39,671 nucleotides of DNA, taken from Daejeonella sp. GTDB lineage: Bacteria; Bacteroidota; Bacteroidia; Sphingobacteriales; Sphingobacteriaceae. The first letter of the stretch is position 1. The number at the start of each line of letters is the position of its first letter. The notes below the pieces were generated by a model, which searched no databases, was not told the DNA's origin, and was given only the letters and a program-made list of their open reading frames with translations. The stretch is taken from NCBI RefSeq assembly GCF_030684675.1, contig NZ_JAUXXZ010000079.1, positions 1-39,671 on the forward strand, given 5' to 3'. Below are positions 1 through 39,671 of this stretch, one piece after another. Both the position numbers and the translations under genes were made by a program.

Positions 1-78
1 TCCTATATTTTATCGGACAAACCAAATGGTACAACAGCAAATTCTTATTATGACGTTTATGAATATGTTCACTCATAA
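1..78 (+). CDS. 3' end of an unidentified protein (partial)
   Basis: An open frame runs in from the left edge and stops at TAA 76-78, giving 25 residues that end in YDVYEYVHS. The residue mix (Tyr, Asn, Asp) is ordinary for a protein C-terminus, and a possible small hairpin lies about 30 bases downstream, so this is probably the tail of a real plus-strand gene. Too little is present to name a family. It could also be a chance open frame, since 25 codons is short. Confidence 0.4.
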   Translation, partial: SYILSDKPNGTTANSYYDVYEYVHS

Positions 79-105
79 AACAAATATAAGATTAGGCCAG
101 AACCC

Positions 106-120
106 CGAAGCAGAGCTTCG
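106..120 (+). terminator. possible weak hairpin terminator
   Basis: CGAAGC (106-111) and GCTTCG (115-120) pair perfectly around a 3-base loop, 28 bases after the stop of the partial gene. The following bases AGGAATTCTTTTG hold only a short T run, so termination strength is doubtful. The octamer GAATTCTT occurs twice just after it (123-130 and 142-149). Confidence 0.3.
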
Positions 121-166
121 AGGAATTCTTTTGATTAAATCGAATTCTTAACCTAAACCTAAAAAA

Positions 167-529
167 ATGAATCAAATTCTTTCCCACGGTCTATTAAGAG
201 TGATTTTTGCAATCCCGTTTGCAGTATTCGGTGTGATGCATCTTATGTCTGCCGACAAGATGCAGGGAATGGTTCCTAGCTATGTTCCTGGCGGGGTAAT
301 CTGGGTGTACATCATTGGTGTTTTATTAATTCTGGGTGCTGCTGGTTTCATAATCAACAAATCGGTGCAACTTGCAGGCTATTTATTAGGTGGATTAATG
401 CTGGTTTTTGTACTGACCATACACCTGCCGGTGGTTATGGGTGGTGATCAAAATGGGATGGGAAACTTATTGAAGGATCTTGCCATGATGGCTGGAGCAC
501 TTTATATAGGAAGTTCTTCATCTAAATAA
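167..529 (+). CDS. DoxX-like small integral membrane protein
   Basis: This 120-residue protein is almost entirely hydrophobic, with about four predicted membrane helices (near residues 8-27, 42-62, 65-86 and 100-117). The opening RVIFAIPFAVFGVMHL and the PSYVPGG loop resemble the DoxX/DoxD-like superfamily common in Bacteroidetes. Members have been tied to thiosulfate or quinone-linked redox chemistry in a few organisms, but most, including this one, have no assigned reaction. The ATG at 167 follows an A-rich stretch without a Shine-Dalgarno, usual for the phylum. The next gene, an AlkB-type hydroxylase, starts 49 bases downstream on the same strand, so co-transcription is likely. Confidence 0.75.
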   Translation: MNQILSHGLLRVIFAIPFAVFGVMHLMSADKMQGMVPSYVPGGVIWVYIIGVLLILGAAGFIINKSVQLAGYLLGGLMLVFVLTIHLPVVMGGDQNGMGNLLKDLAMMAGALYIGSSSSK

Positions 530-578
530 AAGCAGGAATTTATTTTTTATTATTCGCTGCCAAACCCTAAGATCAAAA

Positions 579-1616
579 ATGCGTACTGAAGTTAAGAGAA
601 CTGGCAGATCCTTCCGAAACTGGAAGTACTTTTTAAATCTGATTCCGGTAATACTGGTCATATTTGGAAATCTTTCGGGAGGCTGGTTTACGCTTTTGAA
701 TTTTACCTTTTCTTTTGTTGTACTTGGAATTGCTGAGATATTGCTTCCGGAAGACCATACAAATGATGATTGGATAGAAGATGAGTTACCGGATATCTTA
801 ATGATTTTATCGATTACCGGACAAATTTTAGCAATTTCAAGTCTCATTTATGGTATTTCAACAGGCATTATTCATGACCACTGGATAATTACTGCCGCAC
901 TCTCAACAGGTGGATCTTCTGGCACTCTGGCCATTGTTGTTGCTCATGAATTAATTCACAGAAAGCACAAGGCCTGGAATTTTGCTGGTCGCTTTCTTTT
1001 ATTTACAGTTCTCAACCCCTATTTCTATATACATCACCTGCGTATTCACCATAAATATGTCGGTACAGATCAGGATCCGGTAACAGCAAAATTCGGTGAA
1101 AACTATTATCATTTTGTTGTACGTTCCATCGGCGGACAGTTGAAACAATCCATGCAAATGGAAAAACAACGTTGTGCGATTAAAAAACTGGCTCCATACG
1201 GATTAAACAATTATATGATTAGTTGTATATCTGGATACCTCGGAATCATGATATTTTGCGTGATCTTTTGGGGCTGGGAAGTATTAGCTGCAATTCTGCT
1301 CCAGGCCATTTTTGCAAACCTTTTGCTTGAATATACAAACTACATTGAACATTATGGTTTGAGCAGGGTGGACAATGAACGCGTGAATGAAAAACACTCC
1401 TGGCAGAGCGATAAGCTGATCAGCCGTTTTCTGCTCATCGACCTTAGCCGGCATTCAGATCATCACTTTCATGCCGCAAAGCCATTTAATCAATTGCTGT
1501 CTTATCCTGAAAGTCCGGTACTCCCGGGCGGTTATGCAAGTATGATGTTACCTGCCCTGATTCCCACTCTATGGTTCAAGCTTGTAGATAAAAAAATCCC
1601 GAAACATTTTTCGTAA
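579..1616 (+). CDS. AlkB-type membrane di-iron hydroxylase (alkane 1-monooxygenase family)
   Basis: This 345-residue integral membrane protein carries the histidine boxes of the AlkB/fatty-acid-desaturase superfamily in order: HELIHRKHK, HHLRIHHKY followed by DQDP, the AlkB signature NYIEHYGL, and the final box RHSDHHFHAAKPF. These histidines bind a di-iron centre that uses O2 to hydroxylate an alkyl chain, with electrons normally from rubredoxin or ferredoxin. Hydrophobic helices alternate with the boxes as in the family, and the length is slightly under the roughly 400 residues of classical AlkB. The second box starts HH where classical AlkB has EH. NYIEHYGL argues for AlkB over a plain desaturase, but the substrate is unknown, and no rubredoxin gene is seen nearby. 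It probably shares a transcript with the DoxX-like gene upstream. Confidence 0.85.
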   Translation: MRTEVKRTGRSFRNWKYFLNLIPVILVIFGNLSGGWFTLLNFTFSFVVLGIAEILLPEDHTNDDWIEDELPDILMILSITGQILAISSLIYGISTGIIHDHWIITAALSTGGSSGTLAIVVAHELIHRKHKAWNFAGRFLLFTVLNPYFYIHHLRIHHKYVGTDQDPVTAKFGENYYHFVVRSIGGQLKQSMQMEKQRCAIKKLAPYGLNNYMISCISGYLGIMIFCVIFWGWEVLAAILLQAIFANLLLEYTNYIEHYGLSRVDNERVNEKHSWQSDKLISRFLLIDLSRHSDHHFHAAKPFNQLLSYPESPVLPGGYASMMLPALIPTLWFKLVDKKIPKHFS

Positions 1617-1650
1617 AAACCCTGATTAAATAATTCCACCTACCCCCTGT

Positions 1651-1783
1651 CATTGCGGACCCCGATCCGCAACATTACGGACCCCAATCCGCAACATTGC
1701 GGACCCCGATCCGATGTCATTGCAAACGTGATCCGTTGTCATTGCAAACGTGATCCGATGTCATTGCGGACTTGATCCGCAAT
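1651..1783. repeat. six tandem 22-bp palindromic repeats
   Basis: Units start at 1651, 1673, 1695, 1718, 1740 and 1762, each 22-23 bases, all beginning CATT(G/A)C and containing (G/A)ATCCG. Unit 6 is internally palindromic: ATTGCGGA and TCCGCAAT around a 5-base centre. Unit 1 is close to this, while units 4 and 5 carry a different left half (CAAACGTG). The block sits between two convergent genes and ends at the stop codon of the Nudix regulator. It may act as a bidirectional terminator or mRNA-end structure, or be a REP-like interspersed element. Confidence 0.9.
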
Positions 1784-2478
1784 CACTTCCCAAACGTAAT
1801 TTCCTTCTGGAACAGTTTGGCATATTTTCGCTTATCAAACTTATAGAGTTTGGCTGCTCTGTAGGATACACCCTTTTGCTTCTCATCCAGTTCTTTTAGA
1901 ATACCATAATTCAGCATCTTCTTTCTGAAATTCCGCTTATCCAGCTTCTTGTTTAGTATGACTTCATACAGATGCTGAAGCTGGGTCAGGGTAAATTTTT
2001 CCGGAAGTAACTCGAATGCAATGGGCTGATAACTAATTTTGTGTCTGATCTTTTCAAAACCTTTGGAAAAGATCTTCTCATGATCAAAGGCCAGTTTTGG
2101 TAAATCATTTACGGGAATCCAGACTGCTTTAGACGCATAATTACTGACGGGCTTAAGATCCTTACTGCCACTTAATCTGATCATTGCATAATAGGCAACT
2201 GTAATTACCCTCCCCTGGGGGTGTCTGTTCACATCCCCGAAGGTATAAAACTGATCCATATAGATTCCTCTAAGCCCGGTTAGCTCATAAAGAATACGCT
2301 CAGCTGCATGATCAATACTTTCATCCTGCTCAACAATATATCCGGGCAATGCCCACCAGTTTTTGAATGGTTCTTCATTTCGTTCAATCAGAAGAATCTT
2401 CAATTCTCCTTCATCGAAACCAAATATTACACAGTCAATAGAAAATACCGAATCGAACTTAGGCAGGATTGTTCCCAA
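1783..2478 (-). CDS. NrtR-like transcriptional regulator (degenerate Nudix domain plus winged helix)
   Basis: The 231-residue protein has an N-terminal Nudix fold (about residues 10-140) and a C-terminal winged-helix segment (about 155-225, containing LTQLQHLYEVILNKKLDKRN), the layout of the NrtR family. The Nudix box begins GYIVEQDESIDHAAER and continues ILYELTGL, so the usual REUxEE core reads RILYEL: one Glu is kept and two are lost. This is typical of family members that bind a nucleotide-type effector rather than hydrolyse it. The gene is divergent from pfkA across 118 bases, and that gap holds a 21-bp palindrome of the size NrtR-type repressors bind. Regulation of itself and/or pfkA is inferred. 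A catalytic Nudix hydrolase is the less likely alternative. Confidence 0.8.
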   Translation of the reverse strand: MGTILPKFDSVFSIDCVIFGFDEGELKILLIERNEEPFKNWWALPGYIVEQDESIDHAAERILYELTGLRGIYMDQFYTFGDVNRHPQGRVITVAYYAMIRLSGSKDLKPVSNYASKAVWIPVNDLPKLAFDHEKIFSKGFEKIRHKISYQPIAFELLPEKFTLTQLQHLYEVILNKKLDKRNFRKKMLNYGILKELDEKQKGVSYRAAKLYKFDKRKYAKLFQKEITFGK

Positions 2479-2547
2479 AATGTAAAATTTAAAAACTAAA
2501 TATATAAGGTTTAGTCATAAAGTATGAAAAAATATTCAAAAATTACT

Positions 2548-2568
2548 TAGTGTAAAAAATACACACTA
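2548..2568. promoter_or_regulatory. 21-bp palindromic operator candidate
   Basis: TAGTGT at 2548-2553 and ACACTA at 2563-2568 form a perfect 6-bp inverted repeat spanning 21 bp. It ends on the first bases of a probable -7 box of the pfkA promoter, so a bound protein would block transcription. NrtR-family operators are palindromes of about this length. Confidence 0.5.
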
Positions 2569-2574
2569 TATTCG
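2567..2574 (+). promoter_or_regulatory. candidate pfkA promoter -7 box
   Basis: TATATTCG matches the Bacteroidetes -7 consensus TAnnTTTG except for one base. It lies 22 bases before the TTG start codon of pfkA. A weak TTAG at 2547-2550 could serve as the -33 element. Confidence 0.4.
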
Positions 2575-2596
2575 TGCATATTATTCATAATCAGAT

Positions 2597-3580
2597 TTGT
2601 CAGGAATAAGAAAAATAGGCGTTTTTACTTCGGGAGGTGACGCACCCGGAATGAATGCATGTATCAGAGCAGTTGTTCGTACCGCGGTATACATGGGCAT
2701 CGAAGTAGTAGGTATCCGCAAAGGATATCAGGGAATGCTGGATAGTGATTTTTGGGACATGGACGCACGTTCAGTCGGAAATATCATTCATCTGGGTGGA
2801 ACCATCCTAAAAACTGCCCGCTGTCTGGAGTTCAAGACAGATGAAGGGACAGAAAAGGCATACAATAATCTGAAAGCAAAAGGAATCGACGCTTTGGTTG
2901 CAATAGGCGGCGATGGTACAGCGAGAGGTGCAGAGCGTCTTTCTTCACGATTTGATATTCCGATCATGTGTATTCCCGGAACAATTGACAATGATCTTTA
3001 TGGTTCTGATTTCACCCTTGGATTCGATACCGCAACCAATACGGTTATTGAAGCAATTGATAAGATAAGAGATACTGCGGCATCGCATAACCGGCTGTTC
3101 TTTGTAGAAGTAATGGGGCGAGATTCAGGATGCATTGCTTTACGTTCGGGAATTGCAGGGGGAGCTGAGGCTGTTCTTTTACCAGAACGTGAGACTGCTA
3201 TTGATGAACTCATCGAAAAGCTGTCGCTCGATGCCAGAAACAAAAAAACATCCAGTATTGTGATAGTAGCCGAAGGCGATAAAAGTGGCGGAGCCTATCA
3301 GCTAGCTAAACGTGTTACAGAAAAATTTGATTTTTACGACGTCAAAGTCACTATATTAGGGCACTTGCAACGCGGAGGCAGTCCGAGCAGTTTTGACCGT
3401 GTGCTGGCTAGTCGCTTAGGCTTTGCAGCAGTCAAAGGGTTGATCGCTGGAAATAGCCGGCAAATGGTAGGACTGCGGGGAAATTCAGTTGTGATGACAC
3501 CCCTCGAGGAAGCATTAAATTTCACTCATTTTAAACTTGAGGACGATTTAATGGAAATGGTGAGTGTATTATCTATTTAA
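2597..3580 (+). CDS. pfkA: ATP-dependent 6-phosphofructokinase
   Basis: Converts fructose 6-phosphate and ATP to fructose 1,6-bisphosphate, the committed step of glycolysis, in the cytoplasm. The 327 residues match the usual bacterial length near 320. Motifs in order: GVFTSGGDAPGMN (ATP site), GGDGT, PGTIDND with catalytic Asp131, MGRDSGCIA and LGHLQRGG (substrate binding). The start is TTG at 2597. An in-frame stop at 2588-2590 rules out anything further upstream, and the next in-frame ATG lies inside the ATP-binding motif. The gene is followed after three bases by the NAGK-like gene and then by gapA, a glycolytic cluster. A divergent NrtR-like regulator and the palindrome overlapping the promoter suggest repression control. 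Confidence 0.96.
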   Translation: MSGIRKIGVFTSGGDAPGMNACIRAVVRTAVYMGIEVVGIRKGYQGMLDSDFWDMDARSVGNIIHLGGTILKTARCLEFKTDEGTEKAYNNLKAKGIDALVAIGGDGTARGAERLSSRFDIPIMCIPGTIDNDLYGSDFTLGFDTATNTVIEAIDKIRDTAASHNRLFFVEVMGRDSGCIALRSGIAGGAEAVLLPERETAIDELIEKLSLDARNKKTSSIVIVAEGDKSGGAYQLAKRVTEKFDFYDVKVTILGHLQRGGSPSSFDRVLASRLGFAAVKGLIAGNSRQMVGLRGNSVVMTPLEEALNFTHFKLEDDLMEMVSVLSI

Positions 3581-3583
3581 TAT

Positions 3584-4432
3584 ATGATTGCAGTAGTTTA
3601 TAGTGGATCAAGGCATGCCGATTGGAAGCTGGCTGAAAAAGGGAAGACAATTTCAGAATTCAAAACCCCTGGAATCAATCCATTTTTTAATGATGAAAAC
3701 TATATTACGCAATTCCTCAATAAGAATATTCACTTAATTAACAATGCCGAAAAAATTAAATGGGTTTATTTTTTCGGGGCAGGAGCATCATCAAACGAGC
3801 GCAGGGAAATTGTTGCGAACGCCCTTGGCTGTTTTTTCAGATTCAGTAAGGTTATTGTTGACCATGATCTCAAAGCAGCAGCACTTGCGGCAAGCGGCGA
3901 TGAACCCGGAATATTGGGTATTATGGGGAGCGGTTCAAATGCGGCTTATTTTGATGGAAAAAAAATAATAGAGAATAATTATGGCCTGGGTTATATTCTG
4001 GGTGATGAAGGGTCGTCCAACTGGCTGGGACGCAGATTGCTGAAATCATATCTGAATGATCTTCTTCCTGACGAATTCAAATTCAAATTCAAAAAGAAAT
4101 ATGACCTCGACAGGACTCAGATACTCGACAAAGTATACAGACAAGCTCAGCCTTCTTTGTTTTTAAGTTCATTTGCCGATTTTCTGATGGAGAATAAAGA
4201 GGATAGCTTTGTGAAAAACATGGTAACTGATGGTTTTGATATCTATTTTAAAACTTATATTATTCCTCTAAAAGAACAGTATCCGAATGTCCCATTGCAC
4301 ATAATTGGAACAGTAGCGGCGGGATTTCAGGAATATCTTCATCAGGCTGCACAAAACAATAACTTAAAAGTAAGCTCCGTTATTAAAGAGCCCATATATA
4401 ACTTGTTAAAATACTATTCAAATAAAAATTAA
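3584..4432 (+). CDS. BadF/BadG / N-acetylglucosamine-kinase-like protein with altered N-terminus
   Basis: The 282 residues match the ASKHA-fold family annotated in Bacteroidetes as BadF/BadG ATPase or N-acetylglucosamine kinase. Clear signatures are LGIMGSGSNAAYFDG (phosphate-2 region), GYILGDEGSSNWLGRRLL, and IIGTVAAGF (adenosine region). The N-terminal phosphate-1 loop, normally Asp-Gly/Ser-Gly-x-(S/T)-K-T, reads VVYSGSRHADW. The Asp is replaced by Tyr, and the Lys-Thr is missing. This could weaken ATP binding or mean a regulatory rather than catalytic role. The gene starts three bases after pfkA stops, so the two are almost certainly cotranscribed, pointing to hexose or amino-sugar metabolism. 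The substrate is not determined by the sequence. Confidence 0.8.
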   Translation: MIAVVYSGSRHADWKLAEKGKTISEFKTPGINPFFNDENYITQFLNKNIHLINNAEKIKWVYFFGAGASSNERREIVANALGCFFRFSKVIVDHDLKAAALAASGDEPGILGIMGSGSNAAYFDGKKIIENNYGLGYILGDEGSSNWLGRRLLKSYLNDLLPDEFKFKFKKKYDLDRTQILDKVYRQAQPSLFLSSFADFLMENKEDSFVKNMVTDGFDIYFKTYIIPLKEQYPNVPLHIIGTVAAGFQEYLHQAAQNNNLKVSSVIKEPIYNLLKYYSNKN

Positions 4433-4443
4433 TAATGAACCAT

Positions 4444-4470
4444 GTAAGTAACTTATATTAAAACACTTAC
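4444..4470. promoter_or_regulatory. inverted repeats upstream of gapA
   Basis: GTAAGT (4444-4449) is repeated inverted as ACTTAC (4465-4470), and an inner perfect palindrome TAAGTaACTTA occupies 4445-4455. The elements sit in the 95-base gap before gapA, where a regulator of gapA could bind. A CCTG/CAGG mini-hairpin (4475-4489) follows. Function is inferred only from symmetry. Confidence 0.3.
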
Positions 4471-4500
4471 GGAACCTGTTTCATTCAGGAGGATTCATAG

Positions 4501-5526
<1,026 letters not shown>

Positions 5527-5555
5527 TATTTGTAGCTTTCTATACTAACCTCGAC

Positions 5556-5585
5556 CCTGCTTTATGTTTAAAGCAGGTTTTTTTT
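5556..5585 (+). terminator. Rho-independent terminator after gapA
   Basis: CCTGCTTT (5556-5563) pairs perfectly with AAAGCAGG (5570-5577) around a 6-base loop and is followed by eight T residues, 30 bases after the gapA stop. Confidence 0.92.
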
Positions 5586-5657
5586 ATTTTGACCGATACC
5601 GTTTACTAATTGATATTAACCACATGCAGATTTTTTGATTATAAATAATTATTTTCG

Positions 5658-5692
5658 TAACGCTGACAGGGTTTTAAACCCTGTCAGCGTTA
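5658..5692. repeat. perfect 35-nt palindrome at the start of the next gene
   Basis: Seventeen-base arms (TAACGCTGACAGGGTTT and its exact complement) flank a single T at 5675. The last base, A5692, is the first base of an in-frame ATG. In RNA this would be a very stable hairpin. It follows the gapA terminator and has no T tract after it, so it is not itself an ordinary terminator. A dispersed palindromic repeat or a translation-control hairpin are the likely readings. Confidence 0.9.
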
Positions 5693-5700
5693 TGGGAAAA

Positions 5701-6669
5701 ATGGATCAAATAGTTTGGGGTATAATCGGCTGCGGCAATGTTACTGAAGTCAAAAGCGGACCGGCTTTTAACAAAGTTGCGAACTCTTCATTGGTTGCCG
5801 TTATGCGCCGCGATAAAACACAGGCACAAGATTATGCACAAAGGCATCAAGTAAAAAAATGGTATTCCGATGCTGATGAACTGATCAATAATCAGGATGT
5901 CAATGCCATTTACATTGCAACCCCTCCCGATTCGCATGAGCAATACACTATTGCTGCTTTTAAGGCTGGCAAACCGGTTTATGTTGAAAAACCAATGGCC
6001 CTAAATTCTTCTGAAGCGCGGAGGATGCTGGAAGCCTCAGAAAAATATTCATGTAAGCTCAGTGTTGCACATTACCGCAGAGCTCAACCCAGGTTTTTAG
6101 AAATCCGTAACCTGATCCGAAATAGTTCTCTGGGTGAAATTCTATCTGCAGAAATCAGATTATTCCAGACCCCTACTCCGGGTGTAGCAGATACCTGGAG
6201 GGTAAACCCTTTAATTTCAGGTGGTGGTTTATTTCACGACCTTGCCCCACACCAATTGGATCTGATGCTTTATTTTTTTGGGGGGCCAAAATCGGTACAA
6301 GGAAGTTCATCTAACCGGGGGAAGAATTATCAGGCAGACGATTATGTGACAGCAGATATTATTTTTGGAGATAATGTGCCTTTCAAAGGGACCTGGGATT
6401 ACACTGTCACATCCGAAAAAGAACTTGATCTCTGTGAAATTAAAGGAACAAAGGGAACCCTTCGTTTTCCAATCTTTACTGATGGATGTCAACTGATACT
6501 AGACGGTCAAACCAAAGACCTACATTTTCCTCCGATTCCACATGTACAACAACCTATGATCGAACAGGTTGTAAATTATTTCCTGAATAAGGGCCCTAAT
6601 CCATGTTCGGCTTCAGAAGCCCTGATTGTGATGGAGATGATGGATCGGGTCTGCGGAAAACTTAAATAA
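5701..6669 (+). CDS. Gfo/Idh/MocA family NAD(P)-dependent oxidoreductase
   Basis: A 322-residue protein with an N-terminal Rossmann fold (VWGIIGCGNVTEVKSG, residues 5-20) and the family EKP motif in VYVEKPMAL (about residue 100), followed by the alpha/beta substrate domain. Relatives oxidise or reduce sugars, inositols or amino-sugar derivatives, and the substrate here is unknown. I chose the ATG at 5701 because MDQIVWGIIGCG fits the family N-terminus. The frame is also open back to a TTG at 5635 and an ATG at 5692, but those would translate through, or start on the last base of, a 35-nt palindrome. No signal peptide is seen, so it acts in the cytoplasm. It runs convergently into glgB with 15 bases between stops. 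Confidence 0.88.
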   Translation: MDQIVWGIIGCGNVTEVKSGPAFNKVANSSLVAVMRRDKTQAQDYAQRHQVKKWYSDADELINNQDVNAIYIATPPDSHEQYTIAAFKAGKPVYVEKPMALNSSEARRMLEASEKYSCKLSVAHYRRAQPRFLEIRNLIRNSSLGEILSAEIRLFQTPTPGVADTWRVNPLISGGGLFHDLAPHQLDLMLYFFGGPKSVQGSSSNRGKNYQADDYVTADIIFGDNVPFKGTWDYTVTSEKELDLCEIKGTKGTLRFPIFTDGCQLILDGQTKDLHFPPIPHVQQPMIEQVVNYFLNKGPNPCSASEALIVMEMMDRVCGKLK

Positions 6670-6684
6670 GGAACTTCCTTAATT

Positions 6685-8640
6685 TCAATTCACCTTTTTC
6701 AGCACCAAACCCGCAAGAGGTGGAAGGTTCATCAGGCCTGATTGTGCTTTTCCATGCCAGAATATCTCTTCAGAAATAACATTTTGATCCGAAAATAAAC
6801 CGGATCCATAAAAATGTGAATCATCTGAATTCAGTATTAGCTTCCACTTGCCCTCTGCAGGAAGTCCGATACGCCAGGCCTTCCTTAGTACCGGTGTCAT
6901 GTTTAAAACAATTAAAAGATCATCAGAAGGATTATTTCCCTTTCTGGAATATACGAGCACTGAATTTTCGGCATCCCCCCCCTCAATCCATTCAAAACCA
7001 GCAGACTCGAAACTCTTTTCATATAAAGCAGGCTCTGATCGGTATACTTTATTCAAAGCAGTAACTGTCTCTTTAATACCCTGGTGCGGAGCATATTCCA
7101 GCAAATGCCAGTCGAGGGATTGATTAAAATTCCACTCTGCAGATTGTGCAAACTCACAACCCATAAAAAGGCACTTTGTACCCGGGTGTGTAAACATGTA
7201 CAGGTATAATAACCTCAGATTAGCGAACTTCTGCCATTCATCGCCAGGCATCCTGTCAAGTAATGAGCCCTTGCCATGAACTACCTCGTCATGTGAAAAT
7301 GGGAGCATGAAATTCTCTGTAAATGCGTAAACAGTACTAAAAGTTATTCCCTGATGGTTGTATTTCCTGTGGACAGGATCCTTCCCAAAATAGTCGAGTG
7401 TATCATGCATCCAGCCCATCATCCATTTCATCCCAAAACCCAATCCACCCATAAAAGTAGGCCTGCTTACACCGCTAAATGCAGTAGATTCTTCAGCTAT
7501 GGTCTGAACATCAGGAAAATTGGAATAAACAGCCTCATTGAATTCTCTGATAAAATTTATTGCTTCCAGATTTTCACGTCCACCCTCATCATTAGGTATC
7601 CATTCACCCTCCTTTCTCGAATAATCAAGATATAGCATCGATGCTACAGCATCTACACGCAAACCATCGGCATGATATCGGTCAAGCCAGAATATGGCAT
7701 TGCTAATCAGAAATGACTTCACCTCATTCCTGCCGTAGTTGAATATATAGGATTTCCAGTCGGGGTGAAAACCCTTCCTCATATCTTCATGCTCATATAA
7801 ATGGGTTCCATCAAAACGATAGAGGCCATGTTCATCACCGGGAAAATGGGAAGGTACCCAATCAAGAATCACTCCTATGCCTGCTTCGTGCAATTGTTCA
7901 ATCAGATACATTAAATCCTGTGGAGTTCCATATCTGGAAGTGGCAGCAAAATATCCGGTAATCTGATAACCCCATGAAGGATAGAACGGATGCTCCATTA
8001 ATGGAAGAAATTCTACATGGGTAAATCCTGTTTCCAGAAGGTATGGAATAAGCTTCTCTGCCATTTGGCGATAGCTCAAAAACTCATCAGGCGATTCAGG
8101 ACTACGTGCCCAGGATCCAAAATGCATTTCATAAACCGACATGGGTTTATTCAGGGCATTTATATCATACCTCGATCTCATCCATGGACCATCCTTCCAC
8201 TCGTACCAGGTATCCCAAACGATAGAGGCCGTAGATGGCGGCTCTTCCCATCTTAATGCAAAGGGATCGGCTTTTTCAAGACTCTCTCCTGAATTTGACT
8301 GAATATAATATTTGTAAACTTCCCCGGTTCCAATTCCCGGAATAAAAGCTTCCCATATCCCGGATTCATCCCACCTGACCTGCATGGGATGAGAGGCCTT
8401 ATTCCATCCATTAAAATTACCCTCTACGAAAACCTGGCGGGCATTTGGTACCCATACTGCAAAATATGTACCCTTAACTCCTCCATGCTCAACAACATGA
8501 GAACCTAATTTTTCATATAACCTATAATGTTTACCCGATCTGAAAAGACTGATATCAAAATCCGAAAAACGGGAATACCATGAGTCTGTCGATACAGATT
8601 CGTTCTTTACAGCCTGAATGGCATTAACTTTTTTTGCCAT
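6685..8640 (-). CDS. glgB: 1,4-alpha-glucan branching enzyme
   Basis: Transfers alpha-1,4-glucan segments to make alpha-1,6 branches in glycogen. At 651 residues it has a CBM48 early-set domain (about residues 40-135, with GTYFAVWVPNARQVFVEGNFN), a GH13 barrel and a C-terminal beta domain. GH13 landmarks: YEMHFGSW, DWVPSHFP, GLRVDAVAS with nucleophile Asp330, IAEEST with the acid/base Glu at 383/384, and FSHDEVVHGKGS. It is the second gene after the GH31 alpha-glucosidase (49-base gap), forming an alpha-glucan metabolism pair. No signal peptide is present, so it acts on cytosolic glycogen. Confidence 0.96.
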   Translation of the reverse strand: MAKKVNAIQAVKNESVSTDSWYSRFSDFDISLFRSGKHYRLYEKLGSHVVEHGGVKGTYFAVWVPNARQVFVEGNFNGWNKASHPMQVRWDESGIWEAFIPGIGTGEVYKYYIQSNSGESLEKADPFALRWEEPPSTASIVWDTWYEWKDGPWMRSRYDINALNKPMSVYEMHFGSWARSPESPDEFLSYRQMAEKLIPYLLETGFTHVEFLPLMEHPFYPSWGYQITGYFAATSRYGTPQDLMYLIEQLHEAGIGVILDWVPSHFPGDEHGLYRFDGTHLYEHEDMRKGFHPDWKSYIFNYGRNEVKSFLISNAIFWLDRYHADGLRVDAVASMLYLDYSRKEGEWIPNDEGGRENLEAINFIREFNEAVYSNFPDVQTIAEESTAFSGVSRPTFMGGLGFGMKWMMGWMHDTLDYFGKDPVHRKYNHQGITFSTVYAFTENFMLPFSHDEVVHGKGSLLDRMPGDEWQKFANLRLLYLYMFTHPGTKCLFMGCEFAQSAEWNFNQSLDWHLLEYAPHQGIKETVTALNKVYRSEPALYEKSFESAGFEWIEGGDAENSVLVYSRKGNNPSDDLLIVLNMTPVLRKAWRIGLPAEGKWKLILNSDDSHFYGSGLFSDQNVISEEIFWHGKAQSGLMNLPPLAGLVLKKVN

Positions 8641-8689
8641 AATTAGGGTAGATTACGTTACATGAATATTTTATTAATCATTTAATATA

Positions 8690-11146
8690 TCAGGCAAGGA
8701 TTTCTATTCGTCTGAAATTCTTACTCGACTTTATTCTAACACGCTTCAAATCATCAAACTCCAGATCGTTAGTAAATTCTTTTCCGTCGATCAACACTTT
8801 AGAAGGGGTAAATGGCAAGCCAATTATTTTCAAATCATAAGTTTCATAACGGGGGGTGAATAAACCTTCTACTGTTTGTACAATAGTCATGGATTTGTGA
8901 TCGCCATTCACCACATACTTTTTCTCAAGGTAGATATTCTGCTCGAAGGCAAAGGTATCGTCATGATCCTCAAAATAGAAAGAATTCACTTCATAGTCAG
9001 AGTAATAAATCTGAAAAATCAGCTCATCAACCTCATACTCACCTACATATTGCATCAGGGGTGATTCCGGAATAACAGAACCTGCTTTTACAAAAATAGG
9101 CATTGAATCAATAGGCGCAGGTATCAGATGTTCCTGCCCTCCGACAAAGGATTCATGCGTCCAGTAATTATACCATTTACCGGCAGGTAAATACACATTT
9201 TTACTTGTCGCCCCGGGATCACTTACCGGAGCGACTAATATCTTATCTCCGAAAGTAAATATATCCTGAATGCTGTGTGTTAGAACATTTTCCTGTTCCT
9301 GCATGACCAATGGCCTGAGGATAGGGAAACTATGCCTGTAATGCTCCCAGAAAGCCGAGTAAATGTAAGGAAGCAGTCGGTACCTGAGTTCTATGAATTT
9401 ACGATTGATATCTTCATACTCCTGTCCGAAACTCCATGGCTCGCGCTCTGCAGTATCTCCTGCTGAATGAGCGCGCATGAATGGTGAAAATACACCCATC
9501 TGTATCCAGCGTGCAAATAACTCACCATCAGGTTCACCACTGAAACCACCAATATCTGTACCACAGAAAGAGATACCTGATATTGATAAACGCTGGCATT
9601 GTACTATGCCTATTTTAAGGTGTTCCCAGGAAGCAACATTATCCCCAGTCCACACCGTAGCATAACGCTGAACACCAGAATAACCTGCCCTGGTAATAGT
9701 AAATGGCCTTTTATTCTTTTGAAGTTTTTTCAATCCTTCATAAGTGGAGCGTACCATCTGCATGCCATAAATATTATGGGCTTTGCGGTGCGATCCATGA
9801 AATCCATCGTAATTATGACGCACATCAACCGGGAAAGTACCTGATCCGAATACAGCGGGCTCATTCATATCATTCCAAACTCCGGCTACTCCTGCATCAA
9901 CAAGCTCCTTGAATAATCCTCCCCACCATTCCCGTACTTTAGGATTTGTAAAGTCGGGAAACTGACATCTCCCAGGCCAAACATGCCCCTCCATAAAATA
10001 ATCATCACAACGCCGGCAGAAATAGTTATTTTGCTTACCCTCCTTAAAAATTCTGTAGTTTTCGTCAACTCTGATTCCCGGATCTATGATAACCACCATC
10101 TTAAATCCATCATCGGCCAGTTCCTTCATCATCCTTGCGGGATCAGGAAAATATTTTCTGTTCCAGGTAAAACAGCGATATCCATCCATATAATCTATGT
10201 CGAGATAGATCGCATCACAAGGAATCTTCCGCTCACGAAAATTACGGGCTATATCTTTTACTTTCTTTTCAGGATAATAACTCCAGCGACACTGATGAAA
10301 ACCCAATGTCCATTTTGCCGGCATCTGATGAGTTCCTGTCAGACTATGATAGCGCTTCAGTACATCCATCATATGCGGACCATGAATATAATAATATTGC
10401 ATTTCGCCACCATCAGCCCAAAAACTTATTTTATCCTTATCCTGACAGGCAAAATCAAAATGGCTTTTGAAGGTATTATCAAAAAATATCCCATAACTGA
10501 TACCTTCATTAATACCCATATAAAATGGGATGGTTCTGTAAAGCGGATCCTGCCCTTTCCCAAAAGAATAAGCATCGGTATTCCAATTTATATAACGGTT
10601 GCCACGTAGATTGAAATCGCTCGACTTATCACCTAATCCGAAAAAACTTTCTTCTTCATTGCATTTTTTTGTCGCGTATACATAATATCCACCAAAATCA
10701 ACATTCTCTTCCCAATGCATAGCACTCAGATCCTGATTGATCAAATGACCATGAATGTCTTCAAACGATACTAAAAAATCACTCTTGTTTATTACACAGG
10801 CTACAGTATTCGTTTGAACACTATAGGTATGTTCATCTTCAATACATGAAAATACTGTAACTTTTTGCTCAGTATGGCTGAGAGCGTAGGAAAACTCTTC
10901 AAGAAATACTCCCTGCGGAGCAAGTCTGACTCGTATTATTTCATCACTTACCACACGTACCTCAACCTGAGCACTCCCGTCAGAGAAGAAAAAACTATTG
11001 CCTTCCTGCCGGTACTCTTTTACAGCTGCCAGATACTTTTTAACGATGGGCTCAAGCCCCACAATCGGATTATTTACGTGTTGAATATCATCCTCAAGAT
11101 CATTGACATCCAAAACCGTAGATAAGGAATCCTTACTTACTTCCAT
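8690..11146 (-). CDS. glycoside hydrolase family 31 alpha-glucosidase
   Basis: An 818-residue GH31 enzyme with a long N-terminal beta-sandwich (to about residue 250), a TIM barrel and distal beta domains. The nucleophile is Asp426 in GVWNDMNEPAVFG. The acid/base is Asp502 in WTGDNVASW. DIDYMDGYRCFTWN and FMRAHSAGDT are further family landmarks. GH31 enzymes retain configuration while releasing alpha-glucose from maltooligosaccharides or related alpha-glucosides, and related members act on alpha-xylosides. No signal peptide is visible, so a cytosolic role with the downstream glgB is likely. The start ATG at 11146 has a long AT-rich leader. Confidence 0.93.
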   Translation of the reverse strand: MEVSKDSLSTVLDVNDLEDDIQHVNNPIVGLEPIVKKYLAAVKEYRQEGNSFFFSDGSAQVEVRVVSDEIIRVRLAPQGVFLEEFSYALSHTEQKVTVFSCIEDEHTYSVQTNTVACVINKSDFLVSFEDIHGHLINQDLSAMHWEENVDFGGYYVYATKKCNEEESFFGLGDKSSDFNLRGNRYINWNTDAYSFGKGQDPLYRTIPFYMGINEGISYGIFFDNTFKSHFDFACQDKDKISFWADGGEMQYYYIHGPHMMDVLKRYHSLTGTHQMPAKWTLGFHQCRWSYYPEKKVKDIARNFRERKIPCDAIYLDIDYMDGYRCFTWNRKYFPDPARMMKELADDGFKMVVIIDPGIRVDENYRIFKEGKQNNYFCRRCDDYFMEGHVWPGRCQFPDFTNPKVREWWGGLFKELVDAGVAGVWNDMNEPAVFGSGTFPVDVRHNYDGFHGSHRKAHNIYGMQMVRSTYEGLKKLQKNKRPFTITRAGYSGVQRYATVWTGDNVASWEHLKIGIVQCQRLSISGISFCGTDIGGFSGEPDGELFARWIQMGVFSPFMRAHSAGDTAEREPWSFGQEYEDINRKFIELRYRLLPYIYSAFWEHYRHSFPILRPLVMQEQENVLTHSIQDIFTFGDKILVAPVSDPGATSKNVYLPAGKWYNYWTHESFVGGQEHLIPAPIDSMPIFVKAGSVIPESPLMQYVGEYEVDELIFQIYYSDYEVNSFYFEDHDDTFAFEQNIYLEKKYVVNGDHKSMTIVQTVEGLFTPRYETYDLKIIGLPFTPSKVLIDGKEFTNDLEFDDLKRVRIKSSKNFRRIEILA

Positions 11147-11204
11147 ATTTTATTCTTTATTATATATTAAATGTCTTCTCCTGTTAGATATCTGAGAAGC
11201 CGGG

Positions 11205-11217
11205 GCTAAAGTTTAGC
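11205..11217. promoter_or_regulatory. 13-nt palindrome upstream of the GH31 gene
   Basis: GCTAAA and TTTAGC flank a single G, 59 bases before the GH31 start codon. The position suits an operator for the GH31-glgB pair, but symmetry is the only evidence. The rest of the 248-base gap holds the TonB receptor terminator and nothing else recognised. Confidence 0.25.
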
Positions 11218-11300
11218 TTAAACAATTCTGTATACTGCTTAAATTAATACTAAGCCACATAGTTAGAAATAAAAATCGAATCTGCCATATTTCTATACAA

Positions 11301-11335
11301 ATAAGTCCCGCTCCATTACATGGAACGAGACTTAT
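11301..11335 (-). terminator. Rho-independent terminator of the TonB receptor gene
   Basis: Arms 11301-11315 and 11321-11335 pair over 15 bases. The two mismatches on the plus strand become G-U wobbles in the minus-strand RNA, so the stem is complete only in that direction. The minus strand continues with TTTGTAT. It separates the receptor gene from the GH31-glgB pair. Confidence 0.8.
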
Positions 11336-11394
11336 AAATTGGTTAGTATAAAATTTTCAGATCATTTAAATAGAGTCCTATTTGATGCCTGATC

Positions 11395-14271
11395 TTATTG
11401 ATTAAATGTAAAGCCAATATAATACATACCGCCCATCTCAGGGTTTCCGTATGATGTTACATAGTACTTATTGAATATATCTGATGCTCCGATCTTAACC
11501 ATACCCTTCACTGAAGGAATTTTCAGATTCACCTGAGCATCTACAGTTCCAAAAGATGGAACCGCTCCTGAGGCAAAAGATGATGCCCAATAGAATGAAT
11601 CCTGCCAGCGGTATGAAACATTCATACCTACATTCTTTGCAACACTGCGATTACTGACTCCCAGGTTATAGCGTACTTTTGGAGTGTTAAAATCATTTAC
11701 ATAAGTTGCAGGAAGATCCCCTATCTGATTATATGAAACATTACCATTCAGATTGAATTTTCCGATTAAATAATCCAGTCCAAGTGCCATTCCGTAAGCA
11801 GAAACATCACCAGCAGCATTAACCGGTACACCAAACTTGGTAAATGCTGTGCCATTTTGCTGGAATACCTCGATAGCAGTAATGAAATCCTTGTAAGAAT
11901 TATAATATCCATAGGCATCAACCAATACATTACTTCCAAGTAATCCTTTATATCCAAGTTCGTAAGCTTTTACACTTTCAGGTCTTACACCTTTAGGATC
12001 GAATGTATAGGTCTGAAGTAAAGCAGGGTTTGCTGCTCCTGCTGAAGCTGAAGCTAGGAAATTCCTGTAGCTGACATCTGTAAACGGTTTATTAGTATAT
12101 AGGTTATACTTTTGAACCATCTCAGGTAAACCACCAATTAAACGGGTTGATCCGCCACCCACAGAAAGGTCGATGTACTGATTTTGTGTGGTTGGATTAC
12201 GGTAACCGGTTTGGTAAGATAAGCGGATATTATTATTGGGTGCAACGGTATAAACACCTGTAATTCTAGGTGTAAACCTGCCCTCAAAATTCATGTTTTT
12301 ATCATAACGACCAGAAACAGCAAGTTTGAATGATTCACTTAGCTTTTTACCCATTTGAATAAAGGCACCAGTCTCATCAATATCAATTGTGCGGTTAAGA
12401 TCATCAAATACTGTACCTGCAGAATTCAGGTCATATCTTCTGAATGATGCTCCTACCTGAAGATCCAAAGCACCTTTCAAAGCATTTGTGAAATTATACA
12501 TTCCCTCATAATGCCAAAGATTACTTTTATCATCAAATTTTGCGCCCAGACCTGAACTGATCGTAGTGTTCATGATTTTGTGTTTAGCAGCTGCGAATTG
12601 TGCAGAACCGGGTTCAAATCTACCCTGATCGGCAACAGAACGGGCCATTGCATGGGCCTGAGCATCAGGTAAACCGGCAGAACGTGCACCTACATAATTA
12701 CCAATATATTGAGGGAACCATGTGGTACTTGCCTTTGATGTTTCATTAATATAACTACCAAGGATTGAAGAGATGTAAGAATCTCCGGAACGCTCTTGTG
12801 TGGTATAACCACGAACAACAAAGTCTTCTCCCTTCAACTCCAGTTTGTATTGTCCGATACTGAAATTTCGTAGTGAATAACGATCTGAACCAGTATAAAC
12901 GGATGTACCAGAACCCCAGTTAGCCTGAAAAATGGCTTGAACTGTGTTACTTAGTTTATAATGTAATGAAGTCGATGTTTTCAATGATTTGGTATTATAA
13001 TCGACAAGATTAACCTCATTATATCCGGTTCTTGAAACAGCCTGATCAGGAATAATTCCTGCCCTCAAACCGAAGTTGAAAGGAAGAACATTTTGAATAG
13101 TAGGTCTTAATGCAGCCGGAAAAGCACTCAAAAATCCACCAATCTGAGCAGGAGTAGCCGTTGGAGGTAGAGAGGCATTGATCATCCCGATAATATTTGG
13201 AATTGCACCACCAGTTGCTGCTGCAACACCGGCATTAGTTGCCGATTGAACTGAGTTTGCAATAATTCTCATATTTTGACTCACTTCATCACCATAGCTA
13301 TTTATACCATCATAATTTGGATCAGTGCTCCGGTTACCGTTTTTAAAGGTTCTTGCGGTACGATCAAAGTTAGAATAGTTTGATGCCTGCCAGTCGTCCG
13401 CCTGCAGGAATGAAAATGTAGTCTTAAATGCAAATTTATTCCAGGCTTTGGCAACCCGAACTCCAGCTTCCTCAAATGGCTGGGTATCACGTAACGGATC
13501 ATTTACATGGTTTATTCCTTTCTTGATCGAAAAGCTGACACCTTCTGATGTAAATGGATCTTTAGATGTCATTAACATTGTTCCGTTGATACCACCTGCA
13601 CCATATAAAGCAGAGGAAGCACCTGGAAGAAGCTCAACATTATCAACATCCAGTTCAGATATACCTATAATATTACCCACTGAAAAATTCAGACCTGGAG
13701 CCTGATTATCCATACCATCTATATACTGGTTAAATCGGGTATTACCGTTGGCATTAAAACCTCTGGTATTGATTGATTTAAAAGTTAAACTTTGTGCACT
13801 CATCTCAACACCTTTCAGATTATTAAGGGCGTCATAAAAGGTTGGTGATGCAGTTTCGCGTATTGCAGCCTGTCCGAAACGCTCAATTGAAACCGGAGAT
13901 TCCAAAATCCGCTCCGGGGTACGTGAAGCGGCAACTACAACCTCCTGTCCCAGAATCGACTGTGATTCCATAGCAAATGCCAAATCAGAAACTGAAGCCC
14001 TTACTTCCTGCTCGATTGATTTATAACCAAGATAACTGATCACAATTGTAAATGGGGTACTCTCAGAGGTACTGAAAGTAAACTTACCATCTGCATTTGT
14101 GGATGTCCCAATTGATTTTCCTTTTACATTAATGGAAACTCCGGGTAAGGTTTCATTTGTTTGTTTGTCGGTAACAGTTCCCGAAATAGTAATGCTTTGA
14201 GCAAATGCCATTGATATGGTCAGTGTAAGCAGGACTAAAAAACAGGCAAAACGAGTAAAGTTTCTGTTCAT
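11395..14271 (-). CDS. TonB-dependent outer-membrane receptor with carboxypeptidase-D-like N-terminal domain
   Basis: A 958-residue receptor. It has a signal peptide (MNRNFTRFACFLVLLTLT, cleaved near AFAQS) and a CarboxypepD_reg-like beta domain (ISGTVTDKQTNETLPGVSI, about residues 18-100). The plug domain follows (VVVAASRTPERILESP through SSALYGAGGINGTMLM, about 120-240), then a 22-strand barrel ending YYIGFTFNQ. It imports an unidentified ligand using TonB energy. I start at ATG 14271 because the signal peptide begins there. The frame extends ten codons to 14301, but that would lie almost on the predicted transcription start. No SusD-like partner follows, so it is not a standard SusCD pair. 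Confidence 0.93.
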   Translation of the reverse strand: MNRNFTRFACFLVLLTLTISMAFAQSITISGTVTDKQTNETLPGVSINVKGKSIGTSTNADGKFTFSTSESTPFTIVISYLGYKSIEQEVRASVSDLAFAMESQSILGQEVVVAASRTPERILESPVSIERFGQAAIRETASPTFYDALNNLKGVEMSAQSLTFKSINTRGFNANGNTRFNQYIDGMDNQAPGLNFSVGNIIGISELDVDNVELLPGASSALYGAGGINGTMLMTSKDPFTSEGVSFSIKKGINHVNDPLRDTQPFEEAGVRVAKAWNKFAFKTTFSFLQADDWQASNYSNFDRTARTFKNGNRSTDPNYDGINSYGDEVSQNMRIIANSVQSATNAGVAAATGGAIPNIIGMINASLPPTATPAQIGGFLSAFPAALRPTIQNVLPFNFGLRAGIIPDQAVSRTGYNEVNLVDYNTKSLKTSTSLHYKLSNTVQAIFQANWGSGTSVYTGSDRYSLRNFSIGQYKLELKGEDFVVRGYTTQERSGDSYISSILGSYINETSKASTTWFPQYIGNYVGARSAGLPDAQAHAMARSVADQGRFEPGSAQFAAAKHKIMNTTISSGLGAKFDDKSNLWHYEGMYNFTNALKGALDLQVGASFRRYDLNSAGTVFDDLNRTIDIDETGAFIQMGKKLSESFKLAVSGRYDKNMNFEGRFTPRITGVYTVAPNNNIRLSYQTGYRNPTTQNQYIDLSVGGGSTRLIGGLPEMVQKYNLYTNKPFTDVSYRNFLASASAGAANPALLQTYTFDPKGVRPESVKAYELGYKGLLGSNVLVDAYGYYNSYKDFITAIEVFQQNGTAFTKFGVPVNAAGDVSAYGMALGLDYLIGKFNLNGNVSYNQIGDLPATYVNDFNTPKVRYNLGVSNRSVAKNVGMNVSYRWQDSFYWASSFASGAVPSFGTVDAQVNLKIPSVKGMVKIGASDIFNKYYVTSYGNPEMGGMYYIGFTFNQ

Positions 14272-14311
14272 AATTCTCAGATTTATATTGGTTAAAAACA
14301 TTTTAACTATA

Positions 14312-14338
14312 CAAAATACTGTAATATTTTAATTCAAA
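14312..14338 (-). promoter_or_regulatory. candidate promoter of the TonB receptor gene
   Basis: On the minus strand a TTTG (14335-14338) is followed after 16 bases by TATTTTG (14312-14318), close to the Bacteroidetes -33 / -7 pattern TTTG and TAnnTTTG. It lies about 41 bases before the preferred start at 14271. Confidence 0.35.
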
Positions 14339-14493
14339 CAAAGGATTTTGATATTTATTTATGCTTGCATAGTAAAATTCCCGCTCCATTCACAAATATC
14401 AAGGAATTCGGACCTTTTTTAAATTGCGCCAAAGCAAACATAATTTTGAATTAACTATTAATTTTTAACATATTTAATTTTTTAAAAAATCTC

Positions 14494-16935
14494 ATGAAAA
14501 TAGGTAAAGCAGTCCTTTCAGGTCTTTTTGCTTTTGCATTGATCTATGCCCTCAATAATAAATTCGGGGATATTCCACCACTTGCCAGATTCCTTGATCC
14601 ATTCAATGGTTTCTGGGCAAATGCTGAAAACAAAGTGCAGGACCCTGAAAAGGATTTGACAATTGAAGGCTTAAACGGTCTGGTTGAAATCCATTTTGAT
14701 GATCAGATGATCCCTCATATTTTCGCTGACAATGATCATGACCTGTATTTTGCTCAGGGCTATATCACTGCAAAAGACAGATTATGGCAAATGGATTTTC
14801 AGACGCGTTTTGCTGCCGGAAGACTCTCGGAGGTGGTTGGTCCAAAAGCAATTGAACTCGATCGATACCAGCGACGTATGGGAATGAGCTTCGGAGCCGA
14901 GAACATGGTCGAAGTAATGATGAAGGATCCTGAGATCAAGGCTATAATGAACGCCTATTCTGCAGGTGTAAACGCCTATATACATTCTCTGAAACCTGCC
15001 GATTATCCAATTGAATTCAAGCTTTTAAATTATGAACCCGAAGATTGGAAACCATTATACTCTGCCCTATTATTGAAACTCATGTCGGCCACCCTTGCCG
15101 GAGGTTCCAATGAATTCTATATGAATAATATCCTGCAGAAATATGGACCGGAGATTACCAAAGATCTTTTCCCGGATTATCCTTTCAGAGAGGATCCGAT
15201 CATACCTGTTGGAACAAAATGGGATTTTGATCCGATTAACATCCCACAAATACCTGCCATAAGTGAAAATAAAACTACTTCCAATATAAAAACAAAAGAA
15301 AAAGAAGAAGGTATTGGAAGCAATAACTGGGCACTTTCGGGATCTAAAACCGCCAGTGGCTTTCCTTTACTATCCAACGACCCTCATTTAGACCTTACCC
15401 TGCCTGCTATCTGGTATCAGATCCAGCTTGCATCGACCGATATGAATGCCTGCGGAGTTTCGATTCCTGGTTCACCGGGAATTATTATCGGTTTTAACAA
15501 GGATGTGGCATGGGGGGTAACGAATGTAGGTGCTGATGTTCTTGACTGGTACAACATTAAGTTTAAAGATGCTTCAAAAAAGGAATACTGGTTCGATAAC
15601 AAATGGAATCCAGTAAAGGAGCGGATTGAGAACATAAAAATCAGCAATGGTCAAACATTGACCGATACTGTTTTGTACACCCATCATGGACCTGTAGTTT
15701 ATACCAGCGAACAAAGACCTGATAATTTTTCTAAGATCAATAATATACCGACCGGTCATGCCTTAAAATGGGTTGCCCATATTGGCTCAAATGATGTCAG
15801 GACATTCATCTCCCTTAACAAGGCAAAGAATTACGACGACTATCGTAAAGCGCTAACTTATTTTTCTGCTCCTGCACAGAATTTTGTGTTTGCAAGTGTT
15901 GAAAATGATATTGCGATCACACCAAATGGCTATTTCCCTTTGAAATGGAAGGGACAGGGCAAATTTTTACTGGATGGAACAGATCCTGCAAATGACTGGA
16001 AAGACAGGATTCCGGCAGAACATAACCCAACCGTCAAAAACCCTGAACGGAATTTTGTAAGCTCGGCAAATCAGTTTCCATCTGATCAGAGCTATCCATA
16101 TTACCTTAACTGGGAATATTCTGGTTACGAGCGTTCACACCGCATCAACAAAAGACTATCGGTAATGACTCAGGCAAATGTTGATAGCCTTCAAAATTTA
16201 CAGAATGATAATTACAGTATCCTGGCTGAAAATATTTTATCAACCTTGGTCAGCCTGATTGATTCCGAGAAACTGAATGCCAGTGAACGTGAAGGATTTG
16301 AGATAGTCAGCAAATGGAATAAATTTTTCGATGCTGATGAAATTGGGGCAAGCATCTTTGAACTTTGGCATAAGAATCTGGGGATCCAGATCTGGCAGGA
16401 TGATTTTGGTGATCCGAAAACACCAATGCGATATCCTTCGCGCGACAGGAATGTGGAGCTACTTCTCAATGAGCCCGATGCAGTATGGTGGGATAATGTA
16501 AAAACTGCAAAAAAAGAAACCCGTGCTGATCTGGTTAATGCCTCTTTTAAATTTGCTATCGACAGCCTCCAACGAAAATTCGGTCCTTTAGACAGCGACT
16601 GGGCATGGGCTAACTTGAAAAAGACCCATGTTCCCCATCTGGCCAAGGTCGCAGGATTCGGATCGAAGTTCCTTTATAATGGAGGATCAAAAACGTCGGT
16701 TAATGCAACAAGCGAAAGCAATGGCCCTTCATGGCGAATGATCGTTGCGCTTGGCAAGGATGTAAAGGCTTATGGTGTATTCCCCGGGGGTGAGTCAGGA
16801 AATCCGGGCAGCCATTATTATGATGATATGATCGATACCTGGTCGGATGGTAAACTAAATGAATTGGTTTACCTGAAAGCGAAAGATGAGAAGTCAAAAC
16901 GCATCATTTCTTCCTGGAAACTAAGTAAAAAATAA
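14494..16935 (+). CDS. penicillin-acylase family N-terminal-nucleophile hydrolase
   Basis: This 813-residue protein belongs to the penicillin amidase / acylase family (Ntn hydrolases, family S45). An N-terminal hydrophobic segment (about residues 5-22) acts as a signal or anchor. The alpha part includes HIFADNDHDLYFAQGY and KDRLWQMDFQTRFAAGRLSE. Self-cleavage would occur before Ser276 in GIGSNNWALSG, generating the beta chain whose N-terminal Ser is the nucleophile. SNDPHLDLTLPAIWY is the next family landmark. Such enzymes hydrolyse amide bonds of beta-lactams, N-acyl-homoserine lactones or other acyl-amines, and the substrate cannot be read here. It is divergent from the TonB receptor and followed by a small membrane protein. 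Confidence 0.92.
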   Translation: MKIGKAVLSGLFAFALIYALNNKFGDIPPLARFLDPFNGFWANAENKVQDPEKDLTIEGLNGLVEIHFDDQMIPHIFADNDHDLYFAQGYITAKDRLWQMDFQTRFAAGRLSEVVGPKAIELDRYQRRMGMSFGAENMVEVMMKDPEIKAIMNAYSAGVNAYIHSLKPADYPIEFKLLNYEPEDWKPLYSALLLKLMSATLAGGSNEFYMNNILQKYGPEITKDLFPDYPFREDPIIPVGTKWDFDPINIPQIPAISENKTTSNIKTKEKEEGIGSNNWALSGSKTASGFPLLSNDPHLDLTLPAIWYQIQLASTDMNACGVSIPGSPGIIIGFNKDVAWGVTNVGADVLDWYNIKFKDASKKEYWFDNKWNPVKERIENIKISNGQTLTDTVLYTHHGPVVYTSEQRPDNFSKINNIPTGHALKWVAHIGSNDVRTFISLNKAKNYDDYRKALTYFSAPAQNFVFASVENDIAITPNGYFPLKWKGQGKFLLDGTDPANDWKDRIPAEHNPTVKNPERNFVSSANQFPSDQSYPYYLNWEYSGYERSHRINKRLSVMTQANVDSLQNLQNDNYSILAENILSTLVSLIDSEKLNASEREGFEIVSKWNKFFDADEIGASIFELWHKNLGIQIWQDDFGDPKTPMRYPSRDRNVELLLNEPDAVWWDNVKTAKKETRADLVNASFKFAIDSLQRKFGPLDSDWAWANLKKTHVPHLAKVAGFGSKFLYNGGSKTSVNATSESNGPSWRMIVALGKDVKAYGVFPGGESGNPGSHYYDDMIDTWSDGKLNELVYLKAKDEKSKRIISSWKLSKK

Positions 16936-16963
16936 ACCGGCTAAAATCTTAAATAGAAAAATC

Positions 16964-17314
16964 ATGCTTATACTTATTATCGCCATAGTTTCACTGATCT
17001 TACAATTTTTTCTTCCCTGGTGGATCATTGCACCCATTGCTTTTGGCCTTTCTTTCTGGATGGCCAGATCAGGTAAACAGGCCTTTGGCTCTGCATTCCT
17101 GGCTATATTCCTCTTATGGATAGGTATGGGATTAATCCATACTCTCCCAAATGAAAATATCCTGGCGAACAGAGTCGGGAGCATGCTAAGCCTGCCGGAA
17201 ACTTCATTTAACTGGATAATTGTTCTGTTGATTTCTGGAATAATCGGGGGACTTGCATCCGGGTTTTCAGGACTATCAGGATTTTTATTCAAAGAAGCGG
17301 TGAAGAAGAGTTGA
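16964..17314 (+). CDS. small integral membrane protein, unknown function
   Basis: A 116-residue hydrophobic protein with about four membrane helices (roughly residues 1-20, 22-38, 43-62 and 84-106, the last glycine-rich: SGIIGGLASGFSGLSG). I do not recognise a characterised family. It starts 28 bases after the acylase gene, so the pair is probably one transcript. Its stop codon TGA (17312-17314) lies inside the start of a GA-rich repeat (17308-17341), suggesting the repeat was inserted at, or has eroded, the 3' end. Confidence 0.7.
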   Translation: MLILIIAIVSLILQFFLPWWIIAPIAFGLSFWMARSGKQAFGSAFLAIFLLWIGMGLIHTLPNENILANRVGSMLSLPETSFNWIIVLLISGIIGGLASGFSGLSGFLFKEAVKKS

Positions 17315-17341
17315 GAGTGGAGAGTTGAGAATGGAGAATGG
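17308..17341 (+). repeat. GA-rich low-complexity repeat (left copy)
   Basis: GAGTTGAGAGTGGAGAG and similar words overlap the stop codon of the preceding gene. The 14-base word GGAGAGTTGAGAAT (17319-17332) recurs inverted at 17623-17636. The same family brackets the four-helix-bundle gene near 33 kb. Confidence 0.75.
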
Positions 17342-17457
17342 ACAAAAGTTGATAATTGGTTCATTGTAGATTTTGTTGACATTCCCTTGATTTTTTATTA
17401 TACTTAGAATTAGTATTTGCTTCAAGTTAATATTTCTTCCAAAGAATTTCATGCAAA

Positions 17458-17501
17458 CCTTATACCGACCTTATAGGACCCTTATACTGACTTTATACCG
17501 A
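17458..17501. repeat. four direct 11-bp repeats, C(C/T)TTATA family
   Basis: Four consecutive 11-base units start at 17458, 17469, 17480 and 17491 with consensus CCTTATACCGA. They are followed by an inverted partial copy so that TATACC (17494-17499) faces GGTATA (17506-17511). The period equals about one helical turn. Confidence 0.8.
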
Positions 17502-17620
17502 TATAGGTATAGGATAACAAGGCTTAAGCGAGGCTCAACCCTCTCGGGTGTCAGGGCTCATTTGATGATTAGTACTATATAGAATAGGGAATAGCACAAT
17601 GACTGGTTCAATTAACAATA

Positions 17621-17660
17621 CAATTCTCAACTCTCCCTTCTCAACCCGATGGCTATCGGG
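17621..17660 (-). repeat. inverted GA-rich repeat plus CCCGAT hairpin
   Basis: The complement of GGAGAGTTGAGAAT lies at 17623-17636. It is followed by the stem CCCGAT (17645-17650) and ATCGGG (17655-17660) around GGCT. An ATG inside this hairpin (17649) opens the LuxE-like frame but is probably not its start. Confidence 0.7.
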
Positions 17661-17682
17661 TCTCAACTAACAACACATTTCC

Positions 17683-17690
17683 TATCTTTG
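17683..17690 (+). promoter_or_regulatory. -7 promoter box (TATCTTTG) of the LuxE-like gene
   Basis: An exact match to the Bacteroidetes -7 consensus TAnnTTTG. Transcription from it would begin around 17694, at or next to an in-frame GTG. No convincing -33 TTTG is visible 17-21 bases upstream. Confidence 0.55.
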
Positions 17691-17693
17691 TAC

Positions 17694-18680
17694 GTGCAAA
17701 ATCTTAGCCCGGATCGTATTTTCTCTGTTTCTGATTCTCTGGAATTTGAAAAACTGTCTCTTGATATCTTCAACTATCAGGTTAGGAAATGTGAGGTTTA
17801 CGAACGCTTTGTCAGCAATCTTGGGATTGACATCCGGGAGGTAAAAGACCTCAACAGTATCCCCTTTCTACCAATAGAATTCTTCAAAAGCCAGAAAATT
17901 AGCTGTTCTAAAGACGAGCCTGGTATTATTTTCAGCAGTTCAGGTACTACCGCACTAAGCCAGAGCAGGCATTTTGTACATAATATTGATTTCTATATTC
18001 AAAGCTACAGAACGGCTTTTAGCCTGTTTTATGGTGAGATCAGCAATTACACTGTACTGGCATTGCTGCCTTCCTACCTTGAACGCGATGGGTCATCATT
18101 AATTTATATGGTCAATGACCTGATCAGCTTAAGCAAACATCAAAAAAGTGGCTATTTTCTTGATAATCATGATCTTTTGAAGCAGACACTTCAGGAACTC
18201 AAGGCTTCTGAAAGCCCTACCATCCTGATCGGTGTGACCTATGCTCTGTTGGACTTTGTAGAAAACCATTCCATTGAGTTTCCGGAACTGATTGTGATGG
18301 AAACAGGAGGAATGAAAGGAAAACGCCGTGAAATTCTTAGAACAGAGCTCCATGAAGTCTTGTGTGCGGGTTTTGGAGTGCCAGGGATTCATTCAGAATA
18401 TGGGATGACTGAACTGCTCTCACAGGCCTATTCTAAAGGATCAGGGATTTTTCAGTCTCCACCATGGATAAAAGTCAGAATCAGGGATACTAACGATCCA
18501 CTAACCCTTCTGGGAAATGAATCTACCGGCGGACTTAACATTATCGATCTTGCAAATGTCCACTCCTGTTCTTTTATAGCTACCCAGGATCTTGGGAAAT
18601 GTTATGCCGATGGTAGCTTTGAAGTTTTGGGCAGATTCGATCACAGCGATATCAGAGGTTGCAATTTACTTGTCCAGTAA
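17694..18680 (+). CDS. LuxE-like acyl-protein synthetase / acyl-adenylating enzyme
   Basis: A 328-residue member of the ANL-type adenylating superfamily. IPFLPIEFFKSQKI is typical of the LuxE branch. IIFSSSGTTALSQSRH is the phosphate-binding loop, HSEYGMTELLSQAY is the A5-like core, and DLGKCYADGSFEVLGRFDHSDIRG is the hinge region. LuxE activates fatty acids as acyl-AMP for acyl transfer. Bacteroidetes relatives sit in lipid or polysaccharide contexts, and the acyl group here is unknown. I prefer GTG 17694 because it yields a family-like N-terminus (MQNLSPDRIFS) and lies just after a consensus -7 box. The frame also extends to ATG 17649 inside a repeat hairpin. Confidence 0.8.
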   Translation: MQNLSPDRIFSVSDSLEFEKLSLDIFNYQVRKCEVYERFVSNLGIDIREVKDLNSIPFLPIEFFKSQKISCSKDEPGIIFSSSGTTALSQSRHFVHNIDFYIQSYRTAFSLFYGEISNYTVLALLPSYLERDGSSLIYMVNDLISLSKHQKSGYFLDNHDLLKQTLQELKASESPTILIGVTYALLDFVENHSIEFPELIVMETGGMKGKRREILRTELHEVLCAGFGVPGIHSEYGMTELLSQAYSKGSGIFQSPPWIKVRIRDTNDPLTLLGNESTGGLNIIDLANVHSCSFIATQDLGKCYADGSFEVLGRFDHSDIRGCNLLVQ

Positions 18681-18720
18681 TTAAGAAAGAGATGTGAGAT
18701 ATGAGAAAAGATCAAAGAAA

Positions 18721-18755
18721 TTATGGCTGCTACATATTAAATGAAGCAGCCATAA
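18721..18755 (-). terminator. bidirectional hairpin terminator
   Basis: TTATGGCTGCT (18721-18731) pairs with AGCAGCCATAA (18745-18755) over 11 bases with a 13-base loop. On the minus strand TTTCTTTG follows, fitting termination of the oxidoreductase operon that ends at 18776. The plus strand has weaker T content but may also terminate the LuxE-like gene. Confidence 0.75.
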
Positions 18756-18775
18756 AACTTACAACTTATAACTTT

Positions 18776-20230
18776 CTAAGCTCCCAACGTCCAGCCCTTA
18801 CGGTATTCCCGCTTAACGAACTGATTGGCTTCATCAAAGTTGGTAATTTTCATATTAGGGCCATCCCAAAGCAGTTTTTTATATCTTCCCGGATAGGTGA
18901 AACCATTCCCTGAAGCATTTGCTTTACGGATATCAAAACCCCGGATTGCTAAATTCCCCATCAGCAGGGCTTCAGTCAGAGGACCTGCAATAGAAAAGTC
19001 AGAACTAACCTCCTGTTTTCCATATCCCGCAATTGCAGCATCAACCCATTGAGTATAATGTCCTGCCTCTTGTCCCGGAACCCGTGCAAGTGTTGCAGGC
19101 ACATTGATTTCAGCATTACGTGATGCTGGTAAAAGTCTTGGATTTTTACCATAGGTATCGCAAAGCATTTTACCTTTTGTACCGATAAATAATACTCCAT
19201 TACCACCATCTCCAAATATCTCATCAGAACCCAGCTCCTGCGGACGGGCAGGTTGTATTCCACCATCCATCCAGTGCATTTTAACCTCTGCATTATTTTG
19301 CTTGCCGGAGTTAAAAGTCATAATTACATGAGAAGATGGAGGGCAGCTTTCAGGGAAGTATCCTCGTTTAAACTGATCCACATACACACTTCCCACACTA
19401 CACTCAACATCAGTAGGATATTTCAGACCTAAAACCCGGAATGGTGCATCAACCAGATGACAACCCATATCCCCTAATGCTCCTGTACCATAATCCCACC
19501 ATCCACGCCAGTTAAAAGGAACCAGCTTATCTACATAATCTGTCTGAGGAGCAGTACCAAGCCATAAATCCCAGTTAAGTTCTTTTGGAATATCACTTTT
19601 TGTTGCAGGCCATGCAACACCTTGTGGCCAAACAGGCCTGTCAGTCCAGCAATAAACTGTATGCACGTCACCAATCACTCCGGCATTATACCATTCTATT
19701 AGTTTACGAGTACCGTCACTGGATGCACCCTGATTACCCATCTGAGTTACTACTTTATAACGCACAGCAGCTTCTGTTAGAATCCTTGCTTCATAAATAT
19801 CATGAGTGAGGGGTTTCTGAACATAAACATGTTTCTTCAACTGCATTGCTGCAAGCGTGGTGATTGCGTGATTATGATCGGGAGTCGAAACCGAAACCGC
19901 ATCGAAATGTTTTGATTCTTTATCAAACATCTCGCGCCAGTCTTTATAGTATTTAGCTTTTGGGAAATTTTTAACAGATCCGGCAGCCCTGCGATCATCT
20001 ACATCACATAAAAATCCGATTTCTGCCTTTCCTCCACTCGCAAAACCGGTAAGGTCGCTCGCTCCTTTACCACCGGCACCTACACCGGCGATTACCAAAC
20101 GATCGCTAGGTGCTATAAAACCTTTACCACCCAAAACATGGCGGGGTACAATCATAAAACCTGCCGCAGCTAAAGCGGTAGTTTTCACGAAATCTCTTCT
20201 GGAACTACCAGACTTTCTTTCTTCCTTCAT
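18776..20230 (-). CDS. Tat-exported Gfo/Idh/MocA family oxidoreductase
   Basis: A 484-residue protein with a twin-arginine signal (SRRDFVKTTALAAAGFMIVP, residues 10-29). A Rossmann segment follows (VIAGVGAGGKGASDLTGFA), then a family motif with QKP instead of EKP (HVYVQKPLTHD) and the long substrate domain of the exported Bacteroidetes subgroup. Tat export fits folding around a tightly bound NAD(P) cofactor. Related exported enzymes act on glycosides, either by transient oxidation at C3 as in GH109 or in 3-keto-sugar formation. It is the last gene of the minus-strand set after the GMC pair (36-base gap) and is followed by a terminator. Confidence 0.9.
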   Translation of the reverse strand: MKEERKSGSSRRDFVKTTALAAAGFMIVPRHVLGGKGFIAPSDRLVIAGVGAGGKGASDLTGFASGGKAEIGFLCDVDDRRAAGSVKNFPKAKYYKDWREMFDKESKHFDAVSVSTPDHNHAITTLAAMQLKKHVYVQKPLTHDIYEARILTEAAVRYKVVTQMGNQGASSDGTRKLIEWYNAGVIGDVHTVYCWTDRPVWPQGVAWPATKSDIPKELNWDLWLGTAPQTDYVDKLVPFNWRGWWDYGTGALGDMGCHLVDAPFRVLGLKYPTDVECSVGSVYVDQFKRGYFPESCPPSSHVIMTFNSGKQNNAEVKMHWMDGGIQPARPQELGSDEIFGDGGNGVLFIGTKGKMLCDTYGKNPRLLPASRNAEINVPATLARVPGQEAGHYTQWVDAAIAGYGKQEVSSDFSIAGPLTEALLMGNLAIRGFDIRKANASGNGFTYPGRYKKLLWDGPNMKITNFDEANQFVKREYRKGWTLGA

Positions 20231-20266
20231 AAATATAGTTCAGATTATTAATGATCATTGTTCCTT

Positions 20267-20833
20267 TTATGCCCAGGCACGGTCGCCTTTTTTATAGGGC
20301 AGATTTCCATTATAACTTCCCGGTGTTTCAACATATTTCAGGGCCTTTGTGGCTCCAACTTCAGAGGTAAAAAAGCCTAGCAGGGTTAATTCCTTCATCA
20401 TTCTGAAATAATGAGCAGGATCCTCTGTCGACTTCTTTTCAGTATAGGCCTTTTGTTCTGCATCCAGTGTACTAAGGTATGAAGTACGTTCCTCCGGACT
20501 GCAGTCTATGAAGTTTTTTCCGGTCTTATCCTTACATCCTTTATCCAGACTCTGTATCCCTGCTTTAAAAATTTCCTGATCGGCCTTAGTATAACAATCC
20601 TTAACCATCACATTCATAAATTCACCCACCTTAGCTTCTTTAGCTCCGGGGGTGTTGGTTTTTGGCAGTATGGTCTCTGCTATCTCATTGAGCAGGTCAG
20701 TGGTCGACTTATCAAAAAAATCTGAGGTCTGCTGAGTGCTTGAATTACATCCGTATTCAAGAAATATACTTGAACCGATAATAGTTCCGCCTAAAATCCA
20801 GCTAACTTTCTGTATTGCTTCTCTTCTGTTCAT
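20267..20833 (-). CDS. gluconate 2-dehydrogenase subunit 3 family protein (small Tat subunit)
   Basis: A 188-residue protein with N-terminal RREAIQKVSWILGG, a Tat-like twin-arginine and hydrophobic core, and a possible lipobox LEYGC at about residue 29. The body (TDLLNEIAETILPKTNTPGA, GEFMNVMVKDCY) matches the gluconate 2-dehydrogenase subunit 3 family. In characterised FAD-dependent sugar dehydrogenases this small subunit carries the Tat signal and takes the signal-less GMC catalytic subunit across the membrane. The GMC gene ends 11 bases upstream, which fits exactly. It ends six residues after KKGDRA, a normal C-terminus. Confidence 0.88.
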   Translation of the reverse strand: MNRREAIQKVSWILGGTIIGSSIFLEYGCNSSTQQTSDFFDKSTTDLLNEIAETILPKTNTPGAKEAKVGEFMNVMVKDCYTKADQEIFKAGIQSLDKGCKDKTGKNFIDCSPEERTSYLSTLDAEQKAYTEKKSTEDPAHYFRMMKELTLLGFFTSEVGATKALKYVETPGSYNGNLPYKKGDRAWA

Positions 20834-20844
20834 GATTTCCTGAA

Positions 20845-22524
20845 TTAAATATTTCCCTTTTTCAGTTCGCTTACCGCATGATCAACAGCACGTGCCGTTA
20901 GAGCCATATAAGTCAATGATGGATTCTGGCAGGCAGCCGAAGTCATTGCAGCACCATCGGTAACAAATACATTTGGCGCGTCCCAAACCTGATTAAATTT
21001 ATTTAGCACCGATGTTTTCGGATCCAATCCCATACGGGCAGTACCCATTTCATGGATTCCCTGTCCCAGGGCATAACCTGTATCAAATGTCTTAACATCC
21101 TTTAGTCCTGAATTTTCGAGCATTTCCTTCGCATCCTCCATCATATCCTTTCTCATTTTCAGCTCATTCTCCTTAATCTCGGCATCAATTGCCAAAACAT
21201 TCAAACCCCATTTATCCTTTTTGGTTTTGTCGATAGTGACTTTATTTTCATGATAAGGGAGTGTCTCGCCAAAAGCAGTGATACCCATCGTCCATGCTCC
21301 CGGTTCGCATAGAGCATCTTTAAAGTCAGCTCCAATATTCATTTCAGCAACATTTCGGCCCCAGCCTTCGCGGCTCGCTCCGCCCTGGTAACCGAATCCA
21401 CGTATGTAATCCCGTTTATCATCTCCTATGTTCCGGAAGCGTGGGATATAAATTCCAGTTGGTCTTCGTCCAAAATAGTATTTATCCTCAAAACCTTCCA
21501 TTTTACCGGATGCCCCAAGACGGAAATGATGATCCATCAGGTTATGTCCCAATTCTCCGCTGCTGCTCCCAAGTCCACCATCCCAGATATCTGTTGCCGA
21601 ATTCATTAGAATCCACGTAGAATTTAAAGTAGAGGCATTCAGGAAGATTATTTTTGCAAAGTACTCGTAAGTCTTGTTTGTTTCTGCGTCAAGCACTTCG
21701 ACACCCTTTGCTTTTTTAGTATCCTTATCATAAAGGATCTTTGTGACAATTGAAAATGGACGCAATGTTAAATTACCTGTCGCCACTGCTGCAGGGAGGG
21801 TTGAAGATTGTGTACTAAAATATCCCCCGAAAGGGCAACCCAAGGAACATTTACTGCGGTACTGGCAATTTGTACGTCCGGGAAGCGCCTTTGTTAAATT
21901 AGCTGCTCTGCCTATGACCATGTGACGGTCACCTTTATAATGTGCTTTGATACGGGCAGCTACCTCTTTCTCAACCACATTCATTTCCATACCAGGCTGA
22001 AACTCACCATCAGGAAGCTGAGCTAAACCATTTCTGGTACCACTAATCCCTGCAAATCGTTCTACATGGCTATACCATTTCTCCAGATCCTTATACCTGA
22101 TTGGCCAGTCGACTGCAATACCATCTTTTGCATTGGCTTCAAAATCCATTTCGCTAAGGCGATAACTTTGGCGCCCCCACATCAAAGATCTCCCACCTAC
22201 ATGATATCCGCGATACCAGTCGAAACGTTTTACTTCTGTATAAGGGCTATCCTGATCACTCGCCCAAAAATTTAAATTCTTTTCGCTTAGCGGGTAGTCT
22301 CTTTTTAATACCGGATAATCTTCGATCATCTGCTGGGTTCGTCCGCCTCTGTGGGGAAACTCCCAAGGACCTTTTGTCGCATTTTCATAGCCCTTTACAT
22401 GCTCAACGTTGCGACCACGTTCAAGCATGATAGTTTTCAGACCCTTCTCTGTGAGTTCCTTGGCAGCCCAGCCACCACTGATCCCCGAACCAATCACTAT
22501 TGCATCATACGTATTATCAGCCAT
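20845..22524 (-). CDS. GMC-type FAD-dependent sugar dehydrogenase, catalytic subunit
   Basis: A 559-residue GMC oxidoreductase. The FAD dinucleotide fold is at the N-terminus (AIVIGSGISGGWAAKELTE, residues 8-26, then MLERG), with GGRSLMWGRQSYR in the FAD-binding region. A Cys-rich CQYRSKCSLGCPFGG resembles the Fe-S or Cys cluster seen in GMC subunits of membrane dehydrogenases. VFVTDGAAMTSAACQNPSLT closes the FAD domain. It has no signal peptide and likely travels with the Tat-tagged small subunit encoded 11 bases downstream. Family members oxidise gluconate, glucose or glucosides (C2 or C3) and pass electrons to cytochrome c. The neighbouring ThuA and DUF1080 genes favour glucoside 3-dehydrogenase activity, an inference. 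Confidence 0.9.
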   Translation of the reverse strand: MADNTYDAIVIGSGISGGWAAKELTEKGLKTIMLERGRNVEHVKGYENATKGPWEFPHRGGRTQQMIEDYPVLKRDYPLSEKNLNFWASDQDSPYTEVKRFDWYRGYHVGGRSLMWGRQSYRLSEMDFEANAKDGIAVDWPIRYKDLEKWYSHVERFAGISGTRNGLAQLPDGEFQPGMEMNVVEKEVAARIKAHYKGDRHMVIGRAANLTKALPGRTNCQYRSKCSLGCPFGGYFSTQSSTLPAAVATGNLTLRPFSIVTKILYDKDTKKAKGVEVLDAETNKTYEYFAKIIFLNASTLNSTWILMNSATDIWDGGLGSSSGELGHNLMDHHFRLGASGKMEGFEDKYYFGRRPTGIYIPRFRNIGDDKRDYIRGFGYQGGASREGWGRNVAEMNIGADFKDALCEPGAWTMGITAFGETLPYHENKVTIDKTKKDKWGLNVLAIDAEIKENELKMRKDMMEDAKEMLENSGLKDVKTFDTGYALGQGIHEMGTARMGLDPKTSVLNKFNQVWDAPNVFVTDGAAMTSAACQNPSLTYMALTARAVDHAVSELKKGNI

Positions 22525-22567
22525 ACTCTTTATTTTTTATTTTCTATTTCTTGTTTCCTTTTTGATA

Positions 22568-22592
22568 AAGGAGCAAAGAATAAGGAACAAAG
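22568..22592. repeat. short direct repeat AAGGA(G/A)CAAAG
   Basis: Two 11-base copies (22568-22578 and 22582-22592) differ at one base and are separated by three bases, in the 99-base gap between the isomerase and GMC genes. The copies are purine-rich on the plus strand and may belong to an interspersed low-complexity family. Confidence 0.6.
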
Positions 22593-22623
22593 ACTTAATC
22601 CTTCTTGCTCTTTAATCTCTTCT

Positions 22624-23406
22624 CTAAACATCACATATCCTGACAGCATCCTTTAACGACCAGGCTTTATCAGTATTTAATGGGATAAATTCCTGTGCAA
22701 CATAGCCTTTAAACCCCGTATCAAGTATTGCCCTCATGATTGAAGGATAATTAAGTTCCTGCGATTCATCTATCTCATGACGACCGGGCACTCCGGCAGT
22801 ATGATAATGAGCAATATACTGATTGTTGTCCTTTATCGTTCTGATTACATCGCCCTCATCAATCTGCATATGATAAATATCATATAAAAGTTTAAAATTT
22901 TCAGATCCTACTTTTTTTACCAGTTCAACACCCCAATGAGTTCTGTCACACTGATAATCAATATGATCGATCTTGCTATTGAGTAGCTCCATGACAATGG
23001 TTACTTTACTCTTTTCTGCAAGAGACATAATCTGCTTCAGACCCTCCGCACAATTTTGCAGTCCGGTTTCATCATCCATACCAGCTCTGTTCCCGCTAAA
23101 GCAAATCAAATTCTTATGTCCTGCTTTGGCAACCAGAGGAATCATTTCCCTGTAATTATTCAGTAATTCAAAATGATAAACCTTGTTATTCCAGCCCTTC
23201 TCCAAACTGATCTCTGCTCCGTTACACATGGTAGACTTGAGTCCATATTCTTCCAGGATCGGCCAGTCTGAAGGTCCAAGCAGGTCGATTCCGACCAACC
23301 CGATTTCATTTGCAAGTTTGCATAGTTCTTCAATCGAAAGTTCATCAAAGCACCAGCGGCAAACTGATTGATTAATATTACCTCTTAATGATTGAATACT
23401 AAGCAT
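22624..23406 (-). CDS. hydroxypyruvate-isomerase-like TIM-barrel protein
   Basis: A 260-residue xylose-isomerase-like TIM barrel. Metal-ligand strands appear in order: VIMELLNSKIDH-type segment (TIVMELLNSK), LLYDIYHMQIDEGD, AHYHTAGVPGRHE and GYVAQEFIP, giving the Glu, Asp, His, Glu set of the AP-endonuclease-2 superfamily. FCFDEL near the N-terminus (CRWCFDELSIEEL) is typical of the Hyi group. It interconverts keto and aldehyde forms or epimerises sugars, and the specific substrate is not visible. It has no signal peptide and lies 31 bases after the MFS gene, so it likely handles imported sugar in the cytoplasm. Confidence 0.85.
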   Translation of the reverse strand: MLSIQSLRGNINQSVCRWCFDELSIEELCKLANEIGLVGIDLLGPSDWPILEEYGLKSTMCNGAEISLEKGWNNKVYHFELLNNYREMIPLVAKAGHKNLICFSGNRAGMDDETGLQNCAEGLKQIMSLAEKSKVTIVMELLNSKIDHIDYQCDRTHWGVELVKKVGSENFKLLYDIYHMQIDEGDVIRTIKDNNQYIAHYHTAGVPGRHEIDESQELNYPSIMRAILDTGFKGYVAQEFIPLNTDKAWSLKDAVRICDV

Positions 23407-23437
23407 TTATTTAAAAACAAGAACAGTAAATAACCAA

Positions 23438-24694
23438 TCATATTACATCAGGACTTTTATCCATATTCCTTTCAGAATTTTCCTTTTTCTGGCTAAAAGT
23501 AAAAAAGAACAACACCGCAACTACCACCGCTATGCCTGAAGCAAGCATCCATATTTTTTCCCAGTCGTGCTGAGTATCTGAGAGTTTATAAGCATCACTA
23601 ACTATTCCAGCAACCCAGAAGCCAATCAACATTCCTATACCATAGGTAGCCAGTGTAATTAAACCCTGTGCTGCACTTTTATATTTATCACCTGCTTTTG
23701 AATTCGTGTATATCTGCCCCGAAACAAAGAAGAAGTCATAACAGATACCATGCAATGCTATTCCAACAATAAGCATGGAGATCAGTTCGTCTGCATTTCC
23801 ATATGCGAATAACGTATATCTGATAGCCCATGCAATCATCCCGACTAAAATGGTCTTTTTAAACCCAAATCGGCTAAAGAAAAGGGGGAGGAGCAGCAGG
23901 AATAATACCTCTGATACCTGCCCGATGGTCATTTTTCCGGTAGGATTTTCCATTCCGATTTCGGAAAGAAAGAGGTTTGCATTCTGATAATAAAATGCAA
24001 GAGGGATACAGATTAAAATGGATGAAATAAAGAAAATCAAAAAATTTCTATTATTCAGCATTTTAAGGGCGTCAAGTCCCAATAAAGATGATAAAGCCAC
24101 CTTTTCTCCTTTAAATACGGTGGGTGGAGTTTTTGGGAGGCTGAAACTGAAAACTCCCAGTATCACAGAAGATATCCCTGCCATAGCAAAGGTATTCCTT
24201 AAAAGTCCGTCCGTTACGCCTTCTGACGAGTCCCAGTGAAACAGGAAGCTGATGCATAAACCAGCAACGATCCAGCCAATAGTACCCCAAATACGAATCG
24301 AAGAGAACTCCTTTTCGGCACTTTTCATCTGGTTGAATGAAATTGAATTAACCAATGCAAGGGTAGGCATGAAGAGGATCATATACCCAAAAACATAAGG
24401 ATAAAACCCTGCAAAGTCAGTTGCATAATACATCTGAGACATCAAAACGGCTCCAATCAGATGAAGAATCCCAAGTATCCTTTCGGCATTGAAATACCTG
24501 TCGGCGATCAAACCAATTATGAAAGGAGCAATTATGGCCCCAAAGGACTGAGTAGAAAATACCGCAGCAGTTTCTGAACCATTTGCAAGGAGATTTCTGC
24601 CAAGGAAAGTACCAAGTGTAACAAACCATGAGCCCCAAATAAAAAATTCGAGGAACATCATGAAAGATAATTTAATGCGAGTGAACAGGTTCAT
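23438..24694 (-). CDS. MFS transporter, nucleoside:H+ symporter-like
   Basis: A 418-residue protein with about twelve membrane helices. The N-terminal FIWGSWFVTLGTFLGRNL and the loop IADRYFNAERILGI match the NHS (nucleoside:H+ symporter) branch of the major facilitator superfamily as annotated in Bacteroidetes. In this phylum the branch is often found beside Gfo/Idh/MocA and isomerase genes, and sugar or keto-sugar transport is as likely as nucleoside uptake. It is the first gene of the minus-strand set, with the divergent promoter region just upstream. It would move products of periplasmic oxidation into the cell, an inference from context. Confidence 0.88.
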   Translation of the reverse strand: MNLFTRIKLSFMMFLEFFIWGSWFVTLGTFLGRNLLANGSETAAVFSTQSFGAIIAPFIIGLIADRYFNAERILGILHLIGAVLMSQMYYATDFAGFYPYVFGYMILFMPTLALVNSISFNQMKSAEKEFSSIRIWGTIGWIVAGLCISFLFHWDSSEGVTDGLLRNTFAMAGISSVILGVFSFSLPKTPPTVFKGEKVALSSLLGLDALKMLNNRNFLIFFISSILICIPLAFYYQNANLFLSEIGMENPTGKMTIGQVSEVLFLLLLPLFFSRFGFKKTILVGMIAWAIRYTLFAYGNADELISMLIVGIALHGICYDFFFVSGQIYTNSKAGDKYKSAAQGLITLATYGIGMLIGFWVAGIVSDAYKLSDTQHDWEKIWMLASGIAVVVAVLFFFTFSQKKENSERNMDKSPDVI

Positions 24695-24769
24695 AAAATG
24701 CTTGATTGAACTAAAATAAGGAGCTGAATAAAAAAGATGACCTGCGGATCAGATGACTCATATAAAATC

Positions 24770-24812
24770 TTAAAATAAATGAAATTCAGATTTAATGTGT
24801 TTAAAATAAATG
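24770..24812. promoter_or_regulatory. paired direct repeats in the divergent promoter region
   Basis: TTAAAATAAATG occurs identically at 24770-24781 and 24801-24812. Starts are 31 bp apart, close to three helical turns, so both face the same side of DNA. They lie between the divergent MFS and ThuA-fusion genes and may be a shared regulator site. Both are AT-rich, so chance is possible. A TATATTTT near 24813 resembles a -7 box for the plus strand. Confidence 0.35.
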
Positions 24813-24901
24813 TATATTTTTATTTTTAATAATCATACTCAATTAAATACCATCCTGATCTTTTAACAGGCTGATAACATCCTCAGAACATAAAAATAAC
24901 C

Positions 24902-27900
24902 ATGAAAAGAATTTACAAACTGTTGCCATTCTCTTTGCTGATACTTGCCCTGTTTGCTTTCACCAAATGGGAACAAGCAGTTAAACCCAGAGTCCTTGTC
25001 TTTAGTAAAACTGCAGCTTACAGGCATGAGTCGATTGCAGCAGGTAAGACGGCTTTGATCAAATTGGGTAAGGAAAACGGATTTATTGTCGATACCACCG
25101 AAAACGAGAATTATTTCAATGATGATTCCCTGAAAAACTATTCTGCAGTGATTTTCCTGAGTACCACCGGTAACATATTGAACAGTCCGCAGCAAATCAG
25201 TTTTGAAAGGTTTATTCAGGCCGGTGGTAGTTATGTCGGAATTCATGCAGCAGCTGATACTGAATACGACTGGGAATGGTATGGAAAATTGGTGGGCGGA
25301 TATTTCAAAAGCCATCCAAAGATTCAGGAAGCTACGATGATTGTGAATGACCGCACACACCTCTCCACAAAACACCTTGATGAAAAATGGGTTCATAAAG
25401 ATGAATGGTATAATTACAAAAATTTGAATCAGGACGTAAAGGTTTTGATCTCTTTGGATGAAAAGAGTTATACAGGTGGAGAAAATGGAGATTATCATCC
25501 TATTGCATGGCATCATGAATTTGAAGGAGGAAGAGCCTTTTATACTGGTATGGGACATACTAATGAATCATACTCTGATCAGCTTTTCCTGAAACATCTT
25601 CTTGGAGGTATAAAATATGCGATCGGAAATAATGTTCCATTAAATTATGTTAAAGCCAAAACACCTCCAGTACCTGAAGAAAACCGTTTCGTAAAAACAG
25701 TTCTGACTACAGGAACCTTGTTTGAACCGACTGAAATGGCGATCCTTCCGAATCTAGACATCCTGCTAGTTCAAAGAAGGGGAGAGATAATGCTTTATAA
25801 AGAGAAAAGCAAAAGTATATCACAGGTTGGCTTTTTAAATGCCTATCACAAAACCGCAGTTGCGGGTGTGAACGCTGAAGAGGGAGTGCTTGGAATTGCA
25901 ACTGACCCGGCCTTCAAAGAGAATAATTACGTTTATATTTTCTACAGTCCGATAGATACCTCAGTAAACCGTCTCTCACGGTTCAAATTTGTGAACGACA
26001 GGCTGGATAACTCATCTGAAAAAGTAATTCTGGAGTTCTATTCGCAAAGAGAGATATGCTGCCATACCGGAGGATCAATTGCCTTTGGCCCTGATGGACT
26101 CTTATATGTTTCGGCTGGTGATAATGCAACCCCGTTTGATGTACCAAAACAGACTTTTGTAAATAAAGGCTACGGGCCTATGGACAACCGCCCGGGGCTT
26201 CAACAATATGATGCCAGAAGATCCTCAGGTAATACCAATGACCTTCGTGGAAAAATTATGAGGATAAAGGTAAATGAGGATGGCAGCTATAGCATTCCGG
26301 AGGGAAATTTATTTCCACCCAATACACCTGGTACAAGACCAGAGATTTATGTAATGGGAAACAGAAACCCTTACCGAATCTCCATCGACAAGAAAACAGG
26401 ATTCCTTTACTGGGGTGAGGTAGGCCCTGATGCGAATGCCGATAGTCCCGAAAGAGGATCGAGAGGCTACGATGAATTGAACCAGGCAAGAAAGGCGGGC
26501 TTTTTTGGATGGCCATTTTTCGTAGGGAATAATTACCCATACCGGGCATACGATTATACCAATGGAACAATCGGTGAGGCATTTGATCCGGCTAAGCCTT
26601 ATAATAATTCGCCAAACAATACTGGTCTGGAATATCTTCCTCCAGTTTCACCCGCATTTATCTGGTATCCTTATGCGGCTTCAAAGGAATTTCCTCAGGT
26701 TGGTACCGGAGGCAGAAATGCAATGGCAGGACCGGTTTATCATACTGAATTGTATCCTAAGGAAACTCGTTATCCTGATTATTATAACAATAAACTATTT
26801 ATTTACGACTGGATCAGAGGCTGGATAAAGGCGGTTACCATGAAACCTAATGGTGATTACGATAATATGGAGGCCTTTATGCCGATGACAAACTTCTCCT
26901 CTCCGATCGATATGGAATTGGGACCTGATGGACGCATCTATATTCTGGAATACGGAAAAGGCTGGTTCTCAAAAAATCCTGATGCAGGTATATCCAGAAT
27001 TGATTTCGTTGCCGGCAACCGCCCTCCAAAGATTAAAGAATTAATCATAAGCAAAACAAGCGGAGTACTTCCATTTAAATTGCAAGCCAAAGTTGAAGCC
27101 AGCGATCCCGATAAGGATAAAATGAATTATGTCTGGGAGCTTGGCAATGGGATCAAAAAATCAACTATACTGCCAAGTATCGAACATACCTTTACTAAAG
27201 CGGGAGAATATGCAATCAGCGTTCTGGCAATCGACAAAAATTTTGCAAGTACCAATAGCAGTCCGGTAACCATTTCTGCAGGAAATGCCCAGCCCAAGGT
27301 CAGTATTCAGTTAAAGGGAAATCAGATTTTTTATTTTGCCGGAAAACCGGTAGAGTACGATGTTACAGTCAGTGATGAGGGTTCTACGGTCAATAAAAAC
27401 ACCATTTATGTAGCGAATAATTATACTAAAGGTACAGACCTTGCAGGAGCTTCAATGGGGCATCAGGTATTTACAGAAGTACAGGCCGGGCAGGCTTTGA
27501 TGCTTAAATCAGATTGCCAGTCCTGTCATCAGGTAAGTACCAAATCTATTGGTCCATCGTACACCCAGGTGTCTGCAAAATACCAAAGTGATCCTAACGC
27601 AGTTACTTATCTGGCTGCAAAGATCATTAAAGGGGGTGGTGGAACATGGGGAGAGGTAGCAATGCCAGCTCACTCAACTATGAACGATGATGATGCAAAG
27701 AAAATAGCTCAATGGGTTTTATCACTTGAGAATAAAGCTGTAAATAAGGCCACTTTGCCAATTCAGGGAAGTATTATCCCTGCACAGGAATCTGAAAATA
27801 ATATTTTTAGCATCTACGCTTCTTATACAGATCAGGGACAAGCTGGACTGAAACCCCTGACAGGCTCTGCTACAGTTTATCTTAGAAGCAATATAATTAA

Positions 27901-28285
27901 TGCAAGAGAAATCACTGATAGAACCAGAATTGGTTTGAAAGACTCAACCAATACCGGTTTTCTGATCTATCCACAAAACAATGGATGGTTCAAACTGAGC
28001 AATATGGATTTATCAGGCATCAGGAATTTAGAATTTGCTAATCTTTCAAAAGGCGGCGGGGGTATTTATAATGTTGAGGTCCGTGCGAATTCAGAGAGCG
28101 GGGCGCTTATCGGAAAAAGCAGTTTTACGGATGGAGAAATTCCGGACCAGCAAAGCAATACCCTTGTTCAGCTTAATATTCCCGCCGACAAAAAGATAAG
28201 TAACTTGTTTGTGCTTATTATATCCGACCCTAAAAATTTAAAACCCAGGCCACTCCTTAAAGCTGTTACTTTCAAGCCGGAATAA
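24902..28285 (+). CDS. ThuA / PQQ-type sugar dehydrogenase / PKD / cytochrome c fusion protein
   Basis: An exported 1127-residue multidomain protein. In order: an N-terminal signal (MKRIYKLLPFSLLILALFAF), then a ThuA domain (about 29-245: RVLVFSKTAAYRHESI, YVGIHAAADTEYDWEWYG). A six-bladed glucose/sorbosone-dehydrogenase propeller follows (about 265-690: GVLGIATDP, HTGGSIAFGPDGLLYVSAGD, GNRNPYRI). Next are a PKD-like domain (about 705-785) and a class I cytochrome c with C872-Q-S-C875-H876 and axial Met921. A beta-rich CBM6-like tail closes it (about 965-1127). ThuA relatives act in 3-keto-disaccharide metabolism. The propeller normally oxidises sugars with PQQ, and the haem could accept the electrons. 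It is the first gene of the plus arm and is followed after 18 bases by the epimerase gene. Confidence 0.92.
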   Translation: MKRIYKLLPFSLLILALFAFTKWEQAVKPRVLVFSKTAAYRHESIAAGKTALIKLGKENGFIVDTTENENYFNDDSLKNYSAVIFLSTTGNILNSPQQISFERFIQAGGSYVGIHAAADTEYDWEWYGKLVGGYFKSHPKIQEATMIVNDRTHLSTKHLDEKWVHKDEWYNYKNLNQDVKVLISLDEKSYTGGENGDYHPIAWHHEFEGGRAFYTGMGHTNESYSDQLFLKHLLGGIKYAIGNNVPLNYVKAKTPPVPEENRFVKTVLTTGTLFEPTEMAILPNLDILLVQRRGEIMLYKEKSKSISQVGFLNAYHKTAVAGVNAEEGVLGIATDPAFKENNYVYIFYSPIDTSVNRLSRFKFVNDRLDNSSEKVILEFYSQREICCHTGGSIAFGPDGLLYVSAGDNATPFDVPKQTFVNKGYGPMDNRPGLQQYDARRSSGNTNDLRGKIMRIKVNEDGSYSIPEGNLFPPNTPGTRPEIYVMGNRNPYRISIDKKTGFLYWGEVGPDANADSPERGSRGYDELNQARKAGFFGWPFFVGNNYPYRAYDYTNGTIGEAFDPAKPYNNSPNNTGLEYLPPVSPAFIWYPYAASKEFPQVGTGGRNAMAGPVYHTELYPKETRYPDYYNNKLFIYDWIRGWIKAVTMKPNGDYDNMEAFMPMTNFSSPIDMELGPDGRIYILEYGKGWFSKNPDAGISRIDFVAGNRPPKIKELIISKTSGVLPFKLQAKVEASDPDKDKMNYVWELGNGIKKSTILPSIEHTFTKAGEYAISVLAIDKNFASTNSSPVTISAGNAQPKVSIQLKGNQIFYFAGKPVEYDVTVSDEGSTVNKNTIYVANNYTKGTDLAGASMGHQVFTEVQAGQALMLKSDCQSCHQVSTKSIGPSYTQVSAKYQSDPNAVTYLAAKIIKGGGGTWGEVAMPAHSTMNDDDAKKIAQWVLSLENKAVNKATLPIQGSIIPAQESENNIFSIYASYTDQGQAGLKPLTGSATVYLRSNIINAREITDRTRIGLKDSTNTGFLIYPQNNGWFKLSNMDLSGIRNLEFANLSKGGGGIYNVEVRANSESGALIGKSSFTDGEIPDQQSNTLVQLNIPADKKISNLFVLIISDPKNLKPRPLLKAVTFKPE

Positions 28286-28303
28286 ATTTATAAAAAACAG
28301 GAT

Positions 28304-29476
28304 ATGATATTGCACCGAACACTCATTCTGCCGTGTTTTTGTCTGCTTGCTTTGTTTGCTTGCAATTCAACAACAAATAAAGATTCCGGAATAAATTCTG
28401 ACAGTTCCTCCATTTTTAATCTGAAATCAAAAACTGCATTTCAAAAAATCATTGATGGTAAGAAAACAGATTTATACTTTTTAAGGAACAAGAACAATGC
28501 AGAGGCTGCTCTTACAAATTATGGTGCAAGGATCGTGAGCCTTAGCGTACCTGACCGATCGGGTAAATTAACAGATGTGGTAGTGGGCTTTACAGGTGTT
28601 GAAGCCTATCAGCAATCTACTGAGCCTTATTTTGGAGCCACAATCGGGCGCTACGGCAATCGCATCGCAGGCGGAAGATTCAAACTCGATGGTCAGGAAT
28701 ATTCAATTTTCATCAATAATAATCCGAATGCACTGCACGGCGGAAAAAAAGGCTTTCAGGATGTAGTTTGGGATGTCCGGCAAGTAAACGATCAAACTTT
28801 AGAGTTTAGCTATCTGTCAAAAGATATGGAAGAGGGATTTCCAGGGAACCTGCAGGTGAAAGTTATTTATACCCTGTCTGATGATAATGAGCTTATGATT
28901 GATTATAAAGCATCAACCGACAGGAAAACAATTGTAAATCTGACCAACCATGCATTTTTCAATTTAAATGGTGAAGGTAGTGGCAGCATTCTCAACCATA
29001 CCCTGCAGATCAATGCAGAGCAATATACACCGGTAGATTCAACTCTTATTCCATTGGGAAAAATAGAATCTGTAGCGGGCAGTCCCTTTGATTTCAGAAA
29101 AGCAGTAAAAATAGGCGACAGAATTGAAGATAATAATATTCAACTGAAGTACGGGAAAGGTTATGATCATAATTATGTATTAAATCTGGCTGAAATCGGC
29201 GTGATGAAATCTGCTGCAATTGCAAAAGGTGATCAATCAGGGATTGTTATGGAAGTATTTACTCAGGAACCCGGCCTTCAGTTTTACAGCGGGAATTTTA
29301 TGCAGGGTAAAAACACCTTTAAAGGAGGCAGTAAGGATGATTTCAGAACAGCATTCTGCCTCGAAACACAGCATTTCCCCGACTCGCCCAATCAGCCGGC
29401 ATTTCCAACAACTGTTCTGAATCCCGGAGAAGTCTACAAAACAAATACTGTTTATAAATTCTCATTGAACAAATAA
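28304..29476 (+). CDS. aldose 1-epimerase (galactose mutarotase), lipoprotein
   Basis: A 390-residue protein with a lipoprotein signal (lipobox ALFAC, Cys20) and a full GalM fold. Family markers: LTNYGARIVSLSVPDR, GRYGNRIAGGRF, NNPNALHGGKKGFQDVVW, the catalytic His in NLTNHAFFNL and the catalytic Glu in FCLETQHFPDSPNQPAFP. Mutarotases interconvert alpha and beta anomers of aldoses. In the periplasm it would supply the anomer the dehydrogenases use. The stop codon TAA is inside the 13-bp stem of the following hairpin. Confidence 0.94.
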   Translation: MILHRTLILPCFCLLALFACNSTTNKDSGINSDSSSIFNLKSKTAFQKIIDGKKTDLYFLRNKNNAEAALTNYGARIVSLSVPDRSGKLTDVVVGFTGVEAYQQSTEPYFGATIGRYGNRIAGGRFKLDGQEYSIFINNNPNALHGGKKGFQDVVWDVRQVNDQTLEFSYLSKDMEEGFPGNLQVKVIYTLSDDNELMIDYKASTDRKTIVNLTNHAFFNLNGEGSGSILNHTLQINAEQYTPVDSTLIPLGKIESVAGSPFDFRKAVKIGDRIEDNNIQLKYGKGYDHNYVLNLAEIGVMKSAAIAKGDQSGIVMEVFTQEPGLQFYSGNFMQGKNTFKGGSKDDFRTAFCLETQHFPDSPNQPAFPTTVLNPGEVYKTNTVYKFSLNK

Positions 29477-29499
29477 TCCTGAATTTAATTCAGGATTAT
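29473..29499 (+). terminator. perfect 27-nt hairpin at the epimerase stop codon
   Basis: Arms of 13 bases (ATAATCCTGAATT and its complement) flank one T, spanning the stop codon, with only TTT after it. It probably ends, or attenuates, the ThuA-epimerase transcript before the next four genes. Confidence 0.6.
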
Positions 29500-29565
29500 T
29501 TCCGGCAGACAAGAACAAAATTTTATATTTAATGTCGATTTGACACGAATAATTTTTAGCCTTAA

Positions 29566-30726
29566 ATGATGAAAAGAAAATTAAGAATGGGAATGATTGG
29601 CGGTGGTAAAGATGCCTTTATCGGAGCCATTCACCGCATTGCAGCCAATATGGATGGCCTTATTGAGCTTGTATGCGGAGCCCTCAGTTCCAGTCCGGAA
29701 AAGGCCCTCGAAAGCGGCAGAACCCTGTTTCTTCCGGAAGACCGGATTTATCCGAATTATGAAGAAATGATACTTCAGGAGAGTCGTCTCCCTGCCGGAC
29801 AGCGGATGGATTTTGTTAGTATTGTAACCCCAAACCATGCCCACTTTGCACCGGCGATGATGGCTCTGGAACATGGCTTTCATGTGGTGATTGATAAACC
29901 AATCACCTTTACACTTGAGGAAGCTAAACTGCTGAAGAAAAAAACCGAAGAAACGGGACTTAGTTTATTGCTGACCCATACCTATGCTGGTTATCCTATG
30001 GTTAAACAGGCCAGGGAAATGGTTAAAGCTGGCGAACTGGGTAAGATCAGAAAGATTATTGTAGAATACCCTCAGGGATGGTTAAGCAGATTATCTGAAA
30101 AGGATGGCAACCCTCAGGCTGCATGGCGAACAGACCCCGCAAGATCAGGAAAAAGCGGATGTATGGGTGATATTGGAACCCATGCCGCACATCTCGCTGA
30201 ATATATCAGTGGATTAAAGATTATAAAATTATGTGCAGACCTCAGCATTGTGGTTGATGGAAGAGCTTTGGACGATGATGGCAACGTGCTGCTCAAATTT
30301 GAGAATGGTTCAAATGGGGTCTTGATTGCCTCTCAAATTGCAGCGGGAGAAGAAAATGCACTCCGGATCAGAGTATATGGTGAAAAGGGTGGACTCGAAT
30401 GGGCACAACAGGAACCTAATACTCTAATTCTGAAATGGCTGGATGCTCCGGTTCAAATTTTAAGGGCGGGTGGGCATCAGCTTTCAAGCTATGCTGCGTT
30501 TAACAGCCGTACACCGGGAGGTCATCCTGAAGGATATCTTGAAGCATTTGCTAATCTGTACCGGAATTTTGCTCTATGTGTTTCGGCAAAAAATGAAGGT
30601 ATAAAAGCAGCTCCCGAAGCATACGACTACCCTTCAGTTGATGAAGGCATCAGAGGAATGGCTTTTATCAATAATGTGGTAAACAGCAGCTTAAGTAATG
30701 ATAAATGGACAAATTTTGAAGTTTAA
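29566..30726 (+). CDS. cytosolic Gfo/Idh/MocA family oxidoreductase
   Basis: A 386-residue protein with an N-terminal Rossmann fold (RMGMIGGGKDAFIGAIHRIA, residues 7-26) and the dinucleotide-binding-strand motif with DKP (FHVVIDKPITF) in place of EKP. The C-terminal domain ends PSVDEGIRGMAFINNVV. It has no signal peptide and acts in the cytosol. The family converts sugars to keto sugars or back with NAD(P)H. It is followed after nine bases by a TIM-barrel isomerase, a pairing also seen in characterised keto-sugar pathways. Upstream is a perfect hairpin that may separate it from the ThuA-epimerase genes. Confidence 0.9.
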   Translation: MMKRKLRMGMIGGGKDAFIGAIHRIAANMDGLIELVCGALSSSPEKALESGRTLFLPEDRIYPNYEEMILQESRLPAGQRMDFVSIVTPNHAHFAPAMMALEHGFHVVIDKPITFTLEEAKLLKKKTEETGLSLLLTHTYAGYPMVKQAREMVKAGELGKIRKIIVEYPQGWLSRLSEKDGNPQAAWRTDPARSGKSGCMGDIGTHAAHLAEYISGLKIIKLCADLSIVVDGRALDDDGNVLLKFENGSNGVLIASQIAAGEENALRIRVYGEKGGLEWAQQEPNTLILKWLDAPVQILRAGGHQLSSYAAFNSRTPGGHPEGYLEAFANLYRNFALCVSAKNEGIKAAPEAYDYPSVDEGIRGMAFINNVVNSSLSNDKWTNFEV

Positions 30727-30735
30727 AAATAGATT

Positions 30736-31788
30736 ATGACTACAATAAAGGGACCTGCAATATTTCTTGCACAGTTTTTAGGTGATACCGCACCATTCAA
30801 CAGCCTGGAATCAATTTGTAAATGGGCAAAAAGTCTTGGATTCGAAGGCGTACAGATCCCAACCTGGGATCCGCGCTGTATCGATCTTCAAAAGGCTGCA
30901 GAAAGTAAAACCTATGCGGATGAAATCAAAGGGATTGTGAATTCATGCGGTATGGAGATCACGGAGTTGTCTACTCACCTGCAGGGACAGCTGGTCGCTG
31001 TGAATCCGGCATATGATCTGCTTTTCGATGGCTTCGCTCCTGCCAGTGTGCACAACAATCCGAAAGCCCGTACAGAATGGGCCGTTCAACAATTAAAATA
31101 TGCTGCAATTGCTTCAAAGCACATGGGCATCACTGCACATGCTACATTCAGCGGATCATTATTATGGCATACCTGGCATCCATGGCCGCAGAGGCCAGCC
31201 GGACTGGTTGATGCAGGATTTAAAGAACTGGCAAGACGCTGGCTTCCAATCCTGGATCATTTTGACCAGCATGGTGTGGATGTTTGTTATGAAATCCATC
31301 CTGGTGAGGATCTTTTCGATGGAGTAACCTATGAAATGTTCCTTGAGAAAGTAAACAATCATTCCAGGGCCTGTCTGCTTTATGATCCCTCCCACTTTGT
31401 ATTGCAATGCCTCGATTATGTCCAATATATTGACCATTATCATGAGCGCATCAAAGCATTCCATGTGAAGGACGCAGAATTCAATTCAACAGGCAAACAG
31501 GGCACCTTTGGTGGATACCAGAACTGGGCTGACAGAGCTGGCCGGTACCGCTCTCCCGGCGATGGTCAGGTTGATTTCAAAAGGATCTTCAGCAAACTGA
31601 CACAATATGATTTTAAAGGCTGGGCTGTAATGGAATGGGAATGCTGTATCAAGCATCCTGAAGATGGGGCACGCGAAGGAGCAGCATTCATCAAAGATCA
31701 TATCATCAGAGTAACTGAAAGGGCATTTGATGATTTTGCAGGTACCGGAAGCAATGAGGAGTTTAACCGAAAAATTCTCGGTATTTAA
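30736..31788 (+). CDS. sugar phosphate isomerase/epimerase (TIM barrel)
   Basis: A 350-residue xylose-isomerase-like TIM barrel. Metal-ligand segments in order: VCYEIHPGEDLFDG, LLYDPSHFVLQCLDY, AFHVKDAEFN and WAVMEWECC, supplying the usual Glu, Asp/His, His, Glu set. It is larger than the Hyi-type gene in the minus arm because of inserted loops (HTWHPWPQRPAGL, GGYQNWADRAGRYRSPGDG). The start ATG is nine bases after the oxidoreductase stop. It probably acts on the oxidoreductase product, and the exact substrate is unknown. Confidence 0.9.
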   Translation: MTTIKGPAIFLAQFLGDTAPFNSLESICKWAKSLGFEGVQIPTWDPRCIDLQKAAESKTYADEIKGIVNSCGMEITELSTHLQGQLVAVNPAYDLLFDGFAPASVHNNPKARTEWAVQQLKYAAIASKHMGITAHATFSGSLLWHTWHPWPQRPAGLVDAGFKELARRWLPILDHFDQHGVDVCYEIHPGEDLFDGVTYEMFLEKVNNHSRACLLYDPSHFVLQCLDYVQYIDHYHERIKAFHVKDAEFNSTGKQGTFGGYQNWADRAGRYRSPGDGQVDFKRIFSKLTQYDFKGWAVMEWECCIKHPEDGAREGAAFIKDHIIRVTERAFDDFAGTGSNEEFNRKILGI

Positions 31789-31829
31789 TTATTAATCATT
31801 ATTTTCAAGCAATAATTTATCAAAAAAAT

Positions 31830-32234
31830 ATGAAAAAAATACTAATCGTTTTAGGGGTTTGCAGCGTAATTTTGGCATGTAATAGTGCTGAAAAATCAGA
31901 AAGTACAGAGGACACAACAGCCGCAGTTGAACAAGTTGCCGTTGACACCAGTGCTGCTCCGGCAAGCGCAGGCTCTGCAAAAGGTGAGCAGTTGATCAGT
32001 GGTTCAGATTGTCTGACTTGTCATAAAGTTGATGCTAAGATTGTTGGCCCATCTTATGCTGATGTTGCCAATAAATACGAAGCTTCTGAAGCAAACATTG
32101 AGATGCTTGCCGGCAAAATCATTAATGGCGGATCCGGTTCATGGGGTGAAATCCCAATGGCACCACACGCAGCCCTAAGTACAGATGATGCAAAGGAAAT
32201 GGTTAAATACATTCTTTCCTTAAAAACTAAATAA
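31830..32234 (+). CDS. cytochrome c lipoprotein (class I, monohaem)
   Basis: A 134-residue protein with a lipoprotein signal (lipobox VILAC, Cys17), an Ala/Ser/Thr-rich linker (about 25-52) and a single haem domain: C61-L-T-C64-H65, VGPSYADVANKY and axial Met110 in EIPMAPH. His-to-Met spacing (45) is identical to the haem domain of the ThuA fusion, and the two domains align throughout, so they are duplicates. It can carry electrons from the GMC or propeller dehydrogenases to the respiratory chain. Stop and the next ATG are one base apart. Confidence 0.94.
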   Translation: MKKILIVLGVCSVILACNSAEKSESTEDTTAAVEQVAVDTSAAPASAGSAKGEQLISGSDCLTCHKVDAKIVGPSYADVANKYEASEANIEMLAGKIINGGSGSWGEIPMAPHAALSTDDAKEMVKYILSLKTK

Positions 32235-32235
32235 T

Positions 32236-32934
32236 ATGAAAAAAATCAGTCTGATTATTCTCAGCGCAGTTCTACTTTCCGGCTGTGGCTCAAACAAAAA
32301 CAGCATGAATTCCAAAGGATGGCAGAAATTATTTGACGGTAAAACAACTACCGGATGGCATAGCTATGGTAAAACAAGCGCCGGAACTGATTGGAAAGTT
32401 GTTGATGGTGTGCTTTACCTCGACGCTAAAAACAGACAGCCCGGACAAGGGGGGGATTTAACCACCAATGATTCATTCGATAATTTCCATCTCAGGATGG
32501 AATGGAAAATATCCAAAAATGGAAACAGTGGGATCATCTTTTATGTAAATGAGGACTTGTCAAAATACAAATCATCCTATAATACAGGTCCCGAGATGCA
32601 GGTGCTGGACAATGACGGCCATGCAGACGGCAAAATTCATAAACATCGCGCCGGAGATCTCTATGATCTTATTGCCAGTAGTTCTGAACCCGTAAACCCG
32701 GTTGGACAGTGGAATAAAGTGGAAATCATTGCCAACAATGGCAAACTTGACTTTTTCATGAACGGCAAAAACATTGTTTCTACAACCATGTGGGATGATG
32801 ACTGGAAAAAAATGGTAGCCGGAAGTAAGTTCAATACCATGCCAGGGTTCAGCATCTACAAATCCGGAAAAATCGCAATCCAGGATCATGGTGATGAGGT
32901 TTGGTACAGGAATATTGAGATTAAGAAACTGTAA
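32236..32934 (+). CDS. DUF1080 (3-keto-disaccharide hydrolase family) lipoprotein
   Basis: A 232-residue protein with a lipoprotein signal (lipobox LLSGC, Cys17) and a DUF1080 concanavalin-like beta-sandwich: GWQKLFDGKTTTGWHSYG, LRMEWKISKNGNSGIIFYV, and closing AIQDHGDEVWYRNIEIKKL. Members of this family cleave 3-keto-glycosides by elimination and hydration after C3 oxidation, which fits the dehydrogenases around it. It is the last gene of the plus arm, one base after the cytochrome gene. A GA-rich repeat begins four bases after its stop, before its terminator. Confidence 0.92.
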   Translation: MKKISLIILSAVLLSGCGSNKNSMNSKGWQKLFDGKTTTGWHSYGKTSAGTDWKVVDGVLYLDAKNRQPGQGGDLTTNDSFDNFHLRMEWKISKNGNSGIIFYVNEDLSKYKSSYNTGPEMQVLDNDGHADGKIHKHRAGDLYDLIASSSEPVNPVGQWNKVEIIANNGKLDFFMNGKNIVSTTMWDDDWKKMVAGSKFNTMPGFSIYKSGKIAIQDHGDEVWYRNIEIKKL

Positions 32935-32938
32935 ATAA

Positions 32939-32975
32939 TTGAGAGTGGAGAATTGAGAGTGGAGAGTGGAGAATT
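32939..32975 (+). repeat. GA-rich inverted repeat, left arm
   Basis: Bases 32942-32965 are identical, in inverted orientation, to 33522-33545 (24 of 24, motif AGAGTGGAGAATTGAGAG). It starts four bases after the DUF1080 stop and lies before that gene's terminator. Confidence 0.9.
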
Positions 32976-33012
32976 AAAAAGCCCGTTAGGATTAAACTTA
33001 GCTGGCTTTTTT
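32976..33012 (+). terminator. Rho-independent terminator after DUF1080 gene
   Basis: AAAAAGCC (32976-32983) pairs with GGCTTTTT (33004-33011), ending in six T residues. It lies inside the span of the inverted repeats. Confidence 0.8.
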
Positions 33013-33057
33013 CTATTAACTGATTCAGACCTTCTTTATACCGTCTAAAAAAGGGTG

Positions 33058-33405
33058 TTATTTGATCCCTTTAGCTGTCTTGACAATTTTGACCAATAGT
33101 CTTAATAATTCATCACAATCATTACTTAAGGAAGAAAAGATTTCTATTGACAAATATCCGGTATCATTCAATAGGCTGATCCAATAAGCGGTTTCATTGG
33201 CCTCCTTTAATGCAACGTTCATCTTATGTACAAAATCAGCCCGGGATTGGGCATGATGTGCTTCTCTGACTAGTGCTCCAATAGCCGTTCCACTTCTAAG
33301 GAGCTGTTTGGATATAACATATTCCTTTTTATCCTCAACAAGAAGTTTATAGATGGCCACTACTCTTATGGCAAAACAATAAGATTTGGTTGCAACTACA
33401 CTCAA
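33058..33405 (-). CDS. solitary four-helix-bundle protein (23S rRNA intervening-sequence / bAvd-like family)
   Basis: A 115-residue helical protein. SYCFAIRVVAIYKLL, SKQLLRSGTAIGALVREAHHA, DFVHKMNVALKEANETAYW and LLNDTGYL are the family landmarks (TIGR02436 type, the fold found in 23S rRNA intervening-sequence proteins and in Avd of diversity-generating retroelements). Its biochemical role is unknown in most genomes. No reverse transcriptase or rRNA is nearby. The start is TTG at 33405 because an in-frame TGA lies two codons upstream and the nearest ATG is out of frame, so the start may be weak or damaged. The gene lies inside a 24-nt inverted repeat pair. Confidence 0.88.
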   Translation of the reverse strand: MSVVATKSYCFAIRVVAIYKLLVEDKKEYVISKQLLRSGTAIGALVREAHHAQSRADFVHKMNVALKEANETAYWISLLNDTGYLSIEIFSSLSNDCDELLRLLVKIVKTAKGIK

Positions 33406-33495
33406 GGCTCAAAAACATATAAACTGTGTGAGTGTAGATATAAATATTAAATTTTTTGAATGAAAATTATTAAGTGGTGTCAACTAATTAGTAAA

Positions 33496-33551
33496 TGGAG
33501 AATTGAATGCGGATTCTCAATTCTCCACTCTCAATTCTCCACTCTTAACTC
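33496..33551 (-). repeat. GA-rich inverted repeat, right arm, with its own hairpin
   Basis: 33522-33545 is the inverted identical copy of 32942-32965. TGGAGAATTGA (33496-33506) also pairs perfectly with 33517-33527, so this arm folds alone. It ends at the stop codon of the PLP enzyme (33551-33553). Confidence 0.9.
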
Positions 33552-34771
33552 TATTGCGATTTCCCACGTGCAAGAATAGGCAGAATCTTTTCAACCTTAC
33601 CATTCCGGATACCGTACATGAAATCATATAAGTTAACTACAGGATCACAGTGTGGTACGATTACCTCGAATTTATCTCCTACTTTATAGGTTTTGTTGGG
33701 ATTGATGATTTTTACTGATCCGTACTCATCCGAACCTGCATTATAATCAAAATCAGGCTCTCCGATAATTTTTCCGTGAGGTACATTTAGTGTTAAAGCT
33801 TTTGATCCTGAATCTGTTACATATTTCCCTGCTTTGGAATCGTTGATAATTGTGGCCATTACTGTTAGAGAAGGATCGAAATCATCCATTATTTTTTCGT
33901 TGTTTGCACCACCAATAATCATGTATTGATGATCCATAAACAAATAGCTTCCAACCTGTACATCAGTAAAGCCAGGAATTTCATACATCATATCATAAGT
34001 ACCGGTACCACCACCACTGAAAATCTCCATATTTAATCCGGATTTCTTCATCAGTTCATAGCTCCCGACAACCGGTTCAAAAGTTTTAAATGCCTGTGCT
34101 TTACGGGCCTTAAAACCTTCAACATGCTGAACAGCTCCGTCATATGCCAGTACACCATGGAATTTCAAGTTTGGTGCTTTATCTACAAATTGGGCAAGTT
34201 CCAATGCCGGCTGCCCATTTGCAATCCCTGATCTGTTGATAACATCCAGATCCACAACAATATCTGCAATAATACCTGCAGCCTTAGCGGCATCCTGAAG
34301 ATCCCTGGCATTCTGCATATTATCTACCGCCTGAATGAAGCCTTTATACTTCTTTCTTAATGCCATTGCATGATTGATCTTCGATACTGAGATGTTAACT
34401 CCGGTCATCAATACATTCTGAATTCCGTTAGCAAGCATCACTTCCGACTCTGCAAGCTTTGCAGCACACACTCCTACCGCACCTGCAGCAACCTGCATCT
34501 TTGCAATGGCCGGACATTTATGTGTTTTAACATGCGGACGAACACCTGTACCTGTACCCTGCAACCGGGTGTGTACATGTTTAATGTTCTTTTCCATTTT
34601 ATCAAGATCGACACATAGAGCCGGAGTGTCGAGGTCCCATTTTGACTTGCCAATATCAGATGATTTGACATCAATTAAAGTCTCAGCACTTAAGTTAGGT
34701 GACCACAAGGAAGAGGCTCCTGCAAAAGCACTTGCCTGTAAAAATTTTCGGCGATTGAAAGAATTAGACAT
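33551..34771 (-). CDS. D-threonine-aldolase-like PLP enzyme (alanine-racemase fold), Tat-exported
   Basis: A 406-residue protein. A Tat-type N-terminus (FNRRKFLQASAFAGASS) is followed by the alanine-racemase N-terminal barrel. LDTPALCVDLDKMEKNIKH and VRPHVKTHKCPAIAK include the PLP-binding Lys (HVKTHK). The C-terminal beta domain ends with VIVPHCDPVVNLYD, whose His and Cys match the metal-binding pair (HxCD) of D-threonine aldolases and D-serine dehydratases. These split D-3-hydroxy amino acids or dehydrate D-serine with a divalent metal. Export of a PLP enzyme is unusual and fits Tat transport of a folded, cofactor-loaded protein. Confidence 0.88.
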   Translation of the reverse strand: MSNSFNRRKFLQASAFAGASSLWSPNLSAETLIDVKSSDIGKSKWDLDTPALCVDLDKMEKNIKHVHTRLQGTGTGVRPHVKTHKCPAIAKMQVAAGAVGVCAAKLAESEVMLANGIQNVLMTGVNISVSKINHAMALRKKYKGFIQAVDNMQNARDLQDAAKAAGIIADIVVDLDVINRSGIANGQPALELAQFVDKAPNLKFHGVLAYDGAVQHVEGFKARKAQAFKTFEPVVGSYELMKKSGLNMEIFSGGGTGTYDMMYEIPGFTDVQVGSYLFMDHQYMIIGGANNEKIMDDFDPSLTVMATIINDSKAGKYVTDSGSKALTLNVPHGKIIGEPDFDYNAGSDEYGSVKIINPNKTYKVGDKFEVIVPHCDPVVNLYDFMYGIRNGKVEKILPILARGKSQ

Positions 34772-34833
34772 TGTTCACAATTTAAAATTAGTTTAAGATT
34801 CTGTTTTAAATGTAAAAAAAAATAATCAATAAT

Positions 34834-34845
34834 AGGCACCTGCCT
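34834..34845. promoter_or_regulatory. 12-nt palindrome upstream of the PLP enzyme
   Basis: AGGCA and TGCCT around CC, 63 bases before the start codon at 34771. It could be an operator, but symmetry is the only support. Confidence 0.2.
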
Positions 34846-34910
34846 GGCTGAGAGCAGATTCGAAAAAATATCAATCCTAAAGAATTAAAATAGGGAAATT
34901 AAATTTCTAT

Positions 34911-34942
34911 TTATTTAATTAATTATCTAATAAATTAAATAA
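34911..34942. repeat. AT-only inverted repeat
   Basis: TTATTTAATT (34911-34920) and its complement at 34933-34942 flank a 12-base centre. The surrounding 60 bases are almost pure A/T. Confidence 0.55.
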
Positions 34943-35232
34943 TATTAAATAGATAATAGGCAGATTAGTTTATAATTCATTATGTTTCCACTGTATTTTA
35001 AAGGAAAACAGGTCGAAACATCCAACTCCATAAATGCATGAATTAGTAATCCGCTTGTTGCAAAAATTTATGTACCAATGTTGATACTTTCATTTCAATC
35101 AATAATCCCCGACTTTATTTTCAAAACAGCCTTGTTGCGATAAAACAAATAGTTGAGGAATACTGATTCCAGGGTAGCGAGAATACTCCCTGCTTATGCA
35201 ATTAAAGAACCTGGCTGAAGAATAATGAATTA

Positions 35233-35265
35233 AGCATCAACAGCTTTCTTAATCCTGCTGATGCT
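35233..35265 (-). terminator. terminator overlapping the 3' end of the MutS-like gene
   Basis: On the minus strand AGCATCAGCAG pairs with CTGTTGATGCT over 11 bases (one G-U) around an 11-base loop that contains the stop codon (35249-35251). TTAATTCATTATT follows, a weak T tract. Confidence 0.5.
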
Positions 35266-37072
35266 GATTTTCAGGATAAATTCCGATTCTCTGAAGCAAT
35301 AAAGAAGCATTAAAGGTTTTGCATTCCCCTTCCTTCAGCTTATAGTCAAACCTCATTTCATCGGCTTCCATTTGGATATCAAAGTAATAGTTGCGGATAT
35401 AATCAGGATATTTCTGCTCTAGTCCGGCTATTTGCAGATCATGGGTAGCAACAATACCTACCGCATTTTGGGCGATCAGCTTTTCGATAACAGCCTTTGA
35501 TCCGAGATATTTATCAACAGAATTGGTACCTCTCAACATTTCATCAATCAGGAAATAGACCTTCCCTGAATTATCCAGCATCTTAATCAGAGCCTGTAAA
35601 CGATCGAGTTCTGCTTTAAAAGTTGAAGTACTTTCATTCAGAGAATCGCGGATACGCATATAGGTAAAAATCAGCATCCAACTAACTTCCATAGATAATG
35701 CGCATGATGGTGCACCACTCAGAGCCAGAACCGTATTAATCCCAAGAGTACGTAAAAAAGTACTTTTCCCTGCCATATTAGAGCCGGTGATAATATCTAT
35801 TTTCAACTGATTATCCAGCAGATAGTCGTTATCAACCCTTTGTTGTGATGGGATTAATGGATGTCCGATGGATTTGGCCTTTAAAGTATAATTTTCCTGC
35901 TCATTGATTTCCGCAAAACACCATTCCGGATAATTTGTATTCAAAGAGCTCAGACTGATTAAAGCTTCGAAAGAAGCCAGAACATCAAAAGCCTGTTTCA
36001 GTCCTTCATGATTCTCTTTTTTCCAATGTTCTATTGCAAATAACTGCCTGATGTTCCATAACATCACAACATTCAGAATGCCCCCTACCGCTGTAAGCCC
36101 GAAAGTGAGATGACTGATCAGCAAAGAGAAACGTTTGATCTGCTCCGAAAGTTTCTTCTCCTCATTTCCTATCAAATCTTCTGCAAGCTGCCTGCACATT
36201 GTCGACTCCCATTTTTCCTCCATCACTGCTGATATGGCTTCAGAAAAATGATTCAGAATCCTGCTCATCTTACCAATCATACTATCGGTTTTGAGGATCC
36301 TTGAATAATAATTTTGCGTCAGGATTAAATTGAAGCTAATCAGGCCTGTGAGCAGAATGAGAAGAGCAGGAATGAACCAGCACCCGACTGCTATGATTAG
36401 AAATAATATTGGAATCCAGCGAACATATACTTTTAACCAGAAGGCGGGCTTTACAAGTTTTGTGTTCAGAAATTTAAAAAGTTCAGCCGATTGGTCATCA
36501 GCGGCCTTATTAGCAAAGAGTAAAACCGCCTGAAAATGATGTTTCCAGATTAAATTTGTACCCAATTCAATCACAGCCAATTGTCTTTCTCTGATGACAG
36601 CGATGCTACCAGGTTCCTTTAGCCAACCGGCCAATTTCTCAATCCCCCCATTTGTAGCAGAGCGGTTAATCATCCCGAAAAGAGAACCATTACCGAAAAT
36701 ATCCAGATCGGAGGAATACGGATGAAGGTCATCGCTAAATACTGAACCTTCGGAGTAGATATTTTGCTTTCGGTCAAGGCTGTTTAATTCGTTGGAATGA
36801 ACCATGCTCAGATTCCTGAAATAATCAACTTGCTTTTGAAATCGCAGCTGCCGGGCCACAAGCCATGCGAAGCCAAGAATAAGTAAGAAAACTAAAAGAA
36901 AAGAAAGCCAGATCAGATTATAACTGATCGCCTGATAGAACAGAAAGATCCCCGCAATAAGCACAAAAAGGCGCAAAAAGGAATAAATATTGATTTGACG
37001 TTCAAATCTTTTTATCTCTGCATCACATTCATGTTGCTTTTCATTATAATACTCTCTGACAGGTTTCAGCAA
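35249..37072 (-). CDS. membrane-anchored MutS-family ATPase
   Basis: A 607-residue protein. Two hydrophobic stretches occur near residues 28-70 (SFLRLFVLIAGIFLFYQAIS and a second) and again near 220-260, so the N-terminal half is membrane-bound. The C-terminal half is a MutS-type ABC ATPase: Walker A TGSNMAGKSTFLRTLG (about 428), Walker B YFLIDEMLRGTNS (about 509) and H-loop ATHDLQIAGLE. The mismatch-recognition domain of MutS is absent. Bacteroidetes carry this subfamily widely but its function is not established, and DNA mismatch repair is unlikely without the recognition domain. It lies 55 bases downstream of tyrS on the same strand, so co-transcription is possible. Confidence 0.85.
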   Translation of the reverse strand: MLKPVREYYNEKQHECDAEIKRFERQINIYSFLRLFVLIAGIFLFYQAISYNLIWLSFLLVFLLILGFAWLVARQLRFQKQVDYFRNLSMVHSNELNSLDRKQNIYSEGSVFSDDLHPYSSDLDIFGNGSLFGMINRSATNGGIEKLAGWLKEPGSIAVIRERQLAVIELGTNLIWKHHFQAVLLFANKAADDQSAELFKFLNTKLVKPAFWLKVYVRWIPILFLIIAVGCWFIPALLILLTGLISFNLILTQNYYSRILKTDSMIGKMSRILNHFSEAISAVMEEKWESTMCRQLAEDLIGNEEKKLSEQIKRFSLLISHLTFGLTAVGGILNVVMLWNIRQLFAIEHWKKENHEGLKQAFDVLASFEALISLSSLNTNYPEWCFAEINEQENYTLKAKSIGHPLIPSQQRVDNDYLLDNQLKIDIITGSNMAGKSTFLRTLGINTVLALSGAPSCALSMEVSWMLIFTYMRIRDSLNESTSTFKAELDRLQALIKMLDNSGKVYFLIDEMLRGTNSVDKYLGSKAVIEKLIAQNAVGIVATHDLQIAGLEQKYPDYIRNYYFDIQMEADEMRFDYKLKEGECKTFNASLLLQRIGIYPENQHQQD

Positions 37073-37127
37073 AATTTATTGATAATAATTGGGGTTAATT
37101 ATTTGGATTTCAGGGAATCAGGCAGTC

Positions 37128-38411
37128 TCAATTGGCAATGATCAGATAATAATTCTTTTTACCTTTTTGGGCAACCAGAAATTTACCCCTGATCAGATTT
37201 TTCTCAGTAAAAACCTGTGCAGGGTCTGCTACCTTTTCTTTATTGATCGATACTCCTCCACCACTGATCATTTTACGTGCTTCTCCTTTGGATGGAAAAA
37301 CCTGAGTATTTTCAGCCAGAAGATCTGTCAGATTGATACCCGAAGAAAATTCTGAGGCAGACACCCCGAACTGTGGCAGGCCATCAAAAACATCGAGTAC
37401 CTCTTCGTCACTCAAAGAATTAATAAATTCCAGAGAGCCGTTTCCAAATAAAAATTCGGAAGTTTTCAGGGCAGTTTCAAGTGCTTCTGCAGAATGACTC
37501 CTTATTGTAATTTCTTCAGCAAGTGCTTTTTGAAGGGTTCTGAGATGAGGGGTAAGGTCATGCTCACGCTCTAATTCTTCAATCTGATCCCTGGTCTTCA
37601 GCGTAAAGATTCTGATCCAGCTTTTAGCATCTGCATCTGTTGTATTCAACCAAAACTGATAAAATTTATAGGGGGAAGTCTTTGCAGGATCCAACCATAC
37701 TGCACCGCTTTCTGTTTTACCGAACTTCGTTCCGTCTGCTTTTTTGATTAACTGTGTGGTGATTGCAAAGGCATTACCTGCAGCCTTTCTCCGGATTAAT
37801 TCAGTTCCGGTTACGATATTTCCCCATTGATCAGATCCGCCCATTTGTATCTGGCAGTTCTTTTCTTTCCAGAGGTAGTAAAAATCATAGCCCTGAACAA
37901 GCTGATAGCTAAACTCAGTGAAAGACATCCCGGTTTCACCCTCAAGCCGCTTTTTGACTGAATCCTTAGCCATCATATAATTGACTGTCAGATGTTTACC
38001 TACATCACGAATAAAATCAAGAAAGGTAAAATTCTTAAACCAATCATAGTTGTTTACCATCTCAGCACTGTTGGCGCCGGTATTGAAATCAAGAAACTTC
38101 CTCAGTTGGTTCTCAAGACATTTTACGTTATGATTTAAAACGTCTTCAGAAAGAAGATTACGCTCAGCCGATTTACCTGAAGGATCACCCACCATTCCGG
38201 TTGCTCCGCCAACAAGTGCAAAAGGCTTATGCCCGGCTCTTTGAAAAAGTATCAGTGTCATGATTTGGGTTAGATGCCCCACATGCAATGAATCTGCTGT
38301 AGGATCAAACCCGATATAACCTGATGTCATTTGCTTGTTAAGTTCTTCTTCAGTACCGGGCATGATATCATGCAGCATTCCCCGCCAGCGTAATTCTTCT
38401 ACAAAGTTCAT
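37128..38411 (-). CDS. tyrS: tyrosyl-tRNA synthetase
   Basis: Charges tRNA-Tyr with tyrosine. The 427-residue length suits the bacterial enzyme. The class I Rossmann site has HVGH for HIGH in [27 protein letters not shown] is the ATP loop, and the KMSKS-like motif is KFGKT in [25 protein letters not shown] binds tyrosine. A C-terminal S4 domain ([20 protein letters not shown]) binds tRNA. The start ATG at 38411 lies 26 bases after a consensus -7 box. It is a single-copy essential gene, so useful as a phylogenetic marker for this window. Confidence 0.97.
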
Positions 38412-38436
38412 TTTATCTTAAGGATCGTTTGGAATG

Positions 38437-38444
38437 CAAATATA
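38437..38444 (-). promoter_or_regulatory. -7 promoter box of tyrS
   Basis: On the minus strand TATATTTG matches TAnnTTTG exactly, 26 bases before the start codon. A TTTG 25 bases further upstream is a little too far for a standard -33 element. Confidence 0.55.
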
Positions 38445-38552
38445 GCAGAATTGATAAACCTCTGCATGTCAAAATTTTCGTAGATTTATGTTCTACAGCT
38501 ATTATTCAGCTTGAATTAATCAATACAAATTCAATTCGATAAAAACAGTAAA

Positions 38553-39239
38553 ATGAACTTCCTTTCTCATTTTTACTTTGACAGGCACAGCGAAGACCCG
38601 CATCTGGTTTTGGGTGCAGTTTTGCCTGATCTGGTAAAAAATGCCAGAAAGGACTGGAATCTGCATCCGGAAAGAAATGCAGAGCAGTTCAGTAGCAGAT
38701 TCGAAAGCTCCATTTTAGAAGGCTGGAGACGACACATGATCGTAGACCGTAATTTTCATAACTCAGAATTCTTTGCTCAACACACCGCAGGTATCAAAAG
38801 AGCGATCATCCCGGCACTAAAAAATTCGGTAGTTCGCCCATCATTTTTAGCCCATATCTCGCTGGAGTTGATGCTTGATAGTACATTGCTGACCGAGAAC
38901 CACATTCAAACCGTGGATTTCTATTCTCATCTAAAACAATCCGACAGGGAAGCGATCAACAGATTTCTTAAACTGAATGATGTCCAGGATACAAGCTATT
39001 TTTTCATTTTTTTCGATAAGTTCATCCAATCCAACTATCTCGAAAGCTATCGTGAGAGCCATAATATCATGTATGCCTTAAACAGAATCTGTATGCGGGT
39101 ATGGAAAGACCCACTCAATGATAGCGAAATACTTGCCCTTAGAGATATTCTGAACGACTACCACCAAAATTTGCTGGGAAATTATATGGATATTTTTGAG
39201 GAAATAAACGGGAAATTAATTGACAGTTGGGATTCGTAA
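38553..39239 (+). CDS. acyl-carrier-protein phosphodiesterase family protein
   Basis: A 228-residue protein beginning MNFLSHFYFDRHSEDPHLVLG, the N-terminus of the AcpH / DUF479 family. It keeps the family's HD-like acidic residues (GAVLPDLVKN) and later HMIVDRNFHNSEFF and AHISLELMLD. AcpH removes the phosphopantetheine arm from ACP. Bacteroidetes members are annotated as ACP phosphodiesterase by homology only, so the reaction here is inferred. It starts divergently from tyrS. Confidence 0.85.
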   Translation: MNFLSHFYFDRHSEDPHLVLGAVLPDLVKNARKDWNLHPERNAEQFSSRFESSILEGWRRHMIVDRNFHNSEFFAQHTAGIKRAIIPALKNSVVRPSFLAHISLELMLDSTLLTENHIQTVDFYSHLKQSDREAINRFLKLNDVQDTSYFFIFFDKFIQSNYLESYRESHNIMYALNRICMRVWKDPLNDSEILALRDILNDYHQNLLGNYMDIFEEINGKLIDSWDS

Positions 39240-39261
39240 GTAGTATAATATTTCCGCCTTG

Positions 39262-39292
39262 TCTTGATACTTGGTTCTTGATACTTGATACT
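39262..39292 (+). repeat. CTTGATACTTG low-complexity direct repeats
   Basis: TCTTGATACTTG (39262-39273) is followed by an equal copy (39276-39287 region) and a third overlapping partial copy, 22 bases after the acpH-like stop. It resembles the other 3'-end repeats in the window. Confidence 0.7.
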
Positions 39293-39299
39293 AACAAAA

Positions 39300-39319
39300 A
39301 AAGCCCCTTTCGGAGCTTT
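39300..39319 (-). terminator. Rho-independent terminator of the last minus-strand gene
   Basis: On the minus strand AAAGCTCC and GGGGCTTT (one U-G pair) enclose a GAAA tetraloop, followed by TTTTTGTT. It lies 25 bases after the stop of the small secreted protein. Confidence 0.85.
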
Positions 39320-39343
39320 CTTTCTTGGTTAGCGGTATTAATA

Positions 39344-39616
39344 TTATTGCTGTGTTACTGTATAAACTACCGGTACCACATTTAAACCTGTTGCTTTACC
39401 TGCGTATGCGCCACCTGCACCAATCAGGTAAGAAATATTGAATTTGTTTGTAGAATTTGTTTCTGTATCGAAGTTCACATCCAATGATGCCGGCTGAGTT
39501 ACACTGAATGATAAGACATCGGAAATGGTAATGTTCAAATTTGCAGTCTGTGCAAATGATTTGGTACTTAATAAGGATACTGCTGCAATTGCGAATGTTA
39601 TAATTACTTTTTTCAT
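39344..39616 (-). CDS. small secreted protein, unknown function
   Basis: A 90-residue protein with a clear Sec signal (MKKVIITFAIAAVSLLSTKS, cleaved after SFAQ) and a mature part of about 66 residues rich in Asn, Thr and Val (TANLNITISDVLSFSVTQP, ending YTVTQQ). I recognise no family, though small secreted beta-rich proteins with this layout are common in Bacteroidetes. I start at ATG 39616, where the signal begins. The frame stays open to 39667 but the extra residues are hydrophilic and would hide the signal. Its own terminator follows. Confidence 0.65.
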   Translation of the reverse strand: MKKVIITFAIAAVSLLSTKSFAQTANLNITISDVLSFSVTQPASLDVNFDTETNSTNKFNISYLIGAGGAYAGKATGLNVVPVVYTVTQQ

Positions 39617-39671
39617 CTGTTTGTTTATGTCTGTTTTAATTTGTTGATGTTGATAAGCTATAGACAAATTA

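Follow-up and report, generated by a model that had tools for sequence, protein, structure and literature searches.

The window, a 39,671-nucleotide stretch of a Daejeonella-like genome, contains a locus of 11 genes in two divergent arms, one on the minus strand (18776-24694) and one on the plus strand (24902-32934) (Table 1). This is the arrangement given in the original prediction: all 11 open reading frames are present with that span and on those strands, and Pfam confirmed every gene class it named. The set comprises two PF01261 TIM barrels, two Gfo/Idh/MocA proteins, a GMC protein with a Gluconate_2-dh3 subunit, a ThuA fusion, an Aldose_epim protein, two cytochrome c domains, a PF06439 protein and a Nuc_H_symport/MFS transporter. 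The expected split of the Gfo/Idh/MocA pair into one exported and one cytosolic protein is also seen, with a twin-arginine leader in the first and none in the second. Related genomes contain the same set, which argues against a chance assembly.

Table 1 Features of the two-armed locus, in window coordinates
Feature	Position	Strand	Basis
Tat-exported Gfo/Idh/MocA oxidoreductase, BT2158-related	18776..20230	-	NF058561; phmmer 8tdf; twin-arginine leader
Small subunit, Gluconate_2-dh3, twin-arginine leader and lipobox-like Cys	20267..20833	-	PF13618, 139.9 bits
GMC flavin dehydrogenase large subunit, without signal peptide	20845..22524	-	PF00732/PF05199
TIM barrel, AP_endonuc_2, hydroxypyruvate-isomerase/YcjR-like	22624..23406	-	PF01261
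MFS transporter, Nuc_H_symport type	23438..24694	-	PF03825, 376.9 bits
24-bp near-palindrome AAAATAAATGTATATTTTTATTTT	24803..24826		within 207-bp region between the arms
Exported fusion: ThuA, GSDH (PQQ-type), PKD, cytochrome c, CBM6-like stretch	24902..28285	+	Pfam
Aldose 1-epimerase (GalM), lipoprotein-type	28304..29476	+	PF01263, 301.5 bits
Cytosolic Gfo/Idh/MocA oxidoreductase, without leader	29566..30726	+	PF22725/PF01408; 3v5n, 406.7 bits
Cytosolic TIM barrel, 2-hydroxy-3-keto-glucal hydratase type (predicted)	30736..31788	+	8ro4, 570 bits
Cytochrome c, lipoprotein-type leader	31830..32234	+	PF00034, 39.9 bits
DUF1080/3keto-disac_hyd, lipoprotein-type leader	32236..32934	+	PF06439, 175.3 bits (cut-off 26.8)

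The best solved relatives of the GMC large subunit are fructose dehydrogenase and glucose dehydrogenase, and the three cysteines of its C-x5-C-x3-C motif (C220, C226 and C230) align with those of both enzymes. These cysteines, together with H491 and N534, are invariant among 15 aligned sequences, and the motif is present in 42 of 42 distinct orthologues (at least 70% identity). We take the cysteines to bind a 3Fe-4S cluster, and the roles given to the Cys motif, His and Asn are likewise our assumption, as is the view that GlycDH of Agrobacterium tumefaciens, considered below, is a GMC protein. The small subunit, for which no solved relative was found at E ≤ 1, has an RR pair in 41 of 41 distinct orthologues, counting at least one whose start is mis-called. 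The cytochrome c lipoprotein is probably the electron acceptor of the GMC pair; CxxCH is present in 27 of 27 distinct orthologues and a lipobox-like sequence in 20, and a c-type cytochrome also lies within the cluster in 16 of 31 other loci, which were fetched around GMC homologues. The locus thus has the components that mark LacABC-type systems: a GMC protein with the Cys motif and His/Asn, an adjoining Gluconate_2-dh3 protein with a Tat leader, and a clustered cytochrome c. Judged by sequence, its core is a glycoside 3-dehydrogenase of the LacABC type, built on flavin, iron-sulfur and cytochrome c centres, and C3 is the predicted position of attack.

The exported Gfo/Idh/MocA protein scores 493.5 bits against NF058561 (BT_2158_fam), under the equivalog cut-off of 750, and 346.1 bits against 8tdf (phmmer); among the 25 matches listed, its nearest solved relatives are BT2158-type dehydrogenases. 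Its leader contains the twin-arginine motif SRRDFVK, 27 of 29 distinct orthologues have an RR within their first 25 residues, and the periplasmic location is predicted by the leader motif only. The protein is a candidate second periplasmic C3 dehydrogenase, a role that belongs to the overall explanation we consider likely. With somewhat less than an even chance, it could instead be a sugar-to-sugar transhydrogenase with tightly bound NAD(H), like glucose-fructose oxidoreductase, coupling oxidation of one glycoside to reduction of another keto sugar and feeding nothing into respiration. Such an enzyme would suit the twin-arginine leader, because free NAD is not expected at the site reached by a Tat-exported protein, and glucose-fructose and aldose-aldose oxidoreductases are listed as distant superfamily members for the cytosolic paralogue; however, they are absent from the exported protein's own 25 listed matches. 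By analogy with published pathways, the cytosolic paralogue is likely to be the 3-keto-sugar reductase of the final step, in place of the parallel NAD-linked oxidation branch originally envisaged.

The DUF1080 protein, whose solved relatives are 4jqt, 4hxc, 8rr2 and 8tda and of which 16 of 20 distinct orthologues carry a lipobox-like sequence, is by homology the probable 3-keto-glycoside cleaving enzyme. The mode of cleavage bears on the plus-arm TIM barrel, the match of which to the solved hydratase 8ro4 covers the full length (residues 1-350 on 1-349). This suggests that the nominal isomerase is a 2-hydroxy-3-keto-glucal hydratase, predicted to be cytosolic; no RR occurs in the first 25 residues of any of 27 distinct orthologues. 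A possible but disfavoured reading is that DUF1080 simply hydrolyses the periplasmic 3-keto-glycoside to a 3-keto-hexose and that the hydratase-like barrel handles a stray glycal or another substrate. Hydrolysis accords with the Pfam name of PF06439, 3-keto-disaccharide hydrolase, and is proposed in the text of PMC9007349, but a leaderless 8ro4-type protein, with a homologue in 15 of the 31 other loci, counts against pure hydrolysis, which would not need one. In Pedobacter none of ten DUF1080 genes showed a lactose phenotype, for which the authors of that paper suggest possible redundancy (PMC9007349).

Profile matches of the minus-arm TIM barrel include 3ngf, 3-epimerases and 6wn6, and Foldseek places 3ngf at ranks 1-2 and the 4-epimerase YcjR (6wn6) at ranks 3-4. 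The protein probably epimerises keto sugars, as far as sequence and fold can indicate. It is unlikely to be the eliminase, with DUF1080 as a helper. That assignment draws on the published accounts in which LgdB1/LgdB2 and AtOGE/AtHYD carried the same kind of annotation, sugar phosphate isomerases/epimerases, on RR leaders in 21 of 27 distinct orthologues, and on the C-glycoside enzyme 7drd at Foldseek ranks 27-29. However, the O-glycoside beta-eliminase AtOGE (8BVK) is absent from the 29 profile matches at E ≤ 0.1 and from the 50 listed fold matches, AP_endonuc_2 chains including 7exz reach only E 0.053-0.067, the top fold ranks go to the proteins named above, and the leader has been lost in the window protein's lineage and the barrel shortened in locus L040. 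An eliminase identity has no sequence support, and since this barrel has no 8BVK match at E ≤ 0.1 we do not pin the eliminating enzyme to a gene. The two barrels, one hydratase-like and one epimerase-like, therefore do not support the duplicated functions first proposed; with the cytosolic Gfo/Idh/MocA more likely a final reductase, the enzymes appear to be mostly sequential steps.

The GSDH (PQQ-type) and PKD domains of the ThuA fusion are not mentioned in the earlier reading. The GSDH domain scores 118.4 bits (Pfam cut-off 25), and the CBM_6-like C terminus 18.6 bits, below its cut-off of 28.9. GSDH His388, presumably the catalytic residue, and a CCH triplet are invariant in 14 aligned sequences. 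The predicted structure of the fusion is of low confidence (mean pLDDT 65.9, pTM 0.40), and its leader and the aldose-epimerase lipobox were judged by eye. The fusion occurs in seven of nine further genus loci and in none of the 31 other loci; the exported aldose epimerase occurs in three of the nine and is missing at three that bear the fusion (L122, L123 and L125). Against galM_Leloir the epimerase scores 342.5 bits, under the cut-off of 397.65, and against PRK11055 334.1 bits, over the cut-off of 240. For PQQ supply, pqqE is over its cut-off in 0 of 20 genomes, and in 0 of 14 control genomes either; pqqC is found in 0 of 20, with 0 of 296 Bacteroidota over the cut-off, 23 of 296 below it and no control giving a match. 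Among the papers listed for the ThuA-PQQ-cytochrome combination, none was on point.

One account of the fusion is that in Daejeonella a one-strand keto-sugar operon became a divergent unit with a second periplasmic respiratory step, sugars being oxidised at C3 and C1 before uptake. GSDH would oxidise the released (keto-)aldose at C1 and pass electrons to the fusion's own cytochrome c domain, the lipoprotein mutarotase of some members would supply the right anomer, and ThuA would act on the keto sugar, with substrate held by the CBM-like stretch. We regard this account as improbable, and the absence of GalM from three fusion-bearing loci makes it more so still.

At least seven of the nine core genes are held by 15 of the 31 other loci, always on a single strand, and we therefore read the two arms as one system that was split in this genus. 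The remaining 16 loci have fewer than seven, and many of these contain just GMC, the small subunit and the transporter, sometimes with the Tat-Gfo/Idh, so that the rest of the set is separable. The near-palindrome between the arms is found in 15 of 20 genus genomes and is the one match in the window at two or fewer mismatches, versus 0.02 expected. It is a candidate operator or promoter part, and the common intergenic region probably governs both arms in this genus. The sole other site within three mismatches in the same genome (C45:9707) lies beside a LacI gene, which we do not propose as the regulator because 95% orthologues occur in just 2 of 19 other genus genomes and a separate palindrome, CAAACGTTTG, is present there. 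At three or fewer mismatches the degenerate palindrome was found neither in 30 other-genus GMC loci (L128-L137, L139-L158) nor at L138, the paralogue within the same genome; 3-mismatch matches in five ThuA-bearing loci from elsewhere (L048, L082, L084, L085 and L115) are taken as chance. The Bacteroidota promoter pattern is a -7/-33 pair, and no such pair was found in ten intergenic regions; the -7 element alone occurs in three of them, the window not being among these. Two adjoining but unrelated sugar systems, one in each arm, would fit the opposite strands and the addition of the fusion and GalM to one arm only, but are very improbable given the single-strand clustering of both arms' homologues in those 15 loci and the conserved palindrome common to both arms.

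We consider it likely, with good but not high confidence, that the locus works as a single unit to break down glycosides oxidatively. The GMC protein would pass through Tat with its leader-bearing small subunit and oxidise glycosides at C3 in the periplasm, with electrons running from flavin through the iron-sulfur centre and the cytochrome c lipoprotein to an oxidase. The DUF1080 lipoprotein would cleave the 3-keto-glycoside by elimination or hydrolysis, and the transporter would import the keto product. In the cytosol the hydratase would add water to any 2-hydroxy-3-keto-glycal and the Gfo/Idh/MocA enzyme would reduce 3-keto-hexose to the normal hexose, the minus-arm barrel probably serving keto-sugar epimerisation. 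The Tat-Gfo/Idh would act as a second periplasmic C3 dehydrogenase, and the ThuA-GSDH-cytochrome c fusion, in some members with the lipoprotein mutarotase, would probably contribute another oxidation in the periplasm, with its electrons passing to cytochrome c.

The original prediction therefore stands in part. Homology supports C3 oxidation followed by keto-glycoside cleavage, the oxidised position being taken from homologues, and a periplasmic respiratory dehydrogenase; gene order in other loci supports a single system. Duplicated functions and parallel cytosolic oxidation are not supported, and the actual redundancy is that of two exported C3-dehydrogenase candidates, the GMC pair and the Tat-Gfo/Idh. 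The locus is probably a known core pathway rearranged around a common control region, with a multi-part fusion protein added. One recurring Sphingobacteriaceae gene set thereby joins a LacABC-type dehydrogenase and DUF1080, the oxidise-eliminate-hydrate-reduce pathway and a BT2158-type exported Gfo/Idh, and an 'epimerase' of such clusters is suggested to be a glycal hydratase. The mode of 3-keto-glycoside cleavage and the inner-membrane cargo become directly testable, and the fusion offers a concrete candidate for a ThuA domain role beside a respiratory sugar dehydrogenase.

LacABC with DUF1080, a transporter, a reductase and 'epimerases' has been published for Caulobacter and Bacteroidota (PMC9007349), where fitness data, as described, tie LacABC, DUF1080, the transporter, two epimerases and the reductase of Caulobacter, and a putative lactose dehydrogenase of Pedobacter, to lactose and other glycosides. 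The window locus resembles the lactose locus of Caulobacter, and the clusters with LacA and DUF1080 described in Algoriphagus, Indibacter and Halomonas, in its three-component dehydrogenase, DUF1080 with a signal, transporter, two sugar epimerases and one reductase, and differs, when compared by text description, in its two divergent arms, Tat-Gfo/Idh, ThuA-GSDH-PKD-cytochrome c fusion and GalM. With the A. tumefaciens GlycDH operon (PMC10628242) it shares a dehydrogenase with a TAT-signal partner, an isomerase-annotated hydratase, a Gfo reductase and the oxidise-eliminate-hydrate-reduce logic of the AtOGE/AtHYD pathway; an AtOGE match was not found in the window locus, which has DUF1080 and cytochrome c, neither word occurring in the main text of that paper. 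The levoglucosan system LgdA-B1-B2-C of Bacillus smithii (PMC7676230) has, as described, the same four-step logic, two sugar-phosphate-isomerase-annotated proteins and Gfo/Idh enzymes, but its first step is NAD-linked, whereas the window locus has a flavin/cytochrome dehydrogenase. Bacteroides BT2158 (PMC11300592) is likewise a periplasmic Gfo/Idh-type glycoside 3-dehydrogenase, in an organism that also has the DUF1080 3-ketotrehalose hydrolase BT2157; the accessible text describes no GMC/cytochrome branch, and the window protein lies below the equivalog cut-off. Finally, the minus-arm TIM barrel shares its fold with E. coli YcjR, a 3-keto-D-glucoside 4-epimerase (6wn6), although the sequence relation is weak (profile E 2.7e-4) and a Tat-type leader is present in most of the window protein's orthologues.

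The eleven open reading frames of the original prediction are all present in two arms, with strands and span as described, and every gene class that it named was recovered by Pfam. The protein that it called a ThuA fusion does carry a ThuA domain but is larger than stated, with additional GSDH (PQQ-type), PKD and cytochrome c domains, followed C-terminally by a weak CBM6-like stretch that scores under the Pfam cut-off.

Coordinates of the features discussed, in the window unless a locus is named
Feature	Position	Strand	Content
Minus arm	18776-24694	-	5 ORFs
Minus-arm TIM barrel	22624-23406	-	
Spacing between arms			207 bp
Near-palindrome	24803-24826		24 bp
Plus arm	24902-32934	+	6 ORFs
Fusion	24902-28285	+	
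L040, insertion	4319-5625		two ORFs (DUF1828/DUF1829; DUF6978)
L163, own genome	G000:C45:2798-10792		LacI gene and adjoining row
L164, own genome	G000:C83:2656-5978		fusion paralogue

The GMC protein has a match at E<=1e-60 in 92 of 121 family genomes. We took 40 stretches (each <=20 kb) around GMC homologues, mostly at the best-scoring places: nine from Daejeonella and 31 others, of which 30 are from other genera (two share a genome) and one, L138, is a paralogue within the own genome. Each was scored for nine core genes, the keto-sugar set without the fusion and the aldose 1-epimerase GalM, with presence set at >=45% identity (tblastn). Outside the genus set, 15/31 loci have at least seven core genes, and in all 15 the core genes detected share a single strand; the remaining 16 have smaller gene sets. 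Among the genus loci, some of whose stretches end early, 6/9 have at least seven, and none is wholly one-strand. At the other loci the genes usually run GMC, Tat-Gfo/Idh, small subunit, cytosolic Gfo/Idh, hydratase, cytochrome c, DUF1080, transporter and TIM barrel, with one or more members missing from some loci. On a GMC tree, rooted at its midpoint for drawing only, one change suffices for the nine divergent loci (support 93/97), and by parsimony we infer that the single-strand form is ancestral. At L040, an insertion separates the small subunit from the Tat-Gfo/Idh gene, and at the genus loci L045, L122 and L124 a transporter homologue was not found adjoining the TIM barrel.

The fusion is present at 7/9 genus GMC loci and 0/31 others; GalM is present at 3/9 (the L124 stretch stops before the GalM position) and 0/31. 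At L122, L123 and L125 GalM is absent and the cytosolic Gfo/Idh gene directly follows the fusion, so the fusion is not always accompanied by GalM, and this weakens the case for a mutarotase-aided second periplasmic oxidation by the fusion protein. L126 and L127 have neither gene, and their arms are divergent though the fusion is absent, suggesting that the split may predate these additions. Fusion matches at E<=1e-150 occur in 41/121 family genomes and 11/25 genera and are thus not peculiar to Daejeonella; some are near full length (for example in genomes G025 and G082), and many cover only part of the query. At the loci compared for core genes outside the genus, the fusion is not adjacent to GMC. 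Its closest records are from two MAGs, one of Sphingobacteriales (95%) and one of Daejeonella (92%), and two matching records of the same gene neighbourhood are labelled Sphingobacterium thalpophilum and Pedobacter schmidteae.

Fusion residues 386-388 form a Cys-Cys-His triplet immediately N-terminal to the GSDH glycine pair. The triplet is invariant across 14 aligned sequences, almost all with a Bacteroidota label; the two cysteines possibly form a vicinal disulfide close to the cofactor. The own genome also encodes a GSDH-PKD-cytochrome c paralogue without ThuA (L164), adjoining DUF1080 and Gfo/Idh genes.

Between the arms, the best conserved intergenic block contains a near-palindrome, a candidate operator or promoter part, which is identical in 8/10 aligned intergenic sequences, with one mismatch in L058 and three in L050. 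At <=3 mismatches it occurs at 19 sites in 16/20 genus genomes, against two sites for a control pattern in the same genomes; it lies between the arms in 15/20, the site in G125 being elsewhere. GMC loci of other genera gave no site at this threshold. A LacI gene elsewhere in the own genome (L163) shares an 18-bp block with it and adjoins a row of GH88-like (just under cut-off), TIM-barrel, Gfo/Idh, SDR, MFS and DUF6807 genes.

The best solved relatives of the GMC protein are fructose dehydrogenase and glucose dehydrogenase. Its C220, C226 and C230 align with fructose dehydrogenase cysteines and, with H491 and N534, are invariant among 15 aligned sequences; C-x5-C-x3-C is found in 42/42 distinct orthologues (>=70% identity). 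The GMC protein lacks a leader, and a twin arginine is present in 41/41 distinct orthologues of the small subunit (at least one with a mis-called start), a pattern that fits export as a pair. The exported Gfo/Idh protein is related to the dehydrogenases 8tdf (346 bits) and 8tdh (337 bits), which are of the BT2158 type, in agreement with its NF058561 match, which scores under the NCBIfam equivalog cut-off. BT2158 is a periplasmic glycoside 3-dehydrogenase, according to PMC11300592.

The two TIM barrels differ. The leaderless plus-arm protein matches the 2-hydroxy-3-keto-glucal hydratase 8ro4 over its whole length (570 bits). The minus-arm protein is hydroxypyruvate-isomerase-like and epimerase-like in profile searches, and its predicted model (mean pLDDT 89.6) retrieves 3ngf in a Foldseek search at ranks 1-2, followed at ranks 3-4 by the 3-keto-glucoside 4-epimerase YcjR. 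A twin-arginine leader, present in 21/27 distinct orthologues, is lost in the window copy, so in this lineage the protein seems to have left the periplasm for the cytosol. The leader is likewise lost in the orthologues of L039, L041-L044 and L050, and in L040/L119 the ORF is just 111 residues.

PMC10628242 and PMC7676230 describe elimination-hydration chemistry, with four-step pathways in which a hydratase-type protein acts after the eliminase and before a Gfo/Idh reductase. PMC9007349 links LacABC and DUF1080, together with a transporter, two epimerases and a reductase, to Caulobacter lactose use and describes similar clusters in Bacteroidota; none of ten DUF1080 genes in one Pedobacter gave a lactose phenotype, for which the authors cite possible redundancy. 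The own genome has 13 DUF1080 domain matches, some paired within one ORF, which suggests several keto-glycoside systems. In searches of an open-licence library that lacks most subscription journals, few of which concerned ThuA, no listed paper was on the divergent form with the fusion. All reactions at the locus are those that we infer. Its core pathway is already known, and the locus is a variant that is new in its shared control region, added multi-domain fusion, occasional mutarotase and second exported dehydrogenase.
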